A stretch of DNA of 38,889 bases from a virus. The DNA lies in IMG/VR virus record IMGVR_UViG_3300011116_000966, positions 1 through 38,889 of that record, one strand, 5' to 3'. The translations under genes and the position numbers were made by a program. Shown here piece after piece: positions 1 through 38,889 of the stretch. The notes under the pieces were generated by a model that ran no database searches, was not told the DNA's origin, and saw only the letters and a list, made by a program, of their open reading frames with translations. Within the stretch, counting starts at the first letter, position 1, and every line of letters starts with the position of its first letter.

Positions 1-455
1 TTATTAAACACCCAATAACAGGAAGACATTTTGTTTCAGATGAACCACACCCAACTGGTATTATTAGTACATTTTTTAATGGTCAAAAAATTCCACCAAA
101 ACTAACCGAAGAACGGGATGCTTGTTATCGAAAGGTAATGGCAAGTTACGGCAAGTGGAGTGCCAGAGCAGCACAAGCAACTGCTAAATGTCGTAAATCA
201 AAGGGTGATGTTCGCAAAACTAAAAGTGGAGCAAACCTTAAACGATGGGGAGCAGAGAAGTGGAAAGACACGAAGAGCGGTAAAGCTTGTGGTGCAGGTG
301 GAAAAAACGAATACTGCAGACCAACCAAAAGAATAAATAAAAGTACACCAAAGACAACAGGAGAGATGTCTTCCGAAGAGCTAAAAAAGAAGAAGGCAGA
401 AAAGTCTAGAGTAGGAATGCACGGAGCATTTGGAAAGAAAGTAACACCAGCATGA
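1..455 (+). CDS. DUF5872-type phage protein, 5' end outside window
   Basis: The reading frame is open from the window edge, so the gene starts further left. The internal ATG at 138 is not the true start, because the frame upstream encodes a DACYRKV segment that leads straight into the conserved part. The visible ~150 residues carry a short Cys/Lys module (CYRKVMASYGKWSARAAQAT, then KCRK). A DUF5872-like tail follows, with LKRWGAEKWKDTKSGKACG, CRPTKRI and a Lys-rich STPKTTGEMS stretch. Proteins of this kind are common, uncharacterised small basic proteins in aquatic T4-like phages and large DNA viruses. The high Lys/Arg content and spaced Cys residues would suit nucleic-acid binding, but that is inference. 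The stop overlaps the next ATG (ATGA). Confidence 0.75.
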   Translation, partial: IKHPITGRHFVSDEPHPTGIISTFFNGQKIPPKLTEERDACYRKVMASYGKWSARAAQATAKCRKSKGDVRKTKSGANLKRWGAEKWKDTKSGKACGAGGKNEYCRPTKRINKSTPKTTGEMSSEELKKKKAEKSRVGMHGAFGKKVTPA

Positions 456-745
456 AATCGTTTCAAGAATACCTAAACGAAACTGCGGCATGGACACGCA
501 AAGAAGGAAAGAATCCTGAGGGTGGTTTGAATCCTGAAGGTATTCGTTCTTACCGAAGGGAACATCCTGGAAGTAAATTACAGACGGCAGTAACAACACC
601 TCCTTCTAAACTAAAAAAGGGCTCTAAAGCAGCAAAAAGAAGAAAATCTTTTTGTGCCAGAATGGGCGGAATGCCTGGAGCCATGAAAAAACCAAATGGA
701 GAGCCTACTCGTAAAGCACTGGCTCTTCGCAAGTGGAATTGTTAA
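452..745 (+). CDS. DUF6321-type small basic protein with capsid-targeting-like N-terminus
   Basis: A 97-residue basic protein starting at the ATGA overlap with the preceding gene. Residues 1-10 (MKSFQEYLNE) resemble the T4 internal-protein capsid-targeting sequence MKTYQEFIAE, including an L-x-E triplet like the T4 prohead-protease cleavage site. The rest has the pattern of the DUF6321 family known from aquatic T4-like phages: AWTRKEGKNPEGGLN, then SYRREHPGSKLQ, RRKSFCARMGGMPGAMKK and a terminal LRKWNC. Role unknown. Its basic charge and leader make a packaged internal head protein a reasonable inference. Family assignment is from recalled motif pattern, not a search. Confidence 0.75.
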   Translation: MKSFQEYLNETAAWTRKEGKNPEGGLNPEGIRSYRREHPGSKLQTAVTTPPSKLKKGSKAAKRRKSFCARMGGMPGAMKKPNGEPTRKALALRKWNC

Positions 746-748
746 AAC

Positions 749-756
749 ACTAAATA
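749..756 (+). promoter_or_regulatory. Late-promoter-like box ACTAAATA
   Basis: ACTAAATA lies 21 bases before the ATG at 778. The intervening leader holds an AAAGGA ribosome binding site, so a T4-type late transcript starting about 6 bases after the box would carry a normal short leader. It matches the TATAAATA consensus at six of eight positions, so this is a weak call. Confidence 0.35.
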
Positions 757-777
757 CAGTATAACCAAAGGAATAAA

Positions 778-2166
778 ATGAACCCAATGTTTCTATCTTT
801 TTTAAAGAGTATGCAAACCAATAGCCAGAACTCACAGAACCCAGGACTCTGGGTGAATGGCAATCGCATGCCTATCCAAGAAGGAAAAGGTAATATGGAT
901 AAGGAAAAAGTAATAGATCCAATGGGTAATGGATTGGATGGTTTACCTGCATCCACTACAGGAGCAGCAGCCAGATCAATGAGCCCAACAACACGGCAAG
1001 TTTGGAATGCTAATTCTGGTAATAGAAATCCAGCTAGAGTAAATGTTGAAAACTTATACAGAGAAGATGCTAGAATGAATCCAAATGGTAATCCTGATAT
1101 TTATAATCCATTAACTAATGTAGCAGATGCAGAAATAGAACTTATGGCTAAGCAAATTGCAAGAGGTAATCTTAGTGGTGGTAGAGCTCCTGGAGCAATG
1201 CAACCTGAACCGATGCAAGAAGAACTTGCCAGAAAATTAGATCCATCTACTAGTTCATTTTTTAAACCAAAATCTGGTCGAAATAATTACCTTCAGCTTG
1301 TTGTTCCTCCAGTTGACGCAGACGGCAACAGAGAAGTTACACCAGAAGAAGCAGCTAGAAGTGCTGCACTTTCTGCTGAAATTGATGCATCAGTAAAGGC
1401 TGATAGAGTACGAGCACAGTTACAAGACCAAGACAAGGTTGTTACCAACACAAGAAATCCACTTGAATACGCTAAAGATTCAACATACGACGAACTAGAC
1501 CAAAGAGCAGCAGCAATAAAACGACGAAGGGCTCAGGGTCTACCAGTCTATTCACCAGACTCGGCTTACGAACAAGATCAAAACGCAGCAAAAGCTGTTG
1601 TTGCTGGTCTTCAAGAAGAAAACGAAAATCATCCTATAGGTTTACCTCTTATTACTTTTACAAATCAAATAAAAAAAGGTTTTCCCAATGCTAGTGTTGA
1701 AGAACGAGGTAAAATGGTTGATGATATGATGAAAGCATGGAACAACAGAAATAAATCAAAGGCAGATAAACCTAAATCAAAGTCTGCTCCAATGCAAGAA
1801 AACACAAACAGATCTATGTTCTTGACACATCTCCAGAGTATGCAAACCAAAAGCCAAGACGCACAAAATCCAGGACTCTGGGTGAACGGCAATCGTATGC
1901 CGATGCACGAAAATACACCAGGTGGAGGTACACCAGCAGGTGCTTCTCCAGAAGAATTTGCCAAGGCTCGTGCAGCAAATCCTTTCAGAGTAAAACTTGG
2001 TAAAGGTAGACCAGCAGGTGCTCAAGATCTAAATGGTGATGGTTTAGTTTCTAAAGCAGAAAAAGAATTGATTCCTGTGGATTTGCGTGACGGCGATCCG
2101 TCTGCTAACCATCCAGACGATACTGATTTAGACACTCATATTAAGCGTTACGGCTTGGATAATTAA
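778..2166 (+). CDS. Unknown 462-aa protein with duplicated leader motif and EF-hand-like loop
   Basis: I do not recognise a family. The protein is Ala/Asn/Gln-rich and hydrophilic, with no membrane segment. Residues 4-32 (MFLSFLKSMQ..., ending GLWVNGNRMP) recur at 347-375 with 23 of 29 residues identical, so a terminal element has been copied to near the C-terminus. The first copy is followed by I-Q-E (33-35), which fits the [LI]-x-E rule of T4 prohead-protease sites. Residues 417-428 (DLNGDGLVSKAE) are a complete EF-hand loop, with D1, N3, D5, G6, V8 and E12 in place, followed by an Asp-rich tail. The start at 778 is supported by AAAGGA about 8 bases upstream. Probably a structural or packaged protein; function unknown. 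Confidence 0.7.
   Translation: MNPMFLSFLKSMQTNSQNSQNPGLWVNGNRMPIQEGKGNMDKEKVIDPMGNGLDGLPASTTGAAARSMSPTTRQVWNANSGNRNPARVNVENLYREDARMNPNGNPDIYNPLTNVADAEIELMAKQIARGNLSGGRAPGAMQPEPMQEELARKLDPSTSSFFKPKSGRNNYLQLVVPPVDADGNREVTPEEAARSAALSAEIDASVKADRVRAQLQDQDKVVTNTRNPLEYAKDSTYDELDQRAAAIKRRRAQGLPVYSPDSAYEQDQNAAKAVVAGLQEENENHPIGLPLITFTNQIKKGFPNASVEERGKMVDDMMKAWNNRNKSKADKPKSKSAPMQENTNRSMFLTHLQSMQTKSQDAQNPGLWVNGNRMPMHENTPGGGTPAGASPEEFAKARAANPFRVKLGKGRPAGAQDLNGDGLVSKAEKELIPVDLRDGDPSANHPDDTDLDTHIKRYGLDN
787..873 (+). repeat. Direct repeat copy A (leader-like motif)
   Basis: An 87-base segment encoding residues 4-32 of the 462-aa protein. It is repeated in frame 1029 bases downstream at 1816-1902. The second half is the better conserved part (GLWVNGNRMP identical). 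Confidence 0.85.
1816..1902 (+). repeat. Direct repeat copy B (internal leader-like motif)
   Basis: In-frame second copy of 787-873, encoding residues 347-375. It begins with an ATG preceded by AAAACACAAACAGATCT, which has no clear ribosome binding site, so an internal start is possible but not supported. Scattered synonymous changes show the duplication is not recent. Confidence 0.85.
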
Positions 2167-2186
2167 TACTCTGAAAGTCTTTAAGA

Positions 2187-2744
2187 TCAACCCAAACTCT
2201 TAAGTTTGGTGTAGAGACTCTTACAGATATAATAAGAATCCACGATGTCGGAAACGGGGTTTCCGACATCTTTCTTGTCTGGACTAATAGTTCCCTTCAG
2301 ATCTATTCCAGTCTCCATTAGAAATGCCTGATACATCTCTTCTTTGTTTGCGTTGCCCTTGCCAGCAGCCTGCTTCTTTACGGCACTCGGAGGAATCACT
2401 TCTACTGGAATACTTAGTTGATGCAGACGATATTTGAGAACGCCAGTGTTCTCTGCAATATGAAACACTTTACCCTTTGCACCGTATGCATACCCTTCTA
2501 GGGCTATCTGGTCGCATCCTATGCACATCTGTAGTGCCCAGTCTGATATGCTTTCAAATCGAGCAAAATCAGAGTTCCAGTCATCAAACGGATCTCCACG
2601 AATATTGGTCAGGAATAATTTTTGATTTTTCTTTACATCGCTCAGAAAGTAGAAGGAACATCTCTGAAACTTGAAAGGCTCTGTGGAGTTGAACACACAG
2701 ATGCTTGGACTTGTCATGGAATAATCTATACCTGCGATAATCAC
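2187..2744 (-). CDS. RuvC-like Holliday junction resolvase (RNase H fold)
   Basis: A 185-residue protein with the layout of RuvC-like crossover-junction endonucleases. The first acidic residue is in strand 1 (GIDYSMTSPSI, D7), a second is in ALEGYAYGAKG, then comes a basic IPPSAVKKQAAGKG segment, and the last acidic residues are in SDIVDSYYIC near the C-terminus. Such enzymes cut branched recombination intermediates before packaging. T4 itself uses the unrelated endonuclease VII, while many aquatic T4-like phages carry a RuvC-like enzyme. The frame starts with GTG at 2742-2744, with no ATG and no clear ribosome binding site. A late-promoter-like box ends 5 bases upstream. Convergent with the 462-aa gene and divergent from the gene at 2774. 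Confidence 0.85.
   Translation of the reverse strand: MIIAGIDYSMTSPSICVFNSTEPFKFQRCSFYFLSDVKKNQKLFLTNIRGDPFDDWNSDFARFESISDWALQMCIGCDQIALEGYAYGAKGKVFHIAENTGVLKYRLHQLSIPVEVIPPSAVKKQAAGKGNANKEEMYQAFLMETGIDLKGTISPDKKDVGNPVSDIVDSYYICKSLYTKLKSLG
2192..2209. terminator. Perfect 7-bp hairpin between convergent genes
   Basis: CCAAACT-CTTA-AGTTTGG is a perfect inverted repeat just beyond the end of the 462-aa gene, within the last codons of the RuvC-like gene. Its place between convergent genes suggests a bidirectional terminator, but neither side has a long U tract, so it may only be an mRNA-end hairpin. Confidence 0.35.
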
Positions 2745-2749
2745 ATAGG

Positions 2750-2757
2750 TATTTAGG
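2750..2757 (-). promoter_or_regulatory. Late-promoter-like box CCTAAATA for the RuvC-like gene
   Basis: On the minus strand CCTAAATA ends 5 bases before the GTG start of the RuvC-like gene. It has the same spacing as several other boxes in this window. It differs from TATAAATA in the first two bases. Confidence 0.45.
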
Positions 2758-2759
2758 AG

Positions 2760-2767
2760 TATAAATA
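2760..2767 (+). promoter_or_regulatory. T4-type late promoter TATAAATA
   Basis: A perfect match to the T4 late consensus, ending 6 bases before the ATG at 2774. With T4 geometry (box about -13 to -6) transcription would start at or next to the ATG. AGGAG at 2755-2759 lies 14 bases before the ATG and would serve only read-through transcripts. Confidence 0.7.
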
Positions 2768-2773
2768 TAGTAT

Positions 2774-3388
2774 ATGAAAAGCTTTATCGAATTTTTAAGA
2801 GAAGAATCTAAACCAAAAAGTCCATTTTTTGTTACTCCCGATGATGCTGAATGGGGAGAAGGTAACCGTAATGTTGGATTTATGGCAGATCTATATGGTG
2901 GAGATCATACAACAAATTATTGGACATTAGCTAATAGTAAACTAGGATTTATGGCAAAACCAGGAGAAGATGATTCTAGAATGAGTACAGAAAAAAGATT
3001 AAATTCAGATTTAGGTTTAAGATTTGATCATAATAGAGAAGAATCTGGCGGATTAGTAGGAAACCAAGCAGGATTTAAAGCTGCTTCTGACAGAACTGCT
3101 AAGGGAGTTAATTTTCCTTCGGTATATACTCCTCTTAATTCTACTGAAAAAGTGAGTGAGTATCGAAATAATATAATAAATGCAGTAAAAGAAACTCCAG
3201 GAGTTATTTATAATTCCATTAAAAATGTAATTGCTCCAGATGATTACACTAAACAGCAACAACAATCAAATAAAAATATTGCACAACAAGCAGAAACAAA
3301 TAAAATTAAATCAGATGAAGACCAAAGATTAAGAAAAATAAATAATCAAAGATCTTCAAGGGGAATGCTTCCTACTAGTGAAGTATAA
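2774..3388 (+). CDS. Unknown 204-aa protein with capsid-targeting-like N-terminus
   Basis: The N-terminus MKSFIEFLRE matches the T4 capsid-targeting pattern (MKTYQEFIAE), with an L-R-E triplet at residues 8-10 as a possible prohead-protease site. The remainder is polar. It has a Gly/Asp-rich first half (EWGEGNRNVGFMADLYGGD), a central helical segment (EYRNNIINAVKETPGVIYNS) and a Gln/Asn/Lys-rich C-terminal third likely to form a coil. No catalytic motif or membrane helix is visible and I do not recognise a family. It has its own late promoter. The stop codon lies inside the TATAAATA box of the next gene, so the two genes are separately transcribed late units. A packaged internal protein is an inference from the leader. 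Confidence 0.75.
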   Translation: MKSFIEFLREESKPKSPFFVTPDDAEWGEGNRNVGFMADLYGGDHTTNYWTLANSKLGFMAKPGEDDSRMSTEKRLNSDLGLRFDHNREESGGLVGNQAGFKAASDRTAKGVNFPSVYTPLNSTEKVSEYRNNIINAVKETPGVIYNSIKNVIAPDDYTKQQQQSNKNIAQQAETNKIKSDEDQRLRKINNQRSSRGMLPTSEV

Positions 3389-3391
3389 ATA
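3384..3391 (+). promoter_or_regulatory. T4-type late promoter TATAAATA overlapping a stop codon
   Basis: A perfect TATAAATA whose TAA (3386-3388) is the stop of the preceding gene. It ends 6 bases before the ATG at 3398. The box plus GGGTAT leaves room only for a leaderless or one-base-leader transcript under T4 geometry. Confidence 0.7.
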
Positions 3392-3397
3392 GGGTAT

Positions 3398-3877
3398 ATG
3401 AAAAACTTTCTAGAATATTTAAACGAAGCAGAAGAGTCTCCAAAAGAACATCGCCCAAGTCGCTCTACCACCACAGAACAACTAAATATTCAAGCACAAC
3501 ATTCAGATCCTGCAGTTGTAATAGCCGCATTAAGTGATCCAGAATCAAATTACGAAACAACTGCATTTGCATCAAAACATTCAGATCCAGCAGCTGTTAT
3601 GGCAGCACTAAACCATCGTTTTGCATATTGGCAGACAACTCGTAATGCAGTAAAAAATCCAGATGCTGAAGTTGCTTTGGCAGGTCTTCGTCATCCTAGA
3701 GGAATAAATGATTTATGGACTGTTCGTGTAGCAGGAGAACACCCAGATCCTAGAGTTGCCTCAGAGGCACGTAGAAATCCTATATTCGATCCAACATTAA
3801 TAATTCCTACTAAACCATTCAGATACGATAAGCCACTAAACATTGCCAGAGAAGATTACGAAAGACATACACACTAA
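3398..3877 (+). CDS. HEAT/LRV-like repeat protein with capsid-targeting-like N-terminus
   Basis: A 159-residue protein. Residues 1-10 (MKNFLEYLNE) follow the same leader pattern as the genes at 452 and 2774, again ending L-x-E. From about residue 34 there are short helical repeats with the register HSDPAVVIAAL, HSDPAAVMAAL, NPDAEVALAGL and HPDPRVASEA. Each starts His/Asn-x-Asp and continues with a small hydrophobic helix, like variant leucine-rich (LRV) or HEAT-type repeats of about 30 residues. Such arrays bind proteins. The last 35 residues are Pro-rich. Role unknown; a packaged effector or scaffold is possible. Its stop abuts that of the convergent microprotein gene with no gap. Confidence 0.75.
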   Translation: MKNFLEYLNEAEESPKEHRPSRSTTTEQLNIQAQHSDPAVVIAALSDPESNYETTAFASKHSDPAAVMAALNHRFAYWQTTRNAVKNPDAEVALAGLRHPRGINDLWTVRVAGEHPDPRVASEARRNPIFDPTLIIPTKPFRYDKPLNIAREDYERHTH

Positions 3878-3958
3878 CTAAAATCCCAGCACTCTAGCCA
3901 GAATAACTCCGACTAGAAAGCTACAGACTGCAACTAAACCTCGTTGAACCCTACTCAT
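3878..3958 (-). CDS. 26-residue single-pass membrane microprotein
   Basis: The frame encodes MSRVQRGLVAVC followed by a hydrophobic run (SFLVGVILARVLGF), enough for one membrane helix with a positive N-terminus. Its ATG overlaps the 3' end of the serine protease gene (ATGAGTAG), and GGAG sits 7 bases before the ATG inside that gene. This is a textbook set-up for translational coupling. The stop TAG directly abuts the stop of the convergent gene on the other strand, so the gene fills the gap exactly. No homology can be judged at this length. A partner or regulator of the membrane protease is inferred from position only. Confidence 0.6.
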   Translation of the reverse strand: MSRVQRGLVAVCSFLVGVILARVLGF

Positions 3959-4715
3959 TGATCTTCTCCATCTGTCTGATCCAAGGAACGTACAGGTCTA
4001 CTCGTGCAGCAATCTGATCCACCACAGAGTACTCCATAATCATAAGTGCAGATATTACTCCTGTCAGCTTGCCGCCGTCTTCGAATACGGCACCACCAGA
4101 ATCACCAAGCCAGATGTTTCCTTTGTAGGCAAGAAAACGAATATAGGTTGGTTGCTCCACAATTGTTCCATAATACCAGAAAGTGTGTTCATTACTAATT
4201 TTTTTAATTTTATGAGAGAATCCAACTGTTGTTAACAGTTCTCCTCGCTTTAGGTCTTGGGGATCTGTCTGTAACTCTGCAGGAGTTTCTAGACACGCTT
4301 CCTCCAAGAAAAGTAAACCGATATCATTTTTACCACTTCCTTCCTCTGTATAATCTGGGTGTGCCACAGATTTTCTAATCTTGTAGCACTGGTTGTTTGT
4401 TCGAAAATACTCTAGTTCAGAATCTTTAATTACGTGTGCCGCAGTAACCACTACTTTAGGAGCAATCAATGTTCCACTGCCAATGAAGCGACCACCAGTA
4501 ACCAAGATTTCTCCCACACATTTATAGGTATCTGCACAGTCATCAGTTACCACAGTGAAACCTGGATAACTGTCTATCTCTAGGATATCATCAACTATGG
4601 TTGCTGGACTAGGAAGATTGATTTTAGGTAGTACAGGCTTTGCTTCTTTGTGCCTCAAGAGGAGCACCACGAAGACTACTGCGAAACTTATTGCAGCAAG
4701 CCTGAGGTATTTCAT
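3951..4715 (-). CDS. Membrane-anchored or exported trypsin-like serine protease (S1 fold)
   Basis: A 254-residue protein from the ATG at 4713-4715. A longer frame would need a TTG start overlapping the divergent gene. Residues 2-20 (KYLRLAAISFAVVFVVLLL) form a signal peptide or membrane anchor, followed by a Pro-rich linker. The chymotrypsin fold is clear: His94 in TAAHV, Asp131 in NDIGLLFL and Ser206 in GDSGGAVF form the catalytic triad, and GSGTLIAPK is the usual strand before the His. Several Cys residues may form disulfides, so the active domain would sit in the periplasm or outside the cell. Secreted S1 proteases are unusual in phages; a role in lysis, virion maturation or attack on host surface proteins is open. 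It is coupled to a downstream 26-residue membrane microprotein. Confidence 0.88.
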   Translation of the reverse strand: MKYLRLAAISFAVVFVVLLLRHKEAKPVLPKINLPSPATIVDDILEIDSYPGFTVVTDDCADTYKCVGEILVTGGRFIGSGTLIAPKVVVTAAHVIKDSELEYFRTNNQCYKIRKSVAHPDYTEEGSGKNDIGLLFLEEACLETPAELQTDPQDLKRGELLTTVGFSHKIKKISNEHTFWYYGTIVEQPTYIRFLAYKGNIWLGDSGGAVFEDGGKLTGVISALMIMEYSVVDQIAARVDLYVPWIRQMEKINE

Positions 4716-4748
4716 ACAATAGTATGTATACGGACAAAGTATAAAAAG

Positions 4749-4756
4749 CCTAAATA
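4749..4756 (+). promoter_or_regulatory. Late-promoter-like box CCTAAATA for the 711-aa gene
   Basis: CCTAAATA lies 22 bases upstream of the ATG at 4779, with an AAAAAAGGAA ribosome binding site in between. A late start about 6 bases after the box would give a normal leader. The same box occurs at 2750-2757 and 22666-22673 (minus strand). Confidence 0.45.
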
Positions 4757-4778
4757 AAGTAGAAAAAAGGAACCCTTT

Positions 4779-6914
4779 ATGCAAAAACCAGTAAACAGTG
4801 AAACCGATCTAATTAAAGCCATTTGGAATCGTACCAATCTTAATGAACAAGCAGGAGCAATTAAGGCAGGAATAAAAGCAGCCATAAAGGCTGGAGAGGA
4901 ATTTCTAGGAAAAGATCTATTAAAGGCAGGAGAGAAGGCAATAGAAAAAGAAGCAGCAGCAGCAACAAAAGCAGCAGAAATGGAAGCAGCAGCAGCAGCA
5001 AAGGCTGTAGAACCTGATCTATTTTCTGGAATTGCGACTCCTACTCTAACAACTGCAACAGGAAAGATATATTCTCCTAAACCACCCAAGACAACTACTG
5101 AAATTATGCGTGATGCAGCTGGTTTAAGATTAACCAAAAAAGGAACTAGAGTCGCCAAGCAAAGTATACCTTTAGATCCAAAACAACGAATGGCATCAGA
5201 TCCATTTGATCCTAATGCATCAGCGGAACCTATTTCTACAATTAACAATACCCCAAGAGATTTACGCACCGCTGCTGAAATTGCTGGTGGTGTGGACAAG
5301 TCAGGAGTAAAGGTTACTGTTGGAGGTGATCGAATGTCTCCTATTTCTTATCCTGGCACAATGTATAAGTTTGATCCTAATTGGAAAAATAATTTATTAA
5401 ATTTAGGAAGATCTCAGCCATTATTTCCTAAGACTGGAGAGGTTAATTATCCTCTAGCAGTAGGACCAGGTCAAGGAAGGGCTGTTCCTGTTATAAAGAC
5501 TCAAGAACCTATTAATTCTCATAATACTCTAGCTACAGGAAAAGAGGGAACTAGTACAGGTGGTAGTGAACGCTTTGAAGTTCCTCGCCCAACTCCAGGA
5601 GACACACAATGGAAAGAAAGAGGAGACGGTGGTCCAAAGTATCCGCCCCCAATGCCAGATCCTGTACCTAATCCTGTTATTAAGGGTATCGAAGGAACTA
5701 AAATGCCTGGTTCCACTACACCAAAACCAAACGGCAATTTATTGAGAACAGCTGCTGAAATTGGTGTACTAGCAGCTGGTGCAGCAAAAGTTCTTGGTTA
5801 TCCAAAGGGAACACCAGGTATTCCTTATGTTCCATCACAAGACGATAATAATTCTAATAATTCTAGAACATCTGGTGGAGTTGGCTCGGCAGGTGGAGTT
5901 GGCTCAGCAGGTGGAGCTGGCTCGGCAGGTGGAGCTGGATCAGCTGGCGCAGCAGGAAAGAAATATTATTATCCAGACACTTTTGTTGGACGAGAAATTG
6001 GAACAGAAACGTCTGCATCTCCAAAGAAGCAAACTGTTGATCAACAATTGATTTCAACAGCAAAACAGATTACAGATAGATCTGGTGCAGAAAAGGTTGC
6101 GGCATCTCCTCCAGCTCGTGGAGTAACACCAGTTCAAATAACTGAGCCAGGTATTCCTGCTGGTCAACTGAATCAACGCCATGTTCAACGACCAGCAACT
6201 AATCAAGAAGACTTGAAGAGAGTTCGCTGGAATTCTGCTTCTTATCATCAATTGTCTCCAGATGAAAAGAAGTTTGTTGAAGATAATGATGCTGCTCAAG
6301 GATTTGATAAAATGCCAGGTGGTAAATATCATACCGAACATCAATGGGAATCTTTTACTCCAGAAAAGCAGCAAATTGTTGAACACTATCGCCAAGTGTT
6401 GGCACAAAAATTAATGGAACAAGAACACTGGGGCATGGATAAAGTTAGACGTGCAATACAATCGGGTTTGATTAATCCTGAATCATATCGCACAGACAGA
6501 AAAGGCATGGAACATATACATTCCGCACTTGAAGGCGGAACAATAAGTGAACCTGAAAGTCAAGACAAAGGTGGCGGTCAAGAAGCTGATGTATCTCTTG
6601 ATCAAAGAAATAGGCGCAGCAAAGAGCAAGGGACACAAATGATTATGCCTGTTGGACAACAAATATTTCCAGATAATCCTGCGGCACAAGCAAGCCTTCA
6701 AGCCATTATGTCAAGCATGGGTAAGATTCACGGTTCACAAAAACTCAACAAAGATGGTGAAAAGTTCCATCCTGCTCTTGCAGGAGTGGTTCCTCATGAT
6801 CCAAAAACTCATGGTCCGTTGAATCAATTAGATCCGTCAACAATTGCTCATACTCTGATTCTCAGAAAATCCCAACATCAGAGATCAGATACTTCAAGAG
6901 ATTCTTCTTTTTAA
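4779..6914 (+). CDS. Unknown 711-aa low-complexity protein, probable virion or packaged protein
   Basis: I do not recognise a family. The N-terminus contains L-N-E at residues 21-23, another possible prohead-protease triplet. An Ala/Lys/Glu-rich helix (about 24-78) follows, then a long Pro/Gly/Thr-rich region. Two copies of LRTAAEI (around residues 163 and 324) are present; the second runs into a small hydrophobic stretch (GVLAAGAAKVLGY). Residues 366-389 are four GGVGSA/GGAGSA repeats forming a flexible linker. The last 250 residues are Gln/His/Lys-rich with predicted helices. The start is fixed by AAAGGA 7 bases upstream. It converges with the RNR gene, the two stops overlapping by four bases. 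Length and composition suggest an elongated structural or injected protein. Confidence 0.7.
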   Translation: MQKPVNSETDLIKAIWNRTNLNEQAGAIKAGIKAAIKAGEEFLGKDLLKAGEKAIEKEAAAATKAAEMEAAAAAKAVEPDLFSGIATPTLTTATGKIYSPKPPKTTTEIMRDAAGLRLTKKGTRVAKQSIPLDPKQRMASDPFDPNASAEPISTINNTPRDLRTAAEIAGGVDKSGVKVTVGGDRMSPISYPGTMYKFDPNWKNNLLNLGRSQPLFPKTGEVNYPLAVGPGQGRAVPVIKTQEPINSHNTLATGKEGTSTGGSERFEVPRPTPGDTQWKERGDGGPKYPPPMPDPVPNPVIKGIEGTKMPGSTTPKPNGNLLRTAAEIGVLAAGAAKVLGYPKGTPGIPYVPSQDDNNSNNSRTSGGVGSAGGVGSAGGAGSAGGAGSAGAAGKKYYYPDTFVGREIGTETSASPKKQTVDQQLISTAKQITDRSGAEKVAASPPARGVTPVQITEPGIPAGQLNQRHVQRPATNQEDLKRVRWNSASYHQLSPDEKKFVEDNDAAQGFDKMPGGKYHTEHQWESFTPEKQQIVEHYRQVLAQKLMEQEHWGMDKVRRAIQSGLINPESYRTDRKGMEHIHSALEGGTISEPESQDKGGGQEADVSLDQRNRRSKEQGTQMIMPVGQQIFPDNPAAQASLQAIMSSMGKIHGSQKLNKDGEKFHPALAGVVPHDPKTHGPLNQLDPSTIAHTLILRKSQHQRSDTSRDSSF
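5874..5945 (+). repeat. Four tandem 18-bp repeats (GGVGSA linker)
   Basis: Four in-frame copies of an 18-base unit of the form GGTGGAGTTGGCTCGGCA, with single-base changes, encoding Gly-Ser-Ala-rich hexapeptides. Copy number could vary by slippage without breaking the frame. Confidence 0.9.
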
Positions 6915-8836
6915 TTACTAGTTAGATCTACTAGTTCACACTTATCACCAGTACACGCAAATGTTTGTGTGCCACTAGTTGTATCTACCTTTTCGTAGTT
7001 CTTGAGTTCTGACCAGTCTACATTTGTAGGAATCTTTAGCAATAGAGCTTCGTATTCTTCCTTGGTACAGTCTTGGTATGGTGCCTGACGATACGAATGG
7101 TCGCTGTGTGGCAAGAAACTGATACCACTAACTTCATCAAAGTGCTTATATACCCAGGCACCAACTTCCATCCATTCTTCTTCACGAACTGTTACGGTAA
7201 TGGACGGCTTATGTTCACACCAATACTTTTGATACGTCAACCACAACTCTAGGTGATCCAGAGCAGACATATCATTACGTGTCACTGATCCTACCGCTTT
7301 CATAGGAAACGAAAATACCATAACATGATCAGGCTTGGTTACATCAGGCTCTGCAGGAAATCCCTTATCTGTCATCATTTGACACAGAGGATCTTTGCGA
7401 TCTGCACGAACAGTACGAACATAGTATTCGTTGTGACGAGCATGAATACCGCTGGCTGCGTCAACAAGTTGTGACACTGTTCCGCTTGGCTTCACGCAGG
7501 TAATAGCAGCCGCTGCATTGATACCTAACTTCTTTGCCCATTCCGCATTTGTTGTTATTGCTACCTTCTTCAGGTCGGCAAGCAACACAGCAATATCGTC
7601 TTGGGATTCACCACGCATAATATGATTATCTAAAATACCTGTAAGAGACACTCCCAATAGGGCTTCTTCTTCACAATTTTTTGTAAATTCGCTAGACAGG
7701 TATGGGAAGTGAGTCAGGGACGCTTGCCATGTACCAAGAATAGCGGCGAGACGACACTTACGTGTCAATGACTCAATCGTATCATCTGCACGAACAACCA
7801 CCTCGGTAAGATTACAGAATTGTCGGTCACGAAGAATGATTTCACTGCACGGATTTGTTCCAAACTCGTAGGTGGCATCACGACGATCACCCAATCCCTC
7901 TGTTTGCTTCTGAGCAGCGGCACGATTAAAAATACCTCGCTCACCACTCTTGCTCTTATACAGGGAAACCCATTCCTCCATGAAGGTACCAATCTCTGGT
8001 CGTTCATTATACACTACGCTATTATTCGCAAGTGCCCGTTGTGGATTGGCTTCCCACCATGCTCCAGTTTTTGCATCACGCATACGTTCATCGGTGAGGT
8101 TTGATAGACTGATAAGAGCAGATCGACGCACTCCTCCCACCACCACAACCTCCGCAACCTTACAGACAATATCATGGCATTCGATACTTGTGAGTTTGCG
8201 TCCAGCGGCACGTTTAAAAGTATCCACAGTGAACCTAAAGAGATCAACCAATGGTTGAGGTCCACTGGCTCTACCTCCGAAAGTCTTAAGCCTTGCCCCA
8301 TGAGCCCGTACCTTAGAGACATCCCATTTTGGAACTTGACCTCCAATAAGTAGGGACACCAATTCCTTGTAAGCCTTAGCCCAACCAGCCTTTGAATCCT
8401 GTACAATAATTGTAGTGTCCGAATCAGTAAATTGCTCTGCAATTGTTGGTAATTTGTCAACGTATTGCCTTTCTACGGAGAATCCAACTCCTGTGCCACA
8501 CATTAAAATATATAAAATTTCATCGAATGCTCGTACTCGATTAACTGCCACATACGAACAGTTGTATCCTGCCGTATGGTCTCGCTCTAGTGCTTCTCCT
8601 GCAGTCATCAGGGAGCGCATGGAAGGCATGATCTCTAGGTTAAGAACTGCTTGGCGTAACTCTTCTCTTGTTGCCTTGTCCAACTTGCATTTAGTATTTT
8701 CTTTGAGGTGACCGTCAAAGAAATGGAAATAACGATTAACGGTTTCTTCCCAGGTCTCACGACGATTCTCCTCTTCTAGCCAGCGGCTGTAGCGAGAAAG
8801 GTGAATGAATTGTTGAAATTGTGTTGGTAAATGCAT
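6911..8836 (-). CDS. Adenosylcobalamin-dependent (class II) ribonucleotide reductase, monomeric RTPR type
   Basis: A 641-residue enzyme that reduces ribonucleotides to deoxyribonucleotides for phage DNA synthesis. The layout matches the monomeric Lactobacillus leichmannii RTPR type. Cys93 (GYNCSYV) and Cys341 (QFCNL) are the active-site redox pair. Cys330 in TNPCSEI is the thiyl-radical residue, with Asn328 and Glu332. The 330/341 spacing of 11 equals that of the L. leichmannii enzyme (408/419). The C-terminal CTGDKC pair (628/633) has the C-x4-C spacing used for re-reduction. No small subunit is present or needed. Activity depends on host B12. Last gene of the replication operon, downstream of thyX. 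Start supported by AAGGAAA upstream of the ATG. Confidence 0.93.
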   Translation of the reverse strand: MHLPTQFQQFIHLSRYSRWLEEENRRETWEETVNRYFHFFDGHLKENTKCKLDKATREELRQAVLNLEIMPSMRSLMTAGEALERDHTAGYNCSYVAVNRVRAFDEILYILMCGTGVGFSVERQYVDKLPTIAEQFTDSDTTIIVQDSKAGWAKAYKELVSLLIGGQVPKWDVSKVRAHGARLKTFGGRASGPQPLVDLFRFTVDTFKRAAGRKLTSIECHDIVCKVAEVVVVGGVRRSALISLSNLTDERMRDAKTGAWWEANPQRALANNSVVYNERPEIGTFMEEWVSLYKSKSGERGIFNRAAAQKQTEGLGDRRDATYEFGTNPCSEIILRDRQFCNLTEVVVRADDTIESLTRKCRLAAILGTWQASLTHFPYLSSEFTKNCEEEALLGVSLTGILDNHIMRGESQDDIAVLLADLKKVAITTNAEWAKKLGINAAAAITCVKPSGTVSQLVDAASGIHARHNEYYVRTVRADRKDPLCQMMTDKGFPAEPDVTKPDHVMVFSFPMKAVGSVTRNDMSALDHLELWLTYQKYWCEHKPSITVTVREEEWMEVGAWVYKHFDEVSGISFLPHSDHSYRQAPYQDCTKEEYEALLLKIPTNVDWSELKNYEKVDTTSGTQTFACTGDKCELVDLTSN

Positions 8837-8861
8837 GATAAGTTTCCTTTTAATTTATAAA

Positions 8862-9545
8862 TTATTTAGTAAGAACATTCCAAGAGTTAGTAAACAACGG
8901 TTCAATTATTTCTCCAATAGCAGAAGCGTATTGTTGAACTTCCCATTGAGCGTGAGCATCTGAGCGTTGTTTAAATATACGAGCAAATGCAGAGAGTGAT
9001 CCAGTCCACCACCATTCAGTATACGTACTTTGTGGAAGTATGGCACGTGCTTGTTCTGGTGCCACTCCGTTCTGTAACAAATACTTGTAAGTTTCTATTG
9101 CCTTTTCAATTATGCCTTCACTAATCTGATCCAATTCAATAGCCAATGCTGGATCAACAAAGTCATAACTTCCTTGCTTTGCACCATTGATTGGAGCATT
9201 TCTCCAAACAGGAGTATAGAATTCTGGAGTGTCAGTGACATATCTTCGTGACATCTCATTCTCCACCATTCCCACTTTGTGCTTGAACAATTGTGTTCTT
9301 ACAAAGATAGGTGCCTTAACTCTTAGTGTGATTTGAGGATGTGCGAATGGTGTCCAGTGCTGATGTTTTGCCAGATAATTAATTAATTTTATATCTTTAT
9401 CGGCAAGAGTGTCTTCGTCAACCGACCAGTCACTTTCTTTATTGAATGATACACGAGCAGCATTGACCACAGTCAAGTCACTCCCCATATGCTCTACGTA
9501 CTCAACGTGTCCATGGTCTAAAATATTAATCTTCGTCTTCTTCAT
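8862..9545 (-). CDS. thyX: Flavin-dependent thymidylate synthase ThyX
   Basis: Converts dUMP to dTMP with methylene-tetrahydrofolate and FAD/NADPH. The family core is clear: NAARVSF near the N-terminus, AKHQHWTPFAHPQITLRV, then the signature region FKHKVGMVENEMSRRY, and QARAILPQSTYTEWWWTG toward the C-terminus. The canonical ThyX signature begins RHR; here the first triplet reads KHK, a conservative change, while the downstream NExSRRY part is intact. I chose the ATG at 9543-9545 (227 residues). An ATG at 9585-9587 would add a basic extension that is only the shifted reading of the acidic tail of the upstream gene. It overlaps that gene by 20 bases, with GAGGAAA just before the start. It supplies dTTP alongside RNR. 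Confidence 0.92.
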   Translation of the reverse strand: MKKTKINILDHGHVEYVEHMGSDLTVVNAARVSFNKESDWSVDEDTLADKDIKLINYLAKHQHWTPFAHPQITLRVKAPIFVRTQLFKHKVGMVENEMSRRYVTDTPEFYTPVWRNAPINGAKQGSYDFVDPALAIELDQISEGIIEKAIETYKYLLQNGVAPEQARAILPQSTYTEWWWTGSLSAFARIFKQRSDAHAQWEVQQYASAIGEIIEPLFTNSWNVLTK

Positions 9546-9768
9546 TTTCCTCATCCTCAAAATCTTCTTCGTTCTCTTCTTCAACATCCTCTAGGTCATC
9601 TATGTCTTCAAGATCAATCTCGAAATTTGTTACATCAACTCCTGTGTGATCTTTGGCATACGAATGAGCTTTTTCAAACAATTTTGGATCTGTTTCTTTT
9701 ACGTATTCTATTAAAAGAAAACAAAAAATTAAAATCATATTTTCTGATTCAAAATCTATTTTTCTCAT
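9526..9768 (-). CDS. Small protein with extremely acidic C-terminal half
   Basis: An 80-residue protein of unknown function. The first half has a short hydrophobic helix (MILIFCFLLIEYV). From residue 49 onward nearly every residue is Asp or Glu (FEIDLEDIDDLEDVEEENEE, then more). The ATG overlaps the stop of the primase gene (ATGA), and its own end overlaps thyX, so it is embedded in the operon and surely translated. Acidic tails can mimic DNA or bind basic clefts of replication proteins, as the SSB tail does, but no specific assignment is justified. Confidence 0.7.
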   Translation of the reverse strand: MRKIDFESENMILIFCFLLIEYVKETDPKLFEKAHSYAKDHTGVDVTNFEIDLEDIDDLEDVEEENEEDFEDEENEEDED

Positions 9769-10796
9769 ATCTTTTTCCAGTTATTGAATTTGATTTTGCC
9801 AGACAGACCAGACACGGTATTTTCTTTAATGATTTTTATTAATTCTTTTTCCGAGATACCAGCCATGATCATGTCGTTCAGATCCTTATGCTTGATATGG
9901 TCGGGCCAAATGCAAACCTTCTTGTCTTGATCTAATAGTTTTCCTATTGTTAGCACTACTGCCTCGTTCCTTGGTTCATTATCTATAAGGTATACCAGAG
10001 ATCTGGATTTCAAATGACTGGGAACATTTAAGGCATCACTAAGACCAATCATGGCAACACAATTAGGAATGAATAGAGAATCCAACGGACCTTCTACCAC
10101 ATAGACGGTTCCCGTGTCTACACGATCCAGACCAAACCATCCCTTATGTTCCTGACCTTCCGTCTTAATGGTAATATACCTAGCAGTCTTGCGAGCATTG
10201 CGATCACCAGTAATACTAAGTGCTCTGCCTTGTGCTCCCACCATTTCACCCTTTTCGTTCACAATAGGAATGACTAGACGAGAACTCTGCTCTAGTGCCT
10301 CTGCAGATTCCGAATTGATTGTTCTTGCCCAAGTTCCAAAGTCTTCTGCATAGTACAGATACTTCCATGCAGTTCTAGGAATCTTTCTAAGTTCCACAAA
10401 TGTTCTGCATGGATGATTTGGTGGCAGTTCTGAAACAGAAGGCAATTCTATTGTGTATTTTTTCTTTACCTTTTTAATAGCCACTACTGATTCTGTTTTC
10501 TTTTTTGTCTTTAGTCCGTCTCCATCCTTCCAGACTTCTAGAGAATACTCCTTACACAATGAAGGAGAAACTTTTTCTAGGAATCCGTACAAGTTACACG
10601 AAACACCGCAGTTGTGGCACTTGTAGAAGTATTTATTCTTGTTAACAAAGAAGAATCCTCTAGTTTTGTTTTTATTTTTAGAGGAGTCTCCGCAGATAGG
10701 ACAGCGACAAGAAGCAAGAGTATCTTTCTTCCAAACAAACTTCTCTAGGCTTGCTCCTACAAAATTAACAAACTTTTTGTCGATGTACATGCTCAT
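9765..10796 (-). CDS. 61: DNA primase, T4 gp61-like
   Basis: Makes RNA primers for lagging-strand synthesis in complex with the gp41 helicase. A zinc-binding module is at the N-terminus (CPIC at about 32-35 and CHNC at about 60-63). A TOPRIM domain follows, with Glu in VVEGPLDS (about 235) and Asp in LIDNEPRNE (about 272). The preferred start is the ATG at 10794-10796, which overlaps the helicase stop (ATGA) and has AGGA 8 bases upstream. An ATG three codons earlier (10803-10805) is possible. Residue numbers are for the 343-residue form. It lies directly downstream of gp41, as expected for a primosome pair. Confidence 0.92.
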   Translation of the reverse strand: MSMYIDKKFVNFVGASLEKFVWKKDTLASCRCPICGDSSKNKNKTRGFFFVNKNKYFYKCHNCGVSCNLYGFLEKVSPSLCKEYSLEVWKDGDGLKTKKKTESVVAIKKVKKKYTIELPSVSELPPNHPCRTFVELRKIPRTAWKYLYYAEDFGTWARTINSESAEALEQSSRLVIPIVNEKGEMVGAQGRALSITGDRNARKTARYITIKTEGQEHKGWFGLDRVDTGTVYVVEGPLDSLFIPNCVAMIGLSDALNVPSHLKSRSLVYLIDNEPRNEAVVLTIGKLLDQDKKVCIWPDHIKHKDLNDMIMAGISEKELIKIIKENTVSGLSGKIKFNNWKKI

Positions 10797-12196
10797 ACTT
10801 TCCATCCTGTAAATTTACTTGATTTCTTGAACTTACTGTTAAATCGATCTTCATCATTATCAGGAGCATCTTGCGGATTGCTGTCCGACAACTGAGGCTG
10901 TTCCGACTTTGGAATGTCGTACAACTTCATCTTGGCTCGATTGATTCCAAGCACAAACTTACGATTAGCCACTGTGTCGTTGTATCGATTCTTTAACTGC
11001 TTAACCATGATCTGATTAATTTCATCTAGGCGTTCTGTGGCAATTAGGGCAATCATGAAATCAGCAGTAGCAGGAAGACCAAACGATTCACTTGTATCTT
11101 CCAAACCAAAATCTGAATTACCAAACCCAACACGATTAACCTGTGTGGCTGACCAGATAGGAACATTTCGTTCTGTGGCTAATCCTCGTAGTTCTTCTGC
11201 AATAGCTTTGATATAGGTGTATGAGTTTACATTTGCACCCTGCTTCATTCTGGATGATGCACAGATATTTAAATAATCTATAAAAATTACATCAGGCTTA
11301 AACTTCTTCTTGAGCCACAACTCGTCCAATAACACACGGAAATGATTCACACTAGAACTTGCAGTAGGATACTCTTTAATGATAAGTTTACCCTTGACTG
11401 TTTGCTTCATGTTATCAATTCTTTTGTCGTAGACTTCTTTGCTGAGATCACGCAGGGAATCTAGTGTGGTATCCAACAGATTTGCATCAATGCGCTCTGC
11501 AATTCTTTCTTCTGCCATTTCACAAGTAATATAGAGAACGTTCTTGCCCTGCGAGATACAGTTAGCCGCATGATGACACAAGAACAAAGACTTGCCGACT
11601 CCAGTTCCAGCCATAACAATATTAAGAGTCTTGTTTGGTGTACCACCTGCAGTGATCGTGTTCAAGTACTCTAGATCAAACGGAACTCGTTGCTCTACCT
11701 TGTGATAGAAATCGTATCGAAGTTCAGTATCCTCTAGGTAATCGTGTCCGATGTGTGTGTCAAAAGATACAGACAAAGCCTTGCTCAAGATGTCAGGAAT
11801 AGCCGTCTTGGTTTTGTCCTTGCTCTTGCCGTCAATGATGTGGATAGATTCCATGATGCCGTTGTAGAGAGCCTTCTCCTTACAAAACTTCTCGGTTTCT
11901 TCCACCAACCAATCAATGTTGTGCTTATCCGCTTCTTCTTTCTGAAACGACTCCAGCATCTCGATGCAGATATCGTAATCTGCCTGACTGATACCCTTAT
12001 GCTTTTCTAGACAGATACTGATTGCCTCTTTTGAAGGACAACCGTTATACTGAATAACAAAGTCATGAATGCAGGTGTACAACATCTGCACTGGGTTTCG
12101 GTGAAAGTATTCCAAACTAATGAATGGAATAACTTTCTTGTAGAAGTCTTCTCGAAAGAGAAGTCCTTCTAAAAGGACATGCTCAAAATCTTTCAT
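10793..12196 (-). CDS. 41: Replicative DNA helicase, T4 gp41-like (DnaB family)
   Basis: A hexameric 5'-3' helicase that unwinds the fork ahead of gp43. In 467 residues, an N-terminal helical domain (1-150) precedes a RecA-like motor with Walker A GTGVGKS at 197-203 and Walker B VIFIDYLN around 304-310 (Asp307). A DnaB-type SATQVNR segment lies further on. The C-terminal 50 residues are polar and probably disordered, a usual place for primase or loader contacts. It follows uvsX by three bases and overlaps gp61. Confidence 0.93.
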   Translation of the reverse strand: MKDFEHVLLEGLLFREDFYKKVIPFISLEYFHRNPVQMLYTCIHDFVIQYNGCPSKEAISICLEKHKGISQADYDICIEMLESFQKEEADKHNIDWLVEETEKFCKEKALYNGIMESIHIIDGKSKDKTKTAIPDILSKALSVSFDTHIGHDYLEDTELRYDFYHKVEQRVPFDLEYLNTITAGGTPNKTLNIVMAGTGVGKSLFLCHHAANCISQGKNVLYITCEMAEERIAERIDANLLDTTLDSLRDLSKEVYDKRIDNMKQTVKGKLIIKEYPTASSSVNHFRVLLDELWLKKKFKPDVIFIDYLNICASSRMKQGANVNSYTYIKAIAEELRGLATERNVPIWSATQVNRVGFGNSDFGLEDTSESFGLPATADFMIALIATERLDEINQIMVKQLKNRYNDTVANRKFVLGINRAKMKLYDIPKSEQPQLSDSNPQDAPDNDEDRFNSKFKKSSKFTGWKV

Positions 12197-12199
12197 ATT

Positions 12200-13216
12200 T
12201 TATTGACCGTATTTAAATTCTTTTGCTGCTGCAAGTTCTAGTTGTGCCATTACGTCTGGGGTAAAAAACTTCTCAGGATCTTCATTAATTGTCTTCTCAA
12301 AAGCCTTGTCTCCGTTAGGAAGTTCAATGCGAGTTGAGACCTTCTTAAATATACCATGCTTTAGAGCTAAGTCAAGTAATCCGTAATAAAGATTTAAGCC
12401 GCTGTCGTAATTTAGTCGAACATCAATCATTTGATTCTCTTTGGTTAGGCGACTCTTGTATAACTTGCAGTGAATAATGTTGCCAATAACCTGACCTTCT
12501 GAATCCTTGTCCTTCTTCTTTGACAAGAATACAATGGTGGATGCAGCGTACTTGAGACCTGAACCTCCGCCCATTTCCTTGGTTGGAACATAGGATCCAA
12601 TAACATCATATGTGTGGTTGGTCATGATGAGAGGAATTCCAGCCTTACCTAATTTCAGAGTAAGCACACGGAACGTGCTCTTGATGACTTGAGCACGAGT
12701 CATGTCTCGGACTTCCTTGCCTTCTGTTGTGTCGTTGATTTCCTTGCTTGTAGACAACATTCCCAGAGAGTCTAACACAACCATCATAGGCTTTCGCTTG
12801 GCGATATCTTGCTCTAGGTACTTGTCGGCAATGGTGATGAGTTGCTTGCGAAACTCTTCCACAGTTGCTACAGGAAAGATAGCCACACGCTTAGAGTCAA
12901 TGCCACGACTGATAAACATGTCTGAGGTAACGGCTTGTTCCGTATCAAAGTAAAGAACCACAGCATCTTTATTATTTTCCAGGAATCGCTTCACCATGCC
13001 AATAGCAAAGTAGGTTTTGCCTGTGGCAGACTCGCCAGCCAAAGCAATAATCTTGTTGTTGGGGATTCCTCCGTAGAGAGAACCGCTCACCAATGCATTA
13101 AATGCGTAACTGCCTGTATCAATAAAACCCTTAACATCACTGCCGTCAATACCGTCTTCCACTGTGCAAGCGTATTCATTACCTGAATTCTTAATAATGT
13201 CGTTTAAAAAGCTCAT
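12200..13216 (-). CDS. uvsX: UvsX recombinase (RecA family)
   Basis: Promotes strand exchange for recombination-dependent replication, the late replication mode of T4. In 338 residues the RecA core shows Walker A GESATGKT (61-68), Walker [12 protein letters not shown] with Asp149, and the region [12 protein letters not shown] that corresponds to the strand before loop 2. The [11 protein letters not shown] segment is typical of phage UvsX. Length is close to T4 UvsX (about 390) minus C-terminal residues. The ATG overlaps the stop of the upstream membrane microprotein (ATGA). Confidence 0.94.
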
Positions 13217-13323
13217 TTTTTTTCTTTTCTTTCTCTTTTAAATTCTTCTACCGTTTCACAAAAACCAGCAATAGCCAAACAAACGAATAATACAAAAAGA
13301 ATTGTTACACAAATAAATTCCAT
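13213..13323 (-). CDS. 36-residue membrane microprotein between gp43 and uvsX
   Basis: The frame encodes [20 protein letters not shown], a single membrane helix, followed by FCETVEEF and a basic tail (KRERKEKK). Its TGA lies inside the uvsX start (ATGA), and its ATG begins 5 bases after the gp43 stop, so it fits the coupled architecture of this operon exactly. No strong ribosome binding site precedes it. The charge pattern predicts the N-terminus outside and the basic tail in the cytoplasm. No known family can be assigned. It may tether replication proteins to the membrane or act as an inner-membrane effector; both ideas are inference. Confidence 0.6.
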
Positions 13324-13328
13324 TGTTA

Positions 13329-15902
13329 TCATTCGAAGCAACTCTCCAAGGTACTAATTTTCTCTACACTCCATTGTATCACATCTAGAATCCTTGTCAA
13401 GGGATCTTTGAAAGATTTCTCGAATTGTAGGTCTCGATTCACATACTTATCTAGGTGGAGTTCCTTGGGAATGTGCTGCATGAATGCAATTACTTGTTCT
13501 TTTCCGCTCACTATAGAGAATGGATTAGGTTCCTTCAAGTAAATAAATTTAATTTTATCTGCTTCCGCAATTTTTCTGTATTTCTTCTCTAGATTATTCT
13601 TCTCCAAATAATCATTGAATAACAGGGATGCCTTCACCGCAATAGGAGTTCCCTTCTTATATACTGCCGTGGTACATTCGTATCGATCCAGACCAGACAC
13701 GCTGCGAGGAAACGCAATATCCTGTATGGAAGCCTTATTAAATTTATTCCTGAAATCTTCTGCAAATTCTTGAACGTCAAATTCCGTCTTATTCATAACA
13801 ATACTAATAGCGGTTTTTAATGCTGTACGCACCATTAGTGGTGTAGAACTTCTAGCCGTCTCGATACCAACAATCTTCAGTTCAGGAATTTTTAATAATA
13901 CTCCGTCTTCGCCCATGATGTTGTTCAACATGTATCGCTTCTTGGCAGTCCAAATACCCTTGGTTGAGATGGACTCTCGCTTCATGTGCATCTTTTGCTT
14001 GTAGGCATTCATGATATTGGCAAGTTCTTGGTACTTGGCTTCAATATAAGGTTCAATCTTGTCTTCGCAAATCTTTTGTATCACCTCGGCAATTCGTTCT
14101 TGAGACGGCATCTTGCCAGCAAATACTTTCTGGACTACTTTGTCAAGACACAGATAGATGGAATCGGTATCTGATGCTGCCACATAGTCTTTTCCTGTGG
14201 TACCAACCATCTTATTCACAAACTCGTTCAGGGCTTTCTCGATCCAACGAATACTTAACTGCCCAGAAATGGTGATTGCTTCTGCGATATCTAGATCGTA
14301 GTAGCGGAACCATCGGTTTCCGATGGCACCGTAAGCGGAATTAAGTTGAATCTTGCGACACAACTGAAAATTATTATACTTGGAGATCTTGTACTCTAGA
14401 AGTTCTCGTTCCTTCTTGGTTGCCGTGCTAGGCAGACTTTTAAGTTCTGCCTTGCAGTCCAACATCTTTTCCTTGTACATCTTTCGCTCTGAATACATGG
14501 TTTCCATTAGTTCAGGAAGAAAGCCTTGCTTCTCTCGTTTAAAGTAGATGCCGTTAGAAGTGATGGCAATGTTATTTTCTTTGGCAAACTTCTGATGATC
14601 CTCTAGACGAATAAAATTTGTTTGTGCATCATAGGATTCTGGGTGTAGAATGTCTTCAGGCTTCAGAGTATTTCGTTTACCCATTTTGTGCTTGGTCTCT
14701 GGAGACATATTATAATTAATAATTAAGTGAGGATACAGACTGTCCAAATCGAATGCCACAACCCATTCATGCAAGCCCACCATAGGTTCTTTAACATACG
14801 CTCCCTGAAACTGCGTGTCTTGTTCTTCTCCTGAAACCTTTAGAGGAATTGCAATCTTTTTATCGTTCAGATGGTGGTAGATAATAGAGTCCCAAGTCTT
14901 AACCTGAGAAAAGATGTCCATGAAATTAACCTTGGCGTTGTATGCCATTGCCACAACCAGTTCCATTAATTTCAATTTCTTGTCCAGTCTCTGCACTAAG
15001 ACAACGTCTTGATTGTTGTACTCCATGAACTTCTGCCAGTCCTTGGTGTAGAAGTCCTTGATGCCATCATACTCTTCGTAATTGGTCTTGGCTTCGCCTA
15101 GTTCCACGCTGGCAATGTTGTTCAGGCTGTACGACTCTTGATTCGTGTACGTGAATTTAATGTACAACTCATAGTAATCCATGGTGGCAACACCAACCAA
15201 GTCGTATACATTATGATCCTTGCCCTTGCGATTAATTATTCGCTCACGCACTTGACGAAACGGAGACAATCGCTTCGCAGTCTTTTGGTCTATAATCTTG
15301 GCGATGCGACCATACAGATACGGAATATCAAAGAATCTGATGTTCCAGCCAGTCACGATGTCAGGATAATTCTGTTCCCAGTACTCCACAAAACTTTCAA
15401 GCATGTCTTGTTCGTCGCCAAACACATGGCATTCCACATCAGGAATACTGAAGTCGTGAATGGCAAACGAATGCCGAACACCGTCCATCTCCACAGTAAT
15501 GGCACTCACTCGCTCATTGTATTCGGTTAGGGAAGGAAATCCGTCTTCACATTCGGTTTCAATGTCCAGAAACGCAACACGCAAGTCTGCATAATTATAA
15601 GGAATTTCTCCAGAGTATCGCTCCGCAATATACTGGGCAACATAATCTTCGTTGCCGTATATCTGAAAGTTCTCAACATTTTCGTATGTTGTAAACACTT
15701 CTCTACAGTCAGCCACATCTCCAGGTTTATAGGCTTCAAGAGGAATTCCTTCTAGTGTATGCCACTCTACGTCACGCTTCAGGGAAGGTGTGAATAGTGT
15801 AGGCTGGAATCGAATAGTTCTTGTGCTTCGCTTTCCGTTACAGTAATAGATTTCTTTGATGTCGTTTCCGACAAGATGAACCGATGTATAGAATTCACTC
15901 AT
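13329..15902 (-). CDS. 43: DNA polymerase, T4 gp43-like (B family)
   Basis: Replicative polymerase with proofreading. In 857 residues, the exonuclease domain carries DIETE at 113-117 (Exo I). The polymerase motifs follow in order: motif A DLDSLYPHL at 385-393, motif B region QLNSAYGAIGN at 519-529, and motif C DTDS at 578-581. The usual length of gp43 (about 900) and the fingers/thumb layout are kept, with no intein or split visible. Its ATG overlaps the stop of the Nmad1-like gene (ATGA). Its processivity partners gp45/44/62 are encoded about 20 kb away on the same strand, in a separate operon. Confidence 0.96.
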   Translation of the reverse strand: MSEFYTSVHLVGNDIKEIYYCNGKRSTRTIRFQPTLFTPSLKRDVEWHTLEGIPLEAYKPGDVADCREVFTTYENVENFQIYGNEDYVAQYIAERYSGEIPYNYADLRVAFLDIETECEDGFPSLTEYNERVSAITVEMDGVRHSFAIHDFSIPDVECHVFGDEQDMLESFVEYWEQNYPDIVTGWNIRFFDIPYLYGRIAKIIDQKTAKRLSPFRQVRERIINRKGKDHNVYDLVGVATMDYYELYIKFTYTNQESYSLNNIASVELGEAKTNYEEYDGIKDFYTKDWQKFMEYNNQDVVLVQRLDKKLKLMELVVAMAYNAKVNFMDIFSQVKTWDSIIYHHLNDKKIAIPLKVSGEEQDTQFQGAYVKEPMVGLHEWVVAFDLDSLYPHLIINYNMSPETKHKMGKRNTLKPEDILHPESYDAQTNFIRLEDHQKFAKENNIAITSNGIYFKREKQGFLPELMETMYSERKMYKEKMLDCKAELKSLPSTATKKERELLEYKISKYNNFQLCRKIQLNSAYGAIGNRWFRYYDLDIAEAITISGQLSIRWIEKALNEFVNKMVGTTGKDYVAASDTDSIYLCLDKVVQKVFAGKMPSQERIAEVIQKICEDKIEPYIEAKYQELANIMNAYKQKMHMKRESISTKGIWTAKKRYMLNNIMGEDGVLLKIPELKIVGIETARSSTPLMVRTALKTAISIVMNKTEFDVQEFAEDFRNKFNKASIQDIAFPRSVSGLDRYECTTAVYKKGTPIAVKASLLFNDYLEKNNLEKKYRKIAEADKIKFIYLKEPNPFSIVSGKEQVIAFMQHIPKELHLDKYVNRDLQFEKSFKDPLTRILDVIQWSVEKISTLESCFE

Positions 15903-16378
15903 TTATAAATGGTAGTTGGAAGGCGTACATCTCCGAACATAGTGGCATTATCGTTAATACTTTTTTCAATTTCCGTTTGATATTCTCGGTTAAATTTCTT
16001 TACTGCTTCGTTTAATAATTCTTGAGGCACTAATTGTGTGGAATTATACTCTGCATTTGATTTATTTGTCTTGTCTTGCAGGTAGGCATAAAACAGAACC
16101 ATGTAATTAATCACATCAATAATTGTATCTTCAAATGACTCATTTTCCACTGCAAGTTTACCGCTTTCTGCAAATGAAGAAAGACGACTCAATTTATCTG
16201 TGATTCGTACCAACATTCCAAGTTCTGTTGAGCAGATACCCATAGACTCGACACGAGTAAAGTTTGCGAAGGGTTCTGTGCCTCCACGACCAGCATAGTC
16301 ACGATTTTTCTTGTCCATCAGTTCACGAGCACGGCGAGTAAGGGTTTCATGGATATTGAGTAGGTCTTCACGATTCAT
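15899..16378 (-). CDS. Nmad1/DUF1599-like (MazG-related fold) nucleotide-metabolism protein
   Basis: A 159-residue protein. The segment MDKKNRDYAGRGGTEPFANF followed by ELGMLVRITDKLSRLSSF and ESFEDTIIDVINYMVLF has the helical layout and conserved Asp/Glu/Lys spacing of the nucleotide modification associated domain 1 (DUF1599) family. These proteins are all-alpha and related in pattern to MazG/dUTPase-type NTP pyrophosphatases. Family members accompany phage nucleotide-pool and DNA-modification genes. Substrate unknown. First gene of the replication operon, with AAGGAAA before the ATG and a sigma70-type promoter 50-70 bases upstream; it overlaps gp43 by four bases. Confidence 0.75.
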   Translation of the reverse strand: MNREDLLNIHETLTRRARELMDKKNRDYAGRGGTEPFANFTRVESMGICSTELGMLVRITDKLSRLSSFAESGKLAVENESFEDTIIDVINYMVLFYAYLQDKTNKSNAEYNSTQLVPQELLNEAVKKFNREYQTEIEKSINDNATMFGDVRLPTTIYK

Positions 16379-16423
16379 AGTATTTTCCTTTGGTTGGTTT
16401 AATGTCTAGCAAACACTAAATCA

Positions 16424-16451
16424 AATATACCCTAGGAACAGACAAAGTCAA
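16424..16451 (-). promoter_or_regulatory. Sigma70-type promoter of the replication operon
   Basis: On the minus strand TTGACT (16446-16451) is separated by 16 bases from TATATT (16424-16429). A second overlapping TTGACT lies 5 bases further upstream. It is positioned about 45 bases before the ATG at 16378, in the only gap around this operon, so it is the likely early promoter for the genes from 16378 down to RNR. Confidence 0.7.
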
Positions 16452-16469
16452 GTCAAAATTATTAAAAAT

Positions 16470-16805
16470 TTATTCCCAACAAACTGCCTGCACAGCGTCG
16501 CAGGCGACAGCACGAGTTTCTTCTGTGCCGTCCCAAACCACAGATAAAATTTCTGTTTCTTTTTGATTTGAAATAATCCGAATACTTTCTATATGTGCTC
16601 GGATTGCATTTGCTTCGGCATCAGACAGCAATCCAAGAGCAGCGTTTCGTTGCTTGTATTCAGGAGCACCTTCTAAAATTAAATCTTTGGCACGATTACG
16701 AATGGTTTGAAGTTGATTATTTAAACAAAAATCAAATACTCTTTCGTCTATTGTGTAAGACTGTCCTGTTTCTTCATCATATATTACTTGTTTAATAAAA
16801 GTCAT
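16470..16805 (-). CDS. Small protein of the fibre module, possible fibre-assembly chaperone
   Basis: A 111-residue protein with a helical core (LNNQLQTIRNRAKDLILEG, then APEYKQRNAALGLLSDAEA and IRAHIESIRI) and a C-terminal stretch rich in Trp and Cys (WDGTEETRAVACDAVQAVCW). AGAAAGGATC precedes the ATG with good spacing. It is the last gene after the two fibre proteins. Small helical proteins in this position are often tail-fibre assembly chaperones, but I see no diagnostic motif, so this rests on position. The operon promoter of the next module lies just downstream. Confidence 0.6.
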   Translation of the reverse strand: MTFIKQVIYDEETGQSYTIDERVFDFCLNNQLQTIRNRAKDLILEGAPEYKQRNAALGLLSDAEANAIRAHIESIRIISNQKETEILSVVWDGTEETRAVACDAVQAVCWE

Positions 16806-16820
16806 TGTTGATCCTTTCTA

Positions 16821-17705
16821 TCAGAGTGCCTGCCATTGAAATGTTGGAATAATATAACTGTTTGGATTATATTCCACCCAAGCAAAAGTTACTCCTGCTG
16901 CACTAATTGAACTAGGTGCTGTAAATCCAGAAGTATCTACTATTGGATTATACAATCTGTAACCGCTTGTGTGATCTGGCGAACCCATAGGGTGCATATA
17001 ATTTTTATGAGAAGAGTAAACAATTGGAGTACTGCTATAAGTTACAGCAATCCAAAATATACCAGCGGGAACAGTAACTAAACCACCAGAATTAGTTACT
17101 GTATTATAAGAATAACCAGAAGCAATGGCTGTTGAAGCAGACACATAAAGACGAGTATTTGGATATCCTGTATTGGTGTCTGCTGACCAAACAGAAAAAT
17201 AGCAGTTTCCTGTTATACCAGTATTTTCACAAGTAAATCTGATAGATTTTATGGTTTTTGATTTTGCCATCATAAAAGGGGCAAAATATGTGCGGTTTGG
17301 ATACACAGTAAATCCAGCGGTATCTAAAAGTGTAATATTATACGGAAGATGCCACTGGGAACGGTCTGCTCTTTGTGAGGTTACTCCGTCTGGATAAGTT
17401 ATTACACGAATTGTAGACGAACCAGTAACACCAATTGGAAATACTGCTGCACCAACTGCTCCTGTATTTCCGTTCACAGAACTTATCACATTAGTGAAAG
17501 TTTGTCCGTTCAGTGCTACTGTTCCGCTGAATGTTGCACCAGAAGCACTCAATCCCGCAGAGAAAGACTGAAGCGTTCCGAAAGTTTGCTCTGTGTCGGA
17601 AGAAGCAACACCCATTGCGTCGGAAGTTTTGATTGTTCGCACAGAAGCAGTTTGCGTCACTGCATTGATATCTAAGGCTGTTGCTGCTGTTGGATTATTT
17701 GGCAT
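16821..17705 (-). CDS. Tail-fibre-like protein sharing modules with the main fibre
   Basis: A 294-residue protein rich in Ser/Thr/Gly. Residues 40-95 (TFGTLQSFSAGLSASGATFSG, then SVNGNTGAVG) are the same type of short beta module found several times in the 1043-residue fibre next to it. The C-terminal part, from about residue 125, is a different beta-rich globular domain with many aromatic residues (YFAPFMMAKSKTIKSIRFTC, HPMGSPDHTSGYRLY), a plausible receptor-binding or tip domain. Probably a distal fibre component or adhesin. A GATAAATA box is 12 bases upstream of the ATG, so late expression is likely. Confidence 0.75.
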   Translation of the reverse strand: MPNNPTAATALDINAVTQTASVRTIKTSDAMGVASSDTEQTFGTLQSFSAGLSASGATFSGTVALNGQTFTNVISSVNGNTGAVGAAVFPIGVTGSSTIRVITYPDGVTSQRADRSQWHLPYNITLLDTAGFTVYPNRTYFAPFMMAKSKTIKSIRFTCENTGITGNCYFSVWSADTNTGYPNTRLYVSASTAIASGYSYNTVTNSGGLVTVPAGIFWIAVTYSSTPIVYSSHKNYMHPMGSPDHTSGYRLYNPIVDTSGFTAPSSISAAGVTFAWVEYNPNSYIIPTFQWQAL

Positions 17706-17717
17706 GGTGGTTTCTCT

Positions 17718-17725
17718 TATTTATC
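17718..17725 (-). promoter_or_regulatory. Late-promoter-like box GATAAATA
   Basis: GATAAATA on the minus strand, one base off consensus, 12 bases before the ATG of the 294-residue fibre protein, with AGAGAAA between. It overlaps the end of the long fibre gene, so it could give the distal gene its own late transcript. Confidence 0.4.
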
Positions 17726-20700
17726 AGACTGGAATTGCTTTAACTAATGTTTTGAACACTGTGGATGTGGTGGCTCCAGGAGTAACTCGCAGACGCAGAA
17801 GTGTTCCACTGATATCTACAGTGTATGTTCCAAGCGTTGCTCCTGTGCTGATATTACTTAGTTGCGTGGAGGTTGCAGATGTGCCGTCATGCACAGCAAG
17901 AATTTTGGTGAACTGATACGGACCCGTTGTTCCTTTTGATCCCTGAATATCAAACTCAAAAGATCGGTAGGCGGTCTTTGTCCAACTGCCAATAGTGGTT
18001 ACACCTGTGGTCGCAGTTGTAATGCTAAAAGCATCGGCGTATCCACTTGCTGCTCCGTACTGAAGAGTTCCGCTTGTGTTCAGAGTAGAGAATATGCCTA
18101 AACCATTCAGAGTCAGGGTGTTTGCTGGGGTCGAAGTATTATAAACTGAAAAAACTGTTGGTACAGGTAGAGTGCCGTCGTATTCCAACACTGCGCCACC
18201 TGCCAGTACTGTGAGTGTACTTGCGATAGTTGCTGTTGATTGTGTGTCTACTGCACCGTAGAGGTGTATGGCTCCACCTTGAATAGATACTTCTCCAGCA
18301 TTATCATCCACAGTTATATGAGTGCTATTACCAGCACTAATCGTATCTCCAATATGTGTAATCGAGTCGCTGCCTCCACCACCACTTTGGTCTGCATTTA
18401 TGTAAAGAGTTTTTCCATTTCCACCACCAACAAGAGGCAGAACGCTGTCTGTGAAAAACCCTGCACTTGCCTTTACTGCGTCAGAGAATGTTGCCCCTGC
18501 GGCAGAGATACCTGCACCGAATGAGTTGAGTGCGGTGAAGATGTTTGCACCACCTGCCGTAACGCCTGTCACAGCACCCGTGAGTCCGTTGAATGATGCC
18601 ACATAATTAGCGAATGTGATCGCACCAGTGGAACCATTCCATGAGTTTACAATGTTTGGCGCAGAGATACTTCCAGAGAATGTTGCACCCGATGCACTCA
18701 ATCCACTACTCGCAGTCAACAGTTTAGAAAATGAACCTGTTGTGCCACTGAATGAGCCAGAGAGTGTTACACCACCTGCGGCAGAGATACCTGCACCGAA
18801 TGAGTTGAGTGCCGTGAAGATATTTGCTCCGCCAACAGTGACTCCTGTCACAGCACCTGTAAGACCGTTGAATGATTGAACGCCTGTGTTTGTAATCGTA
18901 ACCGAGCCTGTTGCACCAGAGACAGAGATGCCTGTTCCTGCCACAGCAGCAGACACTCCTTGAACCGCACCTGTCTTGCCGTTGAATGATGTCACATAGT
19001 TGGTGAATGTCACTGCACCTGTTGCACCATTCCATGAGTTTACAATGTTTGGTGCAGAGATATTTCCTGAGAATGTTGCACCCGATGCAGTCAGTCTACC
19101 AGTAACGGCGATAGTTTGAGTCGTATTATTTATTGATAAATTAGTGCCACCACAAACACCATTAACATCACCTATTTTAATGATTTTGTCAGCATCAATC
19201 TGCATGTAGCGATATGTTGGATCAGTAAAATCATCCATAATAAATGAGAGACTTGTTGTTCCTATTGATCCAAAATTAACACCATAATATATCGAATCAA
19301 GTGCATTATTTGAACTAAATTTTAAAAGTGCTCCAATATTTCCAACTGGATCTGTAACACTAAGTGATTCCGTAACTATTGGATCTGTAGAAAACATAAC
19401 TTTTCCACCTCCAGTTTCGTCTGTGAGTGCGGTCTTTAAGTTTGCCGAAGTTGGTGTTGCAAGAAATGTTGCTATTCCACTACCAAAACCAGTGATGCCT
19501 GTGCTTACAGGCAATCCTGTGCAAGATGTTAATACTCCTGAAAATTGTGCTGCCGAGATTGTACCAGAAAAGGTTGCACCCGATGCACTCAGTCCACCAC
19601 TCGCAGTCAACAGTTTTGAGAATGAGCCTGTTGTGCCAGAGAAGGCTCCGCTGAATGTTACACCGCCTGCGGCACTAATACCTGCACTGAAACTATTGAG
19701 TCCAGTGAATGTATTTGCACCACCTGCCGTAACGCCTGTCACAGCACCTGTGAGTCCGTTGAACGAGATCACCACATTGGAATCAAGAGAGCCATCACCC
19801 TTTACGAACTGAGAGGATGTTCCGCCTTGAGTAATAAACTTATCGGCGTTGATGTATTGGAAGTAATCAATAGAGTTATATGAACCGCCAGTTGCAGATA
19901 AAGCAGCCAGAGTTGAGGTTGGTTTGTTGTACACACAGTTCAAGATTGAGTAGAAGCCATTTAGGACAATTGGTGCGACATTGTTTAGTGCTGAGGTTAG
20001 TAGTTGAGAGTTTGCTAAGGTAATCACACTTGAGGCAGCCGATGTAACAGCGTTGGTTACTGCAGCAGCCACAACGGAATCTACAATACTTAGTGTTCCA
20101 GCAGTTAGAACTGGTGAAACAGTAACCGCACTTTTAAGGATTACATTTGCACTAGCATTATTAACTGTTATAAAGTTTGGATTACCACCGAAGATGGCTA
20201 CTAAACCTGCTCCAGTAATACTTGCAGAGGTGAGGTCACACAAACGAAGAACGGTGTAGTCAGCACTACTGCTTTTTGTGAAAATTCCAGAAACTTCACA
20301 GTTAAGGATGTTTACATTTCCTGTACCGCTAGGTGTAGTCACAGTCAGGTTGGTCATCTTTATACCTGAAATAGTGCAACCTGTGTTTGTGCTTATAGTT
20401 CCAGAAATTACGATGTTTCCACCAATAAGACCAGGACCAGTTATGGTCGTGTACTGAACAGTTATTGAAGGGCTTTCGGTGTAAGTTCCTGGGTGAACAA
20501 TGATGGTTTTACGCTGTGAATCTACTAAAGTCAGTGCCTTAGTAATAGAAGCAACGGGTGTTAGTAAATCACCATTACCTGTAGTGTCATTTCCATCTAC
20601 TTGACTAACATGAATTTCGTAGTCATAGCCAGTAAAGTTTGCACCTGTTGCACCAGTTGCGCCTGTTGCGCCATTTGTTCCATTAGTACCTGTTGCGCCT

Positions 20701-20855
20701 GTTACTCCTTGTGATCCTGTAGCACCAGTTGCTCCTGTTACACCGCCACCTGCAGTACTCTGTTTATCCCATGCTGCACCATTCCACGACCATATTATGC
20801 CATTATATGCGTAGGTATTACCAGAACTAGGACTATTAGGAAAATTTATTGCCAT
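17724..20855 (-). CDS. Long tail fibre protein (1043 aa)
   Basis: A probable adhesin. The N-terminus (FPNSPSSGNTYAYNGIIWSW) is a small attachment domain seen in aquatic phage fibres. A short collagen-like stretch (GATGATGSQG..., about residues 42-75) follows. Residues about 80-330 look like a parallel beta-helix: a conserved opening TIIVHPGTYTES, then turns such as GLIGGNIVISGTISTNTGCT. The region from about 350 to 830 is made of repeated beta modules (SFNGLTGAVTGVT..., LSASGATFSG). The C-terminal domain from about residue 930 (KILAVHDGTSATSTQ, LRVTPGAT) resembles a cap domain shared by many aquatic phage fibres. A TATAAATA box abuts the start codon. Confidence 0.85.
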   Translation of the reverse strand: MAINFPNSPSSGNTYAYNGIIWSWNGAAWDKQSTAGGGVTGATGATGSQGVTGATGTNGTNGATGATGATGANFTGYDYEIHVSQVDGNDTTGNGDLLTPVASITKALTLVDSQRKTIIVHPGTYTESPSITVQYTTITGPGLIGGNIVISGTISTNTGCTISGIKMTNLTVTTPSGTGNVNILNCEVSGIFTKSSSADYTVLRLCDLTSASITGAGLVAIFGGNPNFITVNNASANVILKSAVTVSPVLTAGTLSIVDSVVAAAVTNAVTSAASSVITLANSQLLTSALNNVAPIVLNGFYSILNCVYNKPTSTLAALSATGGSYNSIDYFQYINADKFITQGGTSSQFVKGDGSLDSNVVISFNGLTGAVTGVTAGGANTFTGLNSFSAGISAAGGVTFSGAFSGTTGSFSKLLTASGGLSASGATFSGTISAAQFSGVLTSCTGLPVSTGITGFGSGIATFLATPTSANLKTALTDETGGGKVMFSTDPIVTESLSVTDPVGNIGALLKFSSNNALDSIYYGVNFGSIGTTSLSFIMDDFTDPTYRYMQIDADKIIKIGDVNGVCGGTNLSINNTTQTIAVTGRLTASGATFSGNISAPNIVNSWNGATGAVTFTNYVTSFNGKTGAVQGVSAAVAGTGISVSGATGSVTITNTGVQSFNGLTGAVTGVTVGGANIFTALNSFGAGISAAGGVTLSGSFSGTTGSFSKLLTASSGLSASGATFSGSISAPNIVNSWNGSTGAITFANYVASFNGLTGAVTGVTAGGANIFTALNSFGAGISAAGATFSDAVKASAGFFTDSVLPLVGGGNGKTLYINADQSGGGGSDSITHIGDTISAGNSTHITVDDNAGEVSIQGGAIHLYGAVDTQSTATIASTLTVLAGGAVLEYDGTLPVPTVFSVYNTSTPANTLTLNGLGIFSTLNTSGTLQYGAASGYADAFSITTATTGVTTIGSWTKTAYRSFEFDIQGSKGTTGPYQFTKILAVHDGTSATSTQLSNISTGATLGTYTVDISGTLLRLRVTPGATTSTVFKTLVKAIPV
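18489..19767 (-). repeat. Duplicated fibre modules within the long tail fibre gene
   Basis: Near-identical segments lie at about 19560-19767, 18670-18879 and, as a shorter copy, 18489-18601. Each encodes SFNGLTGAVTGVT, then GAN, then LNSF, AGISAAGG, SGTTGSFSKLLTAS and GLSASGATFSG. Long stretches match between copies, which allows unequal recombination to change fibre length. A related module starts the neighbouring gene. Confidence 0.85.
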
Positions 20856-20860
20856 TACAG

Positions 20861-20868
20861 TATTTATA
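20861..20868 (-). promoter_or_regulatory. T4-type late promoter TATAAATA for the long tail fibre
   Basis: A perfect TATAAATA on the minus strand, ending 5 bases before the ATG at 20855. T4 geometry puts the transcription start on the A of the ATG. No ribosome binding site lies between box and start. Confidence 0.7.
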
Positions 20869-20870
20869 CG

Positions 20871-21140
20871 TTAAATTTCAGCCCAAATTCCGATCCAAGT
20901 ATATAGTCTACCTGTATCAGTATTCCACCAACGATCTCCGTCTATTAAAGTGGCTACAGGACTAGTAGCGGATTCGTAGAATGCTCCAACAGCAGTAACA
21001 CTCACATCAACTTGTTTGCCTTTGCGAGTCACCACAATATTATCGCCAATAAAATTAATATCGTTTACTGATTTAATAATTCTGGCTCGGTCTTTATAGA
21101 TGCCAACCGCACCACCACCAGAACTAGCCATCATTCCCAT
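20871..21140 (-). CDS. Small fibre-associated protein
   Basis: An 89-residue protein between the collagen-like and long-fibre genes. A beta-rich centre (INFIGDNIVVTRKGKQVDVSV) precedes a terminal module GDRWWNTDTGRLYTWIG, a Trp-rich motif that often ends small fibre or baseplate proteins of aquatic phages. A similar module closes the 106-residue protein at 38274. The exact start is uncertain: ATGs at 21140, 21134 and 21131 are all in frame, and none has a clear ribosome binding site. Probable fibre hinge or cap. Confidence 0.65.
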   Translation of the reverse strand: MGMMASSGGGAVGIYKDRARIIKSVNDINFIGDNIVVTRKGKQVDVSVTAVGAFYESATSPVATLIDGDRWWNTDTGRLYTWIGIWAEI

Positions 21141-21162
21141 GTTATGGGAGACTCGATCAGCA

Positions 21163-22119
21163 TCACTTTTGCTTTTTAATTAAACTGGATAAAAATTCTT
21201 GTATTTTCTTAGGATCAAAGGTTAATTCATTGTCCTCCAATATCAGAGGATACTGGGCAGTCAATACTGGAGATTCTCCAGTAGGACCTTGAGCACCTTC
21301 TGGACCAATCGGACCCTGATCTCCCTTTGCGCCCTGATCACCCTTCGGACCCGCTTTGCCCTGTGTTCCTTGGGCTCCACGAGGTCCAGATTTGCCTGTT
21401 TTGCCGTCTTTACCATCCTTGCCAGAGGCTCCAGGAAGCCCTTGGATGCCCTGTGAGCCGTCCTTGCCCTGAATGCCTGGAATACCCTGTTCTCCCTGTA
21501 CGCCCTGCTCGCCCCGAACACCCTGAATGCCTTGATCGCCCTTTTCTCCCTTTGGACCAGTAGGACCGTCTACTCCCTGTAGACCCTTGTCTCCTGGATA
21601 CCCAGTCCATCCAGTTTCTCCTCTATCTCCAGTAACTCCCTTGTCTCCCTTTTCGCCCTTCTCTCCAGCAACTCCTCGTAACCCCTGAATACCCTGAACG
21701 CCTTGTTCTCCACGAGGACCTCGTTCTCCTTGAGGACCAGCCCATCCGTCTTCTCCCTTTTCTCCCTTAGGTCCAGGAATACCAGTTTCTCGAACAACCT
21801 CTCGTTCTATTCTGGTTTGTGTTTCTGGATAAGCAATTTCTGGTTGAGGACGATATTGAAATAAATTTTGAAGATTATGGTGATTTCCTGTTATGGAAAT
21901 TATATTTCCATTTTTATCACGAAATTGACCTGAAGCTATTCCGACTCCGTGTCGATAAACCTTGTCTGGAATTTCGTTGTCGGTTAGTGTGAATTCAGAA
22001 CCTTGCAGATAATCGTTCCAAGATTCTGTTAAAACAAATTTAGAACCATACGAATATTGACCTTCCACATATCCTGGAATGGTCTCTTCAACATGAAAAT
22101 ATTTTTGGAAACGTTTCAT
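21163..22119 (-). CDS. Collagen-like fibre protein
   Basis: A 318-residue protein. Residues 1-112 form a polar N-terminal domain (ESWNDYLQGSEFTLTDNEIP, PDKVYRHGVGIASGQF). Residues 113-283 are 57 uninterrupted Gly-X-Y triplets rich in GEK, GDQ, GIQ and GPK, predicting a collagen-type triple helix about 50 nm long. A short C-terminal segment (LILEDNELTFDPKKIQEFL) probably nucleates the trimer. Phage collagen-like proteins are typically fibres or fibre linkers. Charged Lys/Glu/Asp pairs replace hydroxyproline as stabilising elements. The leader upstream is unusually long for this genome and contains a hairpin; no clear ribosome binding site is seen. Confidence 0.85.
   Translation of the reverse strand: MKRFQKYFHVEETIPGYVEGQYSYGSKFVLTESWNDYLQGSEFTLTDNEIPDKVYRHGVGIASGQFRDKNGNIISITGNHHNLQNLFQYRPQPEIAYPETQTRIEREVVRETGIPGPKGEKGEDGWAGPQGERGPRGEQGVQGIQGLRGVAGEKGEKGDKGVTGDRGETGWTGYPGDKGLQGVDGPTGPKGEKGDQGIQGVRGEQGVQGEQGIPGIQGKDGSQGIQGLPGASGKDGKDGKTGKSGPRGAQGTQGKAGPKGDQGAKGDQGPIGPEGAQGPTGESPVLTAQYPLILEDNELTFDPKKIQEFLSSLIKKQK
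21271..21783 (-). repeat. Collagen Gly-X-Y coding repeat (57 triplets)
   Basis: A 513-base stretch in which every third codon is Gly, with no interruption. The reading frames on both strands that this opens are by-products of the 9-base periodicity. Confidence 0.95.
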
Positions 22120-22152
22120 ACATTACAAATATAGAGTATTAAACTTTGCTCG

Positions 22153-22175
22153 TTCTGAAATTTTAATTTTCAGAA
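22153..22175. other. 8-bp inverted repeat upstream of the collagen-like gene
   Basis: TTCTGAAA-TTTTAAT-TTTCAGAA is a perfect hairpin in the 122-base gap 22120-22241, 34 bases before the ATG of the collagen-like protein. TGTAAATA at 22185-22192 (minus strand) may be a weak late box whose transcript would carry this hairpin as its leader. It lacks a U tract, so it is not a standard terminator. The rest of the gap is AT-rich without an evident gene. Confidence 0.4.
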
Positions 22176-22241
22176 TTTGATTGTTATTTACATACACAAA
22201 TAAAGCAGTCAGCAATTGATATGTTTCTCGGATTTTCAACT

Positions 22242-22661
22242 TCATCTGGTTGTTTCTCCAGTAACGTCTGCACGACCTTCTAGTAAACGATTGGTGTAAG
22301 TTGTTCCTATAATCAAATCCAGATCATACAGATGACGACCTACTGGAAAATAAGCAGTGCTAGAAGGACCTACTTTGATATAGATGCCTCCTGTCAGGGC
22401 AGTACCATCATAGTTGGTATTCAGACTAATGCCACCAATACCGCTAACACCGCCAGTGATTCCGCTGCCTCCAGTGAATCCCACAGTAACTCCATTAGTG
22501 GTGGCATACAGTATAGGATACGATGTTTCCTTGGCACGACGAATCTGTAGTGCTGCCGTATAGGAAGCCAGGTTTACTGGATTATCAGAAGAGTCCAAAT
22601 ACTGTACAAATATATTAAAATTTGCACCTTGATTGATTGATAAGTCGTATTTTGCGGTCAT
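22242..22661 (-). CDS. Virion structural protein, small beta-sandwich type
   Basis: A 139-residue protein that opens KYDLSINQGANFNIFVQYLD, then NPVNLASYTAALQIRRAKE, and ends YDLDLIIGTTYTNRLLEGRA followed by DVTGETTR. This pattern (QGA-F, VNL-Y-A--QIR, and a terminal beta hairpin with RLLEG) is shared by small structural proteins of many aquatic T4-like phages, probably baseplate- or fibre-associated. The middle has a Gly-rich insertion (GFTGGSGITGGVSGIGGISL). A CCTAAATA box ends 4 bases before the ATG, and the gene follows a glycosyltransferase gene. Confidence 0.7.
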   Translation of the reverse strand: MTAKYDLSINQGANFNIFVQYLDSSDNPVNLASYTAALQIRRAKETSYPILYATTNGVTVGFTGGSGITGGVSGIGGISLNTNYDGTALTGGIYIKVGPSSTAYFPVGRHLYDLDLIIGTTYTNRLLEGRADVTGETTR

Positions 22662-22665
22662 ACGT

Positions 22666-22673
22666 TATTTAGG
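22666..22673 (-). promoter_or_regulatory. Late-promoter-like box CCTAAATA abutting a start codon
   Basis: On the minus strand CCTAAATA is followed by ACGT and then the ATG at 22661. There is no ribosome binding site in between. It lies directly after the stop of the TPR-type glycosyltransferase, so it may separate late structural genes from the glycan genes. Confidence 0.5.
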
Positions 22674-22675
22674 CT

Positions 22676-23914
22676 TTATCGATGTACGGTTTTTCTGCTT
22701 TTGAACTTCTTTTTTTGTGCTGGAAAAAGAGCAGGTTTATGATCCTTTTTTTGGCTCTGTTTTGCAGCCTGTTCATCCATTTGACGAATGGACTCCATTT
22801 GGTTGGTGTGTTCAAAGAATTTTAAATATTGTTGAAGATTGGTTTCAACTCGTTCCTTGTGTTCTGCTGGCAATCTGGATTCCGTCAAAAGCTTCTTACA
22901 GGCAGCGTATCCCATATGAGCCTTTCCTGCATAGAATGCCGTAGACGCAATTTCATCTAAAACACCATACTTGTACACATCTTCGCTAATAAACAAAATG
23001 TCATCCTTCGGGAAAGGAATATCTAAAGCCATTTTAGCGTACAAAAACGATAACCGTGGATGATTCATGAGTCGATAGACACGAGCAATTTGGTAGAGGG
23101 GTTCTGCACGTGTTGGACGAAGTTCCCAAGCCTCTAAGAATGCTTGTTGAATTTCTAACCAAGGTTTATTCGCAAGACCACGACACATACCAACACGGAA
23201 CTGAGAATAGTATTGTTCTTCTTCCCATCCACCCATTTCTACACGTTTAATATACGCCGCTTCCGCCTTTTCCCATTGTTGCGAATCAAAGTAACTTTGA
23301 GCCAGATAGAATTGGTATCGAAGATTGGTTGGCTCCTTTGCCAAAGCCTCTTCCAACATGACAGCATCTCGCTTATACTTTTCAATAGGATCAATACCTA
23401 CGTTACGAGCACCGACAGTACGAGCAACAATCTTATAGGTTCCTTCAAGCTTTGCAATGCGTGGCGGAGCATCTCCGTCCTTGGTAGGATACTCGTGAAG
23501 AATGCCTTGATACTTCCAGCCAATACCTGTACGAAAAATTTGTGTTCTCCACCAGCTAAATTCCCCACGACCAAACGCAAGAGCAAATCCTTCTGCGTCA
23601 CCTGCAGAGAACGGAAACTTAAAATCACCTTCAACATAGTCGTCAGCATCAATCATCCATGCCCAGTCTGCTTTGCCGTCACAGAGTTGCAGAGCTTCTG
23701 TGCGATTATCACCAAAGCTTACCCATGGGCGTTCATGAAGTTCTCCAGGAATACCCTTCTCTGCAAAATATGTTTTAATTAATTCTTGAGTTCCGTCAGT
23801 GGAACCAGTATCCACAATGACCCAGTAGTCTACGTACTTGTAGATGGAATCAAGGCATTCTTTGATAATGTGAGTTTCATTCTTAACAATCATTGATAAG
23901 CATATTTTAGGCAT
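22676..23914 (-). CDS. Family 2 glycosyltransferase with TPR-like C-terminal half
   Basis: A 412-residue protein. The GT-A fold starts with LSMIVKNETHIIKECLDSI, followed by VIVDTGSTDGTQE and the metal-binding DADD at 89-92 (WAWMIDADDYVEGDF). From about residue 185 come helical pairs such as NLRYQFYLAQSYFDSQQWEK and EPLYQIARVYRLMNHPRLSF, a TPR array likely to hold a protein acceptor. The end is Lys-rich. This architecture is typical of protein-modifying glycosyltransferases. It sits between the glycan cluster and the fibre genes, so fibre or virion glycosylation is a fair inference. GGAGAT precedes the ATG at 9 bases. Confidence 0.88.
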   Translation of the reverse strand: MPKICLSMIVKNETHIIKECLDSIYKYVDYWVIVDTGSTDGTQELIKTYFAEKGIPGELHERPWVSFGDNRTEALQLCDGKADWAWMIDADDYVEGDFKFPFSAGDAEGFALAFGRGEFSWWRTQIFRTGIGWKYQGILHEYPTKDGDAPPRIAKLEGTYKIVARTVGARNVGIDPIEKYKRDAVMLEEALAKEPTNLRYQFYLAQSYFDSQQWEKAEAAYIKRVEMGGWEEEQYYSQFRVGMCRGLANKPWLEIQQAFLEAWELRPTRAEPLYQIARVYRLMNHPRLSFLYAKMALDIPFPKDDILFISEDVYKYGVLDEIASTAFYAGKAHMGYAACKKLLTESRLPAEHKERVETNLQQYLKFFEHTNQMESIRQMDEQAAKQSQKKDHKPALFPAQKKKFKSRKTVHR

Positions 23915-23950
23915 AATTTAAATCTCCATGGTTATATATGTGACATTTCA

Positions 23951-24376
23951 TTATTTTTTAATCCAATCTAACGGATAATCTGTGCATACACCAAATACGT
24001 TTGGTATTTTAATTTTAGAACCCAATTCAACAGTAATTCCGTATTCCATATAATTTCCAGGATATCCCCAAGGAACTCCTTTACTGGTAATGGTAAATTT
24101 ATCTGTTTCGTGCCAGAAACAATGAACATCATTTTTCAACAGAACATCTAGGGCTTCTGTGTTTTTTGCGTGACACCATAATCTGTAATTTGATAAAAAT
24201 TTTATATCGGTTTCGTATTGAGGTTCATCATGACCCAAATACCATTTGTGGTCTACCAGCCATACATCTACTTCAACATCAAATCCTTCTGATATTGCGG
24301 TGTCAATATATGCTGGTTTATTTTCGTCTGGAGTCTTTCCCAACAAATTGCCTCGATGTGATATAATCTTAATCAT
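23951..24376 (-). CDS. Short glycerophosphodiester phosphodiesterase-like protein
   Basis: A 141-residue protein with the start and end signatures of the GDPD/PI-PLC-like barrel: ISHRGN at the N-terminus (His7, Arg8), DVEVDVWLVD with the metal-binding Glu/Asp, a second His in WYLGHDEP, and a terminal FGVCTDYPLDWI that matches the usual TDxP close. GDPDs are normally about 240 residues, so the middle of the barrel is shortened. This may be a minimal version that acts on a glycerol-phosphate or sugar-phosphate group, or a binding-only relative. The following glycosyltransferase stop overlaps its start (TAATG). Confidence 0.7.
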   Translation of the reverse strand: MIKIISHRGNLLGKTPDENKPAYIDTAISEGFDVEVDVWLVDHKWYLGHDEPQYETDIKFLSNYRLWCHAKNTEALDVLLKNDVHCFWHETDKFTITSKGVPWGYPGNYMEYGITVELGSKIKIPNVFGVCTDYPLDWIKK

Positions 24377-25062
24377 TATTTTTGAATTCTCATAGTGCTG
24401 TAAACTCTAGATGGATTTGGGTCTGATGCTGGATCTGGAATTGTTATTTCTTTATCCCTCAATAGTCGTACCACAGAAAATGGATTAAATGTATAATTCC
24501 ACTTATCTTTACAACGCATAGCCCACTCAACATCTTCTCCTTGTCCCCAGACTCGTCGAACATCTAACGGGTTTTCTAACATAAATTTTCTTTTAGCACA
24601 CCAATAGGTTCCGCCAACATACATGTTAGTTTTGGTTTGCGACAAGTCATCATATGAAATAAATTCTATTGGTCTCTTCAGAGTAATCCAATCCCAATAC
24701 CGAGAGCCTTTTGATGTACGAATAGGATTCGAGCAAACATCCCAATCATTTTCAAAATTTAAATAACCATTATACCAGTTCTCACACAACCCAACATAGT
24801 CATGCATAATACAAACATTTTCAAAATTTGCATTCTGAACTGCTAGATTTTTCTTCATAGTAATCCAACCAGGAACTAATGTTTCGTTGAATATAATATT
24901 ATTATTAATTAGTGGTTTAACTTTATGTAGAGCTTCGTTATCTGGTCCAATTAATATTATTTCAAACTTATCCTTGGTTAGATTATTTTGATTCCTAATA
25001 GAATTAATAATCTGTTCCAGATAGATTCCATCCAAATACGATATAACGAAAGACCATTTCAT
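24376..25062 (-). CDS. Family 2-type glycosyltransferase
   Basis: A 228-residue GT-A protein. The first strand is WSFVISYLDGIYLEQIINSI, then FEIILIGPDNE, and NVCIMHDYVGLCENWYNGYL in the position of the nucleotide-sugar and metal site, where HDY replaces the common DxD. A GQGEDVEWAMRCKD segment matches the C-terminal ED motif often seen in family 2 enzymes, the probable catalytic base. Donor and acceptor unknown. Start overlaps the previous stop by four bases (ATGA). Confidence 0.82.
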   Translation of the reverse strand: MKWSFVISYLDGIYLEQIINSIRNQNNLTKDKFEIILIGPDNEALHKVKPLINNNIIFNETLVPGWITMKKNLAVQNANFENVCIMHDYVGLCENWYNGYLNFENDWDVCSNPIRTSKGSRYWDWITLKRPIEFISYDDLSQTKTNMYVGGTYWCAKRKFMLENPLDVRRVWGQGEDVEWAMRCKDKWNYTFNPFSVVRLLRDKEITIPDPASDPNPSRVYSTMRIQK

Positions 25063-25838
25063 GGATATATTTGTCTAATAATCTCGTCTATGTTTATTGA
25101 CTTTTCGTCCTGAAAAACTTCATCCAAAGAATACTCTGCAATTTCTCTAATTTTAGATATTTCAGGTGTTTCGGTATGAAGATTGTTTGACACAGAAGAG
25201 CCGTGGACTCTGTGATAGAATGTAGAATTATGATCTCTATTACCCTTTAATTTATGACAAAACAAATAATGCAAACCTTCATATATTGGAGCAGACCGAT
25301 CCAGATATTCCATAATACCACTTTCTAAAAACTTGTCTTTAGAAACAATAGTGGAATGAGAAAACGCATACGATGGTCCTTTTCTTATTGTGGTTTCATT
25401 TAAAAATCCTCTACTATTTGTAATAGTAAGAATTTTATTATTTTCATCCACAACCTGAACATTACTCCAACTTAAATCTAATCCTTCCATATTCATCATA
25501 TTTAATTGACTGTCTACTTTGTTTGAAGACCAAAGATCATCATAGTGGCAAAATGAAACAAATTTTGAATCTACCTTCTGCCATTCAGTAATGATCTTTT
25601 TCCATATAGAACCTTTTCGGAAAAATGAATACGGATCATGCCAACTAATAGAACAGCCAGTAGAATTTAATAAATCTTTAACTTCTTGGGATACATTATC
25701 ATCACAGGCAAACACGATCTCATACTTGCGGCTGGTTTCTTGCTTTTGAAGAGATTCTATACACCATTGCAAAAATTGAATAACGGGAGTTCCTGGAGTG
25801 GAAATCCCTAAAGGAACAACTATAGTTAAATCATTCAT
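25059..25838 (-). CDS. Family 2-type glycosyltransferase
   Basis: A 259-residue protein from the ATG at 25836-25838, chosen because it overlaps the preceding stop (ATGA). An ATG six codons further upstream would overlap more. The GT-A core shows LTIVVPLGISTPGTPVIQFL, then YEIVFACDDN and VSFCHYDDLWSS, where the YDD triplet is at the usual DxD position. His/Asp residues near RDHNSTFYHRVHGSSVSN may form the acceptor side. One of three adjacent, distantly similar family 2 genes. Specificity unknown. Confidence 0.8.
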   Translation of the reverse strand: MNDLTIVVPLGISTPGTPVIQFLQWCIESLQKQETSRKYEIVFACDDNVSQEVKDLLNSTGCSISWHDPYSFFRKGSIWKKIITEWQKVDSKFVSFCHYDDLWSSNKVDSQLNMMNMEGLDLSWSNVQVVDENNKILTITNSRGFLNETTIRKGPSYAFSHSTIVSKDKFLESGIMEYLDRSAPIYEGLHYLFCHKLKGNRDHNSTFYHRVHGSSVSNNLHTETPEISKIREIAEYSLDEVFQDEKSINIDEIIRQIYP

Positions 25839-26593
25839 CGAAATACTTCTTTCCAATTATTTCCATATTTTTCACTCATAACAGGATTCATTTCTAAGTA
25901 AGCTTCTCGGTCTAGGTTATTATAAGTTTCGTCTCCCATTTGCTTTTTGTATGTGTATTGACCGTGATGATCTATAACTACACCATCATACATGTAAATT
26001 TCTTTTCCTAGACGATGCAGATTAGTATAAAAATCTTTACCAGCACCATAACAACGAGTTAATCTTGGATCTTGACCACCAACACTATTCCAATCATCTT
26101 TACGAACAAGAATAGGGGATGTGTCGTCCATATTAATCACATTAGCATGATTAGGCATTACTCTTCTGAATAATTCTTTATTATTTGGATTATATACAGT
26201 AAATCGATCACCAATGTATACAGGAGTTGCGTCTTGATTTAGTGCTGGGTGGATTACTGCAATTTGAGGATTTGCTTCCATATGCATCACCATGTCATAT
26301 AAAATGTCTGGCGATTCTCGGAATGTCATATCGTTGTGCATATAGAAAACATACTTTACGTCAGGTTTTCGATTAAAATAATGTGCTCCAAGCAATATGG
26401 CTCCCATTGTTCTGGTATTGACAATACTTTTGATTGTTGTATACTTAGAGGGAGGAGCTTTGTCTGAAGCATTATCTACCACACAAATTTCGTAATTAGT
26501 TTTAGTTAAATTCTTTACTAAATTTTCATAAACAAAATCAGTCTCATTTGGTAAATTATAATTTAAAAGTGCAATTCCAGTTTTTGGCATCAT
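25835..26593 (-). CDS. Family 2 glycosyltransferase
   Basis: A 252-residue protein. TGIALLNYNLPNETDFVYEN and YEICVVDNASDKAPPS are the usual first two nucleotide-binding strands. YVFYMHNDMTF holds the HND variant of the DxD metal site, and RKDDWNSVGGQDPRL plus YDGVVIDHHGQYTY are acceptor-side elements of the rhamnosyltransferase-like branch of family 2. Start from tandem ATGs at 26588-26593. A GATAAATA sequence 21 bases upstream lies in the end of the cupin gene and may be fortuitous. Confidence 0.87.
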   Translation of the reverse strand: MMPKTGIALLNYNLPNETDFVYENLVKNLTKTNYEICVVDNASDKAPPSKYTTIKSIVNTRTMGAILLGAHYFNRKPDVKYVFYMHNDMTFRESPDILYDMVMHMEANPQIAVIHPALNQDATPVYIGDRFTVYNPNNKELFRRVMPNHANVINMDDTSPILVRKDDWNSVGGQDPRLTRCYGAGKDFYTNLHRLGKEIYMYDGVVIDHHGQYTYKKQMGDETYNNLDREAYLEMNPVMSEKYGNNWKEVFR

Positions 26594-26604
26594 AAAAAAT
26601 TCTC

Positions 26605-26916
26605 TCAGTTAATATATTTATCTCCGACTACAGATGGTGTCTTAATAACAAGTATACACGCATCTTCCAAACAGTCAAATTGATTCTCTAAATTTGGTTC
26701 AATTATTATAATATCTCCAGAAGAAAATGTTTTATTTTGCATTTTTACTTCTCCAGAAATTACAACGGTATATTCTGTGGCTATTTTATGATAATGATTT
26801 TCATCTTTATCACCCTTTTTATAATACTTAACACCAATCTCTATATCTTTATTATTAAATAAACATGGAGAAAAATCACCAACCAACCAACCTTTAGTAA
26901 AATCTTTAATATTCAT
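26605..26916 (-). CDS. Small cupin-fold protein
   Basis: A 103-residue single-domain cupin. Motif 1 is IEIGVKYYKKGDKDENHYHK then EYTVVISGEVKM, with the paired His and Glu metal ligands. Motif 2 is SSGDIIIIEPNLENQFDCLE. In sugar clusters small cupins are often sugar isomerases/epimerases or sensors; substrate cannot be read from the sequence. The ATG overlaps the nucleotidyltransferase stop (ATGA), so the two are coupled. Confidence 0.85.
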   Translation of the reverse strand: MNIKDFTKGWLVGDFSPCLFNNKDIEIGVKYYKKGDKDENHYHKIATEYTVVISGEVKMQNKTFSSGDIIIIEPNLENQFDCLEDACILVIKTPSVVGDKYIN

Positions 26917-27626
26917 TTTTGTTTAAGGTAGGTATTAAGGTCTTCGGGAGTACCAATTCCGTGCATCTTGTCTACATAAAAGGGAATAAGCATTTTCCTA
27001 TCAGCAACATATTCATTGTATACAGGAGCAATATAAAACTCATTGTTTACTCTAATATTTTTATCGATCATTTGTTCTGCATATTTAACAAACTCTGATC
27101 CCTTTTTATACCAATAAATACCGCAAGTTGCAATATTTGAGATTGGATTCTTTTCTTGTAGTTCCGTAATAATACCACGAGAATTAACTCTAACAAAAGA
27201 CCATTTAGGATGAACGGCATTAAATGTAAATACGATACCTTCGGCTGGGGTTAATGATTTTAGTAATTTAAAATTCTCTATAGAATATTCTAATACCTGA
27301 TCAGAATTAGCAATTAACAATTCTTCGTCGTCGTTTATTAAATGTTTAGCTAATAGTGCAGTACAGGCTGCACCTTCAGTTAAACCATCTACTTCCACAA
27401 TCTGAAATTTGCCGTTAGTGATTCGGTCTAATGTAGTTCTGAGACCACTATATTTTTCTAAATGTTCTTTACGAACCAAGAAAATATATGTGGCATCAAA
27501 ATCTAAATTTTCCACAACAACCTGAATCATCGGTTTGCCGTCAACATCAATTAAAGGCTTAGGAAAAGTGTAGCCCTCTTTGGCAAATCTGCTTCCTTCC
27601 CCAGCCATGGGAATCAATATTTTCAT
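26913..27626 (-). CDS. Sugar-1-phosphate nucleotidyltransferase
   Basis: A 237-residue enzyme that activates a sugar-1-phosphate with an NTP. The signature ILIPMAGEGSRFAKEGYTFP then KPLIDVDGKPMI is the nucleotide-binding loop of the NTP-transferase family. LLIANSDQVLEY carries the Mg-binding Asp, and NNEFYIAPVYNEYVADRK matches the sugar-phosphate side. No C-terminal acyl- or hexapeptide-repeat domain is present. I chose the ATG at 27624-27626, one base after the FkbM stop; an earlier ATG would add 13 hydrophobic residues overlapping that gene. It shows that the phage makes its own activated sugar. Confidence 0.88.
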   Translation of the reverse strand: MKILIPMAGEGSRFAKEGYTFPKPLIDVDGKPMIQVVVENLDFDATYIFLVRKEHLEKYSGLRTTLDRITNGKFQIVEVDGLTEGAACTALLAKHLINDDEELLIANSDQVLEYSIENFKLLKSLTPAEGIVFTFNAVHPKWSFVRVNSRGIITELQEKNPISNIATCGIYWYKKGSEFVKYAEQMIDKNIRVNNEFYIAPVYNEYVADRKMLIPFYVDKMHGIGTPEDLNTYLKQK

Positions 27627-27627
27627 T

Positions 27628-28188
27628 TTAAGCCTTTTTAAAACTATTATGTACGTAAACATCATCTTGGCGATTTACGCAACCAAGCAATTTATAATCA
27701 TATTTTTCCATATGAGATCTACTTACATCAACTCTTCGTTGACCACCCTCTCGATACTCATCAGTTTCAAATGTTATAACATTGAATTTATACTTATCGA
27801 AAGGAATCTTCATCAAGCATTCCAGAGTCAAATCAGGCGGTTCCAAATCTAAAGACAAATAATCAATAGTTTCTGGCATATTATTTTCTTCGAACAACTT
27901 GGCATAATCAATAGCCAAAGCATCAGCCAAGACATGCTTGGTTTGTGGTCTGTGAGATTTCCAAGTTTCTCCTCCATCTCCCACATAATCTTGAATATCA
28001 ACTCCAATACCAGTCCAATTGAATGTTGCTTCAAAAAGAAAAGTATTACTTATGCTTAGTGGTTCAGAACAACCAATATCAACAAAGGTGCCATTGTATT
28101 TTGGACCCAAAATGTCTAATACGATTTTGTCCTGTCCAATCTGTGCTTTAAAATTTAAATGTGAAATATACGAATCTAGGTTTTGCAT
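27628..28188 (-). CDS. FkbM-type SAM-dependent methyltransferase
   Basis: A 186-residue protein. SQIGQD-type opening (AQIGQDKIVLDIL), motif I GTFVDIGCSEPLSISNT and the acidic end of strand 2 in GIGVDIQDYV are the SAM-binding elements. TIDYLSLDLEPPDLTLECL and FNVITFETDEYREGG are characteristic of the FkbM branch, which usually O-methylates sugars. Expected to methylate a glycan residue made by this cluster. Its ATG overlaps the HAD stop (TAATG). Confidence 0.87.
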   Translation of the reverse strand: MQNLDSYISHLNFKAQIGQDKIVLDILGPKYNGTFVDIGCSEPLSISNTFLFEATFNWTGIGVDIQDYVGDGGETWKSHRPQTKHVLADALAIDYAKLFEENNMPETIDYLSLDLEPPDLTLECLMKIPFDKYKFNVITFETDEYREGGQRRVDVSRSHMEKYDYKLLGCVNRQDDVYVHNSFKKA

Positions 28189-28799
28189 TATATTGAATCC
28201 TTTAAAAAAGTAACTAGTGTATGTAGATTGACTTTGCTAGAGTCTTCAACGATTAGTAAATGTTTAGCTGCGGAAGCTTTGGCAGCTTTGATTCCTTTTT
28301 CAGAATCTTCGACACATAATACCTCAGAACCAATTGCATCTAATTTATCTATTGCTAAATTATAACAATCTGGGTAAGGCTTATTTCTTGATACATCTTC
28401 ATTTGTTATGAGTATGTCCATAAATTCTAATTGACCTGTTTTGGATAACATCTCTTCTGCAGTTTTGCGAATAGAATTAGTAACACAGCCAATTCGAATA
28501 TTATTAGATTTTAAATATTTGTGTAATTCTATTTTCTCTGACATTATTTTTGCAGTTTTCCTAATCACATCCAAGGTAAAGTCTTGTTTTGCCGCATTAA
28601 TTTTCTTTGCCTGATCTTCTGCAATACCAAGCATACCTAATTTTACATGAGTAGGAAGACCGTTATATGTGGACATGTGGTCTTCTTTATTGATTGGGGA
28701 ATGCCCAAACGAAGAAAGAGCATGATTTAAGGAATGATAATGCCAATCACATGCATCTACCAATACTCCATCAAGATCAAATAATATAGTATTAATCAC
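28188..28799 (-). CDS. HAD-family phosphatase or phosphoglucomutase-like enzyme
   Basis: A 203-residue HAD hydrolase with all four motifs: motif I FDLDGVLVDA (nucleophile Asp), motif II CVTNSIR, Lys of motif III in NKPYPDCY, and motif IV CVEDSEKGIKAA. A helical cap lies between motifs I and II, as in beta-phosphoglucomutase relatives. In this cluster it probably processes a sugar phosphate ahead of the nucleotidyltransferase two genes downstream. The start is GTG (28797-28799), overlapping the previous stop (GTGA). Confidence 0.88.
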   Translation of the reverse strand: MINTILFDLDGVLVDACDWHYHSLNHALSSFGHSPINKEDHMSTYNGLPTHVKLGMLGIAEDQAKKINAAKQDFTLDVIRKTAKIMSEKIELHKYLKSNNIRIGCVTNSIRKTAEEMLSKTGQLEFMDILITNEDVSRNKPYPDCYNLAIDKLDAIGSEVLCVEDSEKGIKAAKASAAKHLLIVEDSSKVNLHTLVTFLKDSI

Positions 28800-29620
28800 A
28801 GAGTACCTCTAAATCCATCATTCATAGACAACCAAAGATATAAGGCTTCTTTAGAAACATCTGCAGGAATCGCATTCATCAATTGCTGCATCCAACCTGC
28901 TCCATATTTTTTATTAAATCCTTCGTGCATATTCACTCTTGCTAATTGAATAAACTGACTGCCGTCCATAGTTTGCTTTGTTTTTTCTTTGTTCTTGTAT
29001 GATGTAAACGGATCATGAAAAATGCCAATCTTATCTGTTATATATGTCCTGTATCCAGCATTGTGTAATTGGTATGGCATATCATAATCAAGACCCCATC
29101 CATAAAAGAATATGTTATCTAAAAAATTATCTCCACAAGCATCCCATGCCTTTGCGGAAATCATGGGACAGATAATTTCTGAAAAACTTTCTTTTCTTGT
29201 TTCTGAATCTGTCATTTTACCTAATCGTTTATGTGGTGCATAGATGTTAGATTGGTATGGACTAATTTGACCACAATCAGGCAAAGATGCCATTTCGTTG
29301 TATAGTATAGTTACTAGATCTTTATCGTCTATGAATTTAGCATCATTCACAAACAACATATAGGCATCATACTTTTCACCAGTTTTATATTTAAGAACAG
29401 AGTCTGCATACGATTTTAATAAATTAAAACCTCTGGTCATTCTGCAACCGTCAGATACCCACAATGTAGCATACTTGGAACAATTGTTTATCTGTGAACC
29501 AGTCTCAATTACGTGCAGATCATAATCAACACCTTTGGTTCGTTGAATAATGGATTCACATAAAGAATCGGTTAATTCTGGATAATTATGACTCACAACT
29601 AATACGCATACTCTACTCAT
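28796..29620 (-). CDS. Glycosyltransferase, GT-A fold
   Basis: A 274-residue protein from the ATG at 29618-29620, preceded by GGAGAATAAT, two bases after the previous stop. VCVLVVSHNYPELTDSLCES and YDLHVIETGSQINNC form the nucleotide-binding half. DAYMLFVNDAKFIDD holds a VND triplet in place of DxD, and FYGWGLDYDMPYQLHNAGY is the acceptor-side segment with Asp-x-Asp. Family 2-like; donor unknown. A longer in-frame ATG at 29641 is less likely because it would overlap the upstream gene without a ribosome site. Confidence 0.8.
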   Translation of the reverse strand: MSRVCVLVVSHNYPELTDSLCESIIQRTKGVDYDLHVIETGSQINNCSKYATLWVSDGCRMTRGFNLLKSYADSVLKYKTGEKYDAYMLFVNDAKFIDDKDLVTILYNEMASLPDCGQISPYQSNIYAPHKRLGKMTDSETRKESFSEIICPMISAKAWDACGDNFLDNIFFYGWGLDYDMPYQLHNAGYRTYITDKIGIFHDPFTSYKNKEKTKQTMDGSQFIQLARVNMHEGFNKKYGAGWMQQLMNAIPADVSKEALYLWLSMNDGFRGTL

Positions 29621-29621
29621 A

Positions 29622-30305
29622 TTATTCTCCGTAAATACCAATACAGTATGCTTTTTCTGGTTGTAAAAGATCTGAATCTTTGTTTTGCATTTGTTTATCG
29701 TGCATACGATTACAAATTAAAGGTTCCTCGATGATCATTGGAAGATTATATTTTGTGTATAACCTCTTGTACATTTCACAATCAATTAATAGTGATAATT
29801 TTTCATCAAAATATTCTTTAGTTTTCATCGTTAATACGCTTGGTGAACTAATAGTATTAGCCCCATGATGAATTTTATGTTGATAATAAGGTATCATTTT
29901 TTGATAAAGAAAATGAATTGATTGGCAATGAACACATCCACTAACCAACCAAGTCTTGTCTGTATTTTCATAGAACTTTTTTACAATCTTGGTAAGAGCA
30001 TTATTGTCTATAAAAAAATCATCAGCACACATTGGTTTTATTAGATCGCCAGTACAATGCTTGATTGCATTATTAAGATTAGATCCTATTTTTCTGGTTA
30101 AATGTGTAGAATCTACGTATAGTATATTCATGTGTTTTGAATACATTTCTACTAAATTCTTGGTTATATCATCAGTACTCTGATCACTTATTACTACTTC
30201 GTAATCTGAATAATCTTGTTTCTTGATACTATTCAATAATTCTGAAATGAATAACCAACCCATTCCGTGGCATTCGTATGTTGGAACCGCAATAGAGATT
30301 TTCAT
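29622..30305 (-). CDS. Family 2 glycosyltransferase
   Basis: A 227-residue protein with a classical family 2 opening: ISIAVPTYECHGMGWLFISE, then DYEVVISDQSTDDITKN, and LIKPMCADDFFIDNNALTKI with the ADD metal-binding triplet. It is short for the family, with a C-terminal region LPMIIEEPLICNRMHDKQMQ in the place of the acceptor loop. The ATG directly abuts the stop of the C-methyltransferase gene. Confidence 0.86.
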   Translation of the reverse strand: MKISIAVPTYECHGMGWLFISELLNSIKKQDYSDYEVVISDQSTDDITKNLVEMYSKHMNILYVDSTHLTRKIGSNLNNAIKHCTGDLIKPMCADDFFIDNNALTKIVKKFYENTDKTWLVSGCVHCQSIHFLYQKMIPYYQHKIHHGANTISSPSVLTMKTKEYFDEKLSLLIDCEMYKRLYTKYNLPMIIEEPLICNRMHDKQMQNKDSDLLQPEKAYCIGIYGE

Positions 30306-31529
30306 TTATTGGAAATTCTCGCTCTGAAGATCTTTGATACTAATGAATCTAATTCCAGAATCAATCAACTCTTTGTTGTTTCGTTTGATTTCTTCTGCAA
30401 AATTCCAAGCCATAATCACAATAACATCTGGTTTATCTTCCTTTATTTTATCTTTTGGAAAAATAGGAATCTTTACACCAGGCAAAATTTTATTATGCTT
30501 TAGTTTATTGTCTTCAACAATATAATCAATATAGTTTGTGCCAACTCCAAAATAGTTTAATGCTGTTGTTGCCTTTGCTGGAGATCCGTAACCAATAATC
30601 TTTAATCCCTTTTCCTTTAACGCATGAAGATTGATATTGATATTTTTCTTTATAGTTTTAATATTTTCAAAGAATTGATTATATACTTCACCATTCAGTA
30701 TACCAAAATTCTTTTCTTCCGTTAAGAACTTATCAACGCTAGCATCTACGTTTGAATTTTGTCGTTTTACGTATACTCTAATAGATCCACCATGGGTGTC
30801 GATGTGTTGTGCCTTTACAACAGAATAACCAAAACTATTAAAGAAATTACTGAGAGAAGTTACCGACCAATAACTAACATGTTCGTGGTATATGTTATCA
30901 AAAGTAACATCTTTAATAGTGTCCAATAGATACTGAACTTCAATGATAAAGCAACCATCGTCCTTGAGCATACTGAATACATTTCTGGTAATCTCTTTAA
31001 CTACATCTGAATGTGCAAAAACATTAGATGCGGTAACTAGATCTACCTTCCCAAACTTGTTAATAATTTTTTCAGCAGTATCTGTATCAAAATAAGAATT
31101 GATGGTTTCAATACCATTATCGTTGGCAAGTTTGGCAAGATTTACTGCAGGGTCTACTCCAACTACCTTTACATTTGCTTCTTTAAATCCGACCAATCCA
31201 ACACCATCATTGCTGCCAATATCAACAACAACTGAATCTGAATTCAGATTAAATTCTTTAATATACGTTTCTGCTGCATTTCTAAAATGATCCCTAAATG
31301 TCTTGGTTGTAGAAGACACATACAAATAAGTATCAAATAGTTGTTCTGGAGGAATCACATACGAAAGCTGAGAATTATGACACTTATCGCAATACACTAC
31401 ATCCAATGGATATAGATTATCAGTATCATTAATATCGTTTAATAGATTGTTTGCTAAAGGGGAAAGACCTAAAGAAACTATAGATTTTAGATTAATATTA
31501 CCACAACTTCTGCAATCACTTTTTAACAT
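30306..31529 (-). CDS. Sugar C-methyltransferase (zinc-binding, TylC3/NovU type)
   Basis: A 407-residue protein in three parts. The N-terminal zinc module has CRSCGN and YCDKCHNSQLS. The central SAM-binding domain has VVVDIGSNDGVGLVGFKEA, then VVGVDPAVN, with TASNVFAHSDV after it. The C-terminal domain has GLKIIGYGSPAKATTALNYF. This is the architecture of enzymes that C-methylate NDP-keto-sugars. The IYHEHVSYW segment carries the His residues used as general base in that family. I prefer the ATG at 31527-31529, one base after the SDR stop; an ATG at 31556 would overlap the upstream gene. It implies a branched or methylated deoxysugar. Confidence 0.88.
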   Translation of the reverse strand: MLKSDCRSCGNINLKSIVSLGLSPLANNLLNDINDTDNLYPLDVVYCDKCHNSQLSYVIPPEQLFDTYLYVSSTTKTFRDHFRNAAETYIKEFNLNSDSVVVDIGSNDGVGLVGFKEANVKVVGVDPAVNLAKLANDNGIETINSYFDTDTAEKIINKFGKVDLVTASNVFAHSDVVKEITRNVFSMLKDDGCFIIEVQYLLDTIKDVTFDNIYHEHVSYWSVTSLSNFFNSFGYSVVKAQHIDTHGGSIRVYVKRQNSNVDASVDKFLTEEKNFGILNGEVYNQFFENIKTIKKNININLHALKEKGLKIIGYGSPAKATTALNYFGVGTNYIDYIVEDNKLKHNKILPGVKIPIFPKDKIKEDKPDVIVIMAWNFAEEIKRNNKELIDSGIRFISIKDLQSENFQ

Positions 31530-31530
31530 T

Positions 31531-32430
31531 TTATTCTCTGCTTTCTCTTTTGACATTACTGATTATATTATCAGCATTATTTATTATGTCGTTGTAAATG
31601 GTTTCTACAGTGTCTTGAAATTTAAAGTTATAATCCTTTTCAAATAAAGAATTATCACAATTAAAACTATAATTTGTTGGAAAAGAATCATTCACGACTA
31701 ACTCACATTTACTCAAATTCTGAATTGTTTCTGCAAATTGGATAATCTTTGAATTGATTGATGTGATATTGTATACTTTGTTTTTGATATTGTCGCTATT
31801 CAAGATATTAGAAAATACCCTGCACAAATCATTCATGCCAAGAACTGACCTAAATTTATCAGGATTAGAAACAGTGATCTTTTTGGTTCTAAGCGAAGAT
31901 AATGATAATGAATTTAATAGATTTTCTCCTCTGAAGTTTTTAGAAAATCCACCAAGAGAACCAAACCGTAGCCCAATTACATTCTTGTTTGGGTATAGGT
32001 TTATAATATTTTCATTACAAATTTTGGTATAGTCGTAATAATTTATACCACTGGCTAATGGATACGTCTCGTCAACTAAGTTATTATTGTTGCCGTATAC
32101 TGCAGCAGTGCTACTATACAATAGTGTCTGATCGTCATTAAGTTTTTCTATAAGTTTAATAAAATTTACAACATTATTTTGAAAGCAAGGAATTAAAGAA
32201 TGGCTGCACATGGAAACAGAAGAATGTGCTGCTAACAAAATAATATGAGAAAATTTATTGATAAATTCTTTAGATAAATTATTATAATTCTCTTCGTGAG
32301 TATTCTTGTGGATTTTTCCAAACCAACAAAGATCTACATTAGTTACATCATAATTCAAATCACATAAATGGTCGTATAATCTACTACCAATATAACCGTT
32401 ACCACCCAATAATAAAACTTGCTTATTCAT
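31531..32430 (-). CDS. NAD-dependent sugar epimerase/dehydratase (extended SDR)
   Basis: A 299-residue protein. The Rossmann motif GGNGYIG (about residues 9-15) follows KQVLLL. ILLAAHSSVSMC and LYSSTAAVYGN lead to the active-site YxxxK in YYDYTK, and VIGLRFGSLGG follows. These are standard for extended SDRs acting on nucleotide sugars. The start is the ATG at 32428-32430 with AAGAG upstream; the longer frame would need TTG. It would act on the sugar activated by the nucleotidyltransferase, possibly before C-methylation. Confidence 0.9.
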   Translation of the reverse strand: MNKQVLLLGGNGYIGSRLYDHLCDLNYDVTNVDLCWFGKIHKNTHEENYNNLSKEFINKFSHIILLAAHSSVSMCSHSLIPCFQNNVVNFIKLIEKLNDDQTLLYSSTAAVYGNNNNLVDETYPLASGINYYDYTKICNENIINLYPNKNVIGLRFGSLGGFSKNFRGENLLNSLSLSSLRTKKITVSNPDKFRSVLGMNDLCRVFSNILNSDNIKNKVYNITSINSKIIQFAETIQNLSKCELVVNDSFPTNYSFNCDNSLFEKDYNFKFQDTVETIYNDIINNADNIISNVKRESRE

Positions 32431-32462
32431 AAAAAATTCACTCTTATTATCTATACGACAAT

Positions 32463-33239
32463 TCAATCTTTAAATTTTATATTACCAACCATGGTTATAG
32501 TTTCTTCTTTTTTATCATGAATTTCGCTTGTCTTAGCATATTCACTTAATTCTATTTGGAGTTCTTTCGTGGTTAGGAATGCATTCATTCCTCCAAAAAT
32601 AGCAAGACCGATTGGTGGTTTTTGTGTACACCTAAGAATATGATTATCCGCTGGAAACAAAAAACCAAATTGTTCGATTGGTGCTATTAATTTCTTGGCT
32701 CCTGCTTTAGTTAAGATATAACCAGCAGTTCCTTCACAAATTTCCCAAAAGGATGCTTGTGTAGTAGCCAATATTTCGATTTTATTAGTTAGGTGTTCAA
32801 ATGCTCGTTTACCTGTAACAAAGTTTGGTGAATTTCTTTGGCAAAATATCAAATCTATTCCATCAAGATTTTGAGTTTTTGTAAATTCTGTTAATTGCTC
32901 TCCAGTGAATAACAATTTAGCATCATCTTCTAGAATCAAAGTAGCATCGTATTCGCTTTCTGCCAATTCTTTCCATAAAGAATAATGACTGAATAGACAA
33001 CCGATCTCACCAATATTTACCCATTTTCTACCATTAAAAGAATCTCCGTAATTATTATCCGTATTAACAGAAATATTATGCCATTTATAACTAAAGGTTA
33101 AATCGTTTCTTGTAATGCTAAATTTATCTGCTGCATCAAAAAACGAAAAAGAAACATCTTTGGATTCAAGATGCTTCTGTATTGTAGGTCTTCGTGATGA
33201 TTTAATTCTACTTATTACTCTGGTTTCTAGTGTGAACAT
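32463..33239 (-). CDS. Family 25 glycosyltransferase (LPS type)
   Basis: A 258-residue protein. SFFDAADKF near residue 35, then the hallmark GEIGCLFSHYSLWKELAE and ATLILEDDAKLLF with EDD metal ligands, are the conserved core of family 25, which includes LPS galactosyltransferases. GLAIFGGMNAFLTTKE closes the catalytic domain. The start overlaps the end of the upstream gene by 13 bases. LPS-type enzymes in a phage may modify host surface sugar or build a virion glycan. Confidence 0.85.
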   Translation of the reverse strand: MFTLETRVISRIKSSRRPTIQKHLESKDVSFSFFDAADKFSITRNDLTFSYKWHNISVNTDNNYGDSFNGRKWVNIGEIGCLFSHYSLWKELAESEYDATLILEDDAKLLFTGEQLTEFTKTQNLDGIDLIFCQRNSPNFVTGKRAFEHLTNKIEILATTQASFWEICEGTAGYILTKAGAKKLIAPIEQFGFLFPADNHILRCTQKPPIGLAIFGGMNAFLTTKELQIELSEYAKTSEIHDKKEETITMVGNIKFKD

Positions 33240-34093
33240 TGGATTCTTTCAAACAATACATCATCTGCCATTTGCATCCCTTTAACTTTAAGAAAATTAT
33301 TCTCAACACTTGGTTTCATTTTTTCGTAAAGTTCTGGGGTTAATGATTCCATGATTTCTTGTTCTTTCCCAGACTCTAACATAATTATACCATCAGATTC
33401 GAAGAAGTCAAGTAATTTCTTGGATCCCCAGTAAATTGGTATAGTTCCTGTAGCAAAACAATCTGTAACCTTTTCCGTCCAGTATGAATCGTACACTCCA
33501 TTCTCCATAATAATACTAAACATATAGTCTTTTAAACCATCAATTTTAGTATTCCATGGATTACGAGGATCCGTTACTGTTCTTTGGGTTCCGTGAACTC
33601 CACCAAACACACTAATGTTAGCATCCAGTGCCAGTCTTGCTATTTGATGCCTGTGAACATGTCCTTCTGTCATTAATTTGGGAGAACAAAACATTGAACA
33701 TAATTTAGTTTTATTATATACTTCCCATTTCTCTTTAGGCACCCAAGGATAATTGCTTCCGTTAGGACAATAAACAAATCGTTCATCTAGATTTAATAAT
33801 TCTTGATCACAGGTGAATATGTTAGTATAATATTCTTCAAACATCTCTTTATGTTTGTGCGTCAAAAATGTATATACATTAGGGACGATATACTTGGATT
33901 CGCATACCCACCCAAAACGTTTTTCTTTTGGAGTACTATCTGGTTGCATTAATAGACATTCGTCTATATGCACAACCCAATCGCCTGCTGTAGTAACCCA
34001 ATCAAAATCTTTTGGTTTTATATTAGAGCAAGATGAGTATTGTGGGTCAAACGGTAATCCAATTCCTCTTACTTTGTTCCTGGACTCTGCCAT
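33227..34093 (-). CDS. Family 10-like (fucosyltransferase/exostosin-type) glycosyltransferase
   Basis: A 288-residue GT-B-like protein. The C-terminal donor-binding region YWTEKVTDCFATGTIPIYWG, followed by SKKLLDFF, matches the family 10 / exostosin pattern (TEK, then GTxPxYxG). NISVFGGVHGT precedes a short stretch comparable with the acceptor-side helix. The N-terminal half is reduced relative to cellular fucosyltransferases. Overlaps the upstream gene by 25 bases, with no alternative start downstream. Donor could be a GDP-sugar, but this is not shown. Confidence 0.8.
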   Translation of the reverse strand: MAESRNKVRGIGLPFDPQYSSCSNIKPKDFDWVTTAGDWVVHIDECLLMQPDSTPKEKRFGWVCESKYIVPNVYTFLTHKHKEMFEEYYTNIFTCDQELLNLDERFVYCPNGSNYPWVPKEKWEVYNKTKLCSMFCSPKLMTEGHVHRHQIARLALDANISVFGGVHGTQRTVTDPRNPWNTKIDGLKDYMFSIIMENGVYDSYWTEKVTDCFATGTIPIYWGSKKLLDFFESDGIIMLESGKEQEIMESLTPELYEKMKPSVENNFLKVKGMQMADDVLFERIQCSH

Positions 34094-34707
34094 GCAATTG
34101 CTTCCTCATTAATACCTAATTCACGCAAAGATTGTTTTTTAGATTCCACATCAGCTAATCCCATAACAATAACAGAATTAGCTGCTTCTTCTCCAGGCCA
34201 AACGCAATATTCAGGACCAACAAACTTCATTCTAAATCCTTCTTGAGTATAGAACTTATTAATGATTCCTAATAGGGCTTCATGATCAAACCATTTACCA
34301 GTTTCTTCAAAATTTCTAGCAACATGTATCCAGTGTTGTAAAAACTCTAACACTTTACTGTTAAACGCCAAATATATTGGTGATGCTTTTGCTGCATATA
34401 ATTTAGGTAAAGAACAAGAAAACGCAAGATCAGTATTGTCTTGAAACAAATCAAATACATTTAATGATTGTCTTACGTCAGAATCTACATCCAACCACAA
34501 AATTGGTTGTTGTTTTTGTACTAACATATAATAGATGAATTGTGGTTTACTTAAACAATTCTTTTGGTAAGATCCTAGTGATTTCTTTTCACGAATATCC
34601 GACTTTAAACCTAAACGATCTAATTGGTTTTTTAATCGTTTTGCGTGATCACTGTAATATGTCGATCCATCTAAATCACTATAAAAACTAATCACTTCAG
34701 TTTGCAT
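34069..34707 (-). CDS. GT-A nucleotide-diphospho-sugar transferase
   Basis: A 212-residue protein from the ATG at 34705-34707, two bases after the RegA stop. FISFYSD-like opening (EVISFYSDLDGSTYYSDHA), CLSKPQFIYYMLVQKQQPIL and WLDVDSDVR, with DVDSD as the metal site, fit the family 77-like or glycosyltransferase-DxD type. The C-terminal GPEYCVWPGEEAANSVIV is its acceptor side. It is the first gene of the glycan cluster after RegA, so it may also be read from the clamp operon. Confidence 0.75.
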   Translation of the reverse strand: MQTEVISFYSDLDGSTYYSDHAKRLKNQLDRLGLKSDIREKKSLGSYQKNCLSKPQFIYYMLVQKQQPILWLDVDSDVRQSLNVFDLFQDNTDLAFSCSLPKLYAAKASPIYLAFNSKVLEFLQHWIHVARNFEETGKWFDHEALLGIINKFYTQEGFRMKFVGPEYCVWPGEEAANSVIVMGLADVESKKQSLRELGINEEAIAWQSPGTK

Positions 34708-34709
34708 AA

Positions 34710-35120
34710 TTAAGAATTTCCTATATGGTATTTCGGAACCAGAACCCAATCTTTCTTTTCTTTATGTGGAATGATTTTTAGCTGAGCAAGAGAAAGTTGA
34801 GGTTCTTTGTATTCCTCAGGATCTACTGCCGTTACTAAACCCCATTCCACTAAAAGTTTAACTATAACATTTCTACGACCAATATCAGAATCTGATATGT
34901 CTGTTTCCAGACCATCCAAATCCAATAATTCTTTAAAGTGCATAATAGCATACCTGCCACGCTTATGCAGAATATGGCAACTTTGAAATAATTTCTTTTC
35001 TTTTTTAGACGAGACTCCCATGCGAGTTAGAGTTTCTCGAACCTTAAGAAAATCGTCTTTGCTTTTGAGTGTAATTTCTACACCTAGCCCATCAAATATA
35101 TCATTATCATCAGTTTCCAT
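34710..35120 (-). CDS. regA: RegA translational repressor
   Basis: A 136-residue protein; T4 RegA has 122. From residue 14 it runs parallel to T4 RegA: VEITLKSKDDFLKVRETLTR, then MGV, FQSCHILHKRGRYAIMHFKE, RRNVIVKLLVEWGLV and the terminal VLVPKYHIGN. It carries an extra acidic N-terminus of about 13 residues (METDDNDIFDGLG). RegA binds the initiation region of early phage mRNAs, including its own and those of clamp and clamp-loader genes, and represses their translation. Position after gp45-44-62 is the same as in T4. A TATAAATA box at 35165 may give an additional late transcript. Confidence 0.94.
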   Translation of the reverse strand: METDDNDIFDGLGVEITLKSKDDFLKVRETLTRMGVSSKKEKKLFQSCHILHKRGRYAIMHFKELLDLDGLETDISDSDIGRRNVIVKLLVEWGLVTAVDPEEYKEPQLSLAQLKIIPHKEKKDWVLVPKYHIGNS

Positions 35121-35164
35121 ATCAAATTCGCTTTATGTTAAATTAATTCATACAATAACATAAG

Positions 35165-35172
35165 TATTTATA
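35165..35172 (-). promoter_or_regulatory. T4-type late promoter TATAAATA upstream of regA
   Basis: A perfect TATAAATA on the minus strand within the gap 35121-35176, leaving a leader of about 39 bases before the regA ATG. It could drive regA and the following glycan genes late in infection. Confidence 0.6.
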
Positions 35173-35176
35173 TAAA

Positions 35177-35560
35177 TTAAAGTTTGGCTCCACCCTGATC
35201 TAAAAGGCTGCGAATTTGTTTCCAGTCGTCTTCGGACAGCAAATCTACCACTTCTCTGGCTCTGGTATTGGAATACCCGTACAATGCTTTCAAGGCATCA
35301 ATACGATCATCTTGTTCAGGCTTCAGCCACTTACTAAACCGCTTTCGTGGACGAACCGAAATACGAAGATAATCAAACTGAAGCTTCTTGTCAATATTAC
35401 CGTGACGGTTCATCGTATTTGCGTAGAAGATTGTGTCTGAAAAGTAGGATAATCCACGATTAGTCATGTACGGAACATACTCTTTTTCGCATAGATGATC
35501 TTCGTCCATCAAGGGAACCTTGGATTGGTTTATAGAATTAAGGAAAATAAATGGATCCAT
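35177..35560 (-). CDS. 62: Clamp loader small subunit, gp62-like
   Basis: A 127-residue protein from the ATG at 35558-35560, which overlaps the gp44 stop (TAATG). A longer frame would duplicate the end of gp44. The sequence MDPFIFLNSINQSK, then YVPYMTNRGLSYFSDTIFYA, MNRHGNIDKKLQFDYL and RPRKRFSKWLK follows the gp62 pattern of aquatic T4-like phages. These are shorter than T4 gp62 (187). It forms the 4:1 complex with gp44 that loads gp45 on DNA. Confidence 0.92.
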   Translation of the reverse strand: MDPFIFLNSINQSKVPLMDEDHLCEKEYVPYMTNRGLSYFSDTIFYANTMNRHGNIDKKLQFDYLRISVRPRKRFSKWLKPEQDDRIDALKALYGYSNTRAREVVDLLSEDDWKQIRSLLDQGGAKL

Positions 35561-36522
35561 TACTTCTTGAACCCGCAAGTCATCATGACTTCCACCATGA
35601 AAGCACACATATTGATCTCCTGATCACTCACAAAACTAGCCTTGTATTGATACTCTGCAATGATCAAAACCGCCTGTGGTATGGTAGAAGGCTCTAGGAA
35701 GTCGTATAGGCTATCGTAGACCTTCCTGAAGAGATCCTGTGGAACATGGTTGGTGTTGTTTGCCACCCATTTTCTGACCTCGTTGAAGTTCTTCTCTTTC
35801 ATAAACCCCATCAGTTGCTTCACATCCAGTTCCCCTGCTGTGCTCAGAATACCTACATCAATGGTTCCTGCCGCAGAGTATCGTTGAAGTTCGTTCAGAA
35901 CACGACGAAAATCTGGAAAGAATTTCACAATGACTTTAGACAGAATCTTTACGTCGTAGGTAATCTCTTCTGCTTCCAGAATACCCTGACATCGTTCTAG
36001 AAACTGCTTGGCTAGTTCTGGTCGGTCTTTGTGTGCAAAGTTAAAGTCAATACCCGTACAACGAGAATGAATAGGCTCGATGATACGATTCTTGTAGTTG
36101 CACGTAATAATAAACCGACAAGTCTTAGAGAACTCTTCAATGGCTCCACGAAGGGCAGGCTGAATACTATTCACATTAGAATAATCAAACTCATCCAGAA
36201 TAACAATCTTCTGATTTGCGTCTTCTGACAGAGATACCGTACTTGCAAACTGGCGAATCTTTGTTCGCAAAGTATCGATATTTCCGTCTTCAGAACAATT
36301 GATAATAATAAAGTCTGCTCCTAGTTCATTGCAAAGGGCTTTAGCCACGCTAGTTTTACCTAGACCTGGCTTGCCCGATAGCATAAGATTAGGACAATCC
36401 TTTGAGTTTACTATATCCTGAAAAATCTTTTTGATATTTGCAGGAAGTACACAATCTTGAATGGTTTGTGGTCTATACTTCTCGACCAACAAACCAATCG
36501 CATTATTTGCGGTTATTATCAT
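35560..36522 (-). CDS. 44: Clamp loader ATPase, gp44-like (AAA+)
   Basis: A 320-residue AAA+ protein. EKYRPQTIQDCVLP is the usual N-terminal clamp-loader segment. Walker A GKPGLGKT spans 50-57, the DEFD box (Walker B) 110-113 and SRC 153-155 (arginine finger motif of clamp loaders). The C-terminal collar helices follow. It opens and places the gp45 ring. Three bases separate it from gp45. Confidence 0.95.
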   Translation of the reverse strand: MIITANNAIGLLVEKYRPQTIQDCVLPANIKKIFQDIVNSKDCPNLMLSGKPGLGKTSVAKALCNELGADFIIINCSEDGNIDTLRTKIRQFASTVSLSEDANQKIVILDEFDYSNVNSIQPALRGAIEEFSKTCRFIITCNYKNRIIEPIHSRCTGIDFNFAHKDRPELAKQFLERCQGILEAEEITYDVKILSKVIVKFFPDFRRVLNELQRYSAAGTIDVGILSTAGELDVKQLMGFMKEKNFNEVRKWVANNTNHVPQDLFRKVYDSLYDFLEPSTIPQAVLIIAEYQYKASFVSDQEINMCAFMVEVMMTCGFKK

Positions 36523-36525
36523 GGA

Positions 36526-37212
36526 TTATTCGCTGTATGTGCTGGTGTTTTCCATGGCAATCCAATACTTTAGATCCAGATTCTTGTGTGTGAATTGCGA
36601 GATCACGGTCTTGCTAATTTCCACACTATAGTCACCTTCAAACAACTTCAGGTTATCCAACTTAAAGTTGAACGAGAATGTTGCTTCTTCTGGATTGCTG
36701 CCTACTGGTAAGGTAAAGACATTAGTGGTAGGATCCTTTAGATCCTTGACTACTGCTAATACTTCACTGCCCTTGGAGATGATGCAGAGATCGGAAAGTT
36801 GAAGAGCAGCACCTGATCGTTGAAGTTCACGGAACTGATCTGCCATCAGGTCAAAAGTAATAGCAACCGCTGGAGTCTTCACTTGCTTGGTTGGATACGT
36901 CAGAAGTGCTGGATCAGCAAAGTAATACTTTACCGAGGAACCATTAACTCCTGTCACTACCACACACTTCTCTTCAAACATAAACTCAGGATCTTCGAGA
37001 AGAGAAACAATACCAAGAAACTTGTTCAGATCCCAAAGTCCAAACTCGGAATCAAATGTTTCCTCTACGATGGCTTCTGCCATCACGTTCTTGCTTGGTG
37101 AAATGGTGGTAATTTTATTTCCCGCCTTCACAAACAAGTTAGAGTTAATGCTGCTGAAATTCTTTAAAATGTTAAACGTCTGCTTAGAGATACTGGTTGT
37201 TGTACTTGTCAT
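36526..37212 (-). CDS. 45: Sliding clamp, gp45-like
   Basis: A 228-residue protein, the exact size of T4 gp45. The N-terminal ISKQTFNILKNFSSINSNLF, then TISPSKNVMAEAIVEETF, and the terminal LDLKYWIAMENTSTYSE follow the clamp family layout of two repeated domains. The trimeric ring holds gp43 on DNA and, in T4, also activates late promoters together with gp55 and gp33. The presence of TATAAATA boxes in this window agrees with that use. An AGGA site lies about 11 bases upstream of the ATG. Confidence 0.94.
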   Translation of the reverse strand: MTSTTTSISKQTFNILKNFSSINSNLFVKAGNKITTISPSKNVMAEAIVEETFDSEFGLWDLNKFLGIVSLLEDPEFMFEEKCVVVTGVNGSSVKYYFADPALLTYPTKQVKTPAVAITFDLMADQFRELQRSGAALQLSDLCIISKGSEVLAVVKDLKDPTTNVFTLPVGSNPEEATFSFNFKLDNLKLFEGDYSVEISKTVISQFTHKNLDLKYWIAMENTSTYSE

Positions 37213-37226
37213 AATATAGTCATCCT

Positions 37227-37406
37227 TTACTTGTTAAATCTTTCAAAACTTTGGTAATCTTCATCATCACTATTGTGTCCGTGTCGTAAATCATTCAGCC
37301 ACTTTCTTGCGTCTGGACGATGTTTAGTTTTCTTCGCTTTCTTTCGTTCCTTCTGTAAGCGTTTGAATTGTTCATACTCCGATTCTGGTTCTTGTTCGTT
37401 TGCCAT
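37227..37406 (-). CDS. 59-residue highly charged protein between RNase H and clamp
   Basis: A small frame starting at the ATG 37404-37406, directly after the RNase H stop, with GAGGAA 8 bases upstream. It ends 14 bases before the clamp gene. It begins acidic (MANEQEPESEYEQ), continues as a strongly basic helix (FKRLQKERKKAKKTKHR), then DARKWLNDLRHGHN and an acidic SDDEDYQSFERFNK. The basic helix may bind nucleic acid and the aromatic-acidic tail could contact the clamp. T4 has the late co-activator gp33 near rnh, but there is no sequence signature to call it. Function unknown. Confidence 0.7.
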   Translation of the reverse strand: MANEQEPESEYEQFKRLQKERKKAKKTKHRPDARKWLNDLRHGHNSDDEDYQSFERFNK

Positions 37407-38243
37407 TCAAAATTCCTCAATACTTGGAAGTAGCTCCTTTAACTTGTGATCAATAAAATAATTAAACAATTTTTCTCGACCTTTTCCTTGTTGTTCTTGG
37501 TATGAATCTAAAATACTCTCTTCTAGTGCTTTTGGAATAGAAGACAAATCAATCATCGTCTTATTCCTTATATAGTTGGGCATATTGTAAAAAGAAGATT
37601 CTTCTGATTGTTTCTTTAGTGCCTCTAATCGTTTGGCTGTCATTACTGTTTGACGCTTTCCGTCAGTCATAAAGGTGTCATCATCAGACAGCATATTAGG
37701 AACACCGTCAGAGGAATCGCCTTTGATAATATGTTCTAGTAAATATCCACGAGGATCAGCACACTCCATAAATTCTTTTTTGTTTGTGCTGTATTGCTTT
37801 ACGTTAGGAAAAATCTGAAGTTGTTGAAAGTCTTTATCGTTAGACAAGATCATAATCTTTTCTTGTTGAGCAAATCGCTTGGTTAGGGCAAAGATAATGT
37901 CGTCTGCTTCTGCTCCCTGAATACGAATATTAGGATACGGGAAGATCTCTTTGATTTCGTCTCGAATAACGTCTAGAATAGAATAGACTTCTTTCCATTG
38001 GTCTGCTGCTGCATCTTGTGTCTTCTTACGATTCTGCTTGTAATGGGGAAACCATTGTTTTCTCCAATAATTACAACTATCGTTACACACAACTAACTCG
38101 CCGTATTCACGAAACATCATTCGGTATTTACGATAAGAATTAAGCACAGTATGACGAATATAGTCTTCGTTAAAGTTATCTGTGTCTTTAGCAGCCTGAA
38201 AGATGTTTGCTAAAATTATTTGATTATTGTCGATAAGAAGCAT
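37407..38243 (-). CDS. rnh: Ribonuclease H / 5'-3' flap exonuclease, T4 Rnh-like
   Basis: A 278-residue protein of the FEN-1/5' nuclease family that removes RNA primers and adjacent DNA on the lagging strand. Acidic metal ligands are in place: Asp5 (LLIDNN), Asp55 in VVCNDSCNYWRK, Glu112/Asp114/Asp115 in GAEADDI, Asp136/Asp138 in SNDKDFQQLQ, and Asp176/Asp179 in KGDSSDGVPN, which leads into the helix-hairpin-helix region. T4 Rnh has 305 residues. It is the first gene of the clamp operon, led by a sigma70-type promoter. Confidence 0.93.
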   Translation of the reverse strand: MLLIDNNQIILANIFQAAKDTDNFNEDYIRHTVLNSYRKYRMMFREYGELVVCNDSCNYWRKQWFPHYKQNRKKTQDAAADQWKEVYSILDVIRDEIKEIFPYPNIRIQGAEADDIIFALTKRFAQQEKIMILSNDKDFQQLQIFPNVKQYSTNKKEFMECADPRGYLLEHIIKGDSSDGVPNMLSDDDTFMTDGKRQTVMTAKRLEALKKQSEESSFYNMPNYIRNKTMIDLSSIPKALEESILDSYQEQQGKGREKLFNYFIDHKLKELLPSIEEF

Positions 38244-38249
38244 AATGTA

Positions 38250-38277
38250 ATTATATCACGTAAAAAACAAAAGTCAA
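38250..38277 (-). promoter_or_regulatory. Sigma70-type promoter of the rnh-45-44-62 operon
   Basis: On the minus strand TTGACT (38272-38277), a 16-base spacer and a perfect TATAAT (38250-38255), ending 6 bases before the rnh ATG. It has the same design as the promoter at 16424. A start about 7 bases after the -10 box would fall at the start codon, so this transcript too may have almost no leader. Confidence 0.75.
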
Positions 38278-38594
38278 TAAATTTGTACCCATTGTTCACT
38301 ATTTGTATCAATTATATATTTGTACAATTTGGCGGTGCTAGGATCCCACCATTCGTCTCCTTGAGAAACTCGACTTGGTGGAGTAACAGAACTAAAGAAT
38401 GTTACTGTGGTTCCTGCTCGTTCTGATGCTAGGGGTTGCCATCCTGATAACTTATGCTCTGGGGATGTGCAAAGATCTGGAGTACGTTCAGCAATGTACG
38501 CTTCTCCCTTTTTATATACAATGTCCCCTTGTGCATATTGAATGCATTGACCGTCTGCACCACTAACTCGAAATATTCCTTTGAAATTAGCCAT
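38274..38594 (-). CDS. Small fibre/structural-like protein
   Basis: A 106-residue protein. The N-terminal half (FRVSGADGQCIQYAQGDIVY, then KKGEAYIAE) looks like a small carbohydrate-binding or attachment module of phage structural proteins, followed by WQPLAS. The C-terminal GDEWWDPSTAKLYKYI with SEQWVQIY at the end is the same Trp-rich closing module as in the 89-residue protein at 20871. Probably a virion decoration or fibre accessory protein placed next to replication genes. A GATAAATA sequence 28 bases upstream may be a late box. Overlaps the upstream gene by eight bases. Confidence 0.65.
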   Translation of the reverse strand: MANFKGIFRVSGADGQCIQYAQGDIVYKKGEAYIAERTPDLCTSPEHKLSGWQPLASERAGTTVTFFSSVTPPSRVSQGDEWWDPSTAKLYKYIIDTNSEQWVQIY

Positions 38595-38856
38595 TTAATA
38601 TTTCTTTAAAATCCTCTAGGGTATTTATCATAACTTTAATCTTTTTCTTACCAAGGTATTCATAGGCTTCTTTTAACTCTTGATCTTTTCCAGAATATGC
38701 TAGTTTCAATTCATTAATGAACGGATCAAGTATCTTAGACATCTTTTTCCAATGAATATGATTTATGTCTTCAACTTCCAACCAGCCTTCGTGGTCAAAT
38801 TTAGTAGCTTCGTCTTCACATACTGCAAGATATAATTCATCAATTCTTTCGTTCAT
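38587..38856 (-). CDS. Unknown 89-aa protein at window edge
   Basis: I do not recognise this protein. It is acidic at the start (NERIDELYLAVCEDEATKFD), has two Trp residues (HEGWLEVEDINHIHWKKM) and a long Lys/Glu-rich helix (KDQELKEAYEYLGKKKIKVM). The ATG at 38854-38856 has GAAGGA only 12 bases upstream. The frame stays open from there to the window end, so the true start may lie outside. Confidence 0.55.
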   Translation of the reverse strand: MNERIDELYLAVCEDEATKFDHEGWLEVEDINHIHWKKMSKILDPFINELKLAYSGKDQELKEAYEYLGKKKIKVMINTLEDFKEILNG

Positions 38857-38889
38857 TGTGCACAGATATCCTTCGGTTTTCTTTCGGAT

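Follow-up and report, generated by a model that had tools for sequence, protein, structure and literature searches.

The window analysed here is the whole 38,889-nucleotide record IMGVR_UViG_3300011116_000966, from an uncultured T4-like phage. It carries an island of 16 co-directional ORFs on the minus strand (22676-34749), which occupies the interval from regA to gp43, among the replication genes. The end of the island had been placed at 34707 by the sequence-only reading, which truncates the start of the last gene and is corrected here. From regA towards the fibre genes, the features are as follows.

34710-35120, minus: regA, the conserved upstream boundary, which adjoins the locus in relatives (Pfam Translat_reg, 2.5e-40).
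34069-34749, minus: frame glycosyltransferase (GT) 1, GT77-like, with a GT-A fold and a DVD motif; assigned by fold, probable start at an internal ATG.
33227-34093, minus: frame GT 2, GT10-like, with a fucosyltransferase C-terminal domain (PF00852, 2.8e-7; PDB 2nzw, 2e-5).
32463-33239, minus: GT25 glycosyltransferase (PF01755, 8.7e-24).
31531-32466, minus: SDR nucleotide-sugar oxidoreductase, proposed C4 dehydrogenase, cassette gene 1 (PF01370, 2e-16).
30306-31556, minus: sugar C-methyltransferase, cassette gene 2 (PF08484, 4e-49).
29622-30305, minus: GT2 glycosyltransferase (PF00535, 1e-16).
28796-29641, minus: DUF707/GT2-like GT (PF05212, 5e-6).
28188-28799, minus: HAD phosphatase or beta-phosphoglucomutase-like protein with a DLDGVL motif (PF13419, 1.2e-32).
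27628-28188, minus: FkbM-like methyltransferase, O-methylation proposed (PF05050, weak).
26913-27665, minus: sugar-1-phosphate nucleotidyltransferase with a GEGSRF...PKP motif (PF00483, 5e-9; PDB 4evw, 8e-17).
26605-26916, minus: small cupin, perhaps an isomerase or epimerase (PF07883, 9e-5, below its cut-off; phrog_24762, 2e-37).
25835-26593, minus: GT2-like glycosyltransferase (PF00535, 5.6e-5, at the cut-off).
25059-25856, minus: GT2-like glycosyltransferase (PF00535, 0.003, weak).
24376-25062, minus: GT2-like glycosyltransferase with a GT-A fold (predicted fold only).
23951-24376, minus: short GDPD-like protein (phrog_34507, 8e-29; HRG, EVDV and HD motifs).
22676-23914, minus: frame GT 3, GT2 plus TPR, the fibre-side boundary (PF00535, 1.5e-11, and TPR).
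22242-22661, minus: tail-fibre assembly-like protein adjoining frame GT 3 (phrog_3304, 5e-7).
21163-22119, minus: collagen-like fibre protein with 57 Gly-X-Y repeats, candidate acceptor (PF01391, 4e-30).
17724-20855, minus: large fibre protein with a short collagen-like stretch (PF01391, 0.008; phrog_4577 tail protein, 0.0009).

The ORF layout agrees with the earlier description of 16 co-directional genes with overlapping ends. Gene-to-gene distances within the island range from -40 to +36 bp, and neighbouring genes overlap by 1-40 bp at 13 of the 16 junctions, counting as far as regA; with translation starting at internal ATGs, several of the longer overlaps would shorten to about 4 bp. Scans for promoters and terminators yielded about as many hits as expected by chance. 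The island had also been described as rich in A+T, and this holds in part: GC is 0.30-0.34 over 24-35 kb against 0.36-0.48 in the rest of the window, and 15 of the 16 genes are AT-rich, but the GT2-TPR gene has a phage-like GC of 0.42. Because the near-complete genome of a relative, G001, has further, equally AT-rich stretches (GC about 0.29-0.33) outside the island, low GC is rejected as proof of foreign origin.

About nine glycosyltransferases had been predicted, and nine are indeed supported, seven by matches to Pfam families (GT2, DUF707, GT25, GT10) and two by predicted fold. The Pfam GT2 matches are those of the genes starting at 22676 and 29622, together with the one at the cut-off (25835) and the weak one (25059). 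Frame GT 1 has no Pfam or PHROG family match and is unmatched among 50,697 phage records. Its structure model (pLDDT 87.6) shows a GT-A fold, for which the best PDB match is A64R, the capsid GT of PBCV-1 (2p6w, Z 15.7), tied within 1 Z with GT6 chains; since a profile search against PDB sequences gave zero matches up to E 0.1, the assignment is by fold alone. The gene at 24376-25062 has no family match either, and its model (pLDDT 71.5) resembles GT-A enzymes (Foldseek, 1.3e-9). The PDB match of frame GT 2 is an alpha-1,3-fucosyltransferase, and that of the GT25 enzyme is procollagen galactosyltransferase 1 (best match, 8e-11).

Family matches also support the calls of nucleotidyltransferase, HAD, SDR, C-methyltransferase and cupin, while those of the FkbM methyltransferase (PF05050, E 0.0017) and of the GDPD-like gene (the listed motifs and phrog_34507 only) are weaker. 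The SDR, with GGNGYIG and YDYTK motifs, has its best PDB match in 6vo6 (3e-11), which we take to be Cj1427, the GDP-heptose C4-dehydrogenase of Campylobacter. The C-methyltransferase, of TylC3/TcaB9 type, has a full-length, three-domain match with the YHEH active-site motif and zinc cysteines kept, and matches D-mycarose 3-C-methyltransferase (4rv9) at 3e-75. The HAD protein matches TIGR02009 at 6e-26, under the cut-off of that model. The cupin was considered as a conserved sugar isomerase, and this was set aside with no support beyond the cupin match itself. Catalytic motifs are intact in the island enzymes.

The proposal that a methylated sugar is made from a sugar phosphate and then transferred stepwise is well supported by these families and motifs, and the predicted enzymes make a complete-looking set for sugar activation, oxidation and C-methylation. 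The nucleotidyltransferase would activate a sugar 1-phosphate, with the HAD protein trimming or supplying phosphate; the SDR would oxidise C4 of the activated sugar, and the 4-keto group would let the C-methyltransferase methylate C3. The FkbM-like enzyme may provide an O-methylation step, and the soluble GTs would attach the sugars successively in the cytoplasm. The island enzymes likely share this logic, a 4-keto NDP-sugar and then an alteration at C3, with Cj1427 and TylC3/TcaB9, although the island SDR is only distantly similar to Cj1427.

The locus was compared among 28 contigs selected for the presence of GT2-TPR and in an unselected set of 50 gp44 loci. The GT77-like/GT10-like pair is present in 28/28 contigs, as is GT2-TPR by selection; every other island family occurs in at most 10 of the 28, and 106 of the 482 island genes are singletons. 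Both GTs follow regA in 43 of the 50 unselected loci. Frame GT 1 is found in nearly all relatives. A search of 55 related records, many of which are fragments, located GT2-TPR in 36. Where RegA is 100% identical, as in three of the relatives, 0-8% of interior families are in common, against 96-99% identity in the replication genes; in G001, gp43, uvsX, gp41, gp61, gp44 and gp45 are 97-99% identical and the interior is unrelated.

There are also smaller exchanges. In the close relatives L148 and L149, a 4,6-dehydratase (1e-52) and a C-methyltransferase allele (34%) replace the SDR and C-methyltransferase, and outside the swapped pair the rest is 94-99% identical; L148 combines the same interior with a fibre-side gene of 55% identity, and L149 has the same fibres. 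Two frame GTs track the divergence of RegA (Spearman 0.64 and 0.75, against 0.25 for the interior), and the GT10-like frame GT reaches only 0.30. The slot from regA to the fibres is a polymorphic glycan locus, whose interior is replaced whole or as cassettes and whose frame GTs are constant; the GT pair after regA and GT2-TPR are lineage genes. The earlier suggestion of separate acquisition thus stands for the interior, exchanged as cassettes at a fixed site, but not for the three frame GTs. Where the cargo can be recognised, the great bulk of it makes or adds sugars; among the unexpected genes in relatives are those for a RuBisCO-like protein and a PRK-aldolase fusion.

No DNA similarity to the island as a whole was found among the 50,697 phage records. 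The donors look like a pool common to aquatic phages, not a single bacterial O-antigen locus. Cyanomyovirus sugar/LPS clusters (S-SM2, S-SCSM2R, S-8S53, DSL-LC02) are likewise co-directional, with epimerases, nucleotidyltransferase, HAD, FkbM and GT10/GT25, and their nucleotidyltransferase is 52-55% identical to that of the island. However, they sit elsewhere, near hli/psbA, tRNAs or baseplate genes, and the GT77-like frame gene is in none of them. An identity as cyanophage by way of psbA was rejected, the gene being absent from 11 long relatives. A phage tRNA-Arg is only about 79-82% identical to those in 147 genomes of the SAR11 order, which is uninformative on the host.

As for the acceptor, none of the 480 proteins of the 28 islands is multi-spanning (at least 4 TM segments), and therefore the islands do not code for a flippase, a polymerase or a ligase, nor for the ABC exporter that a self-contained O-antigen or capsule locus could use instead. 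Bacterial loci that share the C-methyltransferase served as positive control: there, 176 of 1077 proteins have at least 4 TM segments, spread over 57 of 60 loci. The phage locus resembles bacterial O-antigen and capsule loci and SAR11 HVR2 in its conserved ends and exchangeable, low-GC, sugar-specific interior, but lacks their membrane machinery. In 18 of the 28 contigs, collagen-like runs are found no more than 3 kb beyond GT2-TPR, with none elsewhere in the flanks or islands tested. GT25 was rejected as a marker of collagen fibres, since L238 has GT25 but no collagen-like run in the 3.7 kb after GT2-TPR. PF13640, a candidate lysyl hydroxylase and the sole 2OG-Fe family searched, was found in one of four relatives and not in the other three, so that animal-type collagen glycosylation is perhaps unlikely; the genome of the window is incomplete. 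GT25 is an LPS family too, and a shared fold does not specify the acceptor.

We put at about even the chance that the island represents a single allele at a polymorphic, cytoplasmic virion-glycosylation locus, with the collagen-like fibre encoded immediately downstream as the most likely acceptor. The linkage or glycan core would be the work of the three conserved frame GTs, and the outer, strain-specific sugars that of the swappable interior; the outcome would be a phage "glycotype" altering adsorption, stability and escape from binders on an unchanged protein scaffold. Counted for this reading are the frame with its variable interior, the lack of membrane machinery, the collagen linkage and the A64R and procollagen galactosyltransferase matches; counted against it are the A64R/GT6 tie, GT25 in LPS, L238, the separate recombination of interior and fibre, and the unselected loci without the GT pair (6/50) or with a single member of it (one). 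Among the four targets named earlier, the virion fibre is favoured, DNA and a self-contained O-antigen pathway are disfavoured, and host LPS is still a candidate.

The GTs may instead alter the LPS of the infected cell, acting on core or lipid-linked precursors at the cytoplasmic face and blocking superinfection, with alleles that differ since host surface glycans differ. Zaragoza-Solas et al. favour such host-surface (O-chain) modification for pelagimyophage glycosyltransferases (PMC7029224). LPS loci commonly contain members of the GT25, GT2 and C-methyltransferase families, and SAR11 supplies most of the nearest bacterial homologues of the C-methyltransferase (51-55%), in loci rich in membrane proteins. 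One island GT also matches a GtrB-like PHROG, though weakly. We nevertheless consider it rather unlikely, given the absence of flippase, polymerase, ligase and multi-spanning proteins from 28/28 islands, the conserved linkage to collagen-like fibres and the regA-gp43 gap of cyanophage S-ShM2, which has no annotated GT. Distinctly less probable is a glycan carried by another virion protein (capsid, tail, baseplate): the precedent of PBCV-1 is a capsid protein, and fibre and interior are exchangeable separately, but the locus is linked to fibres, not to capsid genes, and no structural head genes are recognised in the window.

Little credence is given to a loose insertion hot spot, with genes mostly passengers without a joint product. 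The singletons and the RuBisCO-like and PRK-aldolase proteins of relatives would fit it, but the sugar-related cargo, the co-directional, overlapping window genes with intact catalytic motifs and the exchange of paired enzymes as functional pairs would not. Glycosylation of phage DNA, as in T4 on hydroxymethylcytosine, is the least probable of all. The T4-like background with its many soluble GTs and a weak DUF1599 nucleotide-modification-like gene adjoining gp43 speak for it; ThyX in the window speaks against it, as does PF00303 (thymidylate synthase/dCMP hydroxymethylase), not found in four relatives (two of about 155 kb, one of 142 kb and a 40 kb fragment), and T4-type glucosylation was rejected on these grounds, with the window itself coming from an incomplete genome. 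We also know of no DNA pathway that reaches nine GTs with sugar C-methylation.

The fibre-glycosylation reading has partial parallels. The host recognition cluster of pelagimyophages, between VrlC and gp14 and with gradual divergence (PMC7029224), is also a hypervariable region of T4-like aquatic phages with tail fibres and many glycosyltransferases. The present locus differs in its position between regA and gp43, not in the VrlC-gp14 structural module, and in its constant framing GTs and whole-interior replacement at identical RegA. In the literature on glycosylated phage virions, nothing closer than the chloroviruses was found. PBCV-1 has soluble GTs, and its conserved core is built by a GT common to all members (PMC5408694, PMC7826918). 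Soluble virus-encoded GTs without membrane anchors, a shared GT plus variable ones, methylated sugars and the A64R fold match (tied with GT6 chains) are the likenesses. However, PBCV-1 is a eukaryotic virus with an N-linked glycan on its capsid protein and with genes not known to lie in a single framed exchangeable locus, while the phage acceptor is one that we infer.

More tentatively, the island may represent a serotype-like phage locus, in which constant core GTs and an exchangeable block put often C- or O-methylated sugars on a collagen-like fibre, giving many glycotypes per species. Phage-borne sugar clusters are usually taken, untested, for host LPS modifiers; the specific, testable alternative is that phages diversify the glycan on their own virions in much the way that bacteria diversify O-antigens. 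If true, this would be a case, outside the eukaryotic giant viruses, of a virus that encodes its own stepwise glycosylation and keeps the glycan core constant.

The 38,889 bases, an IMG/VR record of an uncultured virus, carry two runs of T4-like core genes:

37212-34710, minus strand: gp45, gp44, gp62 and regA
15902-6911, minus strand: gp43, uvsX, gp41, gp61, ThyX and NrdA

The nearest cultured relatives of the DNA polymerase are cyanomyoviruses, at only 47% identity; psbA is absent from 11 long related records, and the phage is therefore unlikely to be an ordinary cyanophage. Unusually for a T4-like phage, the replication module has fibre genes in its midst, at 22661-16821 between regA and gp43, among them a collagen-like gene. 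Neither of two large plus-strand ORFs (778-2166, 462 aa; 4779-6914, 711 aa) matches Pfam or PHROGs. A short WW-containing C-terminal segment is common to two small proteins, one adjoining the clamp genes (38274-38594) and one among the fibres (20871-21140); a relative of the former is 40% identical to the latter over 35 aa.

From 22676 to 34749, between regA and the fibre genes, the 16 co-directional and mostly overlapping ORFs of the sequence-only reading are confirmed. Its calls of glycosyltransferases (GTs), nucleotidyltransferase, HAD, SDR, C-methyltransferase and cupin are backed by Pfam or PHROGs, the FkbM call is weakly supported and the GDPD-like call is motif-based. Two claimed GTs without a family match were checked by predicted structures: the gene after regA (34069; pLDDT 87.6) has a GT-A fold, with the capsid GT of the chlorovirus PBCV-1 as best structural match (Z 15.7) and GT6 enzymes within 1 Z, and the 24376 gene (pLDDT 71.5) matches GT2-type GT-A enzymes. 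The A+T richness claimed for the region is seen in a GC content of 0.30-0.34 versus 0.36-0.48 outside, except in the GT2-TPR gene (0.42) at the fibre end; a related genome reaches the same A+T level elsewhere.

The match of the C-methyltransferase to D-mycarose 3-C-methyltransferase is full-length (3e-75), with zinc cysteines and YHEH conserved. Enzymes of this TylC3/TcaB9 family require a 4-keto sugar, which the adjacent SDR would make; the closest PDB match of the SDR is 6vo6, which we take to be Campylobacter Cj1427. The Cj1427 enzyme dehydrogenates GDP-heptose at C4 (PMC10680097). Motifs of the nucleotidyltransferase and HAD are intact, and homologues of the former are present in Synechococcus phages. 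Few GenBank phage records (8) have the C-methyltransferase, against 62 loci in IMG/VR; most of the bacterial homologues picked up by the scan are from SAR11 (51-55%).

Related contigs, found by gp44, show a constant frame around a variable interior. Among 50 unselected loci that continue for 2.6 kb or more beyond regA, a GT77-like and GT10-like pair directly follows regA in 43, a single one in one and neither in six; GT2-TPR is usually the fibre-side end where contigs extend far enough. In 28 non-duplicate framed contigs, where GT2-TPR but not the GT pair is present by selection, the locus spans 9.7-18 kb, and only the GT pair, GT2-TPR and RegA are recurrent, the next commonest family occurring in 10 of 28. 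Unique genes number 106 of 482, and GC is lower in the interior than in the flanks in all 28. A search of 50,697 phage records gave no match to the GT77-like gene. Loci L031, L033, L036, L055, L056 and L071, with gp44 62-66% identical, lack the pair after regA, yet the L033 contig keeps GT2-TPR; thus, some phage lines may have lost the frame or had it replaced.

Unexpected cargo is found in some interiors. One (L235:8282-9472, contig G022) encodes a RuBisCO large-subunit-like protein (PF00016, 1e-35), whose best PDB match is named ribulose bisphosphate carboxylase (4e-38) and whose other matches are RuBisCO-like enolases. Another (L251:4373-5731) encodes a phosphoribulokinase/uridine-kinase domain fused to a class II aldolase domain, possibly for sugar-phosphate supply.

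Between the window and its near-complete relative G001 (153,850 bases), gp44, gp45, gp43, uvsX, gp41 and gp61 are 97-99% identical and NrdA 97%, frame GTs 71-84% and the strongly diverged main fibre genes 33-73%, while the interiors are unrelated except for one C-methyltransferase (59%) placed elsewhere. Three loci with identical RegA (L146, L147, L150) have 0-8% of interior families in common. L148 and L149 retain the window interior at 94-99% identity, with one extra gene each, apart from a swapped pair: in place of the SDR and C-methyltransferase are a dTDP-glucose 4,6-dehydratase-like gene (1e-52), which would be an alternative 4-keto maker, and a C-methyltransferase allele at 34%. RegA identity is tracked by the identity of two frame GTs (Spearman 0.64 and 0.75; 0.30 for the GT10-like one) more closely than by interior sharing (0.25). 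Separate exchange of interior and fibre is possible.

The 480 island proteins of 100 aa or longer all have fewer than four hydrophobic segments by a simple hydropathy count; proteins with four or more occur in 57 of 60 bacterial loci with the same methyltransferase, flanking genes included. Therefore, the locus lacks lipid-linked export machinery, and its product should be made on a cytoplasmic acceptor, whether a virion protein, an LPS core precursor or DNA. Of 28 contigs, 18 have collagen-like Gly-X-Y runs in the 3 kb that follow GT2-TPR; the search found no such runs in 48 kb preceding regA, in 386 kb of islands or in 250 kb upstream of gp44. The best PDB match of the GT25 gene is procollagen galactosyltransferase 1; the GT25 family also serves LPS. 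PBCV-1 offers a working precedent: its soluble GTs assemble the glycan in the cytoplasm, one GT in all members serves the conserved core, and mutation of A64R, the capsid GT, alters the capsid glycan (PMC5408694, PMC7826918).

Because of this precedent, the missing export machinery, the Gly-X-Y runs by GT2-TPR and the GT25 match, and since modification of phage DNA is disfavoured, we favour glycosylation of the phage fibre, at about an even chance. Modification of host LPS is less likely.

The host recognition cluster of pelagimyophages is likewise hypervariable and likewise contains fibres and GTs, for which the authors favour O-chain modification (PMC7029224), but it lies between VrlC and gp14, not between regA and gp43. 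Cyanomyoviruses have comparable sugar clusters, but at other genome sites; in S-ShM2 the stretch from regA to gp43 is without an annotated GT.
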